The notes beneath the pieces were generated by a model. That model was not told where the DNA came from. It saw nothing but the letters and a program-made list of their open reading frames with translations, and searched no databases. A stretch of 64,000 nt of DNA from Bryum argenteum (lineage: Eukaryota > Streptophyta > Bryopsida > Bryales > Bryaceae). The translations under genes and the position numbers were made by a program. The stretch covers positions 30,730,101-30,794,100 of the forward strand of contig CM073321.1 of the NCBI GenBank assembly GCA_037043015.1, read 5' to 3'. This document shows, piece by piece, positions 1-64,000 of the stretch (its first letter is position 1; every line of letters begins with the position of its first letter).

Positions 1-2
1 AC

Positions 3-562
3 GAATACATCCACAAGCATCTAACAGCCAAGAGAGGTTCTTTAGAACGGGAGCTGAAGAAGCTTCTTCCAATTTGTGATGAGAAGTACGAAGGTAAGTT
101 CATCGACAAGGTGAAGGAGCATTACGAGACCTTCCATCCCCCGGAGATGCTCATTGGGAAGTTGTACGATTTGCAACCTCTGCAATGGGCATCAACTCCA
201 AGCTCTCCTGGTTGGACATATGGAACTGGAACCCGAAATCTAGGGAGGAATTGAAATTCCCAAATCAGAAGTTCTCCGATGAGCAATTGGATTCCTTCTT
301 GAACAAAGCTACTTTCTGGGCACAGGTAAATGTCGGCAATTGAATTTAGACCTTTGGAATGTCTGGCTTCTTATGGAACGTCGCTTCTCCTTTTCTTGCA
401 GCTTTCAGAAGATTGTCAAACCCAAGTAGTTGGTGCTCTCAAGGTGTTGAGGGTGGACGTCGTTAATGAACTAGAGGGGCGAGACCGAATCATGCAAATC
501 CAGGACTTATGCAAGGCCCCAAGTCAGAACACTAAGGTCGCGATTCTAAGGACCCACCTTTA
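3..562 (+). pseudogene. Unrecognised protein-coding fragment, two exons
   Basis: The frame from base 3 reads EYIHKHLTAK and runs to about base 185. There the reading shifts to a second frame (MGINSKLSWLDIWNWNP), so a 1-2 nt indel is likely. A short intron fits at 326-401 (GTAAATG...TTCTTGCAG). Exon 2 starts at 402 with LSEDCQTQVV and stays open to a GTAAAT near 563 that could be another donor, or to the stop at 584. The 5' end lies outside the window. I do not recognise the family. The conserved look (WNW, PNQKF, LRTHLY) suggests real but decayed coding sequence of a transposon or host gene, and element A may have inserted just downstream. Confidence 0.5.
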
Positions 563-797
563 CGTAAATTATATTATACATTAATGACGTCAGCCCTGAA
601 TTTCTTAATTACAATATATATATGACGTCAGCCCTAATTTTGAGAAAACATAGTAAGAGATGTTCCAACTTAAAACCGTAATATTTCACGGCCAGAGGCA
701 CCCTAAAGGCTATAGCACGGTTATACACACTCCTTCTCCAAAACTCTTTGTCATCAAATCGTTGCATAATCCAAATTGGAGCAACGTCTAATTTATT
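563..797. other. Non-coding junction region with two TGACGTCA boxes
   Basis: No ORF of note. The 14-mer ATGACGTCAGCCCT occurs twice, at 584-597 and 622-635. Each copy contains the perfect palindrome TGACGTCA, a classical bZIP site. The sequence starting near 560 (TTTACGTAAATTATATT) loosely resembles the outer end of element B (ACGTAATTCATTATAAT) and may be the left end of the A-type element. That assignment is uncertain because no matching right end was found. Confidence 0.35.
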
Positions 798-879
798 CTA
801 AGTAAATTGAAAGACCCTCATAAGTGGTCCAAATAATTTGGCCCAAACTGAGTCAAAACTTCCCTCTAAAAATGGAAAA

Positions 880-942
880 TCGCTCAGAAAAATCTGCCCA
901 CCGCTCATAAAAGTCTGCTTACCGCTCATGGAAATCTGCTCA
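880..942. repeat. Three tandem 21-bp repeats
   Basis: Three adjacent 21-bp units of the form CCGCTCATRRAARTCTGCTYA. On the minus strand they read as a 7-residue repeat (ADFHER plus one residue) in the frame that continues from the DUF7869 homology. They mark where similarity to the other two DUF7869 copies ends. Confidence 0.6.
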
Positions 943-3030
943 CTGCACGCACCATAGCAATCCTCGTTCATGATGTCTACGATAGTCGCCTGTTGGATCA
1001 GCATCCGCCAAAGACTCCCACAAGCTCACAAAACCACTAATTCCCTTTCAAATGTCTTCTATATTCTTCATTTCATTTAGAACTAGTAATGTTGGATCTC
1101 CAAGACAAACCTGAGGTTGACCATTTGGCATAACTTTAGACAACCTAACCCCTGCACTATCTTGAGGAAGCCACTCGCTATCGGTACACAGAATTTTGTA
1201 CTCCATCAAAGGCCAGCCCGAAGCATCTTTAAAAAACCTAAATTGTTGGGGACTAGTATGCCCAGATAACGCCTTGTCGCCATAACAAAGGTAACCTTTG
1301 ATGAACGTCTTGAAATCCGGAACTTCCTCAATTAAGTGAGGAATAACCGGCTTATCCTCTGTGTCCATGAAGGATCTCATGAGAAGGGAAACAATAGGGT
1401 AGTTGTTGGTCTTGAGCTTACTACTCCATCGCCCAAAAAGAGCATCAATAGCTTCATGAGTGTGACCCACGATAAGGAAGTTTAAGTAAATTTCTCTAAA
1501 GACGTCCTTGTAAACGAGCAGTGAAAAGAATGCGAAAACAAATCGATTCTTATTATCCCCGCAAGCATTATCAAGCTGCATGTGTAGCACCGGAGGAAAG
1601 AGTCTTTCCCGGGATTGGTGCCTCCGGGAGAAGACCAAGCGAATCCAAGTACATGTCCGACCCATCCAAAAGAGCCTCAGAGAGAGGGCTACTTCTACCA
1701 CCCGCAAACAATAGCCTGGAAGAGCACTTCGGAGGAGATTCCAAATCTCTTAGCAGTTGAGCAAATGAACCCATAGTATGATTTGAATCCGTCGGATATA
1801 TATCGAGGCCGTAATGTGCATAACGTACATCTCTGTGTCCATGAGCAATCATGCCTGTGATGGAAACCGGCAATTTCATGAAGGAATCGGTTTATTTACT
1901 CTTGTGTGAGAATTGCGGAGAGGTTGTCTTGGAATGATCCATTTTGTCATGAATAATGCACAAAGACGATTTGGGCCGTGCCTCAGACTCTGAATGGTTG
2001 CTATAATAGAGCAACCTATGCGCCATTTGAGAAGTATTATGACGTTTGAATTTGGCATAATGAAGAGCCCATGCACGACTGCCTCGAGTACTGGAGGCTC
2101 GAAGTTGTTTGATTTTGTCACATTCACCACAACGCGCAAATGTGTCACCCTTTTGCTTGGAATAGTACTCTTGGAATGAGTCTTGCCAGATCCTACTTAG
2201 AGCTAAATTTAATATAAGAGGAAGACCGTCAACGGCATTAATTGCATTCACCTCTGGTAAATTTTCTCTCCAACGGTAGGAAGAGGGCAAGCATTTGGAC
2301 ACTACCTTCTTGCCTGTATCAATAGTCTTTGTTCAACGAGGCGTGAGATCAGCAGCATTTTCTACAATGACTTGAAGGGATGCTGTGGCTTGCAATGTCC
2401 GGATATGAGGTTTCTTTGAACTACAGTTTCCATGGTCCTCTACTTGTTTTCCGTCTTGATAGGCATACCTCCATCGAAAAAATGTGGCACGTGACACATC
2501 CATAATCAAGTACCATGCCATGCAACACACCTCAATACCCTTCAACATGATCATGTCATTTCTCTCCGCCGCTTCGTGGACTTGACCATGGACACTAAGG
2601 AGACAATGTTTTCTGAAGTAAACATCGCCGCGAACATAAAACTGGAACCTCAGATCTTTAATTTTGCATCAAGGATAGGGCTGCACACAATTCTTTGGAC
2701 AACAATAAGTTGTGGCAACAAAGTTGATCGACTCCGGTGTAAGAAAGTACTCCTTCTTTGGTGGTGAATCCCCAAGACGCCTTTGACGTTTGCTCTCGTA
2801 CTGGCAAAGACCAACTCGTGGTGGGCGACCGAAAACCTTGCAAGCAGCATTGAAGATGGCGCGTTGGTCGTGGTCGTAGAGGCTTGCTCCGTTGAGAGTG
2901 ACATGCTTGATCAGCCATGCACACAAAGAGTAGATCCAACCAAAAGGAACCTCTGCTTCTACTAGTGACTCTGCTATCTGCACGCAGACAAATTCAGTTC
3001 CGTGAGGCCGACCACCAGTCTACGGGACGA

Positions 3031-3038
3031 CGCTAGAG
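3031..3038. repeat. hAT1 target-site duplication, left
   Basis: CGCTAGAG directly abuts the left TIR. The right flank has CGCTAGAA, 7 of 8 identical. An 8-bp duplication is the hallmark of hAT insertion. Confidence 0.85.
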
Positions 3039-3060
3039 CAAGGTTGTCATATCGGGCGTG
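3039..3060. repeat. hAT1 left TIR
   Basis: Starts CAAGGTTGTCATA. The first 13 bases are perfectly inverted at the right end and 6 of the next 9 also match. Confidence 0.85.
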
Positions 3061-3221
3061 TTGAGGCAATCGGGCGGACAAAACGGACGTACAAGTTGTC
3101 TCGGACGGACGGGCGTGGCCGCCCACCTTGAAAGTAGAAGGCGAGTAATTTTTTCATGGATAAGAAACTTTGCAGTAAAAAGCCACGTAGGATGTGACGT
3201 GTAAGTCCATTGTTGCGTGGG

Positions 3222-3560
3222 GGCGGGTGAAATTGTGCCATGGCGGGTGAACTTTTGTTAGGGCGTGTGAACTTCTTAGGGGACGCGTAAACTTTAGAGG
3301 GGGCGGGTGAACTTTGGTGGCGGGGCGGGTGAGCGGGCGGCGAGGAGGAGGGGGGGGCGCGGGCGGAGGAAGGGGGGGACTAGGCGGGGAGGGGGGCAAG
3401 GCGGGGAGGGGCGGGGCGGTGGAGGGGGGAGGGTAGCGTGGAGGAGGGGGCGGGCGTGGAGGGGCGGGGGGGAAGGGAGGGGGGGGGAGAGGGGCTAGGC
3501 GGGGAAGAAGGGGGGGCAAGGAGGGGGGGCAAGGCAAGGAGGGGGGGGGGGGAGAGGGTG

Positions 3561-3595
<35 letters not shown>

Positions 3596-3965
3596 GAGAG
3601 AGGTGAGGTGGGGGTGGAGGTGGGGCGGGGGGGGGGGGGGGGGGGGAGGGTAGGGGTGGGGCGGGGAGGGTAGGGTGGGGAGGGGGGCAAGATGAGGGAC
3701 GGGGGGGGGGGAGGAGGCGGGTAGGGGCGGGCGGGGAGGGGGGAGGAGGGGGGGGGAGAGGAGGAAGGGGAGTAGGGCGGCGGTAGGGGGTGTAGGGTGG
3801 GAAAGAGGGGGGTAGGACGGGGGAGGGGGGGGCAGGGCGGGAGAGAGGGGGGCGGGGAGTAGGGGGCAGGGCGGGGGAGGGGGGGTAGGGCGGCGGTAGG
3901 GGGGGTAGGGCGGGGGAGGGGGGGTTGGGAGGGAGTAAGGGGAGGTTTAGGGGAAGGAGTAAGGG
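3222..3965. repeat. G-run subterminal block with iterated GGGCGGGTGAA motif
   Basis: From 3,222 to 3,330 the motif GGGCGGGTGAA or a close variant recurs about six times. It is followed by about 600 bp of almost pure G with scattered A, T and C. The mirror image (TTCACCCGCCC) lies inside the right end near 16,130-16,165. Iterated subterminal motifs are normal transposase binding sites in hAT elements. The long G-runs are prone to G-quadruplex formation. Long Pro/Gly-rich ORFs here are artefacts of the base composition. Confidence 0.7.
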
Positions 3966-4049
3966 TGGTTGCTGCGTTTTCGTTTATTAATTTTTTAAAT
4001 TTTTTGGAAAAGTTTTTTGTTTTTTTTGAAAATTTCTTTAAATGGAAAT

Positions 4050-4230
4050 ATTGTAGTATTTACAAACTAATTCATGCATAGGTTGAGTGGTATTTTGTAA
4101 GGTATGCATATGAGCGGTTGGAAGAGTGAGGAGGGGTGGTAATAAGTAAATATGTGCACTCAAATCATAACAATGCAAGTAAATATGTCATATGACGAAG
4201 TACACATGCATCGAATAAGAGAAATTGCCT
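4050..4230. repeat. 3' flank cassette, copy 1
   Basis: This sequence (with GCATAGGTTGAGTGGTATTT and AATATGTCATA) recurs at 13,812-13,963. Both copies lie just downstream (left) of a minus-strand gene, the transposase and the kinase-like gene. The unit looks like a shared 3' flank or terminator cassette. Confidence 0.65.
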
Positions 4231-4500
4231 TATTTTTCATACATAAGGCGAATGCAATGTAGTAAAAAGTAGAAATCATGAATAATAATATGATATAATA
4301 TAATTCATAGTGAATAACGATACAACGTAGATATAAGGAAATTTCTATATATTCCCACAACACATAATCTGAACTTCTCTATTTTCTTTTTCTTTTTCAA
4401 TAAACTTATGCACTATAATAGACTAATAATAGTGTCTAATAAAGGACTACAATAATGATGAGAAGTTCTAAAATACCCAAATAGATAATATAAGTCCGTT

Positions 4501-7500
4501 CTACTTATTAAAACGATTTGATCGCCGCACCCTTTCAATGGATGTACCCTCCATGTTAGGATCTCGGATCACGTCTTGGATAACAACGTCATCATCATCT
4601 GGCGCCTCAGTGCACTGTGGGTCACCATCATCGTCCTCGTCGTCAACGTTGTTGCCACGTTCAATATCATCGTTGTCGTCGCTACCACTTGAAGAACAAG
4701 TAGACTCATTGCGGAGAAGGGCTATTTTTTCGCCGTATAGGTTTTCCTCAAGTCTAATAACCTTGTGTCTCTTTGCTCTGGGACACTCCCCATCCGAATT
4801 CACCGGCGGTCCTCTAGGAACAACAAAAGCTGGTGTTGATGAAGTGCGACCACGAACATATGTGTCCATGAATGGTTCAATTACCGTGTTTGGGTTCCTC
4901 CCCCCTATTCCTAATGAAGAACGTCTGCTTGGCCTGGAAGACAAGACATCGCCAACATTTTGTCCCCCTCCATCCAGAGTGTCTGCAATGCCTCTAGGCC
5001 GTATCCGTTTTGTAGTGGATGTTGAGCCTCCAAACCCTCCGCGGTCTATGTTTCCGCTAGGAGTGTTAGTTCCCCCACGTCCTCTAGCTCCGTTTCTTCC
5101 ACGTGCTTGGTGGTATTGTCCCATTGGATGATGGATACCGGGCCTAGGGATAATAGGAGGCCTCCCACGGGACCCATGAGATTGGGAAGCTCTTGCGCTA
5201 GCATTTGTTGCTCCTCCACTGGTATTTGGTGTAAATATATTTAGCCCAGAGACTGTTCTGGAGACCGGAATATCCGCGTGTATTGGGTCAACATCATCGG
5301 TGAATTCGAATGCATCGTGAATGCTACTGAGATTCGGATCAATACATTAGGGCGCAGCAATGGGTGTAACAGTTCTCCCAATCCCTCCCAATCTTGATGC
5401 ATTTGGGCTATTTCCCACTTCTCGCAGGGCCATATCTTCAAAACGATCCACAATTGTTGTATAGGTGTTGGGAGTTCCAATAGTACCAATTGTGCCATCT
5501 TCTCCCTCGTTTTGCTCATTGTCCTCATTGTTTCCGAAAGAGGGGTGGTTGTAGTTAACATCATGAGCGGGTATGGTTTAATTTGCTTCACAATCTAGCC
5601 CATGATCTGAATCTTTGTATTCCAAATTCAATACTGTAATCCGGGCTTGATTGATGCCGACATCGGGGCGATTGTCTGGCAATGGAGTACGACGAGTAGG
5701 ACTTGTACTCCATGCTCCAGCACCCCAACGGATTGGCTCTTGGTCATCGTCCATAGCATCGTCTTCACCGTAATATTCCCTACTCTCCCCTAGAAGGTCC
5801 GCACCTTCAGCCAAGAGATCTAGATTTCGTCGGTACTCTCTCCCTTCCCAATTGGCTTCCATGTCACTATCGTCCTCCTCTTCTATGAACTCTCGGTTGG
5901 GCTCATCTACCGGAACTGGGCCAAGGGCATCTAGGTCTGAATCCTCTGAGTTGACATTCTCTTCATACCAGCGAAGTGGTTCGGGCCCTGGTCTTTTTTG
6001 TAATACACGGCCATTGGTATAGATATAGACCAATGTCTCTGCCTTTTCTGGGGCTAACCGATTTCGGCTCTTATTGTGCACAAATGAGTAAGCACTCCAA
6101 TTACGCTCACAGAAACTAACTGAACATGTGAGAGACAATATGCGTACCGCTATTTTGGAAAGGTACTGATCTCCAATCCTATACCACCATTGATGGAGGA
6201 GCATGTTCATTGCACGGATGTTGAAGGCAATGTCCGGACTATATGGCCATGTACCTTCGTCATACTCTTGTAATTCGGATATGACGTCTTCATACTTCAC
6301 ACCCACCACGTCTTTTAATTTTTGAATTACACAATATGGCGCACGGAGGGCTACGCCATCTTGCTTTAGCGCTGCATTCTCCTTGAGATATGGATTCAAG
6401 AGGGCAGCTGCATAGTGAAGATCCGTAAAACACATGGCCCTCCTCGCTTTGAACGAATCCTCCAATATTGTTGCAATATCTAATCGGACGCTAAATGGTG
6501 GATCCCTGAATAAGGTCACATGTTGATGCAATCCATGTAGTATGGGCCATGCCTTACCCATTTCGGGTTCTCGGCCATCAAACACGCGTAATGCTTTCAA
6601 AACCTCCTGCGTCATGTAAATGAAATTTTTGCACCGCAACCAGAAGGCCCCATCCTCAATGGTGCGCACGATATTGCGCATAGCAGTGGCTGCCCGCTCC
6701 CCTCCCATTCTGTCCCTCAATGTATTGGTATAGTTCTGAACTCGGGGATGGTCTTTCAGTGCCTCTTGGACAGACTTGAGTTTGACGAGTCAGTCCATTA
6801 TCAATATATTGCATGCAAAGTACGTCTCACCCGGCACCAGGATTGAGAGTTTAGGACTCAATTCACGAAATGTTGTCATTGTTGCATAATGGTTCCTAAT
6901 ATATTGACACAACTTCCTTGCCCTCTCGATAAGGTCTTTGAAGATGTCGATTTTTGCGCAATCTTCCAATAGGAGATCCAAAGCATGAGCCATGCATCCT
7001 TGCGAAAAAATCCATGGATACCCCTCGATGATACATTTCATTGCTGCAAGCATGTTTGCAACGTTATCCGTGCACACTGCAATCACATTCTTAGGTCCCA
7101 CCTTCTCAATGAGTACTTTGAGTTTGTCTGCTATATACGTCGCAGATTTTGTTTGCCCAATGGTGTCATTGCTTCCTAGAAATACATCTCCAGGTGGGCA
7201 CGTCATCATCACATTCATGAGGGGCCTACGATTAACATCGTCCCAACTATCGGTGCATATGGACACCCCATACACGGATTTTGCAAATCCAATACTTGAC
7301 TCAATGTCCTTCTCGACTCGCAATCTGCTGGGTTCTATGAGAGTAGTCCTGAATTGGTGATAAGATGGAGGAACATAATCAAACCTCTCCTTGGAAGTAG
7401 CTAAAACCGCTTCAATAAAAATTGGGTTCTTGGCCACGTTGAATGGGATACTTGCGTTATAGAAACAATCTACCTACTTTTCATCCGATTCTCTTCTCTT

Positions 7501-7965
7501 TGCGGTGTTCAAAGACTCCTACATGGCATAAAGAACCACTAGGAATTCCCTTGGAGAGACCATCTGTAGTAGAATCTGCACCGTACATGTCTTCAACACT
7601 CATTCTGGCGGGAACTATGCCCCCACAATTTGCAAACCTGCTGCGAACACGATGCAGTACAAGGGAACACACTCTTCTCTGATTTCGGCATGTAGCCTAG
7701 GTGCATGAATGCTCAAATTCGTTTGTAGGTGAATGTTGTGTTGCAAAAAACACAAGTAATGTTTCCATCATCATGAAATTCATACCACAAATTCCACTCT
7801 CTTGTTGTCCTCCGTTGGCTTCCCATCGCATTCAAGCTTAAATAATGAGGGCTCTAGTGGCCAATTTGGTATATCATGTAAACCCTTGTAATAAATCTTT
7901 GCTCTATTCTCTTGCGTGAACCAATTTTGACATTAGCTCCGTTGTTAGCTAGTGCTGGTCGCCAT
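4501..7965 (-). pseudogene. hAT transposase (DUF659 and dimerisation domains), broken
   Basis: Translation would start at ATG 7,965 (MATSTS). A BED-like zinc finger follows (WYEFHDDGNITCVFC, about 7,720-7,800). Then comes a DUF659 region with CTDSWDD, VCTDNVANM and GCMAHALDLLLEDC (7,437-6,790). The C-terminal hAT dimerisation block includes WWYRIGDQYLSK and SFCERNWSAYSFVHNK (about 6,200-6,030). One frame runs from 7,437 to 4,501 with in-frame stops near 6,790, 5,578 and 5,346. A frameshift lies near 7,790 and further stops precede the zinc finger. After 5,578 a tail rich in RG, Ser and Asp follows, which may or may not have been translated. It would act in the nucleus, cutting at the TIRs. 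It is degraded but still recognisable along its length. Confidence 0.85.
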
Positions 7966-8096
7966 CGTGTAGAAAAAAAAATTCGAAAACCTCCTCCCAA
8001 TGTGCTCAAACGCCCTTCCCCAATCCCCAATCCAACCCTCACGAAGAGAAGTGAATCTTGGGAGCTAGGAGGGGCGGGTTACAAATGAGAAGTTCG
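7950..8096 (-). promoter_or_regulatory. 5' cassette of the transposase gene (copy 1)
   Basis: About 145 bp covering the start codon (ATGGCGAC) and its upstream sequence is repeated at 13,240-13,382 in front of the next gene. Shared landmarks are CCTTCCCCAATCCCCAATCC and GAAGTGAATCTTGGGAGC. The same leader in front of two genes suggests a common promoter/5'UTR unit. Confidence 0.65.
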
Positions 8097-8149
8097 CCCC
8101 TTATATAGTGGTTGGACCCCCTATGGTACATGGATGGGAAGATGAAGAT

Positions 8150-8612
8150 TTTTATGGAAGGGGGGCGGAGGCGGAGAAAGGGGGGGGGGGAAGGAGAGAG
8201 AGGGGGGAGGAAAGGGGGGGGGGGGGGGGGGAGGGGAGGAGGAAAGGGAAAGGGGGAGGGGGGGAAGAGGGGGCGGCGGGGGGGAGAGGGGGGGGTTTAG
8301 GGAAGGGGGAGGGGTTTAGGAAGAAGGGGGGAAGGGGGGGGAGCAGGAGAAGGGGGGGGCAGGGGAAGGGGGGTGTGGGGGAAGGGGGGGCGGGGGAAGG
8401 GAGGGATGGGAAAGGGGGGGTAGAGATAGGTATAAGGAGAGGTAGAGGGAGGGATAAGCGGGGAGTAGAGGGAGGAATAAGGGGAGGGTAGAGGGAGGGA
8501 TAAGGGGGGTAGAGGGAGGGATAAGGGGGTGGTAGAGGGATGGATAAGGAAGGGGGGTAGGGTGAGGGATAAGGGTGAGGGAGATGACAGGAGAGGGGGT
8601 AAGAAGGGGAAA
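8150..8612. repeat. G-run block upstream of the transposase gene
   Basis: Almost pure G with A interruptions, moving into AGGGAGGGATAAGGGG-type repeats. It has the same character as 3.2-3.97 and 13.4-13.7 kb. No real coding sequence. Confidence 0.75.
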
Positions 8613-8699
8613 AGAGGGTTATTGCGCTTTTTAAATTTTGTTAAATTTTTGAAAACTTTTTTAAATAAAATGTTATTTGAAGAGGAATGAAATAAACAT

Positions 8700-9090
8700 A
8701 ACACTAGCCACGAGTATATTCTCTAGTCTTAATATAAATTCTGATCCTAAAATCAAATATATGGTTAAACCATTAGAATGATAGATTTATTTGTAATATA
8801 GTATTGGGAAGAAGAATAAATAAACATAATACTACCCACCATTATATCCTTCAGTCTTAATATAAATAGTAAGCGTAAAATCAAATATATGGTTAAACCA
8901 TTAGAATGATAAATTTATTTGTAATATAGTATTGGGAAGAAGAATGAAATAAACATAATGCTACCCACCATTATATCCTTTAGTCTTAATATAAATAGTA
9001 AGCGTAAAATCAAATATATGGTTAAACCATTAGAATGATAAATTTATTTGTACTATAGTATTGGGAAGAAGAATGAAATAAATATAATAG
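8700..9090. repeat. Three tandem units of about 129 bp, AT-rich
   Basis: Each unit carries AGTCTTAATATAAAT and GGTTAAACCATTAGAATGAT. Units begin near 8,724, 8,852 and 8,982. The second and third are almost identical. Non-coding. Confidence 0.75.
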
Positions 9091-9295
9091 AAGGTGGGAT
9101 TGGAGAGAAATAGCACACATTTTAAGAAGATCATTTTTTTGGGGATGTGGTAGCTAGACTTTGAAATAAAAGGGGGAATTGGTTTGTAGTGGGGCAAATT
9201 TGAATAAGAGGGGGAAGTATGAAAACTTTAATTTCTCTTTTCTTGGATCCCCGCTTGGCTCCTTCTTCCACGTACCGGGTATTTTTAAGGCAATG

Positions 9296-9480
9296 AAGTC
9301 CAAACATTCCCTCATTAAAGCCGGGATTTGGAGTATCCCGGATATAGTGGGGGAATGTTTGGATTTCCAATGATTGGATTGACCATCATTCCACTCGTCT
9401 TCCACTTCCTCCCCTTCTCTCCCCACTCCTCCCTTTCTTTTCTTATACTCCCCCTCACCCGCCCCCTCATCATCACCTCC
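9296..9480. repeat. Direct repeat, about 190 bp, copy 1, with terminal inverted motif
   Basis: Recurs at 10,361-10,560. It contains TCCAAACATTCCC and, about 50 bp later, GGGAATGTTTGGA in inverted order around a CCGGGAT/ATCCCGG core, so it can fold into a hairpin. It may be the end of a small MITE-like insertion. The class is unresolved. Confidence 0.5.
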
Positions 9481-10270
9481 CCACCCTCCCCCCCCTTCTC
9501 ATCATCACCCCCCCCTTCACCCCACCTTCATCCTTACCCCCCTCACCCGCCTCACACCCTCATCCTCACTCCTCTCACTCCACCTAACCTCCTCCGCCCT
9601 ACTCTCCGGTACCCGCCCTACCTCCCGGTACCCGCCCTACCCCCTGTACCCACCCTACCCCGGTACCCGCCCTACCCCCCAGTACCCGCCCCTACCCCCC
9701 CCCGCCCCGCCCTACCCCCACGGTACCCGCCCTACCCCCCTACCCACCCTACCCCCCACGGTACCCGCACTCACCCCGCCCGGTATTTGCCCTACCTCCC
9801 CCTCCGTTACCCGCCCTACTCCCCGGTGCCCGCCTCACCCCCTGTGCCCGCCCTACCTCTCCCCCCCTCCACCCTATTCTCCCGGTACCCGCCCCTACCC
9901 TCTCCACCTTCACCTCCCCCATCCTCACTCCTCCCCCTCTCACCCTCACCTCTTACCCTCACCCCTCTCTCTCACCCCTCACCTCCCCTCACCCCCGCTC
10001 ATCCCACACTCATCCCCCGCTCATCCCACCCTCATCCTCACCCCGCTCACCCCCCTCACGTTCTCACACTCACTGCCCTCACTCCACCTTACCTCCTTTG
10101 CTCTACCCCCCTGTTACCCGCCCTACCCCCCCCCCACCCGCCCTACTCTCCCCTCCGTTACCCGCCCTACTCCCCCTGTTACCCGCCCTACCTCCCCCCG
10201 GTACCCGCCCTACCCCCCATGTTACCCGCCCCTCCCCCCCGTAACCAGCCCCTCCCCCTCTCACCCACCC
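9417..10270. repeat. C-run block between the two direct repeats
   Basis: About 850 bp dominated by CCCGCCCTACCCCC-type repeats, many with GGTACCCGCC. Opposite in strand to the other G-rich blocks of hAT1. The long Pro-rich ORF across it (9,328-10,359) is a composition artefact. Confidence 0.7.
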
Positions 10271-10360
10271 CACGTAGTTTTTTGAAAATTTTTGCAAAGG
10301 TTTTTGCCATCTCTCTCATCAATCTTATGTTTTGCAAACAAGCATCATTAATGGGATAAG

Positions 10361-10560
10361 CAATTCCAAACATTTCCTCATTAAAGCCGGGATTTGGAGT
10401 ATGCCGGATATAGTGGGGGATCGTTTGGATTTCCAATGATTGGATTGACCATCATTCCACTCCTCTTCCACTTCCTCCCCTTCTCTCCTCTTTCCTCCCC
10501 TTCTCTCCCCACTCCTCCCTTTCTTTTCTTGTACTCCCCCCTCACCCGCCCCCTCATCCT
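10361..10560. repeat. Direct repeat, about 190 bp, copy 2
   Basis: Second copy of the 9,296-9,480 unit. The two copies bracket the C-run block, as expected from a tandem duplication or two insertions of the same small element. Confidence 0.5.
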
Positions 10561-10892
10561 CACCCCCCCTTCACCCCATCACTTCCCCTCTCTCTCCCCT
10601 CACTTTGGATTGACATCCGCTACCGGTATGTTTATTTTTTTATTGTCCTATCATGTTCATAAGATATTTTTTAGTTGTTACAAGATTTAAAATAATTTTT
10701 TCTCACACTTAACTATTTATCAAGCTAGCCATAGAATGACACCATGATAATTAGGATTCACATGATCATATGATTATAAACACATGCACAAAGTGTGCCA
10801 ACAAGTTTGCAAAAAAAAAGCATATGTATTTCAGTAGTGTTTAACGATATAGAAAAAGAGAAGTATATCTTGGTTGCGATACAACTACGAAA

Positions 10893-12432
10893 ATCTACAA
10901 TTAGTTCTCGTCCATTGCTGTACCGCTTGGGCCGGCCTCGGCATCATTCGTACCCTCCGGCAAATCTTCACCCCCGCCCATTCAAAGTCTACGAATTGCT
11001 CATCGAGTGCTCCTTGCGGGCCTGTCTTCTTCAAGAGTATCCCTCACGAATTGCGATTGTTGCATGGCTCAAAGCATGCGTCCGGTTTGGGGACTATGTT
11101 GTTCCATAAGAAAATCAATGCTTCGATAGTGTAAAAGCTCTGTCCAGTTGGATTCATCTGTTGCCCAATTCATCTCGTAATCGCGGTCGGAACGCTCTTC
11201 TGACGTATACATCATTCCATCGGACTTCTATTTTAGCCCTTTTGGATAAATCCCAAATCGAAACTCCTTGTGCGCTTCGTTCCAATACCCGCTGTAAACC
11301 TGGTAGAAGAAGTTTCGCTTGCCATTGGAATTTGAGACATTTGATGGAATCAAATGATGGCACGCCCTCGTAATTGCCTCCGGATCCCTTTTCCAGCCAA
11401 ATTCCAGGGCAGCCAACTGCTTCTCTATAGAAGTGCCAGATAATTTCCAACTCCATACCAAGTCTTTTCCCCATTTCCCTTTGTGTTTAGGAGCATTGGT
11501 TTCATTATACTCCCAATGCGGTGGCATGTAATTCTCTAATCCAAAATGGTTGTACAAGCGCTTGTGGAAGGGAGATTTACATAGCGGACATTGTCGTCGA
11601 ACAACCATGAAGCCAATCAGGCAAATCGAATGAAACACGTGGCGGAAGTGCCTACGCAAAATCCTCCTTCAGGTCCCAAGGGGTTGCAACACGTAGCACA
11701 ATTTTCACCATCCGTCACGAACGTTGTGGGTGCTAACCACAATTTGGCTGCTTCTTGATGTCCATCGTGTTTTCAAAATCCCACTCGCACTGGGCCTTGT
11801 CAATTGTTCCATCCGGTTTCTTTGGCAATTCCTCCGGAAACATCTCGTCTACAATCGCCCATGATGTCAAACCAAATACCCGCTCTTGAATATGATCCTT
11901 CCATGTCTTATCGATCTTCCTCAACTCCTCAGCTATTTGGTCACCCTTAGCGACGGATAAAATGCATGTCAACTTCCACTGATAGTATTGCTCAGCCATC
12001 TGATTCATTCGACTCTTCAAGACCTCATTATCTCGTCGAACATCTACCAAATCAACTTCAAGGGGTGTTGGAGGCGAGCCTAATACCTCATTATCTGGTC
12101 GAACATCTACCAAATCAACTTCAAGGGGTGTTGCAGTCGAGTCTAATACTTCGTTGAAATCTGCATTATCGAATGCCAAGGAGTCAAGCACACTTCCTAT
12201 GACCAATCCGTTTGGACTAGTCGATGTACTAGGTCGAGTTTGAGATGTAGAAGCCCCCTTCCCCTTTGCCATGGCCCCCTCAAGCTCCATGATACGTCAT
12301 TGCTTGGATGAGATCTTGTTGCTAGCTCTCCGCATGTCCTCTTTCAGCCGTTGATTCTCTTCCTTCAAGCGTTGATTTTCTCCCATCAATTGCTGAATCT
12401 GGCCTCCTCTTGCATCAAAATGCTCCATCTTG
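10893..12432 (-). pseudogene. Coiled-coil plus RING-like zinc-finger gene in hAT1
   Basis: From ATG 12,432 the minus strand gives a Gln/Glu/Arg coiled coil (LMGENQRLKEENQRLKEDM), an in-frame TGA near 12,300, and a Ser-rich stretch. A duplicated phrase (TPLEVDLVDVR, twice) follows, then DWKD-type helical sequence. Near 11,700-11,570 a RING-H2-like pattern appears: CATCCNPLG, then RHVFHSICLIGFM and RRQCPLCKSPFHKRLY. Then NHFGLENYMPPHWEYN. A frameshift lies inside the RING. The tail toward 10,893 reads MNWATDESNW but carries stops. A RING would suggest an E3 ubiquitin ligase, which is family-level inference. It may be one gene with the ORF at 12,443-13,254. Confidence 0.6.
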
Positions 12433-12442
12433 ACAGACTAAT

Positions 12443-13254
12443 CTACCGGTGGAATTTCATCCGGCACGCCCCATCCACAACAACCTCCACTTCTTGGGGC
12501 ACAATGTTTCCACCAATTGCATGAACCATCTCCACATCTACTATGTGGGGAGGTAGCTGCACCGGAACTGGTTGTATTACTTGGGCCAATGAAGCTATAG
12601 GCATAGGCACTAATGATCGAGCTAGCCTCTTCCGCTTATTCCTTGCCATCATTTTGCGTCGAGGTAAAACTATCTCGTGGGAGCCATCGGAGTCGGAATC
12701 AGGCGGGGAGTCAGACATATGGTTATGAGGGTCTAATTCCGTAGGTCTGTCGGCCAAGGGAAACCACCCAAGATCCTCTACCGTCCAAGTTCCTAAGTCA
12801 GGGAAACCATTTTGTACTCGTGGTACTCGAGTCTTGCCTTCTAAACCCTTCACAGTAGACCAATCGAACCTCTTCTCTAAAATGATCTCCACATGAACGT
12901 CGCGCACTAAATATAACCCGACCTGGTTCTTATTTGGTAACTTCGTGGCGCAAAGGAGTTGGTAAATTTGAAGACATCGGGAAAGGAACTCCGGGTTTGT
13001 GCAGTAGCGCAAATTGGCCATGTTGCTTCTGAAGTGTAAAACATGGCGTTCAAGCTGGAAGGATTTGTTGATGTGGCACTACTCAATGTATTGCTTTGCA
13101 TGGTCAAAATCCCATGGATCAGCCACATCTTCCCAGCCTCTAAATGCCAAATTAACGGATTATTCAACACATGAAGACGGGCCCGCTATTGTTTTCCTTG
13201 TCGCACTTGTTCTTTGCCTTTTCCTTCCTTGCAAATTGCACCTGGTGTCGCCAT
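12443..13254 (-). pseudogene. Unrecognised hAT1 gene, N-terminal part
   Basis: Starts at ATG 13,254 (MATPGAICKEGKGKEQ) inside the duplicated 5' cassette. In-frame TAG codons and a frameshift near 13,100 interrupt it before a clean stretch of 192 codons from 13,021 (MANLRYCTNPEFLSR). That stretch contains a Ser/Asp acidic patch (SDSPPDSDSDGS) and a basic patch (RRKMMARNKRKRLAR) that could act as a nuclear localisation signal. No catalytic motif recognised. It ends 11 bp from the ATG of the coiled-coil/RING ORF in another frame, so a single longer protein split by a frameshift is plausible. Confidence 0.5.
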
Positions 13255-13382
13255 TGTTGTAGAAAAAAAATTCTAAAACCTCCCCCAAATGTGCTCAAAC
13301 ATCCTTCCCCAATCCCCAATCCACCCCTCACGAAGAGAAGTGAATCTTGGGAGCTAGGAAGGGCAGGTTACAAATGGGGAGT
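13240..13382 (-). promoter_or_regulatory. 5' cassette, copy 2
   Basis: Near-copy of 7,950-8,096, including the ATGGCGAC start codon and the sequence upstream. Lies in front of the second hAT1 gene. Confidence 0.65.
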
Positions 13383-13384
13383 CC

Positions 13385-13725
13385 ACAGAGGGGGCCAGAG
13401 CGGGGGCGGAGGGGGCCAAAGCAGGGGCGGGGGGCGAGGCGGGGCGGAGGGGAGGGGCTAGGACGGGGGAGGAGAGGGGGGTAGGGGCGGGTTAGAGGGG
13501 GTAGGCGGATAAGGGGTGGTTGGTGTATACTTTAATTTTTTTTACTTTTTTTTAATCTTTTTTTTAAAAAATTTAATTTTTTTAATTTTTTTTCTAAAAA
13601 GTTTTTGAAATTTTTTTAGGGGCGGAGGAGGGGGGGTTGGGGCGGGAGTGGAGGGGGTAGGGGCGGGGTAGAGGGGTTAGGAGAGGGATTATGGGATAGG
13701 AGGGGGGTAAGGGGGGTAGCGGCGT
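13385..13725. repeat. G-run block with T-rich interruptions
   Basis: Two G-rich patches (13,385-13,515 and 13,618-13,725) separated by a T-run patch. Follows the second 5' cassette just as 8,150-8,612 follows the first. Confidence 0.7.
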
Positions 13726-13811
13726 TCATTATTTATTTTATTTTTTTATTTAGGTTTTACCTTTTGTTTAATTTTGAAAAAATATTTTTTTGAGTTTTTT
13801 AAATATTTTTT

Positions 13812-13963
13812 ATCGTGGTATTTACAGAGCGATTCAGGCATAGGTTGAGTGGTATTTGGCAAGGTATGGAACCAATAAATATGTGCACCCAACTCAAAAC
13901 AATGCAATTAAATATGTCATACGAAGATGTACAAATGCATCGAATACAAAGAGAAGTTGTTGC
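13812..13963. repeat. 3' flank cassette, copy 2
   Basis: Copy of 4,050-4,230, here downstream of the kinase-like gene. Confidence 0.65.
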
Positions 13964-14048
13964 GTATATTATATGTATGTGCACAAATGGGGAGTACATA
14001 TAGTATTGTAATTATCCATGCAATCCTTCTACATACAATAGGCACACG

Positions 14049-15714
14049 CTAACTTTGAAGACCGCTAAACCAAATAGCTGAATTACGGAAACAACACATG
14101 GGCATGGTCCAATTAAATGGATACTTTTCCAAGGCCTCTTTAACATCGGACACGGTCGACCTTTTGGACACATCCGGGTCCTGGAGGGCTTTTAATTTGA
14201 AACTGAAATGCTCGTAATTCATGGCGCGGTCTGTGCGGTGTGGCAAAAAGTACTTCATATCGTACTCTTCTTGCCAAATGCGTTGTGCTAACCACCCGAC
14301 AGAGAATGCATCGGCTGCCTTGGAATATATGTGTTTGCATTCCATAACCTCAAGGGGATTGTCAGATTCGCATGGACCATACAAAAACCATAATTCCGGT
14401 GCCACAAATTTTCGCCGTTTGCGTTCTTCATTCAAGTCCTCTAGCTTTGCAAATCCATACTTGGATGGCGCTTGTTCCACCACTCGACTTGAAATCCCCC
14501 AATCACAAAGCCCGTATCTGGTTTCCAATCATTGAAATGCAATAGAACATTGGTTGGAGTAATGTCGTTGTGTAGATAATTGTGTTCATGACACTTTTCC
14601 ACAATGACAAGCAACGACAATGCAAATTCAAGTCGTCGTTTATGGAATGTTACAACCCAACGTAATTGAATATCGGATAGCCCTGAGTTCCGCTCTTTTG
14701 GAATGTCGTCGTATTCCAAGTGCTTTGGGATTTTCTGATTGATATGGATGTCAAAATCTTTAAGAATACCTCCATTCCACCATAGCGAAAATCCATCCAT
14801 TGTTTTAGGATGCAAGTACGATAGTCTGATGATATCGCGGTGCTTTACTGGACATCCACCCGCCTCATTTACGATTGCCATGCGCTTCTCCCTCTCGTTC
14901 TTCACGTTCGTCAATTGTTTACGCGCGAATGGAATCCAACAAGGAATATGTTGAAGTTTTGTAAGCACCACCTTAGTAACCTTCCCATATCCACCTTGGA
15001 TACGTTGTCATGGCATAGATACCACGGTAACGGTTGATTCTAGCCACTTAAAAGTTCCAGTGTTGCAATGAGACATAACAACATCCTCGGCTTTTAATTT
15101 CCATCTCTCATTCCTCTTCCCACGAGCTTTCGAGAAGGATTGACCAAAACTTTTCACTAAATCTAGCTTTGAAACTAGTTCCTCATCTTCAATTGTCCAT
15201 TTGCTCTTGTCTGTCAATTCCCCAAAATATACGTCCAGGCGTCTACGGTGTTGGTAGTCAACTCTACCACTCTGAGGTCCAACCATGCACCATGGTCGTA
15301 GAAGTTGGTCCAATCACAAAGTTCGTAATTGTTTTCAAAACAACACTCCAGGTATTGGTGAAGATCGTGACACAAATTGTGGTATCCTTCCTCATTTGCC
15401 CCAACGTAAGACCTATGCAAATCTGGCATAGTTCGTATCTCATAGAAATGTATACCACTCCGTCGAGCAAATTCGACATACTCCTCGGTTGGCATAAGTG
15501 GTGTCTCTTCCTCCTGTGGCAAGATCAAATTGTTCTTTTTTGACCCCTTACTTTTTTTCGTTTCTCCCTTTCATTTCCGTAATCTCGATGAAGAAGGGTT
15601 TGTAGATTCTGTCTCCTTTGAAATTTCCTCTGTTTCCTCAGGACGGTCAAGGGGGGTTTCCAAATCTTCATTTCCGTATCGCATACTCGAACCTTGGCTC
15701 CCTTCACCCTCCAT
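14049..15714 (-). pseudogene. Protein-kinase-like cargo gene of hAT1 (broken)
   Basis: Start chosen at ATG 15,714 (MEGEGSQGSSMRYG), directly after a TTTTTTTCTCAG acceptor-like tract. Kinase landmarks in order: glycine-rich loop IQGGYGKVTKVVL (about 14,985), Lys in FARKQL, Glu in NEAGG, catalytic loop HNDITPTNVLLHF (Asp and Asn kept, HRD reads HND), DWG in place of DFG (CDWGISSRV), and APE in VAPELWFLYG. Breaks: TGA near 15,571, frameshift near 15,240, TGA near 15,008, frameshift near 14,525. It would phosphorylate Ser/Thr if intact. The target is unknown. The second hAT-like element also has such a gene beside its right end, so it looks like a regular component rather than a chance capture. 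Confidence 0.8.
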
Positions 15715-15904
15715 TTTGAATCTGAGAAAAAAACGGCAAATACTCCTCCCTTGTGCTGAAAAAACACCCCGCCAAGTACCCACACTAACTCAATGAAGAA
15801 GTAGTGCTTGACAACTAGCGGAGTGAGGTGAATAATGAATCAACTTGGCTTTTATAGGGGAGGGGAGTGGAGGCACTTGGAGTGTGGAAAAGTAAAAGGA
15901 GGGT

Positions 15905-16165
15905 GGGCCCATTCGGCCCCCCCCCCCTCCACCACTCCACCACTCCATCACTCCCCCCCCTCCATCACTCCCCCCCCTCCCTCTCCCCCTCCCCCTGGCC
16001 CCCCTCCCGCCCTGCCTCCCCCCCCCCCTGGACCCCCCGCCCGCGCTTGCCCCCACCCCTACCCCCGCCCTCCCGCCCCCCGCCGCCCGGCTCTCCCCCG
16101 CCTTGCCTTGCCCCCTCCGCCCCGACCTCCCTTCACCCGCCCCTAACCCCTTTCACCCGCCCTGT
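15905..16165. repeat. C-run subterminal block, right end of hAT1
   Basis: C-rich counterpart of the left G-run block, ending with two TTCACCCGCCC motifs. Left and right subterminal regions are thus roughly inverted. The Pro-rich ORFs here are not real. Confidence 0.7.
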
Positions 16166-16345
16166 CCTCAGACTACGTGGCGCGTACGTGGTGTGTACGT
16201 GGCGGCCAAGTGGCTTGGTTTGTACCCAAACCCTTGCCACGTCCTTGTTTTTTGACCTAAATTAAAAGTCAACAGAGGTTTGACCGTATCGGGTGAGCGA
16301 GAGCTCAATCGGACAGACAAGGCAGACGGACGGGCGGGCGGCGTG

Positions 16346-16367
16346 CCCGCCTGGTATGACAACCTTG
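16346..16367. repeat. hAT1 right TIR
   Basis: Ends TATGACAACCTTG, the perfect inverse of the left TIR. Followed by CGCTAGAA (16,368-16,375), the right copy of the target duplication. Confidence 0.85.
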
Positions 16368-16540
16368 CGCTAGAATCAACCGATTGACAAACAGCTTCTG
16401 CAATGTCGATACCGGCGTCATTTAGAAGAGTGACTCGTTTGGGCACCCATAATGAACGGTTGAAACCCTCGTACAGTGCAACTCCGTCAGATAGAACTGG
16501 TGGACGAAAATCGACACCATTGACAACGAATGTCTCCATC
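16368..16540 (-). pseudogene. DUF7869-like gene of the A-type element, 5' coding exon
   Basis: Exon begins after a CTTTTTGTAG acceptor (first base 16,540) and reads METFVVNGVDFRP, then RVTLLNDAGIDIAEAVCQSV. This matches the same region of copies B (TLLNPGGAIVAEGICQSV) and C (TLLNDRGDVVGESICQTL). The exon is cut by hAT1 and resumes at 3,038. Upstream is an intron holding the A-type palindrome array, and a 5'UTR exon with donor GCAAG/GTAGGA near 17,535. Confidence 0.8.
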
Positions 16541-16789
16541 CTACAAAAAGGAAGAGGATTGAAAAGAGAAATTAGTGATCGGTTAATAGTATACGACATG
16601 ATGAAACTAGAAATCAAAGCCAAATGATGCGCCACAGTTATCCCAGTCGGGGGATAACAGGCCATCATTAGAGAAGAAAAGATGACACCTTGCCCGGCAA
16701 CAATAATGTAAACCATAGGCTTAGACAGCATCCGATTCAAAATATTCATGTTCGATGCAAAAGTCTCTTACTTCTTTCTCTGAGACAAA

Positions 16790-17490
16790 CATAGTATCCC
16801 CGGCCCGATGAGTACATCAAGGAGAAGAGGAGAATGGTCTCCAACACCATGATCACTAACAACATGAGGAAAACAAAAATTATTTCCGGACCGGGTATAA
16901 TTCTTCCCATGACGGTTAAGTCAAATTATATCTTCGGCTAGGGAATGACGTCTAGTAGAGTAGAGTAGCATATTATCGCGGGCCTGGGCATAATTATTAA
17001 TCTGCTCCCGAAAGCACTAATATCCCCATACTCAGGATTAATAAATATTAAGCCCTGGAAAAGGATTTATCCCCGGACCAGGGATAAATGTTCCCATGGC
17101 AATGCAGACAAATTACGTCTTTGGCCCGCAATGACGTTTAGTAGAATATAGTAGGATATTGTCCCCAGCCAGGGCATAATTATTATTCTGCAGCTAGAAC
17201 CACAGATATTCCTATACTCAGAATAACAATAAGTACGTCCTATAAAGGGATTTATCCCCGGGCCGGGGATAACTATGCGACTACCTACGATAACAAGTAT
17301 TATCCCCGACCCCGGGATAACTATGCAACAACCCATGAAAACTTTATTATCCCCGACTCGGGGATAATATATAGTGATGTATAAGGTGCGAAACTATTCC
17401 CGGGGCGTGGATACTCATCGGAGCACAGATTCCAGGACATAATCCGCACAGACACTAAAAGTTATTCCCCGCCCGAGGATAACGTGCATG
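16790..17490. repeat. A-type palindrome array 1 (about 11 copies)
   Basis: Imperfect to perfect palindromes of about 21 bp with half-site TTATCCCCGG followed by its reverse complement. They recur every 50-90 bp (for example near 16,885, 16,970, 17,070, 17,250, 17,300 and 17,350). The array lies in the inferred first intron of the minus-strand DUF7869-like gene. The sequence between copies is unrelated, so this is not a simple tandem repeat. It looks like a maintained set of binding sites. Confidence 0.85.
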
Positions 17491-17599
17491 CTATTAATAG
17501 TAAGTGCGGGAAAAGCACTGAGGTATCCTACCTTGCACTCAATTTGCGAACGACTCTCACGTGCGAATCGCAGATTTCAAAAGGGAAACTAGGGCTCGC

Positions 17600-19800
17600 A
17601 ACTGAAGAAACCACGCACAACAATTAGTAGCTAATACAAAAGTCGAAAAATACATGACCAACAACTGTCATAACTTGAAACATTATCAAACTAATACATC
17701 ATGCGCCTCTTCTACAATACTGAAACCTCTAAATGAGAAACTATATCGAACGCAGTCAACACCAACTCAAACTCCATCTACACAAAAACGCAACCTTGAA
17801 TACACACACCGGAACAAAATATCAATATGAATAAATATAAATATACATCTACATATACATAATATATTAAATACATAATATTTTAACTCAATTATAATTG
17901 ATTATAAGATAAATTTGAATACATATTAAGCATTTCTTGTGCTATCTTAATATAGAATAAGGAAAGCGCAATTATATGCCTATTCAAATTCAAATATGTA
18001 TATATATGAATAAATAATTAAATAAATGTATATATAGATACGAGTACGAGTACAAATGTATATGAATAGATAAATAAGTACATATATTGATATATATATA
18101 CATAGATACGTGTATAGATGTTAAATACATAATATCTTAACTCCATTATAATTGATTATAAGATAAATATGAAAAGATATTGAGCATTTCTTGTACTATC
18201 TTAATATAGAATAAGGAAAGCGCAATTATATGCCCATACGAGTTCAAATATATATATATATATGAATAAATAAATGAATATATGTATATATAGATATGTA
18301 TACGAGTACGAATGTATATGAATAGATAAATAAGTACGTATATATACATAGATACGAGTATAGATGTTAAATACATAATATTATAACTCCATTTATAATT
18401 GATTATAAGATAAATATGAATACATATTGAGCATTTATTGTGCTATCTTAATATAGAATAAGGAAAGCGCAATTATTTGCCCGTACGAGTTCAAATATGT
18501 ATATATATGAATAAATAAATGAATATATGTATATATACATATATATACGAGTACGAATGTATATGGATAGATAAATAAGTACGTATATATACATAGATAC
18601 GAGTATAGATGTTAAATACATAATATCTTAACTCAATGACAATTGTTTATGAGATATATTTTAAAACATACTAAGCATTTATTGTGCTATTTTAGCATAG
18701 AATGAAAAAAGCGCATTTAAATGTCCATATATTAACTTCATGAAAACTTATTTCAATCAAAGATGTTTATAAGATAAGGCCTAAATTTGACTGCTAATTA
18801 GGATTTCATTAAACCATGTTTTATTCCTTATGTTTTAAATTATGTATTTCCACTAGTCCAATAGCAATATATTTTACTAATATATTAGAAAAAATTACAT
18901 GTGAAGTGTCACGGACATACATTAGGAACTTATAGAAGATTGGGAAGCGTCTCAAAGCATCTCGAAAGGCGCTTGAGAAGTCTCGGAAGTCGCTTAAGAA
19001 GTCTCGACAGAAGCTTCCTATTTGGTAGTATATATAGAAGTCGAGGCTGAAGGGTTCTTCAATCTCGACAACACATCTTTGTAGTTCTCACGTTTCTTGG
19101 TGTCGTTCGTGGTGTCGTTCTTGGTGTCGTTCGTGTTCTCGTTCTGTTAATCTATGTTCTTGTCACTTTGTCTCGAATATCCTTAAAAATTTACGTGTAC
19201 TTGACATGACGAAATAGTGGTTTTGCATTTCAAATACAAGTATTACTAATTTTAAATATTGTATTTAGACCTTATATGCGTACAATGCCCTTGCAAATTA
19301 TTGCTTAAGGTTTAGGGTTTACAAAATCTTAGTTAAGAACTCTAATCCAAATTGAGGATGAACTTTAGCATACAAAACTTAGTATTCATATGTGAACAAT
19401 ACTATATAGTAAGCTATAATACGATACTTGGAGTACTATTCTTTGCAATGAGCTAAGCAAGTAGAATAATTAGATAAGACCTTAAACTTTAACTTAGAAC
19501 ATTAGACTTGGATTTCTGAACTTTGTACACGAACATCCTAAAAAAAATTAAGGAAGTCACAATCTAAATTAAAATACTGAAATTTTTGTACATGCACAAT
19601 TTTAACCATAGCAAACTAAGACAAAAAATGATGATTATTCAAATACAACTCAAAATTCCATTTTTGAATATACAAATTTAATTTTTTAATGAAATCTTAG
19701 AATACATGAATTAAATTTTAGAATATAACTTTAGAACGTACAAATACAAACTAGAATACACAAATTCAAAATATTTGTGTTCAATTTAGAATACAAGAAT
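17600..19800. other. AT-rich centre of the A-type element
   Basis: No ORF and no gene signal. It separates the minus-strand DUF7869-like gene from the plus-strand cluster and contains the 245-bp tandem array. Around 19,025-19,035 is a TATATATA box followed by CT-rich leader sequence with repeated GGTGTCGTTCG (19,100-19,130). This could be a promoter or a solo LTR beginning TGTCACGG near 18,907. No LTR pair or target duplication was identified. Confidence 0.5.
17865..18720. repeat. Tandem repeat, period about 245 bp, 3.5-4 units
   Basis: Each unit carries TTAAATACATAATAT, then TATAATTGATTATAAGATAA, AGGAAAGCGCAATTA and a TA-rich microsatellite. Unit starts lie near 17,868, 18,121, 18,367 and 18,612. 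The last unit is the most diverged. Confidence 0.8.
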
Positions 19801-20880
19801 TTGGGGTTTAGGCTACAAGCTTCCCATGCCTATGACCATGTGTATGGGCATGGTCACGTACATGTCCATGCCCATGCATATGGTCATGGGCATGCCCATA
19901 AGGGTAATGATGAGGGTGGGTCATGATGACCCCCCTCCGCCGCAAATTTCTCCCTCATTCGTCGTCTTCCCCTCCAGTCTGCTGCGCCTGGCTCCTCCGC
20001 TCCCCGCGTCGGCGCTCGTTTTGCTTTGTCTCTCGTGATCCTGCATTCGTCGATGTCAGCTCCTTTTCTACTGCGCCTCGCTCAGATTCTCCCCGCGTAG
20101 GCGCTCGCGGCCGCTCTCGGCAGCTCTCGGTCGCTGTAACTCGGTCGCTTTTTGTGATCCTAAGTCTGCTTGCTCTTCGTGATCCTGTGCTCGTGTTCGT
20201 GATCTTGTGCTCGTCTGCTGCGCCGTCTACTGTGCTCGTCTGCTGTGCTCGACTCAGCGTGATTCAGCACCTCCGCTCCGCGCATTTGCGCGCCTGCTCG
20301 CTCCTGATTACGTGAGTTCCTGCTGCGCTCCTAGTCGCTCCCGATTTTTTGATTTCGTGGGTTTGTGTTCGTGTTCGTGTTCGTGTTTGTTTGTTTTGGG
20401 TGTGGGAAGTCACAGTTCTGCGCATTTCAGGATTTTAGTTTGAGATTTGTATGTTTTGGGTGTGAGTAGTCACAGTTCTGAGCGCATTTCAAGGTTTAAG
20501 TTCTAGTTCTTTGTCAAGTTTGTGAGGTGTTTGATGATTTGTTGCATTTTTCTAAATAGAAATTGGCAGACCTGTGTAGATAGCATCCACTTTTGTTGAC
20601 CAATCTAGTAGCTGCGAATTGGTACGAGGGTTTGAGCTAATTCGGTCGAATTTGCTTTTGTTGTTTCAGGTTTTTGGTTCTGAGGTGTTGCAAGTCCGGT
20701 TACTCACTCTACTCAGCATCACATTGGGTTTAACTTTTCAATAGCACATCAAGCCATCACATAGCAATCTTTCTGTTGAGCTTGCATTCCTATTTGTTTT
20801 TGCTTCCCATGAAGAACTTATTCAAATTGGTTGGAGTTGCTGTCGAATTCTAAAATCTACATCGTATGTAGATTTAGCCT
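19800..20880 (+). promoter_or_regulatory. GC-rich promoter/5'UTR region of the A-type plus-strand cluster
   Basis: 19,825-19,925 is built from overlapping CATGCCCATG/GGTCATG palindromes. From 19,930 to about 20,400 the DNA is CpG-rich (GCTCGCGGCCGCTCTCGG) and non-coding in appearance, with repeated GTGTTCGTG and CTGTGCTCG. It lies between the AT-rich centre and the second palindrome array, as the GC-rich promoter arms do in element B. Promoter function is inferred from position and composition. Confidence 0.5.
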
Positions 20881-20904
20881 TCATAAATTGTACTTTTTGT
20901 TCGC

Positions 20905-21505
20905 AATGTTTTCCCCGGGCCGGGGACAACTCTTGCGCAAAGGCGATTATATGTCCTCTGTGTAAAGAATATATCCCCGGCCCGGGGATAATATTCCAGT
21001 TTTGCCACACTTTTAGGTAATGACAATAGTAGATTATTTCCGTGACGGGGACAAATCCTCAACAAATAAGTCAAAATAGCCTTTACAAGTAACAATTATC
21101 CCGGGCCAGGGATAACTTCTTTGTAGAGCTCATTTCTGTCCTCTCTATAAAGAAGTTATCCCCGGCCCGGGGATAATGGTGTAGTTGTCCCATGCTTTCA
21201 GCTGGAAACACATTACATTATCCCCGTCCCGGGGATAATTCCTCGACATAGACGATAGAAAAACGTTCAGAAGTAACCATTATCCTCGGCCCGGGGATAA
21301 TTACGTTATTACGCCGTAGTTTACCCTACAACTAAAGCACATAATTACCGAATCAAAAATAAATCTACATTATACCAGTTAATATCAACGATAGAAAAGA
21401 AATTTATCCTCAGCAATATAGAGGAATGTCCCAGTACCTCTAGCAACTTCCATCTTAGTCAAGTCATAGCCTTGGTCTAATTATCCCCGCTGCGGGGATA
21501 ATTTC
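20905..21505. repeat. A-type palindrome array 2 (about 8 copies)
   Basis: Palindromes near 20,910, 20,970, 21,035, 21,098, 21,160, 21,220, 21,285 and 21,480. Several are perfect (TTATCCCCGG plus its inverse). They lie in the inferred intron just before the first coding exon at 21,586, mirroring array 1 on the other side of the element. Confidence 0.85.
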
Positions 21506-21585
21506 ATATCTCTATTCATCTATACTTTCGTTTGTTTCAGATATTTTGAATTCTGACTCTGTCATTTACAATTGCAGACAGAACA

Positions 21586-21847
21586 ATGGCTCTTAGCGCC
21601 ACAAATCCCCTCGACATGTCCTTGGACAAGGTCCAGCACCCATTCGGGTTTAACCCATTCCTGCGCAAAAACGATGATGAAAGCCTTGATCTCTAGCTCT
21701 TCAAAGATGTGGTCGTCAGCTAGACACTTAAAATCGTCAAGAACCATGTCCTCATCATGACCAAGATGGTCTACACGGACCCTTTCTTTCCCTTACACCA
21801 GAATGTAAGGGTAACAACATTCAAGGCACACAGGCAGAAGTACATGT
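21586..21847 (+). pseudogene. A-type gene 1, 5' coding part, cut by element B
   Basis: After the acceptor TTTACAATTGCAG the frame starts at ATG 21,586 (MALSATNPLDMSLDKV). It is about 80% identical at DNA level to the copy at 59,961. In-frame TAG codons at 21,694 and 21,721 are shared with that copy. The frame runs into AAGTACATGT, where element B begins. It resumes at 42,775. The uninterrupted copy near 60,215 reads GAAGTACATGTTGCT, which proves the joining. Confidence 0.85.
21844..21847. repeat. Element B target-site duplication, left (ATGT)
   Basis: ATGT precedes the left TIR and ATGT follows the right TIR (42,775-42,778). The uninterrupted homologue at 60,219 has a single ATGT. Confidence 0.9.
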
Positions 21848-21871
21848 AACACGTAATTCATTATAATGGGA
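21848..21871. repeat. Element B left TIR
   Basis: 24 bp starting AACACGTAATTCATTATAAT, inverted without mismatch at 42,751-42,774. Similarity stops directly inside. Confidence 0.95.
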
Positions 21872-22206
21872 TATATACACAAAATGGTAAATACGACTTA
21901 CGGTAATACAATCACACTTAGATTGCACCAAGCCAAATACATTACCAAATAATGTAAGTTTATCAATATAGAGAGAAGTAAACTCAAAATAAAGAGCACG
22001 TTTTATCAATATAGCAGAATATTCTCAAAATAAGAAGACGGAGTAATGAATATACAAACTATACTTAATCAAAAAGAAGAATTCATTCAAAATACAAACA
22101 ATAATTAACACAAATTTACTAAAGGGGGAAGGTTTATTGATTGAAAAATCCAGAAAACAAATTATTGGTGTAATTGTAGACCTCCTAAAGTAAAGCCCAA
22201 AAAAAT

Positions 22207-22693
22207 CTAAATAGTACTACGTGGACGTGCATCACCAAAAGCCTCATTTCTGTCACGCTTCCCAACAACTCGGGGATAGTCTCCTTCAAAGGATAGTCCC
22301 ACACGGGCGATTGTAGTTCGCAAAGGATCATTTAGGTTGACGGGAGCTAAATCGCAGGGTACACCTAGGGCCGTAGAATGACTTGAGATATCGGGAATCC
22401 GTGCCACGGTGCCTGTCGCTGTATCCGGGATGTTATCACGTGAAGCCGCCACCATTCGACTCGGTACATTGACGTAACTATCAACAACATCATCATCATC
22501 ATCATCATCCATGACGTCTTTGGTGTAGTCCACAGCAGATGCGTCATCTCGAGCAAGATATATGTACCGCCCTCGCTCCAACTCCGAGAGTGTCCTCGAC
22601 CCCTCACTATTGTAAGAGGGATCTGACATCATAGAGGGACCCATTGGGGGAATATCATTCAGGAAGGCACTTTGTTGTCCATCGCTGAAAACC
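22207..22693 (-). CDS. Element B small acidic protein (gene 3)
   Basis: The exon starts after a TTATGATATTCAG acceptor (first base about 22,692) and is open to the stop at 22,207, about 160 residues. It reads VFSDGQQSAFLNDIPPMG and continues with an acidic run encoded by an ATC/GAT microsatellite (MDDDDDDDVVDS). The C-terminal half contains GLSFEGDYPRVVGKRDRNEAFGD. The A-type counterpart at 49.6-50.5 kb shares the DxxxDDNVVDS pattern. No enzymatic motif. It could be the last exon of the FCP1-like gene upstream or a separate gene. Confidence 0.5.
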
Positions 22694-22880
22694 TGAATAT
22701 CATAAAAACAAACACTAAATCTTTAAAAGACATTCTAATGGTAGACTCACTAGAACAATTGAAAGTGGCAATTCGCAAATCCAAGACTACAAAATGGTGA
22801 TGATCTGACCAGACATTAGAACACTAAGTCAAGGAGAAAGCAAAGAAACAAATTTTAACCAATACCGTAAATGAAAGTAA

Positions 22881-23900
22881 TCACGACATAGTTCTTCCAT
22901 TTAATAGGAGCTGGTTCCACACATAGGGCAAATTCCGAGACATAATGCCGTACAACTCGGAGTCCTTGGACAAGTCATTGTGAGAGGGTCTACTAGTCAT
23001 AACTTGACGGAAGTTCTGCGGACCTCTCAAATGTACGGCAAAACAAAACTCGTGGATTAATTTCAGTAGATAAGAGTCTGAGGGTGGACCCACATGTGAA
23101 TGGACCCAAGGATCAGCAAAGAGAGTGTTCAGTGGAGGAACAACCATACAAGCCGCAGGATTGCTATCGACCATAATAAAGTTCTGGGCGTTGAAATTAG
23201 CATCCCTTCTAGTGAAGAGACGTCGACGTGGATATTTAAGTAAGATAGGATTAGTCGTGCCAGGGTACATGGCCGTCGTGTAATTCTTCAGCAAGAGACC
23301 GTTGCAGGAGTTTGAGGCGAGTATGATTTGCGGAACGGCAACAGTTCTAGAGAAAAGGAAGTTGCAAAGACCGTCGACTACTTCAGGTTGAAGGGTACTC
23401 CAAACGTGGATATGGCAGAAACGGTCTAACACATTGAGGAATGGTGTAAGTCCAGGACGACAGTATACTACCGTGTCAGCAACTACGGTGGGGATAGTTG
23501 ACGAAAGAACAAGAGGGTGTTTGGGATCGGGAAAAATAAGGTACTGGGATGGGGCTTGAGACACAGGGGTAGTGGATCAAAGGACACTGTTCAACTCCAA
23601 CACCACATTCAACCACTTGGGCATGGACCGGTGTCCATTGAATGATGGCACAGGCGGTAGGCGTTGACCGAGGGTTGTAGGGAAAGTCTTGCTTGAAGAT
23701 TTGGACAATCTAGCCTGCAGCACGACAAATGACAATAGTGGATGATATCAAAACAAGAGTGTTACCTTGTGAAATGCTGAAGCATGCAAATGACTGCTCG
23801 GAGTGATTGAGGACCGGACCACCACACCGACGCACAGCTCAAGGTGGTCGGTGGGGGTTCTGGTGGCAAGCGGACGGAACAAGGTACTCAGAGGCGCGGC
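22881..23900 (-). pseudogene. Element B FCP1/NIF-like HAD protein, catalytic Asp lost
   Basis: Two exons: 23,900-23,766 (after CTTTTATCAG, ending at GTAACA) and 23,714-22,881 (after GCTGCAG). The second reads KWLNVVLELNSVL, a TGA, then VVYCRPGLTPFLNVLDRFCHIHVWS and IMVDSNPAA. This is the order of the FCP1-homology fold: motif I (normally DxDGT), the RPGL segment, VVxWT-type strand and the DDSP motif. Motif I here is ELNSV, so the nucleophile is replaced by Glu, and DDSP reads VDSNP. With the TGA inside motif I this copy cannot be a normal phosphatase. The A-type homologue (48.3-49.3 kb) keeps more of the motifs. FCP1-type enzymes act on the RNA polymerase II CTD. That role here is inference. 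Confidence 0.65.
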
Positions 23901-23992
23901 CTGATAAAAGAATGACGATATTTAGCGCCAAGAATGAGGGAGAATGACGCGGACGCAGTGCAGACGCAAGTGATAAAATAAAAAGTCTTCAT

Positions 23993-23998
23993 TTTATT
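23993..23998 (-). terminator. Poly(A) signal AATAAA after gene 1 of element B
   Basis: AATAAA on the minus strand, about 80 bp past the gene 1 stop (24,076) and about 90 bp before the FCP1-like exon. The A-type element has AATAAA in the equivalent gap (48,198). Confidence 0.5.
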
Positions 23999-25674
23999 GA
24001 ATGGGGGGTCACTATATGGTACTATCTACAATCGTGGCACACCATCCAATAATTTGAAGACTAACTCGCAAGACCTACTCGCCGTCTTCAATGTCGGACT
24101 CCTATAAAACAAGGAGCGCCGGCTTTAAGAATTATTACAAAATGAAAAATCATTCAAGCAGAGCAATAATATGAGCAGATGCTCATCAACGAGATAAACA
24201 GAAATTTAGGTCGACCCCACCTAAACAAGATTTGCAACAATTGATAAGAAGCTCACCGTGGGATTAGTCGCAGGTACTGAGTCCAGTTCGTTGATCGCAG
24301 AGACAAGGGAGATTGGGGCACCTTGAACCGCTCTTTGTACATCTTCCTGCAAGTCTTGACTATCCTCGGGAACCTCATGCACGGAGGTAGCACCATCAAG
24401 AAGATCTTCATTTGCTCGTCCGTGGTCGCTTGCCTCGTAGTCCACGTCGTCATTTCGCTGGTCTGGCGTCTCGAGAGGATGAACGCCATCGTTCTCCCCT
24501 TGCTTGGCGATATCAGCTTCCGAACGAGATGGGTCACTAATGACCTCCTCAATAACAACGTCGGGTACTGGCGTAGCCGGAGCAGGAAGAATGCAGGCTA
24601 GAACTGCAGGATTCGGTTTAGCTGCGAGTTCGGGTGGAGTTTGGCTGGTGGAAGTCGAAGGCCTACAGATAGCCAAAGTAGGCTGATTGACGGGGTTGTA
24701 GGAGGCAAGGGGAAGGGCCACCTGTGCTATCTGCGTCAACAAGACCCTCAAATCGCTCAAATCGCCAAGAACTTTGGAATTTGAGTTCTCCAAATTCGCA
24801 AACTTCGACTCGACTTTGAGTTGATCCTCTTGCCGTTGCTCGTCCAACCTTGCAAGATCTGCAATTCTTTGCGCCTCCCGTCTTGCATTTGCGGCTTCTT
24901 CTTCAGCTCGTTTTGCAGCCCTTCTCTCTTCCTTTTCCTTCTCACGCAGGGCACGCTTGGCATCCTTCGAGAGTGGAACGGGAATGTTCGACTCAATCTT
25001 GACTCGCGACTGTGAAGTTCCACCCTTCTCTTGCGGACCGAGACCAAGATTGATAAGTGGATCGTTAGCCTCTTTTGCTGGCGTGGGGGAATCCGGCTCA
25101 CCCGAGAAATCGAAAAATGGAGTCTCCACCTTCTCAGCAGGGTCGTCAGCGTGAGTATTCCAAACACCCTTCTTCAGCAAAGGGAGGTACCGTCCGCGTA
25201 CAGGGGCAGGAGCAGGTAATGCGAGCACAAAAGACGGCGGAGGCGGGGATGATTCTCTTGCAGGTGGCGCAGGCGGGGATGGCTCTCTTGCAAGTGTCGG
25301 AGGCGGCGTTGATCCCCTTTGTACTGCTGGATCTGACAATGGGGCTTGCATAGGAGCCGGGGAGGATACGACATCATCTCCCAAATTCATAGCAGAGGGA
25401 GCGATATTGTTATCCTCGTCAGACCTTGCAATACCCTCCTCGGCACCCTCTTTGGCGTTCTCTTCGTCAGAACTATCGGAAGTAGGCGCATCTCTGGGCA
25501 ACCTCTCTTGCCCGAGAACGAGGTCCTCCTCCGAATCAGACCCGAAAACATCATTTGCAACCTTGGTGCGGGTCTCTCGACGATGATTGGAGTTGTCTTC
25601 TTCATTATCATCGTCGCTAAGAGTTTTGGGGAGGCCCGTGGAGGCGAGTGTCTCCTCAAGGAGTGTAGGGGGAT

Positions 25675-25697
25675 TTAGGTCGATGCGACCTAAACCC
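25675..25697 (-). repeat. B-type palindrome inside the gene 1 coding sequence
   Basis: A full B-type palindrome (TTTAGGTCG, one spacer triplet, CGACCTAAA) is read in frame as GLGRIDLNPP in the exon that starts near 25,784. Parallel to the in-frame A-type palindromes at 47.26-47.7 kb. Confidence 0.75.
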
Positions 25698-26382
25698 CCA
25701 CCGCGGGCCAAGGAGCCGCGACGCTCGACCAATGGAAGAACTTCATCAACGTCGTCATCAGGCCAAGATTTATCAGCAGGTTCCTGTAAACAGGATCGAT
25801 GCTCTGGATGGGCTCAATGCTTAGAGCCCGCACGCCGTAAGGCCCACTAGGTACGCGACCACGACCACGACCACGCCCACACCCACCACGACCACCGGAT
25901 GACCGAGCGCCACCAGACGACGGATTACTACCACAAGCACGGCCACCAGACGATGGACGACCACCACGAGCAACACCAGCAGACGACGGATCGCCACCAC
26001 CAGCAAGCGACGGATCCCCACCACCAACAGACGATGGTTCGCCATCAGGAGCCACGGCAGGAGAGGATGCCTCACCACGACGAGCACGACCACCAAAATA
26101 CGATGCCTCCCCACGACCACGACGAGCAAATCCGGTAACCCCAGCCTGAGGCGAGCAGCCAGGCTTCGGACCACGAACCCAATCTGGATTCACATAGGCG
26201 TCCACACAGAAGTTGTTCGGATCGAGATTAAAACTACTTTCTCGGACGGCTATATACTTACCCAACTCATCTTTGTCCTCGTAGACCATATGAGTCTGAA
26301 GATTAAGCATCTGCGAAATGAAAATACAAAGTTAGTCCACTAAGAAGAACAGAAGAGCAGATGTGAACTTGACAAAAACAGA

Positions 26383-26551
26383 CATTTAGGTGGCATCGAC
26401 CTAAACGCCCAAAACAGTGTCAAGTCTAAAGAACGCCATGTAAATCTAGTGTACATTAGATTGAGCTGAAATAAATTGACAAGTAAAACAGAAGAGCAGA
26501 TGCGAACTTGACAAAAACAGGCATTTAGGTGGCATCGACCTAAACGCCCAA
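26383..26551. repeat. Two B-type palindromes around the exon 3/4 intron
   Basis: Near-identical units at about 26,380-26,408 and 26,521-26,549 (ATTTAGGTGGCATCGACCTAAACGCC), about 141 bp apart, within a direct repeat (AGAAGAGCAGATG...CTTGACAAAAACAG) surrounding each copy. Confidence 0.8.
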
Positions 26552-27954
26552 AGGAATGACAAACTTACAATTCCTGCAAGCATGGGCTTTGTTCCACCCA
26601 TGATCGACTGAAATCTGTTTCCTGGAACTGTAAACATTCGTAGTACGCAAATGTAAAACTCCAAGCGCAACTCATTGTCGTTGATGCAGAAATCGAACTC
26701 CCTGTAAGCTCTTGGTTTCTGATACAGGAGCAACTCCGGGGCATAGAATACCTCTGGAATTTCATCGAATACCTCCGATACCTGGTGGATTCTCTTCAGA
26801 AGAAACAAGAGTGGAATGTGGTGTTTGTCCACAACCTTCCCCTCCAAGTTACCGTTGAGACGCTCATTGTTCGCGGGAGCGTAGTGAACTGCCTTCGACT
26901 TGTACAAATCCTTGAAAGCGTTGAAATATACGACGGCCTGGCAATGACGATCGGTAGTCTCCGTAATAATAAGCCAGACGTCAGGATTCTTGATGGAGGG
27001 GTCATACACAGAATCCTTCCAAGCATTCAGGAAGTCCTTAAAGTAGACATTCGAAATATCATCCCCTCTGCTACTATGGCCCGGGACGCATCTGAGGTCG
27101 ATAATGTCCATAATGCCCAACGCGCATCTTCCATCGTCCCAAGTATACCCATCATCCCAGCCAACGAATTGAAACGTCTCAGCATCAAGCATTCTTGTGT
27201 GAAGTTCCGGGGTTGGCAGCGAAAAATCCCCTTTCAATTCCAAAAACTTCTTGAAGAACTCCGCAGCGTACTCGGAGATCTCTTCAGAACTCTTGTTCTT
27301 CGTCCTCTTCTGGGCGGTAGTCGCTGAAGAACATGTCCCCGGGCACGGAAAGGAGCATCGACATGGTCTGCCGATTGACGTTGTAATCGAACTTGAAAAG
27401 CTTCCACTTTTCAACCACAAACTCGTCAGCACTGTCGAATAACCCCAGTGCTGGCCTGATGTTGTGGAACTCTCTTGCAACGCATTTCTTCCTCTTGCGC
27501 TTCTCCAGCCACACCTTTATCGAAACGCACTCCCAGTAGTTCAGCTTCGGTTTCTTCAAGGACACCTTGGGATACGGTAGGTCCCGGTCCGGAGTCCTAT
27601 TCAGAAGATGAAGCGCTAGTGTCTTAAAGTCGTGCTCCTCAAATCCAGACATTTGCCTGAAGGTATCGCGAGTCAAGACGATGTCCTTATGTTTTGACTC
27701 CCAGTCAAGAGCCCGGTTGAAAGGCTCGCAAGTGTCGGGGTCGATCAACATTCCAATCCCGACTACAATGATAAGTTCGGACCACAGCTGGTACACCTCC
27801 TCAGAAGCGGTGATGATTTCTAATTCGTTGAGGAGGTCCGCAGGCTTCAAGAGCTTGTCGAGAGATTTCGTGTTGATACTCATGAAGCGTTTCACCATGG
27901 CCTCTTCAAAATCCTGAAGAAAAAAGAGCGACATCAATTCAAGAATATGACGGG

Positions 27955-28080
27955 ATGATCATTTAGCTCGAGTCCAGCTAAACGCACGAAATTTAGGTCG
28001 AGTCTAGCTAAACGCACAGAATTTAGCTCGCATCGACATAAACACCTGAAATTTAGGTCGCGTCGACCTAAACGCCACAA
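27955..28080. repeat. Four B-type palindromes in the exon 2/3 intron
   Basis: Four copies at about 30-bp spacing (27,959, 27,991, 28,021, 28,052). The last is perfect: TTTAGGTCGCGTCGACCTAAA without its final base shift. They fill most of the intron between 28,118 and 27,914. Confidence 0.85.
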
Positions 28081-29494
28081 ATCAAGCAGATCAAATTACA
28101 AGAAAATGCAGGACTTACCTCATAGTTCTTTCGAGCGATAGCTTGCTCGATCGTTTCCCGACCAGACTTGGGCTTTGCACCACACTTCGCGGGCGACCCG
28201 TATTCTATATAAACACTTCTCGCGGCCAATATGTTTGTGGCCCACGATGGTGTGAATGTTCCCGCATTGTTGGTCTTGTTCGCCATGATTGACACGTCCA
28301 TGGTCATCTTCGCGTCTGAATGCCAAACAATATGAGCCCGCCAAGTCTTCAAGGCGGTAGTTTTATCGGCTGAGATTCTAGCCTCCTTGATAAGCTCCTT
28401 CGCAGCTTCGACGTGATGTTGCCCATCGATCACACGGAAGTTGCACTTTGACTTGAGCAGTGCATCCCAGTCCCAAGTCGCAGGAGCCACAGTGATGATG
28501 GGCATGATGATGATGGTCTGCCTTGAATTCAAATCGATCGAATTCGTCAGGATATTCTTGTAATGGACAACTCCAGCGGACTCAAGTTTTCGGACGATGA
28601 AGCGCGCATCAGCTTTCTCGAGGAGATCGATGTCCACATTGACAAGAGCCGAGTCCTTGCCAAAAACGTAACAAGGCTCGCACTTTTCCCAGAAGTCCTT
28701 CAGAGTCTTACTTGCAGCTTCGTAGTCGATGTCCTTCTCGGTTGTGGCATGCTTGATTGAAGGATTCATGTACGTAATTGTACTGCCTGCCAAATTACTC
28801 TTGATTCTCTTGGCCTGCTTAACTGGCGAGGGGTTCGAGTTGCGGCGTTTCTGCGAAGGCGTAGGAGTTACCTCAATGGAGGCCATACCAGATCGCGCTG
28901 TTCCTGACCCGGTACCCTTCTCAAAAGCAGGCATGAGTGCTTCCTTGCGGGTGCTTTGCCTTTCGCCTTGCTTCTCTCGTAGTCGTTCAGAGCACTCCAG
29001 ATATGCATGCAATACTGCTGGTACGTCTGCACAAATTTCTTCGGAGAGCTCACATTCAGTATTCCACCGACGATGTGGTCTACGAGCCCCGCCTCCATCT
29101 TCTCGACCATGTAACCCTTGATAGTGTCGTGCGAGTATCGCACTTCATTCGAAGGAAAGACGATGGTGAAGACGAATCCACGAACGTAGGTCACCATCAG
29201 CGTGATGAGAAGGTGTGACTCCTCATAGTTCACCGCGTAAATGAAAGTGTCGTTGCAGAATGGGAGATGGGTAGGATTAGTTCCAGACTGTTGAAACAGG
29301 TGGAAAATTCCTTTCTCCTTCGAGTACAAGGACCACGACACAATGGAATTTGGCTTAGGAGTCCACAACATGCCGTATTGCTCGACGTCCCCGACAGCAG
29401 AGGCAAGTACATCTGTAGGCTCGACAACAAGGGGCTCCAGGTATCCTTCAATAGTACTAAGGTCAAACGGTACCTGATTTTAAAGAAGCAACAA

Positions 29495-30535
29495 GATGTG
29501 CGTTTAGCAGGCATCTACCTAAAAGATGTGCGTATAGCAGGCATGTACCTAAAAGTCGTGTGTTTAGCAGGCACCTACCTAAAAGATGTGCGCTATGAAG
29601 TCATCTACCTAACATCTACTGGATATGAATTTAAACAAACGATCAGAATTTAAAAACAAACCATTAAAGTACAAGAAAAATTCATACCTGATTGTCAAGA
29701 GGTTCATCCTGACTCCTAGAACGGATGTCCCTCTCTGCGGGAGCGGGAACGATTGTAGCAGTCTGTTTGGTGCGAGCCATGTCTGCAATTCAGCGCAATA
29801 ACTGTGCGTTTAGCAGGCATCTACCTAACAGATGTGCGTTTTGGAGGCAGCTACCTAAAAGATCTGCGTTAAGCAGGCAGCTACTTAGAGATGTGCGTTT
29901 AGCAGGCATCTACCTAAAAAAGGTGTGTTTAGCAGGCACCTACCTAAAAGATGTGCGCTATGAAGTCATCTACCTAACATCTGTGCATTTGGAAGGCAGC
30001 TACCTAACAGTAGTGTTTTAAGGAGGCAGCTAAGTAAGAGGTGTGCGATAAGGGGGCAGCTCCCTAAAAAATGTGCATTTAGCAGGGAGCTACCTAAAAG
30101 CTGTGGGTTTAGCATGGTGCTACGTAAAACATGTGCGTTTATCAGGGAGCTAGCTAAAAGATATGCGTTAAGTAGGCATGTACGAAACATTTGTGCGTTA
30201 AGGAGGCAGCCACGTACGAGCTATGCTTTAAGGAGGCAGCTACGTAAAAAATGTGCATTTAGCAGGGTGCTACCTAAAAGCAATTCGTTTAGAAAGCAGC
30301 TACATCAATGGTGTGCGTTTAGAAAGCAGCTACCTAAAAGCTGTGCGTTTGAAAAGCAGCTATCTAAAAGCAGTGGGTTAAGCAGGCAGCTACCTAAAAA
30401 GTGTGCGTTTAGTAGGTAGCTACCTAAAAGCTGTGCGTTTAGCTCGTGAAATTGGAGATACCAATTTTTGCGACCTAAAAGATGTGCGTTTAGCTCGTAA
30501 AATAGGAAATACCTGATTTTGCGACCTAAATGCAC
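29495..30535. repeat. 30-bp repeat array, about 34 units
   Basis: Unit about 30 bp, GTGCGTTTAGCAGGCAGCTA followed by CCTAAAAGAT, itself a degenerate B-type palindrome (TTTAGC...CCTAAA). Units vary by point changes and spacing is regular. Coding exon 1 of gene 1 (29,780-29,688) sits inside it, so the array occupies the flanking introns. Not a CRISPR: no unique spacers and eukaryotic setting. The mirror array is at 37,965-38,900. Confidence 0.85.
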
Positions 30536-30862
30536 ATACATCGACCTAAATGCACAATGTAAAATGTAGAGCGCGGAGAGTCGAAAAATGCAAGATCAGA
30601 TTGGAATTGAAATGCAAATGCGTAAGAAATCGGGATCACGTATGCAAATTGCGTACCTGCTAAGAGTGGAGAGAGGAAAAGCAAGCGTGCTTGAAATGTT
30701 GAGACCCTAGCCGCAAATCAGAAATCAAAACAAGAACGACCTAATCGCAGCAGAAACCCCAGTCAATCGCAGCAGTAGAAACCCCAGCTCAAACGCAGCT
30801 CAATCGCAACAGTAAAAACCCCAGCTCATTCGCAGCAAAAACCCCAGCTCAATCGCGCTAAG
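30430..30862 (-). promoter_or_regulatory. Inverted promoter arm, left
   Basis: About 430 bp that recur inverted at 37,610-38,060 with only scattered differences. Shared parts: repeated GATTGAGCTGGGGTTTCTAC units, TGATTTGCGGCTAGGGTCTCA, CTTTTCCTCTCTCCACTCTTAGCAG followed by donor GTACGC, then TTTTTCGACTCTCCGC. The shared donor implies a non-coding first exon spliced across the repeat array to the coding exon. Confidence 0.8.
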
Positions 30863-30939
30863 AGGGAGACGTAGAACACCAGCAAGAAGACCGCGACGAT
30901 CGGCACAAATGCTCGAAGGTGGGAGGACGTGCGACGACA

Positions 30940-31325
30940 AGAAGAACGAATGGCGAGGAGATCGAAGAAGGAATGGCGAGGAGCACGAAGAAGCAATGGC
31001 GAGGAGCACAAAGAACAAATGGCGAGGAGCTGAGTGGGAGGAGCGGCGAACGGCAATGCGAGCGAAAAACAGCGAGAGTGTCGGCGGGGCGCTCGCGCGG
31101 GAGATGTCGGCGACCCCGCCGACTGCCCAGGGTATGGGCCACGTGGCGGCTGCTTGGGCTGCCCCACGAACATTAGGCGGCAATGGGCCGCTGCCCGGGC
31201 TGCCCCTGAGTGCCCGCAGCCCGTCCGTGATGGGGCAGCGCTGCCCGGGGTGCCCTGGCTGCCCCGTGGTGTCCGCTGCCCTTACAGGATGGGGCAACAC
31301 TGCCCGGTGTGTTCGCTGCCGTAGT
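30940..31325. repeat. GGCGAGGAG tandem repeats and GGGCAGC-rich block
   Basis: 30,946-31,035 has about four to five units of AATGGCGAGGAGCACGAAGA. 31,105-31,325 is GC-rich with many GGGCAGC/GCTGCCC words and a palindromic CTGCCCGGG. A similar GCAGC-rich block faces it across the core at 37,360-37,600. ORFs here are composition artefacts. Confidence 0.65.
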
Positions 31326-33966
31326 ATTGTAATTTTTTTGTTTTTTTAATTACTACAGTTTGTTAAATTCAAACACTGTAATTCACAATATTTATTTTTG
31401 TATGTTCTTTTTTGCACTTCCATTACTTACAAAATGTCCAAATTTATTAATTTCTAATTCTTAGAATATTCTCTAGACCACTTTACTGCACTTTTTGAGA
31501 TTTATTTAACCCAAAGAGTCCAAACAAGCGGATTATTATCGAACCTCATTTTTGAAGAGCAATAAGCAAATTATATAAGTTACTTTTTTATTTATTTTGT
31601 AACCTATTTGAAGTTTGTTAAGTCATAAACGCCATTCAATTCTCAAGATTCTAATTGATTTGTTAGAATGATTGTTCCGAATTAGCCTTCAATCACAAAT
31701 ACGACAAAGTTTCCTTATTCTAAGATTATTCGGCGTAATTATTATGGATTCTTATTATTTACTTCTACTTTATTACGATTTTATCATATAATATTTGATT
31801 TTAGTCAAAGATAACTGTTTCTAATTACTAACTAAGAAAATTACATTCCTACCTGGTTTGGTTATTAATCAGGTCTAGTTCGAGTTGTAAAATTTGCAAG
31901 TTCATACAATAAAGTATAATTAATGATATGCATTCAAGAGAAGAGAACTCTTGTTTTTGGGTTTCCAAGCCTAAAGCATGTATTACAATTGCAAGCAATT
32001 ATGTGAAATGAAAAATAATATTTGATGATTTTATTTTTTCATGGTTAAATCTTAGGAGATCCTTAACAACTTTGTAATGTGTAGTTTTTTGTTTCCAATG
32101 ATTTTGATATTGGATTTGCAATGATGTTTTGCCAACAGTAAAAATGAAGAATGTATGATACTTGAAAAACTATATCTCTCTCATCCACTGTTAGAATTCA
32201 ACTTAATTTTTTGAAATGGCCTCCAATGTTTTGAAATGTTCAGTAGTTTCTACGATTGCATGACTTTTATTTCAGCCAAGAAATTTTTTTGATGTATTTT
32301 TGTTAAATAAAACTCATAAAGATAAATGCGAACAACTTAATCTCATTGGTTATAATTTCATTGCAATACGTATATTAGTAGCAATTTTACAACATAGTCT
32401 AAATAATAAAATTTTGCAATTTATTTTTGATATTAATAAGTTATGATCTTCCAATTTATAAGACCTCAAATATTGGTCCACAATATCTTCGATAAGTCTA
32501 TTACAAGTTTGTACGATTTAACTTCTAATAGCTTCTAATGGTTTTTATCTAAAACAATTTCTATAAAAATGTGCTATTTTGCTAAAAATAGCCCCGATCG
32601 TTAAGAAGTTAAGTTCAAAATATCAATTTAGAGTTCTCTATTTGATTTGCTAAATTGTTCGAATTACCTTTCAATCCCAAACACAACAAAGTTTAAATAT
32701 TATAATAATTTGTTCTATTTTACGTAAATATTAAGGTTCCTCATTAAGTACTTCTAGTCTATTTTGATTTAATCATATAATGACTAATTTTAGCCAATCA
32801 TAACTATTTACAAGTACTACTTAAAATAATAACATTTTAGATTAATTTAAAAGATTATACACATCTTAATTACCTATAAAACAAATGATAGTTAATTTAC
32901 AAACATTGTTCGAATACATTCAATTCAAAATTTACGATTATAATACAGTTTTTAAGACGATGCTTCATCATAATTATGTTGTTCATATTGTATAAAACAT
33001 CTAAGTTTTTCTTCTAACTTCTCGAGTTTTAAGCATTTTAAATATCGTCATTTCATATAAATTATTACATATAATTGCTTTATTCATTTGTTTTTGTCAA
33101 AATTGTATCATTTTTATATAGTCATTATTAGCTGGAATTCAACTGTCTTTGCTGTTATTAATATATTTGTAACTACACGTCTACTATAGTTGTATGCTTA
33201 ATATTTTAATTGTTTGCTATAAAATGAGTTACATAAATTAAACTCAAAAAAAAAAAATACAAAAATAACACTTTTATTTCATTTTTTTAATATATTTTGA
33301 ATGTTTAAACTGTTATTACATTTACATTCTACTTTTTCATTCCTTACTTATTTATTAATGTTAGTTATATAAATTGCATTCATAACATTACATATAGATG
33401 CAATTATGTATATAATATTTCTTTGCATTTCTACAGTTCTTTTAATTTTTTTTAATAATAATCATAACATGATACTTACCTAGCCAAATAATGGAATTTT
33501 TCTATTTGTTTCATTAATCTATTTTATCATTATTTTTAAATATTTTGTTCATTTTGAACAGTATTAATCAGAATGAACCGTATAGATGTAATACTGATAT
33601 AATTTTAGATATTAGATTTTATAATCTATACACGCTAATTTTTAGTTTAATCAAAATTTATAATTTTTCTTAGTTTTTAATTTGCTATTTTACTTCTTTT
33701 TTTGAAATTTGTATCGATGTATATTTTTGACAATAGAGTAAAATAGTTTATTTGTTTCATAAAAGTATGGATATTTCAATATTACATTTCTCTAAGATAC
33801 TAGTTATTTAATTTTAATTGCAAAATTGATCAACATTCAATCTATATTGAATATATTCGCAAGCATTTACAATTAGAATAAGTTTTAAATGAAAAAAATC
33901 CTAATAAATTACATTTCTCCTTTTTCTGAACATGATTTCTTGGTTTTTTTTCGTTTTTATATGCGA

Positions 33967-34050
33967 CGGTGTATATCAAACAAGGAACGGTGTATATCAA
34001 ACAAGCAACGGTATATATCAAATGAGCAACAGTGTATATCAAGCAAAAAC
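33967..34050. repeat. Four tandem 21-bp units
   Basis: Units of CGGTGTATATCAAACAAGNAA, the first two nearly identical and the fourth diverged. Confidence 0.75.
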
Positions 34051-34688
34051 ATTGTTTATGTAATGACAGTTCACAATTTAAAATCAAATAAAGAAACATA
34101 ATTCTTTATCTTCTTATGTATCGAATCTGAAATTCGTCTATGCGCATTAATTATGTCAGAAACACAATCGCAAACTTGGTAGGAAAGAACTTTGTATTTG
34201 CCATTTCTACAACCTTTTATCATAGCTGTAGCAATGTTTCAACACTCCTCAACATAGAAGAATGCAAAATATATAAGACTTATTGCAATCTTTTCACACA
34301 AAATTGAAACTCAACACAAGTCGAGTGTCGTCTATCACTTCCTCAAAAAAATGTAAGGAAGTAATAAAGTGCACGCCAGAAGATAAAATTATCCATATTG
34401 ATGAAACAGTAAGAAAATCATTTATGATCGAATAGTTTCATTCGTTTCGATTTTAATAATCAATTTGGATTCTCTGGATGTATGTACATTGTTGCTGCTT
34501 GGGGGTTTATTGGGATGATTTTCTGAAGAGTTTGTCACTTCGTCCGGACAACATGGTGAAAGATCCTGGCTTGGATAGCTGATGAGGTAGATAGCGCGTG
34601 GATGTTGCAGGTCCGAACTTGAGTGGATTGTTCGGAAGAACGTCAAGAACGACCGCTGGATACACCTTCTCCAAAGCCAACAAGGAAT

Positions 34689-34761
34689 AGTGTTGTAATT
34701 CAATATAATGTTATTATTCACAGTGAGAAGTGTTGTAATTCAATATAATGTTATCATTCAC
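34689..34761. repeat. Two internal copies resembling the element B TIR
   Basis: AGTGTTGTAATTCAATATAA occurs twice about 39 bp apart, each followed by TGTTATYATTCAC. The 16-mer GTAATTCAATATAATG differs from the TIR word GTAATTCATTATAATG at one base. Confidence 0.6.
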
Positions 34762-37359
34762 TGATTTTGAGAAATATTACATATTTGACTAAATATGAAC
34801 AATGCGCGTTCTACAATTAAGAACAATATTTGCAAATTGATTTCTAAAATCTAGGTTCCATGAAGATAGTCTTTTAATATCTAGATTTTAAGATCATAGA
34901 TGGAGGGATCTCCCCATGTTTTAAAGTCCATAAATAAGTCGAAAGTCCATATTTAGTTAAATGATGCATAAATGTGGGTTCAACTTGAGTCGAACTAGAT
35001 GTACCCACACAATACATTTGGCTCAACTGAAGCTCAATTTTCATCAATTTCATAATCTGAATATTCCCATTATAACAAATTACGTGTTTTATGCTTGCGT
35101 TTAAGCTTAAGAAGATTCAGTACTAAAAAACTTCATTTCTTTAATTACTTTTCATAAATCTTCATCCAATGATTACACAAGGTCAAATAATCTAAGACAT
35201 AAGCATAGAATAGTTTCAATTTCTCACACATAGAGTTTCTTAAATATTCAAGTGTTTATTTAGTTATTTAATCCTCAGGAATGAAAGTTAAAATCTAATA
35301 TAACGTTGTAGAATAAGTAATACTAAAGATAAGAATAAAATGGTTATCTAATTAAAAATTGTCACAGTAGATTAATTTCTGTCTCTTGTATAATTATGAA
35401 TTTGTATTCAGTTTGTGTTAATGTACCTTTACTTTCAGTTACAATACAACTTAGAGATCTTCGATAATATTTTTACTTTTCGAAAATGTATGTTTTCATT
35501 TGTAAGCATGAAACTGCTTTATTCTACTTATTCAAACGTTGTGGATGAAAGACTGATGCATTGCAAAATGAGGTTTGCATATGTCGCGCTTTTACAATAG
35601 CTAACATTTGAAATAACGAGAGTATAAGTCGAACGGAATTATACCAAATTTATATAGAAGTTGTTTAGCGGAAATTTCATTCAAACAACAGATCCGAGTT
35701 TCAATATAACTTAGAAAATCAAGTGTATGTTTGATTTTGTGACAAATTTTAATCAAGATGTATTCGTATGGATATTAAAGTTGCCGTAAAAAAGTTACCA
35801 TTACTGCTACGGTAGAACCGACGCAGGTAGATAAGTATATATTAACATAATATTAGCCCGTAAAATAACCCGATCATATAATACGAATGACATGTATATC
35901 TAACTTAATATAAAATAAATATTTATGTTGAAAATTGTGTTTACGTATTTTGTTTGTTATTTATTTATGGAAATTTGATTTATCGTTTATATTTTAATAT
36001 TATAAAATTTAAGAATAATTATATAAAATTTAAGAATAATTTTACTCCGTTAAAATATATTATAATTTGTTCTTAAATTTATTTAAATTAAAATACCTTG
36101 ATTGTTTTATTTTATTACTTCTGTTTTTTCGTTTGATTTTAATGATTTTATAGAAAAATTTATGCTCAGTTTGATGATTTACAACTAGTTTATGTATTTG
36201 AAATATACATTGAATTATAAGTATTATCTTCGTGAATAAACAAGTTTTTGATAAATATAACATGTAATATGTTACATCTATAAAAAATTTATATCAATTG
36301 ATATGTAATAAGCTAAAGACTATATTAAAGTTAACAATATTAGATGGATTTATTTTCTGAAAATATTAATTTTTTCTAAAAATTTATATGTATGATTTAG
36401 TTTTCAAAAAGTTATAAAAATAAATTGTTATACTTTATTTAAAGCCTTAATAATCGTTATATGCTAATAACTTTAGATATGATATTTGTTACATCATTTT
36501 TGGTATGAAAATAATATTTAATTATTTGCTTTTCGAGTATAGATAATAGTTTGATTAAATTTAGAGTAAAGTATACTAAAATTAGTATTTAGTAAATAAG
36601 TATGAACTTATATTAACATAATTCTTACTAAATTTGGTGATGTAATATAAGAATAATTAGGATTCAAACATTTTATAAGTAGTATTCTAATTTTTGTGTT
36701 TATTTTAAGTGTTGAGATATTCTAATCTAAGTATTTGGAAAATAACGTTCGGTAACCTACATATATTAGTACTAATAATTTCTAATAGAGGTATTCTAGG
36801 ATTAAAATTGTTGTAAGTGCAATATTCAAAGTTTATTACCTACGTACAATATGTTGTGTCTTGTTAATTTATTTATTTACTAGATTTGATGTGGTATACT
36901 AAAATAAATATTACGTAAATGAAGTTTGATATGATAGCTATAATATATTAGAATTTCATTAAAAGTTGGTTTATTAAGATTCGAATCTAGATATTGTAAG
37001 GGAAATATTCTAAGATTTTAATTGAGCTATTTGATGATCAATACTCAAAGTTTAGTAACTCCTAAAGTATATGTACTATTCTAGGTCTGGAATAATTTAG
37101 TTATTTTGAATGTGTTATTGTATGATTCGATTTGAATTATTTTTATTCATTTATTTTGAGATTGATCTAAAGTGAGTACTTCAGCACAACGTTAGAAAGT
37201 GTGATAGAAAGAGTAATAAATTATTTATTAGCCTATGTATAATCAAAATCTTAATCAATGATTTTGAAACAAATAAGTTAGTTGCATTACGGAATTATGT
37301 CTTAATTTTTTAATTAAAATATATTTCAGACTTAATTTATTTTGATCATTGGATTTATC

Positions 37360-38060
37360 TGGGGCAGCAGGCACCCCCGGGCACCCCCCGGCAGCAGCCC
37401 TACGCCGCCACGTCGCGCAAAGCAGGCCGGGCAGCGGGCGCCATCAAGGCGCAGGGCAGCCCGCCCCCCGTTGGCGCGAGCTTCCCGCCCGATTTCGAAT
37501 GAACTTCCCGCCTCGCATTGCCACCTAGGGGCCCCAGCCGGCTCGCTCCGCCAGCCAGCCCCAGCCAGCACTCCGCCAGCCTTCAAGCAACGCTTAAGCA
37601 TGCCAGCTCAAGCATGCTAGCGATTGAGCTGGGGATTCTACTGCAGCGATTGAGCTACGATTGAGCTGCGATTGAGCTGGGGTTTCTACTGCTGCGGTTG
37701 AGCTGGGGTTTCTGCTGCGATTGAGCTGGGGTTTCTACTGCTGCGATTGAGCTGGGGTTTTGCTGCGATTAGGTCGTGCTTGTTTTGATCCCTGATTTGC
37801 GGCTAGGGTCTCAGCATTTCAAGCGCGCTTGCTTTTCCTCTCTCCACTCTTAGCAGGTACGCAATTTGCATACGCGATTCCGATTTCTTACGCATTTGCA
37901 TTTCAATTCCAATCTGATCTTGCATTTTTCGACTCTCCGCACTCTACATTTTTCATTGTGCATTTAGGTCGATGGGTGTGCATTTAGGTCGCAAAATCAG
38001 GTATTTCCTATTTTACGAGCTAAACGCACAGCTTTAAGGTCGCAGCCTGCTAAACGCACA
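37360..38060 (+). promoter_or_regulatory. Inverted promoter arm, right, with GC-rich block
   Basis: 37,360-37,600 is GC-rich (GGCAGCAGGCACCCCCGGGC). 37,610-38,060 mirrors 30,430-30,862 and drives the opposite direction. It ends exon 1 at TCTTAGCAG followed by donor GTACGC (about 37,858). Both gene sets would therefore share the same promoter sequence. Confidence 0.8.
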
Positions 38061-38900
38061 CCTTTTAGGTCGGAGCCTGCTAAACGCACTGCTTTAGGTA
38101 GCTGCCTGCTAATCGCACAGATTTTAGGTCGCTACCCGCTAAATGCACGGTGTGTAGGTTGATGCCTATTGAACGCAGTGTTTAGATCGCTACTTGATAA
38201 ACGCACAGTGGTTAGGACTCTCCCAACTCAACGCAGTGTTTGGTCGCTGCATACTAAACGCACAGTGTTGAGTACTCTCCCATCTAAACGCAGTGTTAGG
38301 TCGTTGTCTGCTAAACGCACATTGTATAGGTCAATGTCTGCTAAACGCACAAAGTTTAGGTCGCAACCTGCTAAATGCATAGATATAAGGTCGCTGCCTG
38401 GTAAGCACACGGTGTGTAGGTCGATGCCATCTTAATTTAGAGTATTTAGGTCGCTGCCTGCTAAACGCACTATTCAGGTCGCCTCCAACCGAACGCAATG
38501 TTCAGGTCGCTTCCTTAAAACGATTAGTGTACATGTCACTGCCTACTATACATTCAGTGATTAGGTCCCTGCTTGCTAAGCGCTCGGTGTGTAGGTCTCT
38601 GCCTGTGTAACGCAGTGTTTAGGTCGTTGCCTTCTAAAAGCACAGTGGTAAGAACTCTCGCAACTGATCGCAGTGTTAGGTCGCTGTTTCCTAAACGCAG
38701 TGTTTAGGTCGCTGCCTGCTAAACAGGCAGTTTTCAGGTCGATCCCGACTAGAGGCAGTGGTTAGGTCGCTGTCTGCTAAACGCAGTGTTTAGGTCGATC
38801 CCATATAGATGCAGAGTGTTTAGATCGCTGCCTGGTAAACCCGATCTGTTTAGGTCGATGCATCCTAAACGCACGGTATTTGTTTAAGTTATTGTTCCGA
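37965..38900. repeat. Mirror repeat array, about 28 units
   Basis: Units of about 31 bp, TTTAGGTCGCTGCCTGCTAA then ACGCACAG, the inverse of the 29.5-30.5 kb units but more diverged. Located in the inferred 5'UTR intron of the DUF7869-like gene. Confidence 0.85.
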
Positions 38901-39138
38901 GCTATGTCAACAGTCTAATGGTTTAGATCGTTCGTACTGGATGTCAAATGATTATTTATGAACTAGTATGTTAGGTAGGAAATTAAGTCTAGTCGAGCTA
39001 AATACTACTTCCTTAGGTTTTTCTCAGCATGTTCTGAGATTTCATGTTTGCGTGTTCATTTCTCAAATGGTTATTTGAATCTTTTGTGATGTTGTATAGC
39101 ATATTTACGGAGCTATAATCAGGGTGTGACCGCTCTAC

Positions 39139-42069
39139 ATGGCGAGTAGTGCGTCCGACGACGACTGGGACAATCGAGGTCTTTCTTCAGAGGTATTATA
39201 ATCTCTAGGGCTTTGTTTCCATCGACGTCTATGGTGGTTCCTTGTTTAACATAATTGTTTTTTGGTTATTAGGATTTGGAAGATGTTGAGCTCGTTCTGC
39301 CGGATCGTTTGAAGAATTGTCCTGAACTCCCGAGATGCAAATAGATAACCAAATTTGTGACACTATTGAATCCTGGAGGGGCCATTGTTGCAGAGGGTAT
39401 TTGTCAAAGTGTGGGGTCTGATTGTGTATTGGGCTCTGATGACGAGCCTTTGCGAGATGATGAAGTAGTTGTTCAGATCGTAAAGTGCTTGGATTTAGAG
39501 TTTCTGCCTTCTGATACAATATTTCAGTCATTGAAATGGGATCTCAGCCACGCCATTCATGACGGTTGGTCTTTACTTGATCATTTGCATCGGGAGCAAT
39601 ACAATATTGCGGTTTATGCTCGAGATCAACCGAAGAGGAAAGGAGTTCGTCCATATACTTTGGGAGAAAGACATCCTAAGATCCACAGAACTCGGAGGGA
39701 AGAGCAACTATTGACCGTAGAGTCTGTCAATTTGGTTGCAATTATGAAGTGTTGCAGTTAAATTGTTGTTAGCCATTCCCTCGCCAAAAGATTCTGACCT
39801 TGAGAAAGCAGATGTACGAGTCTTCAGATTTTAACTTCAAGGCGCACTTTAAGATTGATGTACATCATCGATTTCATAAAACTGCTGACGGAAGTATGAT
39901 GGTTACAACGGAAGGTATTGATATTTGTGCTCGAGCTTGGCAGAATATTACTGGAGTTCCTCCCCAACATTTTACGGAAGAAAGCGGGGCGGGCGGCCGT
40001 TTTACGGCTCGATATCACGGGAATGTTGGCTCCAAGAAACCACGAATTCATGTGAAGCAAGCTGCTGCAACGCTTAAAGTGTTAATCGACAACGCAGCTG
40101 ATCATATGCCGCAGAAAGCGAAGATGCTGAGTAATGGACTCAACGTAGTTTCACGGTCATTGCCTTCGTCCTTCAAATGGAAAGATATGATCCTAGCTAT
40201 CAATCTCATCAACGAGAGGTTGGGGCTGAAATTCATCGCCCAAAGTACTCTCAGCACGATTAGGCGAACAATATTCTCCGAGTATTCGAAGAAAGCACCC
40301 GGAGACTATTTTGCTCGATGTGCAACGTGTGATAAACTTGAGACCATGATCAAGTCCATGGTGCTAGATTCAAGTGAAGAGAACATGTGGATCAAAAAGC
40401 TTAAACTGCACTTGGACCATCAGCAAACACATCGTGAGTATTATTATACGAACCGCTCTTTATCTATTCAAAGGCCCAAAGATGTTCTTTGCATTATCCA
40501 CGACAAAATGAATCATGCGAAAACGGCTTGTCCTTTGTTCTCTCACAAAACAAAAACAAATGATGCACTTATGAAATTTCCTATTGCTGTGACGGGAATG
40601 ATTGCTCACGGGCATTGCGATGTTCGTTATGCTGACTATGGACTTGACATTTATCCCAGTGATTGCAATCACACTGTTGGATCTTTTTGAAGCTTCTCCG
40701 AGATTCAGTAGGAGTTCCAATATCACATTCCAAGTCATTGTTTGTTGGATCTGGAACGCATCATTTGTTTGAGGCATTGCTTGTCGGAAAAGATGCTTGT
40801 TTGAACTCTCTTTTGCCTGAGAGTGAGTCATAAGGAGCTATGGAATCCCTTCCTCCAGTTTTACATGTGCAACTTGACAACACCGCCTCCGATAACAAAA
40901 ATCGATTCATGTTTTGCTTTTGGTCCCTTCTGGTACATGTGGGCATTTTCCGTGAAATTTACGTCAATTTTCTTTTAGTTGGACATACTCATGAAGATAT
41001 TGACGCTCTGTTTGGACGTTGGAGTATGATTTTAAAGGAGAATGACTATTTGACGATTCCTCTTCTGATGAAATTGTTCATGGAAGCTGTGGCACTCCTA
41101 GTTATTCCGCATTTGATTGAGGAGATTCCCGATTTTAAAGGATATATCAAGGATTTCATTGCTTCTAAAGACGAAGTTCTTGTTGGTCATTCGGAAGGGC
41201 AACAATTTAAATTTTTCAAACATGACAACGGGTGGCCCATGATGAAGTACAAGATGTTATGTTCTGACAATGAGTGGCTTCCATCGACTAGTGAAGGAAT
41301 CAAATTGTGGAAAGAGAATTCTATTACTGGTATGCCTCTATTGCCTACGGGAGAAATGAAGCCTCTAGCGTCAATTCCTATGAAGAATATCGATGAAATT
41401 GTAAAAGGTATATCAGGTTTCATTAAGATGTGGGAAACTTCATGTGCCCAAGACTTGTCAGGAGAGTTTCGTCGACGACATGATTCCGTTTTACGATATT
41501 GGCATGCAGTCAATGATTTTTTGTTGGTGCCCATGGAAGTTTCTTCTACTTTGAAAAACGGATGTTAGCCTTTGTCTCGAGTACCGTTGATTCGAGAATA
41601 TCTGAACACTGGCGAATTATGCAAGGAATATGGGCAAGACCCCCATTTTATTGGCCGATTGTGTGCTAAACCAAGAGAGTCATTTCGCGTTGGTCGAGAT
41701 GTATTTGTCGGCTACTTTTTGGCTTTACGTCCTGCAGATGGAGATGCTCGACCCTTTTGGATTGCGCGGGCTTTGACTGATTTCGATGTAGATCGCAACA
41801 ATCCGGGATGTATTCAAATTCAATTTTTTAAACCTTTTAGCAAGCGCGCTCTTGTTCAAGATACCTATGTCGGCTGGGACACACAAAAGAATTTTAAATG
41901 GGTTTTTGATGACAGCCATGACCCGGTCTGGCTTTATGCTGGTGCTATTTTTACAGCATGGAAATGGAGTGCCAAAGCTGGTTCTCAACGTCCAACAATC
42001 TCAATATCTGAGCAACAAGTAACTATCATCAAACAAAGTATTCTGCGTTTTGAGGTCGAGGATGAATAA
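39139..42069 (+). pseudogene. Element B DUF7869-like protein, candidate transposase (broken)
   Basis: ATG 39,139 (MASSASDDDWDNRGLSSE) with donor GTATTA. Second exon after TTGGTTATTAG (39,274). Landmarks: LLNPGGAIVAEGICQSV, DGWSLLDHL, a Cys cluster, EGIDICARAWQNITGVP, CIIHDKMNHAKTACPLFSHK, TGMIAHGHCDVRYADYGLDIYP, LHVQLDNTASDNKNRF, VGHTHEDIDALFGRW, IPHLIEEIPDFKGYIKDFI. The C-terminal domain reads PFWIARALTDF and YVGWDTQKNFKW. Breaks: TAG near 39,341 (Trp in copy C), a frameshift and TAG near 39,760-39,775 (Gln in copy C), a frameshift near 40,687, TAA near 40,830, TAG at 41,566 (Trp in copy C). Length about 950 residues. The Asp pairs in HDKMNH, QLDN and HTHEDID could form a DDE/D triad. That is inference. 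Confidence 0.8.
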
Positions 42070-42300
42070 AATTTTTGATCACTCAAGACATTGGTATTTA
42101 GGTCACGTCGACCTAAATAGTCAATCGCGGCTTTAGCTATTATGGAGGACAAAGTGGATAAGAGCAACAAAGTATTCTGGGTTTTGAGGCGGAGGAGGAA
42201 TAAACATTTTGATCACTGAAGACATTGGTATTTAGCTCACGTGGACCTAAATAGTCAATCGCGGCTTTAGCTATTATGGAGGACAAAGTGGGCAAGGGCT
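42030..42300. repeat. 134-bp tandem duplication at the DUF7869 3' end with two B-type palindromes
   Basis: Two units (about 42,030-42,163 and 42,164-42,297) contain the end of the coding sequence (CAAAGTATTCTG...GAGGATGAATAAA), then ATTTAGGTCACGTCGACCTA or its variant, then CAATCGCGGCTTTAGC. Confidence 0.8.
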
Positions 42301-42750
42301 CGTCCATAATTTTTTCTCGAATTGGATTTAAGCTCAATAACGTTGAAGTTGTTTAGAGCTTTCTCGTTCTAGGCAGAATCAGATAAGTAGATTGGTGTAA
42401 TTTTTTTGTAGTAGCACTGTATTGTAACTGATATTTTAAATAGAATCGTATCTTTAGAACTATATGTAATATTTGACATTGTGATGATTACTCATTTTAA
42501 GGTGTTTTCCGTTCTGATTTGCTATTCTTTCTAAATTAGATATGGAATGTGTTTTGACCATTCCAAATATATGTTCTCAATATAGTTGAGTTTCTTGTTT
42601 TAATGGGATGTTTTGCTTATATTAGAGAGTTTTGAGTTTCTTATTTTGCACTTTAGGTTGAGCTGAAGTCCTTTTTGTGGGATTTAGATCGATGATAATA
42701 GAAATATTCTCACTTTAACGAAATATGTTATTTGATGATAATTTGAATAT
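42301..42750. other. AT-rich 3' flank of the DUF7869-like gene
   Basis: No ORF. Two degenerate B-type half-sites (CTTTAGGTTGAGCTGAAG near 42,651 and ATTTAGATCGATGATAAT near 42,684) precede the right TIR. Confidence 0.5.
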
Positions 42751-42774
42751 TCCCATTATAATGAATTACGTGTT
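42751..42774. repeat. Element B right TIR
   Basis: Perfect inverse of 21,848-21,871. Followed by ATGT (42,775-42,778), the right target duplication. Just inside it reads ATATTCAAAT, also found inside the left end of element C. Confidence 0.95.
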
Positions 42775-43939
42775 ATGTTGCTCAGGTGTGTCCTTCTACA
42801 GTAGGACGAGGGTAGGGAACCTTACCACTTCGGAATTGTGGTAGAGGTGGGAGTAGACTACGGAGCACAGCTCGACCCGCACGGCTTTCTTGAGGAACTA
42901 CGCAAGAATCGGCATGGCTTTCTCAAGTTCTGGTAGGACAACATCAACATCTTGGAGAACATCAACTAGGAAGATACAAATCGGAAGCTTACGACAATGC
43001 CGTCAAGACTATCACAGACGCATGAAGGATCAAGCAGTAAAGCGGCAAAGAAGAAGAGGGCACACGCCGCGTCTGCACTTGTCCTGCATCCTGAAGCTTC
43101 AGCTCCGCTATCTAGTGGTGTTCTGCCGACTCCTCCGCCAGTGCCTGCGAAGAGGTTGATGAATGATGCAATTGTAGCGGACGGAGCCGCCCCAAAAAGA
43201 AGAGACATCGTACCGCTCCCCCTGCAACCGCAAGTCAAGGGTTTGCCTTAACTTCTACAGTCAAAGTGCCCGCTCGACAGACGAAGGATACATCCAAACC
43301 TTTGGCTGAAGTGGCACACTATGTGACGTTTGCTTTTGAGCACACAGTCTTCAACGCCAGCTTCAAAGACTCGTTCTTGTTTAAGAAAGAACAGAAGCTG
43401 GTGCCCATTTTGTAGCTTGAGAGGGGAAAGCTCACGTGGGTAGTGCAAAGTCTTGAAAGGGACATCATATCGAACACTAAGCAATACCTCTCAAGGATGG
43501 GAGATATTACTCAGAGGCAGACACTTATCATTACCCATCTTGACGCCAATGGAAATTTGCTCCCTAGGCAGCCGACATCATGGGAGGCAATCAAGGATGG
43601 AAGATTTGCCATCATTGATGGCCAGCACTCCGTGGAAGCCTTGAGGGAGCTTCAGAACGAGCCAGTGACAGAGGACAGGAAGAAAGAACTTCTATCGTGG
43701 TATGCGTACATTCTTTCCTTCGACCGACCTGAAGCGCCTTCCGGCGATTTCGGCATTCTACAACACCACGAACCCTCTTAAGCACGCCCAGCCGACGTGG
43801 GGCAACCAGATAAAACCTCAGAGGTCTATTTGGATCGACTATGGGCGTCCGTTCGCAAGCGTGAACGAGAACGTGACTCGGAATAACGACTCGGTCCACA
43901 ATCCCACCATTTTCAAGGTAAGACAATACACATTTCTCA

Positions 43940-45800
43940 TAGATTATCCCTGGGCCAGGGATAACCCACCGTCTGTTTCAGTATTGGTCCCACAACCTTA
44001 GATTTAGTCTCTCACTCTGGATTACGTCGCTACATTTTTTGGGCACTTGTTCAGTTTCATGGTTGATGTAAGTCTCCTCTAGAACTACATGCCATTACGA
44101 GGAAGACTGGAACAGTTATCCCCGACCCGGGTATAACTACGCTCTAGTACTCAGAAACGAGCAACAATAAACTCCCTATAGGCTCTTAGTACTTACACTC
44201 TTTGCTTCTAACACTTTCTTTCAATGTCCTCTCAGAAATTTACGGATCTGCTGAACATCCGGTTTCGCAACATCGATCCTAACAAGGCAGGGAAGACGAT
44301 TCTGACTACATTGGACCTCAAGCACGAGATCCTGATCATCACATTTGTAGACACCATGTACGATACGTTCGAGGAGTTCCTCAAGCTCCATTCGCTTGGA
44401 AATTTGATCAACCCCAACATAGGAGTGGCTTATTGCATGAACCCATCTTACTTCACACACGATAAACACATCATTTGAGCCGGAAGTTCTTTAGAAAGTT
44501 TGGAAATCTTTCTAATGATGACAACGACAGGGCCATCACTTTTCTCGTCCATGTGGAAACCGCCAATGGAGCAATGCAGTATCTAAGGTTGTCCTTCCAC
44601 AAAACCAAATACTTTCATCGCTTGAGCCACGCGTGTGGTGATTGGATAATTTGTCAGAAGTGCAAGGCAATTGTCTACGAAGAGTTGAAGGCAGTCAGAC
44701 CATCTCTTCCATTTTTTGTTCCCAACGGCGGAGCAGTATGCCCAGAGAAATGGAGGTCGAGGAAAGGCTTCTCGACCACGTCGTGGAACATGCAGCTGAG
44801 CCACGTCGAGGCTAAATTCTACTCGACCCGACTGCACAATCAGGGGAAGTGCAAGACGACTGGGGAGATGATGCTCATGTTCTCCAACATCGAGGACTTC
44901 TTCAAGAACTTCCTGCCGGAGAAGTCCAAGTATCGGGAGTCCAGCAAGGGATTCGATCTTCAAACCTTCGACTCGAAGGCCATGACTCTCACTGGCCAAT
45001 GGTCGACAGAGGCGCCTGCTGGAATAGTTTCGCTAGGGCTGTTCGATTTGCGAGACACTGCCTTCTCTTTGTGCAAGGACTCCAATTCTGCGAAGGAGTT
45101 CTTCAAAGCCTTAGTAGCAGAGTTTGCAGTGATATCAAGTCTAGCGTACACAGACCCTACTGTATGGGTCTGGATTGTAAATGGCGGCATTGCAAAGAAG
45201 CTTGATAAGCTGAAGGCGATGATTCAGCTCAGCCACCCCAACTACACAATGAGCACGTCCAAGTACGTGGTGTCGAAAGCTGAGAAGATCTTCAACGCGC
45301 CAGCCCTAGAGAAATCTGCGAACGACGTGTTCATCGTCTTCTTGTTCAAGAAGACACCAAAAGGGCAAGCCTTCATCGCCACCAACCCCTCGGAGTTCAA
45401 AGCCCCACTTGTGCCATATTACACAGATAGTAGGCATTACAACAAATCCAAGTGGTGTGCTAAGTACTCGGAGCTGCGGATGGAGTTTTACATTAGACTC
45501 ATCCGCTAGTACTGCAAGAAAGGTCAATCAACTCTCGGGATCTTCTCCTACTCCAAATTCATGGTTGCCTCCCTGGTAAGCTCGACATCCACCATCCTCT
45601 CATGGATTGAAATAGTACCAATATCCCCGCCCCGGGATAAATAGCTCCTATGCTTTTATAACTTTCGCCGTATTCTAGTGTTGATATTCGGCCATGTCAT
45701 CTAGATAGATTTTCTTGTTCAAATCTATTCGTGTTGTTGATTATCTTGTTTATCTCCCGGTGTCAAGTTCTATCAGTTATCCCCGGGCTGGGATAACTTT
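43940..45800. repeat. A-type palindromes in the gene 1 introns
   Basis: Copies near 43,945 and 44,119 (intron 43,918-44,235) and near 45,619 and 45,777 (intron 45,576-45,843). Both introns carry exactly two. None fall in the exons between them. Confidence 0.8.
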
Positions 45801-47254
45801 ACCCAGTCCACCGTGACTGATCGTTACTTCTCTTCCCATGCAGATCCTGAAACATGCCTTTTATGGCCTGGTTGACAAGTGCTACTACAGGGGTTACCTG
45901 CTCTGTGCGGGTAAGAGGGCGAGGGTTGACTATAGGGACTTCATCCACGATGAGTATCCCTAAGACACCAAGAAGAATTGATCGTCTGACGAAATGGCTG
46001 ACCTCAGCCTCGTAACGAGGGCTTCATTCGAGGGAAGCCAACCATTATCTTCTGCAGTTGAGCCGGTGATCGACCTGGGAGCTGAGAGTACGTGGTCGCC
46101 TCAAACTCTGGCTCCAGATACTTCTTCAGACTCCTCGGAGGAGAAGAATAGCGATGACTCTTCCAGTGACTCCGATGGTGACGATTCCGACGACTCGGAC
46201 TATCGTTCGGTTGCCCAAGCGACGGGCAACCCGGTCATGCAATCACCGCAAGCTTCGCCCACAGCACAATCAGCGCAAGCAGCGCCAACAGCACCAACAG
46301 CGAAGGCATCGCCAATAGCACCATCAGCGGTTGCTATGGAGACATCTCCTCCTAGGTCCACTCCAATGAGTGAGGAGCACCGGGCGCAAGGGCCTGATAC
46401 CGAGACCCGACGCACTGGTAAGGAGCCTATGCTAGTGATCCCGTCGAGGCTTGTCACGACGATGACAATGCCTGTTCAATCATCTGCGGATGTTGTGGTC
46501 GGATCACTGGGCAACCTCGAGGCGCTTGCTGAGTCGCGGAGGCCATTGAAACGTCGGCTTGATCATGCAGCTCAGACCACAACTCCGAGTCAACCATTGG
46601 ATGGGGCATCTTGCGCCATGCCCTCATCTACTGTTGCACCTCCACTGGATACAACCCCTCAGAGTAAAGTCTTAAACAAACGGGGGAAACCACTCTATGC
46701 AATCGTGGCGCCTACCCACGTTTACATCGATTTGATTGACGATGACGGTGGAGATCCAAGGGATGAATTCTATGTCATCGACGTCCCAACTCTCGAAGGC
46801 AAAACCATAGAGCTCCCGTCGTCAACACCTTCAAGCTCCCGTCGTCGACACCTTCGAGCTCCCGTCGTCGTAACCGGGCAGTTGACGATACCGAGTTGTT
46901 AGCTCTTGATGCTGATATGTCGGTGAAGAAAGAGAAGGTTGTTGTGGTGTGCAACCTCTCTACTGACCCCATGGCGAATGCAGCAGGAGTTGCGCCTCCT
47001 CCAGGTGCTCCGGGTGTGAAGGTTGAAGAACACTACGGGGAATACAGGAGGAAGTTTGCCGAGGAGGCCAGACTGGCAGTAGAGAAGGCCGAGAAGGAAG
47101 CACAGGACGCAAAGAAGCTCGTAGAACGTGACGCCATGATCGAGTGGATGAAGACCGGTTTAGGACGCGAGCCGCTGCCAGCCTACATTGCTGCAATTGT
47201 TGCAAGCGAGGAGGCGACTCTTCCTTCGACTTCGGACGCCCGAGTTCCGAGCGT

Positions 47255-47715
47255 GCTGTAGATTATCCTCGGGCCTGGGATAATACTGCCACAACCACCG
47301 CCGCTCTACCTAGGAGCGAGGTGGAGCCCTTGCCGCTACCGTTGGGCACAGCTTCTCCAGATTATCCCCGGGCCGGGGATAATCTTGCAGCAATTGGCTC
47401 CGACTCCCAGGCTCAGCCAATTACCGCCGAGAGGGAACCTGAGCATATCGACGATATCCTTGGTGTTACTGATGGATCTGGAGAGGTTGTTGCCGATCAG
47501 CTCAATACGGCTAGAGATTATCCCCGGCCCCAAATTATTCCAGACTCTTCCTCTACGGTGCCCCCTACCGCCAACCAACCTGCCGTGGGTCTCGATTATT
47601 TGATTCTGTCAAGCGCTGCTCCAGTGGTTGAGTCTGCTCATTCACCCGATTCTGGTCTAGAACTCTCTTAGTACGACTAGTTGGTTAGTTATGCCCGGGC
47701 CGGAGATAATGCGGA
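47255..47715 (+). repeat. Four A-type palindromes within coding sequence
   Basis: At about 47,260, 47,358, 47,517 and 47,688 the palindrome is read in one frame as DYPRAWDN, DYPRAGDN, DYPRPQII and SYARAGDN. The surrounding residues differ, so only the DNA motif is repeated. The last copy lies past an in-frame TAG at 47,669 but keeps the frame. Confidence 0.8.
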
Positions 47716-48197
47716 GCAAGGAGTCGAAGTGGAGGACACCGTGGGAGCTTGAGGTATTAAAGAGGGGAGTGCGGAGGTCATTCATGATCCCGCTGCAGCT
47801 CCGGCGTCCAATGAGCAAGCACTCTGGCGAGGACTCAGGTCGATGCCTATGTCTAAGAGTTGGTGGACTATTCGTCCAACCCGACGGACGCAAATCAAGC
47901 GCAAGAGTCACTTGATAACGTAAGTACTTTCACCCTCTCCCCACGACTGCACAACTTGTCGTCGTCAAAACCATCATGATATTGTTTGTCTTGGACTGAA
48001 CGCTCCCGATTTGCTTGCCTGAACTTTGCTTATTCGTCTAGTTTCTCCTGCAGTAGATGGACGACCCTTACTCGTTATGATATTTCTGGAGTTGTCAACG
48101 TTTGCAGTGGCGCGTCATGTATTATAGAATTTTTGGTATTGTTAGTTCTCAGCTTGGTCAAAGTTGACAAACACATCCCTTGTACATGATTGATGTA

Positions 48198-48203
48198 AAT
48201 AAA
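48198..48203 (+). terminator. Poly(A) signal AATAAA between A-type gene 1 and the FCP1-like gene
   Basis: Followed by T-rich sequence. Lies about 280 bp after the last gene 1 donor and about 70 bp before the FCP1-like exon. Same position as in element B. Confidence 0.45.
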
Positions 48204-48274
48204 TTTATTTTTGATATCAATATTTTTGCCTTCAAATTGGAGTGTCATTTGATTTTCCTCAATGTCTTTCTCAG

Positions 48275-49275
48275 TTCACCTTTGTGGGATTCATTCGGCG
48301 CCCAAGGGCCGTGAAATTGCATCAGAATCCGATTGATATCGCCCCAATGCAACGGTTGCAATGCATGTCGTCATTGTGGATTTGCTCAGATCGCAGTGTC
48401 TCTCCTTTCAATCAGGTATCCTCAAGATTATTGTTTCCTTTGATTGCCAGGTAGAATTGATTTCCCGATTTGAGTGTATCTGGCGGCCGAGGTCTCCACT
48501 CGGGCAGACGGTGCCGCCTCGATAGTTGAATGTCGTCCTCGACATCAACGGGATCCTTTGTCAATGTGTGCATCTGCCATAGCCGGGAAAGAATTCTCCC
48601 ATGTGCTCTCCTGGGGACCGGCTCTACGTGGTGGACATTCCAGCGAAGGTGCCTCCAAAGGCGGTCGTCTGCTGCCCGGAAGTGAGGGACTTCTTGGAGA
48701 CCATGTCCGCCCATGTAACGAGGGTTGTGATATGGAGTTCGATGAAGAAGTCCACTGTTGAGGCCGTCATTGACTACCTCTTCAGTGGACTTCCTAAGCC
48801 TTTTGTGATCCTCGGACAAGAGTCTTGTGGCTTGGTTGAGGTTAGCAGCAGTGTCTATTTGTCGTACCCAACCAATGCGCAAAAGAGGATATTTTTGAAA
48901 ACGTTGTCCTCTGCGGTGTTCCCGCTTAGTGACGGAGCTGTTGTGTTTGGGTTGGATAACACTCTCCTCATTGACGACAGTCCTGAGAAGAGTATTTGCA
49001 ACCACACCGGAAACGCCATTTTCCTCAAGCCTTGGGCGAAATCTAGCTCAGACAACAATACTCTGTCTGCCGGGGTTAGTCCGTGGCTACTTGCTCTTCT
49101 CGCCAATTGCAAGCCTGAGAATCTTTGGTCCTATGTCGAGAATCATAGGATTGGTATTCCGCCTCTCAATAAGTATAGCAATTTAGGGAGGTTTATTTTA
49201 GACGGTATGGCCCGGTCGCATAGGAACTTAGGGCATACCTACGACACTCCTTCCTTTCCTAAGTCATTGTCTTGA
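48275..49275 (+). pseudogene. A-type FCP1/NIF-like HAD protein
   Basis: Exon 48,275-48,415 (FTFVGFIRRPRAVKLHQ) ends at donor GTATCC. Exon from 48,451 after TTGATTGCCAG. Motif I reads NVVLDINGILC (Asp kept at 48,541, second Asp is Asn), then AVVCCPEVRDFLETM, RVVIWSSMKKSTVEAVIDYLF and LLIDDSPEKS with the Asp-Asp pair, then AIFLKPW. This order and the DDSP/KPW end are the FCP1/NIF (SCP, TIM50) pattern. TAG codons near 48,522 and 48,580 flank motif I. From 48,601 to the stop at 49,275 the frame is open. FCP1-type proteins dephosphorylate the polymerase II CTD. Altered motif I makes activity doubtful. Confidence 0.7.
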
Positions 49276-49640
49276 TGACGGTTAGGGCGCTCGTTATTCC
49301 TTTTTGAGGACGCAGTAGATAAATATGTAAATAGGTTGCTACTGTATGAATAAGGTTGGTTTAAATAAAGAAGCCGATTATTGTATCATCCTATATGTAC
49401 CGCATCGCGATGTGCTCAATTTTCATTCGTCATTTGTAGATGCATGTTCACTTAGGAATGATGTTGATGATTGTTTCTGTTGTATGATTCTTTATTTGTT
49501 GTTGATTAAGACGTCATTTTTACCCAACCCGGAGATAATCTTTCGAAGTATCAGCTTGTATGATTTCAGTCTTCTGTTCTCTTTATGTCGAATTTGATTT
49601 CAATTTGGTTGTCTCCTTCTTAAGTTCTTCTATGATATGT
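49276..49640. other. Intergenic, A-type
   Basis: AT-rich, no gene. A half palindrome (CCCAACCCGGAGATAATC) at about 49,528. Confidence 0.4.
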
Positions 49641-50545
49641 GCTTGTGAACCTAACGGCAGTTCTTTCCCGCTTGAGTTGTCCCCGCTTCGTGGATAACTC
49701 TTACATGTTCCTACGTCCATCTTTTCTTGACCCACGCCTTGGCTTTCTCGTTTTGTTCTACAAGTCGCCTTCCACCCTCGACGAGTCCGGTGATGAGGAT
49801 GATGTCTCCAACTTAACCTCCGTCCCCGAATGTTCTGTTTGACTCTTAGCAAGTGTTGCCGCCTCTCTCGCGTCGAGGCATTTTGATATGTTCACAGCTA
49901 TGGACGCAGCATCCGCAAAGATGGATTTTACAAGAGATAGTGTTGATGACAATGTTGTCGATAGCCCAGCGAGTCGTGGTCCTATTTGCTCTCCATCTCC
50001 CCTGAAGCGGCTTCGTACATCACCATCGCGGCGGCGCTCCATGTCGCCTGATGCTCTAAACTTAAAAACACCTCATAGGCAGCTCTATTTTGGTGTGGGT
50101 GCTATAGACGTTCCTTTGCGAGATTCAATTGCATGTCCTTCCACCATTAATGTGGGTGGGACGTCCAAAACATCACAACCCACGTTCCAAGTCAACAATT
50201 ATAACAGTAGCAAGACAACAAGATCCGTCGGCAGTGCCCCCGCGACAACTTCGTTCAAAGGGGGATTTCTTGCCTCTTGCAAAGCCACTAGCATTGCGTC
50301 CTCCACCACCAAAGCGAGCTTCTTGCACACCCCGTCTGTATCCTGCGCATGGAGAATTGGCAGCTCCTTCATCTTCTCGTCCTTTGTGTTCTCTTGACTC
50401 CCTTTGTAGGCGTGATGGGGAATGATTGAACACCTGGTTTGCCTGTCGGAGTGAGACTTTGGGTACTAATTGCTTGCCAAACTCTCGTCGCAATGATCTT
50501 ATTCGCGCGCTTTTGAAGCAGCACGAGGCCGAAGCCTAGTTGTTG
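49640..50545 (+). pseudogene. A-type gene 3: acidic then basic protein
   Basis: Counterpart of 22,207-22,693. It reads LDESGDEDDVSNLTSVPE before a TGA near 49,840. From 49,888 an open stretch follows: MDFTRDSVDDNVVDS (similar to the element B pattern), LKRLRTSPSRRRSMSPDALN (NLS-like with SP sites) and a Ser/Thr-rich end. A degraded palindrome (TTGTCCCCGCTTCGTGGATAA) lies at 49,678. The frame beyond 50,397 probably continues after a frameshift. No enzymatic motif. Confidence 0.5.
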
Positions 50546-51165
50546 GAGAATTCAATCAATCTGAATGGCTCTAATTCTAAAGAGACAAAGCCTTAATGTT
50601 TCTCCTTCGTGGTCTTCCTACTCGGTTATGATATCCTTCATCGGCAGGATATATTCAACATATAGTGTTTTGCATTTTAGTGGAACCTAGTAAATCTAAG
50701 ATATCACCGCTTAGCTAGTTGTGCTTAGTTGAGGATTATCCCCTTTCTTGACTATGCATTTATAGCTCTTATGTGATTAGTATATTCCTCGTATATTCCT
50801 CGTATATTCTACATACCTTCTTCTAATTACTCTATCTTTAGTATTATTAAAGGCACAACATTTAATGCCTCTACATTCATTCTCTTATTTCATTTTTTCA
50901 CGATATACCAATGTCAAAATATAGTGTACACTTGTACAATTGTACGTATTCTTCATATTCCAGTACAGCCTTTACCATGTCTTGCAACTATGATCTGACT
51001 TGAATCAATTGTGACTTCTCATGGGGATTAATGTGAACATGGTTCCTATGTGATTCTTCACTATGTTTTGTTCAATGTCTATTTTTAAAAATATTAAATT
51101 GCCAAATCGATGTCTACTTTCTTCTATTTATAGTAAGGTCTCATTTTCTAACCTATTGCTTTGAG
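50546..51165. other. Non-coding, probable right end of the A-type element
   Basis: AT-rich. One half-site GGATTATCCCC near 50,733. By comparison with element B the right end should lie near 50.9 kb. TTGTACGTATT near 50,952 loosely resembles the element B end (ATTACGTGTT) but no confirmed TIR or duplication was found. Confidence 0.35.
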
Positions 51166-51374
51166 ATTGGACCGTTCAACTCTTTCTTTAAGTTTGGCAT
51201 GTGAATTTAAATTTCATATCTTTGAAATACTTCATCAACTTTTTCCTTATCCCCCTTGCGTGTGTGTTTTTCAACATCTCAATATGTCCATTTTGTCTCA
51301 AAATAACGAATATCCCCTTTCAAGGTCTCATCAGAATCAACCTCCACCTTTGTGTTATCGGTCACCGTCGCCAT
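51166..51374 (-). pseudogene. Small unrecognised ORF at the left of hAT2
   Basis: ATG 51,374 (MATVTDNTKVEVDSDE), TGA after ETKWTY, then DVEKHTRKGDKEKVDEV in the same frame. A 5' leader and a GC-rich block lie upstream, as for hAT1 genes. It is the start of a longer gene that is cut off on the left. No family recognised. Confidence 0.4.
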
Positions 51375-51594
51375 GAAGAACAGAGAGTATTTAAAATACT
51401 CCGAAGATATCCCAAGTATGCAAAAACTCGATGAAGCAGCCGCAAGTATTGTGTAAAACGCTGTCTTCTCCCCGCCAACACAAATGCAGCACACGAGAAG
51501 CTAATACCTACGGTTGCAGCCCATTTGAATTGGATAGATTCAAGAAGAAGTGAGGGGAAATGAGGGCCAAGGGCAATTTATCCCCTTAATTTAC

Positions 51595-51755
51595 CAACCC
51601 TAACGACTGGCTGCACGAACCGGTCGCTTGGCCGATGACGACCGCGACCGATGCTGTTCGGCCGGTCCGGCCGACGGATTCTGGCCGGTCGACCCGAGCG
51701 ACTAATTGACGGCCGACCAATGACGGCTGACCGATCTAGGCGGCCGCTCGGGTTT
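51595..51755. repeat. GC-rich block with GACCGGTCGG-type palindromes, copy 1
   Basis: Dense CCGGTCG, GACCGCGACCGA and GGCCGACC words. Similar blocks at 54,290-54,490 and 59,080-59,230. They occupy the positions that G-run blocks hold in hAT1. Confidence 0.6.
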
Positions 51756-54240
51756 TTTTTTTTAAATTTTCTTTTCAGATGTATTACTCAAATCTTAAAA
51801 AATTTCATTGAATCCTTTTTGATCCCTCAAAGATTTCTGTTATTAGATTCTCAGTGATTATTGCACAATGAAAAAAGGAATCCTATGTTGATTTCTAAAA
51901 TGCTATATATTCTTTATTCACGGATACATCTTCACTTTAAATTTTGAGATCAAAACCATTTCGAGTTTACTCTAAAAAGTAAAAATCTTCACAAATTCAA
52001 AGATGTTTCGTACATAAGGCATACATTTGGGTCCAAACAGTTACCTTCTTCTCTATTTTCCTTTTGTAAAAAATTGGCAATTTTCATCATTCAAGGCAAT
52101 GCTCTCTACCATTAAGTTTCATTGAACATACTTTTTGGTACAACGGTAATATTGAGATAAATTTGAAGGGCTTTGTAGTTGGAGATTTCATACTTGCATT
52201 AGCTTTGTTATATGGATTTTCGCTTCAATCTAAAAATGATGAAATTTCTTAAATTCTCTTGTCTACTAATAAAGTATGATCTCGTAACCTATGAGGCTTT
52301 ATGAATCAAACTTTGGGCCTTATGGCCTACAACTGTAACTCTATTACAAGATTGCATGGTTGAAAATGTAAACGGAGTATTCTCATTTTAATATAGGGCT
52401 TTTATTTTGGAAATGCGTCATTTGGTTAAAAATAGGCTTTGAGCTTGAAGAGTCTAGAATCTTAGATCCTATGTTGAATGTTAAAAATACTACCAATATA
52501 TTCTTTGCAATAAACTCCTGATTTTTTCCATGTCAATAACATCTTCAACCAAAAATGATAGATACAAAATAGATTATTTTGCACATAATAACTATGTGAT
52601 GGAGAAAAGTGTTATTGTTATCCATTAAAAATATAATTGAGAACTACACCATACATACACGAATCCATTATTTTCCTTCCACACACAATTGTGTTTGCAA
52701 ATCTTTCCAACACCAAAACTAGAATTTAAATGAAATCTATTCCAAATCCCCAAGACCCTAAACCCTAAATCCTAAACCCTGGACCGTAATTCATAAATCC
52801 TAAACCATAAACCATAAACCACAATCCTATTCACAAGAGATTTTATCCAAGAGATACTCCAAATGAAGAAGTGATGGCTCTTCAAAATATTATATTCCCA
52901 AATCAATCAATCGAAGTTTCTAATATGAGAATAATCAATTTTATTTAACATAAAATCTCAGTACTATACGTGTACAAGATCAAATATGATTAAAACTTGA
53001 TAAGTTGATGATATTATTGCCATATGTTAAAAACATATAGAACGGGATATTTTCATAAATTTATTTGTCTCTCTTTCAACTTCTCTTTATTTATGATTGC
53101 GAAATAGAAAACAATAGAAACGTATGTCAATTACCTTTGTAAGAGGTAAATAAATAACTATTCAAATAAATACAATAAGACAAATGCTACAAATAATTAT
53201 TCAAAAATAATATGTGCAAATTAAGTACAATTATCTGTACTACAATATAAATGTACTCATAGCTTAGTTCAAGGGTGTCAAACAAGTATAGCCAATAATA
53301 GAATTAGTTGTTTAAGCACAATGTTTTTTAATACTAAGTACTACTAAAATAGATACACAACAATGGAGTAATTTCCAATTGCACATCAAATAATATAGAC
53401 CATAAAATGTGGACAAGTTAAGGCCTAAATAGGAAGTTTAGATATTGACTAATACAGTAATTCCAAAGTTATGAAAACTAAATGCTCACCCATGCTCACC
53501 TACATTTTATATATACTTAGATCTCTCCAATGTTAGACATAACTATACTCTCATCAAAGAATACCTTAAATTCCTGGAACGTGATATGAGCGGATTTAGG
53601 GCCACCTCAATGTACACAATAGGGGCCAAGCCATTAATGGGGAAAATACATGACAACATCTCGTTGTGAGAAAGTTGATCCAGGCATTCTCACAATGAGG
53701 CCAGAACATGGCAAAATCTTGTTGAGAGAATGGATCATTTTGTCAAAAGTTGGGAGATAGAAGAAATGAATGTCAATTCATGCCTGGAAGCGTTTTTTTT
53801 ATTCAAATTAAGAAAGAATATTTCAAAAACAAAATTAATGTGAACAAAGAAAAAACATGGACTCTAGCTAATAATAAGAATTGGCCCCATGGCCTTCGTT
53901 TTCCTTCTAGAAATGGGCACCAACTCCCAAGGGCTTCACAGATGGAGGAATTGGCCCCACTTTATTGATTGTTGAATGTCTTCTCCAATTCAAGCCAATT
54001 GGGCATAACAACTCAAAAGGTGAGTGAATTGGCATGGAGATTTGGTGGCCTTCACTCCCCTTGTAAAGAGTCCCTTAATATAAATTTATTTAAAGGCCAG
54101 AGTATCTTTGTCATAAAACATTCTCGTTTTTGACAAAGAGATCTTCTCAACATTCCCTTGTCAGAACATTCCCTGCCCTAATTTAGACGCCACGTGGACC
54201 CGAGAGGCTAAATATAGTACTTTCGAAATGCAAATATGCA
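51756..54240. other. AT-rich non-coding stretch
   Basis: No ORF that looks coding. Contains the telomere-like tract at 52,745-52,830. At 53,269 CAAGGGTGTCAAAC resembles a hAT terminus, but I found no partner or duplication. Confidence 0.5.
52745..52830. repeat. Degenerate telomere-like (CCCTAAA) tract
   Basis: Reads GACCCTAAACCCTAAATCCT and continues with CTAAACCCT and many TAAACCATAAACC variants. The Arabidopsis-type plant telomere repeat on the C-rich strand, strongly mutated. Confidence 0.6.
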
Positions 54241-54289
54241 ATGGAGAGAAGTAATAGAAGTTGTGCAAAGGGGAAGTTTTGGGGAGAGG

Positions 54290-54490
54290 CAAGAAGAGGA
54301 GGGGGAAGGAAGTTCCTGGGCCGACTGATCGACCGGTCACTCGAGAGACCTGGTCGGTCGCGAGGCCGGTCGCCGGTAGCCGGGTCCGTCAAGAGACCGG
54401 TCGTAGGTCGCTCGGATCAGTCGGCCGGGCACCAGCGGCCCAGATTGACCGATCGACCGCGCCATCGGGCGGACGCGATTGGCTGATCGA
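54290..54490. repeat. GC-rich block with GACCGGTCGG-type palindromes, copy 2
   Basis: Contains CGACCGGTCACTCG, GGTCGGTCGCGAGGCCGGTCG and GATCGACC words, similar to 51.6 and 59.1 kb. Confidence 0.6.
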
Positions 54491-54835
54491 TCGTACGGTA
54501 TACCATTCGAAAGTCCCGAATACAGTGGGTCATCACACCCAAAGGATACATACAAGTGTGGAGGCCAATATGATAGAAGATCAAACATTGTTGGCTATAC
54601 GAATTATGGATATGTTCAGAATGCATTCGGGAGTAACGACATACCTTCAGCAACTTTCCTATCTAGTGATGACGATGAGGTGCGGTTCCAACGAGATCTG
54701 CAACAAGCTATACTACTAAGTCAGCAAAAATACATTGAACAGCTTGAAAGTAAAAGAAACTTTAGGCACACAAACTTGTTTGGAGAATCTTCTCGAGGAC
54801 CATGTACACATGGTGCTGCACCAAGACGTAAATAA
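54479..54835 (+). pseudogene. C-terminal fragment of an unrecognised hAT2 gene
   Basis: Open frame reading YSGSSHPKDTYKCGGQYDRR, then FLSSDDDEVRFQRDLQQAIL and a Lys/Arg-rich end, stop at 54,833. The acidic-then-Gln helical segment looks like real protein. It directly follows the GC-rich block with no 5' part, so an internal deletion probably fused the block to the 3' end of a gene. Confidence 0.4.
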
Positions 54836-54839
54836 GCTG

Positions 54840-55794
54840 ATGTAGACTCAGATGAAGAATGATTGTATCATCATACATAGTGCCATCATAATAAAGGTTA
54901 TGTAGTTTTTTGCAACGGATGATGCCTACATCATTATCGCCTTGCTGGGGGCCAATTTCGAAGCTCTACAAATCCATATTTTGTTTTGAATGGATTATCC
55001 GAATGTATGACCATATATATGATATCATATATTGATATATTATGCAATTTGATAATTTCAAGGGCTTTTGTCAAGGTTTCTTGTATTTTTACTATGAGTG
55101 CACTTGGCGGTGATAATTTTCTTTGTTTGGCTTTAAGCCTCTTTTTACAGTCCCACCTAACATATGCAAAGTTCATTAATTTACACAAAAAATGGCATAG
55201 GTAAGAATTGACTTGACTTGATTTGACTTTGGACAAACCAATAATTATCGCATTTACGCAAGGTTGATATAATGAAGAAGTTTCATAGTTCATTATATAT
55301 CCTCAGATGTTGGTTGTCAAGGTTTGAAGGTATTTTTATTGAAGGTATTAAGTTGGGTACATCTTTGGAATTGGGTACATGATGTAGTGATGAGATGTAA
55401 ATTATAGACTTTTATAGCTTGAACAATAATGACAAATTAACAACGTACTTGTGGAAATTGTTAGAAATGATTTTATGCAATACTATAGAAAACCATACAT
55501 GTGTTTTGCATTTGTTTTACAGAAAAATACTGAAGAGAAGTTACTAGATACTTCTAACTAATGAAACCATATATTGATCTATATACGAAAAATATCAGAC
55601 AATTGAAAAAAAGCCATTCATTGCAAGATATAAAAAAACAAGAATGTACTTGAAGTACCTAAATATAGATGGCATGTAATACATTTGACTCCAAAAAATT
55701 GCCTACATCTACATTAGAACTTCGATAAAGAATCTAAAAAGCTAATAAAGCCGCAAGAACTACAACAGATGTGCAGTACTAATTTACTATTTGT
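54840..55794. other. Non-coding, AT-rich
   Basis: No gene seen. Probably 3' flanking sequence of the fragments on both sides. Confidence 0.4.
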
Positions 55795-56150
55795 ACTTGG
55801 TGCAAAAATGGTCATTCGGCACCGGCCAATGGAATGATTCCATGAAGCGGTTGACAACGTGGGACAATGTAAACTTTGCATCCGCCACCATCTCTAAGTA
55901 TTGGTCAAAAGCATTTGCAAAGTCTTGATTTGACCACCGGACATTGTTGTATGTTGCATATTCTCGTAGGCCGTGGACATTGTCTTCTTGAGGATTTGTT
56001 GTGCTATCCCTACTGTAGCAAACTCCTCCGAAGGTCTATCATAGAGGGGAATAATGTCAATGTCATTACTCTCTTTATACAAGTACGCCACCTAAGCATC
56101 CTCCCAATATTGTGCTTGTAGGGTATCGATTCTATCTTCGAGTTTCGTGA
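55795..56150 (-). pseudogene. Unrecognised hAT2 gene fragment
   Basis: Reads KLEDRIDTLQAQYWEDA, a stop, VAYLYKESNDIDIIPLYDRP, then after a frameshift near 55,960 RWSNQDFANAFDQYLEMVAD and VVNRFMESFHWPVPNDHF. The N-terminal part has coiled-coil spacing. It could correspond to the coiled-coil/RING gene of hAT1 by position, but there is no clear sequence match. Confidence 0.4.
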
Positions 56151-56500
56151 ACGTATACAAGGACTGTGAACCGTCGGAACGGTTCACGTTTGTACGAAAC
56201 TTTATCTACAAGCATTAGTCTAATATTTTTATGTTCAAAATCCCCAATAGAGACATTTAGGCTAATTCGTTTGGTTTCCGGTAATTCTATGATAATTGGA
56301 GGGATCTTGCCTAAATGGCCCGGTAATGTTTAGTTTATACTAAATTAGCAATATTAAAATTGTGTCAAAGTAGTATGACATGTTTTTTATTATGTTTTAT
56401 GAATTTTATCATTATTCATAATTACCTAGAATCATCCTAATGAATAAGCATAATCAAAGTAATTAGTTAAAGGCTGCGGATGAAATGCTGGATGAACAAA

Positions 56501-56527
56501 GTTTCATCCGGTAAAACCGGATGAAAC
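56501..56527. repeat. Perfect 12-bp stem hairpin
   Basis: GTTTCATCCGGT, three A, then its exact inverse. Confidence 0.7.
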
Positions 56528-56796
56528 TCTACCACATCCAAGTATCCAACTAGGGAGAGAGAGAGAAATTAGGATTCTAGTTTTTTTGGAGGAGTGGATT
56601 GTGTGAGGAGTGGATTGTGTGCGTGCTAGGAGGAGTTCTAGAGTTTTTGGGGAAAAAAGAAGTGTGTGTGTGTGTTTTTCGGAAAAAAACCTTAGGTAGT
56701 TTTGGCAAGTTTTTTGAGATCTAAGTATTTGGGTGTGTTTTTAAGGAGAGGCCGTTAGTGTGTGTGTGGGGATGCGTGTAGGTGGAAGGGACGAAG

Positions 56797-57150
56797 GGAG
56801 AGGAGTTTCGTAGCCGCCGAATCGGAGCAGCAGAACTTTCAAGCGCAATAGCGCACGATCTACAGCAATTGAGGAGCTAAGCTTTAGGGACAACCTAGAT
56901 CAGGTCGTCTCTTCGAGGACACCTTGCACGCCCAATTCGAAGCAACGAGCTAGGATTTACAGCCGTTGGAAGAAAGAGGAGTTTGGTAGCCGTCGAATCG
57001 GAGCAGCAGAAATTTCAAGGGCGATAGCGCACGATCTAGAGCGATTCAGGAGCTGAGCTTTGGGGACAACCTAGATCAAGTCTTCTTCTTTCCAACGACA
57101 CCTCACACGTTCGATTTGGAGCAATGAGCTAGGAGCCAGAGCTGTTGGAA
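56797..57150. repeat. Tandem duplication, period about 177 bp
   Basis: Two units both starting GAGGAGTTT, with AATCGGAGCAGCAGAA, ATAGCGCACGATCTA and GGGACAACCTAGATCA in the same order, diverged by roughly 15%. Confidence 0.75.
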
Positions 57151-57856
57151 GGAGGAGGATTGATGCGGCAGCGTGGGATCATGGAAGGGCTAATCGATCT
57201 AGACTCCGTACTACCGCTAGGGAGTTTTTTCCCTCATCCTTGTCAATTTTGTGAGTTAGCTTCGAAGGATTGAATTGCTGAAGCGTGTTTGTTGTGTGAA
57301 AGAAAGACAAGGTTAATTGCCGTAAAATTCTATGGTGCATGAATTGGTTGAAAGTGTGTGAATAGTTGAATGTTAGTATGACTGGTGATTGGAGTCTCTT
57401 GTTGGCACGGGGCAAGGACTAAGCGCGGAAGCGCTGCCCAAATTGCCCGGCCATTATGGTTGTTTAATTTGCATGTTTGGTTAGGAATTTAGGGTTTTCA
57501 GCGGGACGCGGAAGCGCTGCTGAATTTTTCCCTAGGAACCCCTTGTAAACTTGTCAAAACTTTGATTTGAGTTTGCAATATGATAGGATTGTGTATATTG
57601 ATCTTGTTTAAGTTTATTACATGAATTGCGGGATTCAATGCATGGAATTGGAATGTGAGCATGTTGCATGGTATTGAATTTTGCATTGACCCCAAGGAAG
57701 AGCTTGGTGAGAATTAGAACTGGTAAAAGTCCAATGCTTGGAAGGTTGTTTGCTTGCACCTCCCCCCACGGCCCAACTTGTGAGTTAGAACCGGAACACC
57801 GAGATTTAACCTCACAAGGACCTCATTTTATCATCCATGCTCATGGTTAACCTCCA

Positions 57857-58940
57857 ATCGCATACACCAAGATACACTCGTGATTCATCTTGAGGGAAGT
57901 GAGAAAGTATGTTGTCTGGTGACACATCGTTGTAGAGGTAGCATCCGGTGGACTTCACTCATGATATGCACTAGAGCCCAAGCAAGCTTAGTTCGTCTTT
58001 TGCGAAGCCGAACCAACTGCCAAACTCCAATAAACTCATCATCAGAATGAGGTGTGAGTGCAATATATTCATGAACATCAGCTCCATACTCTGTATCAAG
58101 GGCCACCATTGCTCGAATAGTCCCCCCATTCCACCAATACGTAAAGCCTTGGTTCTTATTTGAATGAATGGCGATAAAACGAATAACATGGATGCTGTAT
58201 CCTCACGGCGAGCGACTCATTCTGATGCTTCACTTTGGCCAAGTCTCGTTGTGTCTTTGCATGGTTGGGAGTCTTTGCTGCAAATTCCCAGTACTCTTCA
58301 ATAGCTGGAACCCCTCTTATGTAAACTTTAGAAATTGTGCTGTGACCAACTTTTAGTCTCTTCTTCTCAATTTGGATAATACGGGCCATGTTAGGAATTA
58401 CTATCAAATTATTCATGCGACCGTTCCCTAGTAACTTTCCTTCCTCATTGTTCCACCATCCTTTGGAGCCGCGCCGGTTTTGATTAATGAAATACGGCCT
58501 TATCGCCTGTTGAAAATACTCCGCCCTCAATACGACATCTATAAACTCCACATCATCCGCTCGATTCGTTTTCTAGTACTTCTTTAATATATCGGCTGCG
58601 TTTCATAGAGCATCAATTGATCTAACATCCAACCACTCCGTAAATCTACGCTTATCAGTCTCCGGTCTCCACGTCGGATCTTGGAGCGCTTCCATCATGA
58701 GGTCCGTCATGTCCTCTTTGAATTTGGCAAGGGCTTTCTCTTTGTATTTCACGTATTTGCTGAACAAACCTACAAGACTGTCGGCCTCATAAAATTTTAC
58801 AAATACATTCTTCCAAAGAAAGTTCTTGCACTTATTCAATGGGTGCTGAGTACGTAGTTGTTGGAAAAACTCCCCAGGCCTCCGGCCCCGACTCCCCTCA
58901 TCTGCATGCTTTAGCATCGTTTTGAGAAATAATAGCAAAA
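57857..58940 (-). pseudogene. Protein-kinase-like cargo gene of hAT2 (truncated)
   Basis: From 58,938 the frame reads MLLFLKTMLKHADEGSRGRR, with stops near 58,603 and 58,573, then VEFIDVVLRAEYFQQ. Kinase landmarks: glycine-loop-like KVGHSTISKVYIRG, Lys in EFAAK, then after frameshifts RRTKLAWALVHIMSEVH. The catalytic loop YNDVSPDNILSHF (Asp and Asn kept) is in a frame shifted by one base, followed by VYLGVCDW. Homology ends exactly at DW of the DWG motif (57,857), where unrelated sequence starts. Same orientation and same place relative to the right terminus as the hAT1 kinase-like gene. Confidence 0.7.
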
Positions 58941-59079
58941 TCTCCCCCTTACAAACAGAAAGACTTCTTTCCTCCCCAAGATTAGGAGCCGGTGGATGGA
59001 AAATTCACAGAATTTCCACCTTACAGCGACTCCGCACCCTGAAAAGGATTAAAAGAAGTGAGGAGAAGGACGACCGGTC

Positions 59080-59417
59080 GGCCTTATGTAGGCCGCGGTC
59101 ACCTATATCTGATGACGACCGCGACCGATCAAACGGCCGACTTTAACCGCGACTGATCTGACAGTTGACGCCGAACGCAACGGATCTGAAGACCGACGCC
59201 GACCGCAACTGATCGGACGGTTGTGGGCCGCCCAATCCAATCTAATGGTAACTATGAGAACTCACTACAACAATTTCAAAGGCTAAGATGCGACCTCGAA
59301 TACGATACTAACGGTTAGAAATTTTACTGTTGTCGTAGTAATTCCGATTTACCCCCCGGACGGACGTCCGGACGTCCGGCCAGAAAAACTCAAAAGACGT
59401 CCATTTTGACATCCCTG
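59080..59417. mobile_element. Right terminus of hAT2
   Basis: Subterminal GC-rich block (GACCGCGACCGA words, 59,080-59,230), a run of GGACGTCCGGACGTCCGG, then TCCATTTTGACATCCCTG ending at 59,417. Read inward this is CAGGGATGTCAAAATGG, a hAT-like TIR. Next to it begins A-type sequence (half palindrome at 59,466). The left terminus was not found, so extent and class are inferred. Confidence 0.55.
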
Positions 59418-59960
59418 ATCTTATCTACTAAATTGAATCTCTCTTCTTGGATGAGAATTTTCTCTGGCGCGGGGATAATTTTGGGAAGCATAACTTGCTA
59501 CAACCGTAAAGGAGAAACACGCTACACTAATCGTGATTACTATACAAGAATGTTATGATCCGTGTCCATCAAGAGGGTCAACACTATTAGAAATAAGTCA
59601 TATGACAACGGAGGTTTGTCACCGACATTGAAAGCATACAATATAAATCAAAGAGTTTGTAACTCATACTTAAGTAATCGAGAGGAAACAAATAGGATTG
59701 GCTGTCAATACAGCCTAATCCTCACGAGTGAAATTATTCCCTATCGGGGGATACTATGGCTCATTCAATGAATTATCAGACATCTCTATACGTAGATCAT
59801 GTGTCACCATAATCTCTAACCACCGCCCCTTAGTCAACACAGATCCTTGGTATATTTATCCCCGGTTCGGGAATAATTTCATGTTCCTGTTGATCTACTT
59901 TTTAGAATGTTGCAGAATTTTTTAATTCTAACAGTGACAGTTACAAATGCAGACAATGCA
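59418..59960. repeat. A-type intron with palindromes (copy A3)
   Basis: Half or degraded palindromes near 59,466 (GCGCGGGGATAATTTT) and 59,742, and a nearly full one at 59,857 (TTTATCCCCGGTTCGGGAAT). Matches the layout before 21,586. Confidence 0.7.
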
Positions 59961-60744
59961 ATGGCACTCAGCGCTACCAATCCCCTCGACATGTCTGTGG
60001 ACAAGGTCGAACACCCTTTCAGGATCAACTCGTTCATTCGTGATAACGGTGACGAAAGCCTTGATCTCTAGATCTTCAAAGAAGTGGTCGTCAGGTAGAC
60101 ACTGAAAATCGTCAAGAATCAAGTCCTCGTCATGACCAAGATGGGCTAAACGAACCCCTATCTTCCCTTACATCAGACTGTAAGAGTAACAGCATTTGAG
60201 GCACACTGACTGAAGTACATGTTGCTGCCGTGTGTGCTTGTGCTGCTGGACGAGCGTAGGAAGCCTTACCACTTTTGTATAGTAATAGAGGTGGAAGCAG
60301 ACTGCGGAGCACAGTTCAATCCGCATGCTTTTCTTCTAGAACTCCGCAAGACTCAACATGGATTTCTCAAATACTGAGAGGACAACATTAGCAGCTGGGA
60401 GAACATCAACCAAGAAGATACAGTTCGTAAACTTACAACGATGTTGTCTAGACTCACACAATCGCATGAAGGATCAGAGAGAAAAGCAGCGAAGAAGAAG
60501 AAGGCACCCTTTGCCTCTGCACAAGCCTTGTAGTCTGAAGCATCAGCTCCGCTATCAAGCGTTGCTGTGCCGGCTCCTCCTCAAGTGCCTGCTAAGACGC
60601 TCATGAATGATGCAATTGTTGCGCGCGCTGCCGCCCCCAAGAAAAATAGGCAACGTATAGCTGCACGTGCCAGCGCAAGTTGAGGAGTAGCCTTAATTGC
60701 TACAATTGAAGTGCATGCTCGGCAGAAGAGCAAAAAATCCAAAC
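59961..60744 (+). pseudogene. A-type gene 1, 5' part, copy A3, cut by element C
   Basis: After TTACAAATGCAG the frame starts at ATG 59,961 (MALSATNPLDMSVDKV). It runs with stops at 60,069 and 60,096 (both TAG, shared with the 21.6-kb copy), 60,150, 60,213, 60,379 and 60,529, and keeps one frame to at least 60,680 (RAAAPKKNRQRIAARASAS). It preserves the ATGT site uninterrupted at 60,219. The sequence stops at ATCCAAAC where element C begins. The counterpart in the first copy continues ATCCAAACCTTTGG (43,290). Confidence 0.8.
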
Positions 60745-61019
60745 AACACGTAATTCGTTATAATGGTAATATTCAAACCCTCAAAAACCAATCGACCTAA
60801 ATTCCATCATATGTATCGAGCTAAACGCGCGTGTTGTAGAGCTAAAGATGATGAAAGTAGCAAACGCAAAATGCATTCCGACAGCAATTTGCAAAAAGAG
60901 CACAATAAAACGATAAACTCAATTAAACTGGGAATCGACAATTAACGGCGAAAAAATACAAACACTTGAATCGTTGACCTTTAAGTCACAACGACCGTAC
61001 CAATACTTAACTACGGATA

Positions 61020-63676
61020 TCAACCGCTAGCAAAGATAAGAGATAGCACTTCCACGTGCATTTCTAAGATGATTCTTCTTCGTATCCCAACCAGCATAGG
61101 TTTCCTGAACAACACTATTTTTTGATGCAGGTTGAAAATATTGCATTTGAATACAGCCTGGATAGTTGTGATCAACATTGAAAGCCCTAGCAATCTAGAA
61201 AGGACGAGCATCCCATCAGTTGGACGTAGAGCTACAAAATATCCAGCAAAAACATCTCGACCAACACAAAACGACTCCCTTGGTCTATCACACAAACGTC
61301 CGATAAAGTGCACATCACGCCCATATTCCTCTCGCAATTTGCCAGTATTTAGGAACAATCATGTCGCAGGTACTCGAGTTAAAGGCCAACACCCGTTCTT
61401 CAAAAATGAAGACACTTCTATAGGCTCAACCTATGCAAGCTTCACAGCTCGCCAATAGCGAATAAAAAATTCATGACGCCGACCAAATTCTCCAGATATG
61501 TCCTCCGCATATGAAGTCTCCCACATCCTAATAAACCCTCGAATGCCTTTTACGAAGTCATCACGGTTCTTCATGGGAATGGGCGCCAGAGGTTTCATCT
61601 CACCTGTAGGTAACAATGGCTTTCTTGTACTTTTTCCACAATTCTGGTCCTCTTTCCACAATTTTATACCTCCATTAGTAGAAGGAAACCACTCATTGTC
61701 TGTGCATAACATCGTATACTGCATTATGGGCCATCCATTGTCATGCTTGTAAAACTTGAACTGCTAACCCTCCGAATGCCCAACTAGAATTTCATCTCTG
61801 GAACCAATGTAGTCTTTGATATAACCCTTGAAGTCAGGTATTTCCTCTATCAAATGAGGAATGACCGGCAGAGACTCCGCGTCCATAAATGACTTCATCA
61901 ACTGAGGAAGTGTGAGAAAGTCATTCTCTTTGAGATTCATGCTCCAACGTCCAAAGAGGGCGTCAATATCTTCGTAGGTATGTCCAACTAACAAGAAATC
62001 AATATATACTTCACGGAACACACCCATGTGTACCAAAAGAGACCAAAAGCAAAACATAAATCTATTTTTGATGTCAAAAGCTGCGTTGTCCAGTTGCACA
62101 TGCAGGACAGGAGGTAGACGCTCCGCCACCCCAGAAACTTCACTTTCAGGAAGAAGAGAGTTTAAACACCCTTCTTTTCCAAACAATACAGCTTCAAATA
62201 GAGGCAGCGATCCTAAAGTTGCAAATAATGATTTCGAATACGAGATCAGAACACCTTCTAGATCTTGTGAAAGCTTTAATAATGATCCAACAATGTGATT
62301 GCAATCACTTGGATAAATATCAAGCCCATAATGAGCATACCGGACATCGCTATGCCCGTGCGCAATCATGCCAGTCACAGCAATTGGAAGCTTCATAAAT
62401 GCATCATTTGCCTTTGTTTTATGTGAAAATAGTGGGCACGCAGTCTTTGCATGATCCATTTTGTCATGTATTATACACAATACATCCCTCGGCCTCTGAA
62501 TAGAAAGAGAACGATTTGAGTAATACTACTCACGATGCGTTTCTTGATGATGCAAATGCTCTTTTAGCTTCTTGATCCACATATTCTCTTCACATGAATC
62601 AGGTACCATTGACTTGATCATTGTCTCCATCATGTCACAGGTTGAGCAACGAGCAAAGTTGTCCCCCGGCGCCTTCTTTGAATACTCAGAAAATTTTGAC
62701 CTCCTAATCCTGCTAAGTGTGCTCTGAGCCCAACGTCTCATTGATGTAATTAATCCCGGGTATGGCATCCTTCCATCTGGACGATGGCAAGGACCGATGG
62801 ACAACCTCCTCACCAGATGTCAACATCTTCGTCATGTGAGGCATATGATTAGCAGCATTGTCAATGAATGTCTTCAGAGTAGCTAGAGCTTGCTTAACAT
62901 GCAATTGTGGTTTCTTCTGACCAACATTGCCATGGTGGCAAGCACGTAGTCCAGCTGTAGCTTCTGCCTTCCTCCTGTAGAATGTTGAAATCCAAACTCC
63001 ACTTGTATGTTGCCATGCACGCGCGCAAACGTCGATGCCTTCGGTGGTTACCATCATTGTGCCATCTGGTCCCTGATGAAAACGATTATGAACATCAATC
63101 TTGAAATGTGACTTAAATTTAAAACCCGACGCCTCGTACATCTGCTTTCAGAGAGCCATAATTTTGTCTCGAGGGAAGTATTGGCAACAGTTCTTACTGC
63201 AGCAAATCTTGCTTGCAACCAAGTTGACTGAATCTAACGTCAGGAGCTCCTCTTCTCTCTTGGTCCTTAAGAATCGTGAGTTTTGTTGCCAACTCATACG
63301 GTCGCACCCCCTTTCTCTTTGGATGATCGCAGGCATAAACAGTGACGTTGAATTGATCAACTCGTAAATGATCAAGTAGTGACCAACCCTCATCGATAGC
63401 ATGGCTAAGCTTCCAACTCCTAGTTGCAAATATGGTATCAACAGGTACAAAGTCAAAATTCAAGCACTTTACGATCTGCACAAGTACTTGATCTTCACAT
63501 ACGGGCTCGTCATTACCCTGTAACATTCTATGATCATCTAGAGTCTGACAAATGCTTTCACCTACAACGTCCCCTCTATCGTTGAGAAGTGTCACAAATG
63601 TCGTAACCCATTTGCATCTGGGCAGTCCGGGGCAATCTTTTAAATGGTCCGGAAGAGCAAGCCCGAAAGGAACATC
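61020..63676 (-). pseudogene. Element C DUF7869-like protein (broken)
   Basis: Exon starts after an ATAGGACTAG acceptor (63,676) and reads LALPDHLKDCPGLPRCKWV, TLLNDRGDVVGESICQTL, DEGWSLLDHLRVDQFN. Then follow the Cys cluster, EGIDVCARAW, CIIHDKMDHAKTACP, TGMIAHGHSDVRYAHYGLDIYP, LHVQLDNAAFDIKNRF, VGHTYEDIDALFGRW, EEIPDFKGYIKDYI and the C-terminal HFIGRLCDRPRESF domain. Breaks: frameshift near 63,265, TGA near 63,148, frameshift near 62,735, TAG near 62,526, TAG at 61,764, and further frameshifts after 61,430. It keeps Trp or Gln codons where element B has TAG. HTYEDID replaces HTHEDID. Confidence 0.8.
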
Positions 63677-64000
63677 CTAGTCCTATGAAATTACAAACAA
63701 AGACGAAATAGTACAAATGGATAAACTTAAGACAAAAATATATTGGGCAAAATCAGTAAATCCACTACCTCAGAAAAAAGATGCTGAAAATCTCCGTCGC
63801 CATCAGATTCACTCAATTCCATGATTACCTGAATGCCAGCAATAAACACACAATCATGAGAAATCACTGGTAATTTATTTTCCTGCAATCAGAAAGATGT
63901 ATGACCATTAAAGAAATTGTAGGACCATCTAGCTCGAGTCGAGCTAAATGGGCAGCAAGATATTTTTTCATCAAGCTAGCCTCGAAGCAGTTGCATGTCG
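63677..64000. other. Intron/5' region of the element C DUF7869-like gene
   Basis: Non-coding apart from a possible short exon near 63,780-63,830 (minus: MELSESDGDGDFQHLFS), comparable to the MASSASDDDWDNRGLSSE exon of element B. A perfect-looking TTTAGCTCGA/TCGAGCTA palindrome variant lies near 63,930. Confidence 0.5.

Follow-up and report, generated by a model that had tools for sequence, protein, structure and literature searches.

Structure of the element and its copies

The window analyzed, a stretch of 64,000 nucleotides of Bryum argenteum DNA, contains at positions 21848-42774 one copy of a high-copy family of elements, hereafter referred to as E. Its ends were set by sequence match and a genome count of the 25-mer, and form a perfect 24-bp terminal inverted repeat (TIR) at 21848-21871 (forward strand) and 42751-42774 (reverse strand), or 25 bp if the flanking T/A is included. 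Comparison of the flanks identified ATGT on both sides, at 21844-21847 and 42775-42778, and a homologous site without insertion at 59829-60744, with a single ATGT near 60219; the left flank (21454-21847) corresponds to 59829-60222 with 80% match and the right flank (42775-43299) to 60219-60744 with 76% match. The TIRs, the target duplication and the empty site thus delimit a complete transposon, as proposed in the initial annotation, and E is almost certainly a complete, giant (about 21 kb) DNA transposon of the autonomous type.

A total of 147 exact matches to the 25-mer TIR were found in the assembly, and none to the reversed control. Among the matches listed, 100 of 100 were located on one contig (C1), which holds 17% of the bases, and TIRs facing each other within 50 kb were always spaced by 19-37 kb. 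Among 19 further copies fetched, the 4-bp flanks exactly at the borders of E were identical in 17, or in 18 of 20 with the window copy, and the duplication length is therefore fixed at 4 bp; the flanks were non-identical in L023/L024 and L031/L032. The proposed search for 4-bp duplications was thereby answered, and that for copies with different borders in part: all 19 copies share the borders of E, but all had been selected by a match at both 300-bp ends. Ten copies, compared for about 10 kb inward from each end, were collinear. The family has fixed ends, 4-bp duplications and many collinear copies, and stops or frameshifts are present in many of its members.

Genes of E and of the A-type element

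The gene for the DUF7869 protein is located at 39273-42066 on the forward strand (Pfam, copies, pN/pS and AF2 model); it is frameshifted in the window copy, and copy L028 has an open reading frame of 933 codons. A ParB-like gene on the reverse strand consists of exon 1 with the DGQH motif (28119-29479), exon 2 with a methyltransferase-like region, a weak assignment since catalytic motifs are not recognizable (26569-27913), and exon 3 with a Pro/Ser/acidic region (24227-26310), all three frameshifted in the window copy. The same strand carries the genes for a HAD/NIF-type phosphatase-like protein (22884-23921; Pfam match, with a stop in the window copy) and a small acidic protein (22210-22722), the coding status of which is not secure (pN/pS 0.64). 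In the central region (30800-37600), the tested part (about 34647-37447) is without coding constraint (pN/pS 0.91).

By a crude count of single-change codons against one reference, pN/pS was 0.13 for the transposase, 0.20 for the ParB-like, 0.25 for the methyltransferase-like and 0.32 for the HAD coding sequences, against 0.91 for the main control and 0.57 for a second non-coding control (933 codons). These ratios show several genes of E to be under purifying selection, with weak constraint on the acidic gene.

The domain matches agree with the DUF7869-like (E 5e-37) and FCP1/NIF-like HAD proteins (NIF/HAD, E 1e-8) noticed earlier. In the Pfam search, three full-length proteins (P0122, P0127 and P0130) gave DUF7869 only. 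Relatives of the transposase are present in Ceratodon and Physcomitrium, and it was by these relatives that the host was placed among the plants. In the AF2 model (pLDDT 80, pTM 0.57), the order of strands, read by eye by the analyst, is RNase H-like, and the conserved residues D414, D539 and D579/D581 lie at the places expected for an RNase H fold. In a VIA-align search, 41 of 50 rows were retroviral integrases or DDE transposases (including Mos1, Metnase, Sleeping Beauty, IstA and TnsB), matching chiefly up to model residue 613, with Z below 8 throughout, a range in which the tool warns of common arrangements. No significant match was obtained by Foldseek against PDB (best E 0.63) or by comparison with BFVD. 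There is strong support for identifying the DUF7869 protein as a transposase of the DDE/D type with an RNase H fold, which very probably acts at the 24-bp TIRs.

The multi-domain DGQH/ParB-like protein was recovered in part: the DGQH motif is present, but the assignment is at the level of this motif, because Pfam and NCBIfam gave no family for the ParB-like exon of E. Homologues of the ParB-like protein were not found elsewhere among 7,719 candidates, a count subject to a length filter that may drop split exons, and a phage search with the same protein gave no match at E 10. In sequence searches of solved structures, neither the exon 2 profile nor the ParB exon gave a match. DPPY and FxGxG are the motifs by which methyltransferases of this kind are recognized, and neither was seen by eye in the E or A-type copies. 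By hhalign against seven beta-class methyltransferases, exon 2 gave a weak match with a probability of 1.8% and a score of 23.5 (20 shuffles scored at most 18.1); an AF2 model of this region from two window rows had pLDDT 30 and was discarded.

A second, A-type element in the window has the same gene order and divergent layout, as noted at the outset. The main part of its DUF7869 transposase (Pfam and comparison) is at 967-2989 on the reverse strand, with an N-terminal stretch at 16360-16497, and its ParB-like DGQH exon (43416-43851; motif and comparison with E), methyltransferase-like exon (44475-45575; comparison with E) and HAD/NIF gene (48487-49275; Pfam and comparison with E) are on the forward strand. 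HAD motif I is LDIN in the A-type protein and LELN in E. No A-type terminal repeat pair was found within the window, and the left end of the A-type element is therefore probably located outside it. The collinear copies of E and the A-type gene order together bear out a lineage with a consistent divergent layout.

Comparison with known transposons

EnSpm/CACTA elements have CACTA-type ends and a transposase domain of their own; membership of E was rejected, because its terminal sequence is AACACG...CGTGTT and its Pfam transposase domain is DUF7869. KDZ elements have 8-bp duplications and a KDZ transposase domain, and E was set apart from them by its 4-bp duplications and the absence of a KDZ domain in Pfam scans. 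The giant KDZ transposons of algae and fungi are, from what is described in excerpts of PMC12477816, similar to E in being large and multigene. A Polinton or endogenous virus was also rejected, since Pfam scans of 20 open reading frames of the window (10 within E) gave no capsid, polymerase or packaging gene and the BFVD comparison no significant match to the transposase.

Sola elements are defined by TIRs and a DDD/E transposase with RNase H fold, and the E family shares with them TIRs, the 4-bp duplication (18 of 20 copies) and a predicted RNase H-fold DDE/D transposase. Excerpts of the published reports describe 4-bp duplications for Sola2 (PMC3627910) and a Sola1 family (PMC6875170), and a giant Sola-1 element of Ectocarpus, Sola1-1_Ec32 (21.5 kb), with a transposase and a ParB-like gene on the opposite strand (PMC12477816). 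By this description, E resembles Sola1-1_Ec32 in its size of about 21 kb and the opposite-strand ParB-like gene (at the motif level in E), but differs in having three exons, with a methyltransferase-like part without clear motifs, in place of a 1104-aa ParB and DNA methyltransferase protein, and in its additional genes for HAD and acidic proteins and its palindromes specific to the family (PMC12477816). Given this precedent and the 4-bp duplications, the earlier claim that the gene set lies outside every classified superfamily is not established (PMC12477816, PMC3627910, PMC6875170).

A superfamily of their own, separate from every classified one as suggested in the initial annotation, is a minority possibility for the DUF7869 elements. 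It would fit DUF7869 being the sole Pfam match, with three full-length proteins, the lack of a significant Foldseek match and the absence of the term DUF7869 from the literature searched; the 4-bp duplication and the ParB companion, however, match the Sola-1 element described in excerpts of PMC12477816. E is also unlikely to be an Ectocarpus-type Sola-1 element whose ParB-like protein contains an active DNA methyltransferase, marking the transposon's own DNA. The similar size (21.5 kb), the opposite-strand ParB-like gene and the 4-bp duplications agree with such an element, as do the conservation of exon 2 (pN/pS 0.25) and the position of its sole beta-class profile match at the motif X-I region, but this match is very weak and DPPY and FxGxG are not visible in either the E or the A-type copies.

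Palindromic sequences of E, A-type and L055

A total of 26 palindromes of the form TTTAG-N11-CTAAA (21 bp) were identified in E, against 0.05 expected, and among all 29 TTTAG..CTAAA pairs in E with gaps of 0-30, 26 had the gap of 11. Only two of the 26 are within coding sequence and 24 outside (P 7e-5, permuted null, E alone), indicating that these family-specific palindromes are nearly all located in non-coding DNA. Motif scans placed them in intergenic gaps, in each of the two introns of the ParB-like gene, and in arrays upstream of two genes: one between exon 3 and the HAD gene (24205-24225), two in intron 2 (26385-26544), four in intron 1 (27962-28072), and two 3' of the transposase gene (42097-42251). 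An array of about 30-bp units with the palindrome, also detected by repeat scan, is located upstream of the ParB-like gene (29503-30443), and a similar array in inverted orientation upstream of the transposase gene (38019-39002). Strict forms of the palindromes occurred 106 and 965 times genome-wide, with no match to the reversed control. A single TTATC-N11-GATAA was found in one (L033) of 20 E-family half-copies.

The consensus has a CG-NNN-CG core. When five inner arm pairs were compared with shuffles, four paired below the shuffled mean and 9/13 slightly above it, within the shuffled range; on this lack of co-variation the hairpin was rejected, and a protein-binding site fits better.

The A-type palindrome is different, TTATCCCCG-NNN-CGGGGATAA-like, and is located in the same introns and gaps as that of E: intron 1 (43944-44136; 2 and 1 mismatches), intron 2 (45621-45797; poor matches with 4 and 5 mismatches) and the exon 3-HAD gap (47263-47709; 2, 0 and 2 mismatches), in addition to arrays upstream of the A-type transposase (16794-17482) and on the ParB-like side (20909-21501). 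E contains no A-type palindrome, and the A-type element one weak E-type match (5 mismatches).

A search for DUF7869 gave none in 142 IMG/VR stretches and one, L055, in 422 stretches of GTDB contigs; filed in a cyanobacterial bin, L055 is probably a eukaryotic contaminant. Its transposase has 48% identity, about as distant as that of the A-type element, and is surrounded by five TTTAG..CTAAA sites, all with gap 11 (expectation 0.002) and none inside the transposase. Since L055, a separate relative, retains the outer arms of E, the palindrome was not switched in every lineage.

Subterminal repeats serve as transposase binding sites in CACTA and hAT elements, and the palindromes might likewise be bound by the transposase for internal synapsis or end recognition. 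Both E and L055 indeed have palindromes immediately 3' of their transposase gene, and the difference between E and A-type could track the transposase; the outermost perfect-arm sites, however, are 484 and 523 bp away from the termini of E and most sites lie deep inside, in introns and promoter-side arrays, making this role improbable. Still less probable is that the palindromes are by-products with no reader encoded by the element, either unstable minisatellites or host-factor sites, spread through slippage and gene conversion. Many palindromes are in tandem arrays, and in L055, with a transposase of 48% identity, the arms are still E-like, as those of a host-factor site might be, but isolated sites of different sequence occur in the same introns and gaps of two lineages, with near-exact spacing and avoidance of coding sequence. 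We consider it rather probable that the palindromes are the sites of a factor encoded by the element itself.

A possible self-recognition system

VANDAL transposons belong to the Mutator-like elements. As described in excerpts of PMC5735166, the VANC protein of Arabidopsis VANDAL elements confers anti-silencing and is associated with the 9-base motif YAGTATTAY. Both VANDAL and E carry a short motif specific to the element, which is located in introns and in intergenic and terminal non-coding DNA, partly in tandem arrays, and differs between related elements; in E, however, the motif is a palindrome of 21 bp, the candidate reader is ParB-like and the transposase is of the DUF7869 type (PMC5735166). 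The concentration of a lineage-specific motif in the element's own non-coding DNA is VANC-like, with the outer arms shared by E and L055.

On balance we lean toward the reading that E is a giant moss DNA transposon of which the own ParB-like factor reads the own palindromes, with VANC-like marking. The divergent ParB-like gene (ParB-like exon, methyltransferase-like exon and acidic tail) would give rise to a DNA-binding factor, and this factor would recognize the palindromes in the arrays, both introns and gaps. Binding may mark the element in its entirety, either for transcription or for anti-silencing, as VANC does on VANDAL; anti-silencing as the outcome is, by this analogy, a tentative prediction. 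The HAD-like protein, with the nucleophile Asp replaced by Glu in the E family, may be a non-catalytic partner. Between the E and A lineages, protein and palindrome appear to have changed together, and each factor would thus act on its own kind.

It is conceivable, though we hold it with reserve, that this is a second, independently evolved system of sequence-specific self-recognition in plant transposons, with a ParB-like factor, lineage-switched outer arms and private control circuits, and with the methyltransferase-like and HAD proteins converted to non-catalytic scaffolds. Should the element's own protein prove to read the palindromes, the VANC logic would have arisen at least twice in plants, with apparently unrelated proteins, which would point to a general strategy. 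The two lineages would then offer candidate natural pairs of matched protein and site for the study of switches in DNA-binding specificity, and self-recognition could be a reason for the spread of 20-kb elements, mainly on one chromosome, as near-complete copies.

Gene linkage in other subfamilies

Linkage was examined on scored matches, 150 of 151 for DUF7869, 118 for exon 2 and 149 for ParB (1811, 755 and 916 candidates, respectively). Among the matches listed, the total numbers of neighbors of DUF7869, 11 for ParB and 5 for exon 2, did not exceed the highest null values, 11 and 12. All five exon 2-DUF7869 neighbors listed were divergent, which is not beyond the null (mean 0.94, maximum 5). 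Among the ParB-DUF7869 neighbors listed within 20 kb, 8 of 11 were divergent, against a null mean of 1.15 and a maximum of 6 in 200 shifts.

Family-specific palindromes in E and its relatives

A total of 26 copies of the palindrome TTTAG-N11-CTAAA were identified in E, the complete giant transposon at 21848-42774 of the window, against a Markov expectation of 0.05. Among the 29 TTTAG..CTAAA pairs in E with gaps of 0-30, the gap was 11 in 26, while gaps of 6, 18 and 20 occurred once each. Coding sequence accounts for 44% of E but contains the starts of only two of the 26 palindromes (P = 7e-5). At a tolerance of five mismatches from the strict form, the number of sites rises to 44, against a mean of 0.8 and a maximum of 10 for 200 permuted half-sites. 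These 44 include four sites in intron 1 and two in intron 2 of the ParB-like gene, one between exon 3 and the HAD gene, two 3' of the transposase gene and two in coding sequence; the remainder form two inverted arrays, one upstream of either gene. The palindrome at 25674-25694 lies inside the exon 3 coding sequence, where the minus strand reads GRIDLN.

The same palindrome is present in ten further E copies at 8-20 per fetched half, and the half-copy L033 carries an additional single TTATC-N11-GATAA. The majority sequence of isolated sites across E-family copies is TTTAGGTCGCAGCGACCTAAA. Among 289 E-family sites, G9 is kept in 252 and C13 in 246, positions 8 and 14 are variable, and the inner arm positions show no co-variation. 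This lack of co-variation speaks for half-sites bound by protein and disfavours a hairpin.

In the A-type element, the relative of E in the same window, TTATCCCCG-NNN-CGGGGATAA-like sites stand in place of the E palindrome. Intron 1 holds two of them (2 and 1 mismatches) and intron 2 another two (4 and 5); three lie between exon 3 and HAD (2, 0 and 2) and two between HAD and the acidic gene (4 and 2), and two arrays occupy positions equivalent to those of E. The TTATC..GATAA pairs of A have gaps of 11 (eleven pairs), 10 (three) and 24 (one). No A-type palindrome match was detected in E, and one weak match of the E-type palindrome in A. Genome-wide, the strict forms occur 106 (E) and 965 (A) times, with none for the reversed controls; a CG-NNN-CG core is common to both. 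The identity between E and A is 45-56% for transposases, 33-37% for ParB-like exons, about 21% for exon 2 and about 26% for HAD. A-type arrays are also located at G000:C1:968725-969711 and 975554-976303, one of the two having steps near 61-62 bp and the other near 43-47 bp. A hAT-type transposon remnant (DUF659 and hAT dimerisation domain) lies at 5578-7437 within the A-type region.

L055, a separate relative on a public contig of other source, encodes a transposase that shares 48% identity with the first sequence in alignment A1. Five TTTAG-N11-CTAAA sites (expectation 0.002), without TTTAG..CTAAA pairs of any other gap within 0-30, flank this transposase, none being inside it. Their outer arms are as in E, indicating that arms were not switched in every lineage, but the interior differs (the right half ends AGCTAAA) and matches the CG-NNN-CG core in part. 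The contig (CADCWO010000071.1) is filed in a Synechococcales cyanobacterium bin, yet encodes this eukaryotic transposase, probably by contamination.

Predicted roles of the encoded proteins

The transposase probably acts by cut-and-paste, with a 4-bp stagger at the TIRs, and the ParB-like protein is probably the binder of the palindromes; binding by the transposase is a live alternative. By eye, strands and motifs of exon 2 come in the order known from beta-class DNA methyltransferases, but DPPY and FxGxG are missing, and profile comparison lends weak support to this reading. Self-methylation, proposed for an Ectocarpus ParB-methyltransferase protein (PMC12477816), is likewise a live alternative.

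Binding by the ParB-like protein would find a parallel in Arabidopsis VANDAL elements: according to PMC5735166, VANC21 binds its own motif in intron, intergenic and terminal non-coding regions, leading to loss of DNA methylation. The E and A palindromes resemble the VANC21/VANC6 pattern described there in occupying introns and gene gaps, in forming arrays upstream of both genes and in differing in sequence between E and A. From this distribution, we infer that the ParB-like protein and palindromes may have the same class of function as VANC. Neither DUF7869 elements nor family-specific palindromes within them were found among the titles and abstract starts listed for open-licence papers.

Across E-family copies, pN/pS was lowest in the transposase (0.13), followed by the ParB-like exon (0.20), exon 2 (0.25), HAD (0.32), exon 3 (0.38) and the acidic protein (0.64), against 0.91 in a central non-coding control; the accessory genes were therefore kept during the spread of copies. 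Since a second, smaller non-coding control reached 0.57, it is not certain that the acidic gene encodes a protein. The usual nucleophile of HAD motif I is Asp, and it is replaced in the E family, as LELN (10 retrieved left halves and the window copy) stands where the A-type has LDIN. The central region (30800-37600) is more than 90% identical between the closest copies, its tested part being without coding constraint.

Copies and chromosomal distribution

The initial annotation was confirmed for the 24-bp TIRs, for the ATGT duplication and for the homologous site lacking the insertion. Near this empty site, a third, degraded DUF7869 copy lies at 61072-63661, in pieces 63-79% identical to the family transposase. 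By requiring a match at both 300-bp ends, 19 additional copies were retrieved, 17 of which have identical 4-bp flanks (exceptions, L023/L024 and L031/L032). Ten of the 19, each compared as about 10 kb from either end, show collinearity to the window copy, the long aligned blocks being about 75-97% identical.

The assembly (258.8 Mb, 25 contigs) contains 147 exact 25-mer TIRs (reversed control, 0). At least 100 of these (the first 100 listed) are on C1, the 44.1-Mb contig carrying the window (C1:30730101-30794100), which holds 17% of bases (binomial, 2e-42). Among the matches listed, 22 of 30 facing neighbour TIR pairs are less than 50 kb apart and the other eight more than 114 kb; since the former all span 18.9-36.8 kb, no copy of MITE size occurs among these exact-TIR pairs on C1. 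C1 is strongly enriched also in the ParB-like exon (126 of 149 scored matches in the assembly), and 82 of 118 scored matches of A-type exon 2 are located there. Two Ceratodon relatives carry VG locus tags, read here as V chromosome; these tags and the concentration of elements lead us to speculate that C1 might be a sex chromosome. DUF7869 gave 1811 candidate places in the whole assembly, of which 150 were scored (on C1, 5 among the best-scoring 80 listed and 32 among the following 70), and was found in 0 of 14 control genomes.

Among the matches listed, 8 of 11 ParB-like matches with a DUF7869 match within 20 kb are divergent (shifted null: mean 1.15, maximum 6), seven of them 8.9-12.0 kb apart. 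All five exon 2-DUF7869 neighbours listed are divergent, at 12.1-13.6 kb (shifted null: mean 0.94, maximum 5). Total neighbour numbers among the matches listed were not above the shifted null for either query. The listed copies in divergent pairs are 56-61% (ParB-like) and 26-27% (exon 2) identical to the query.
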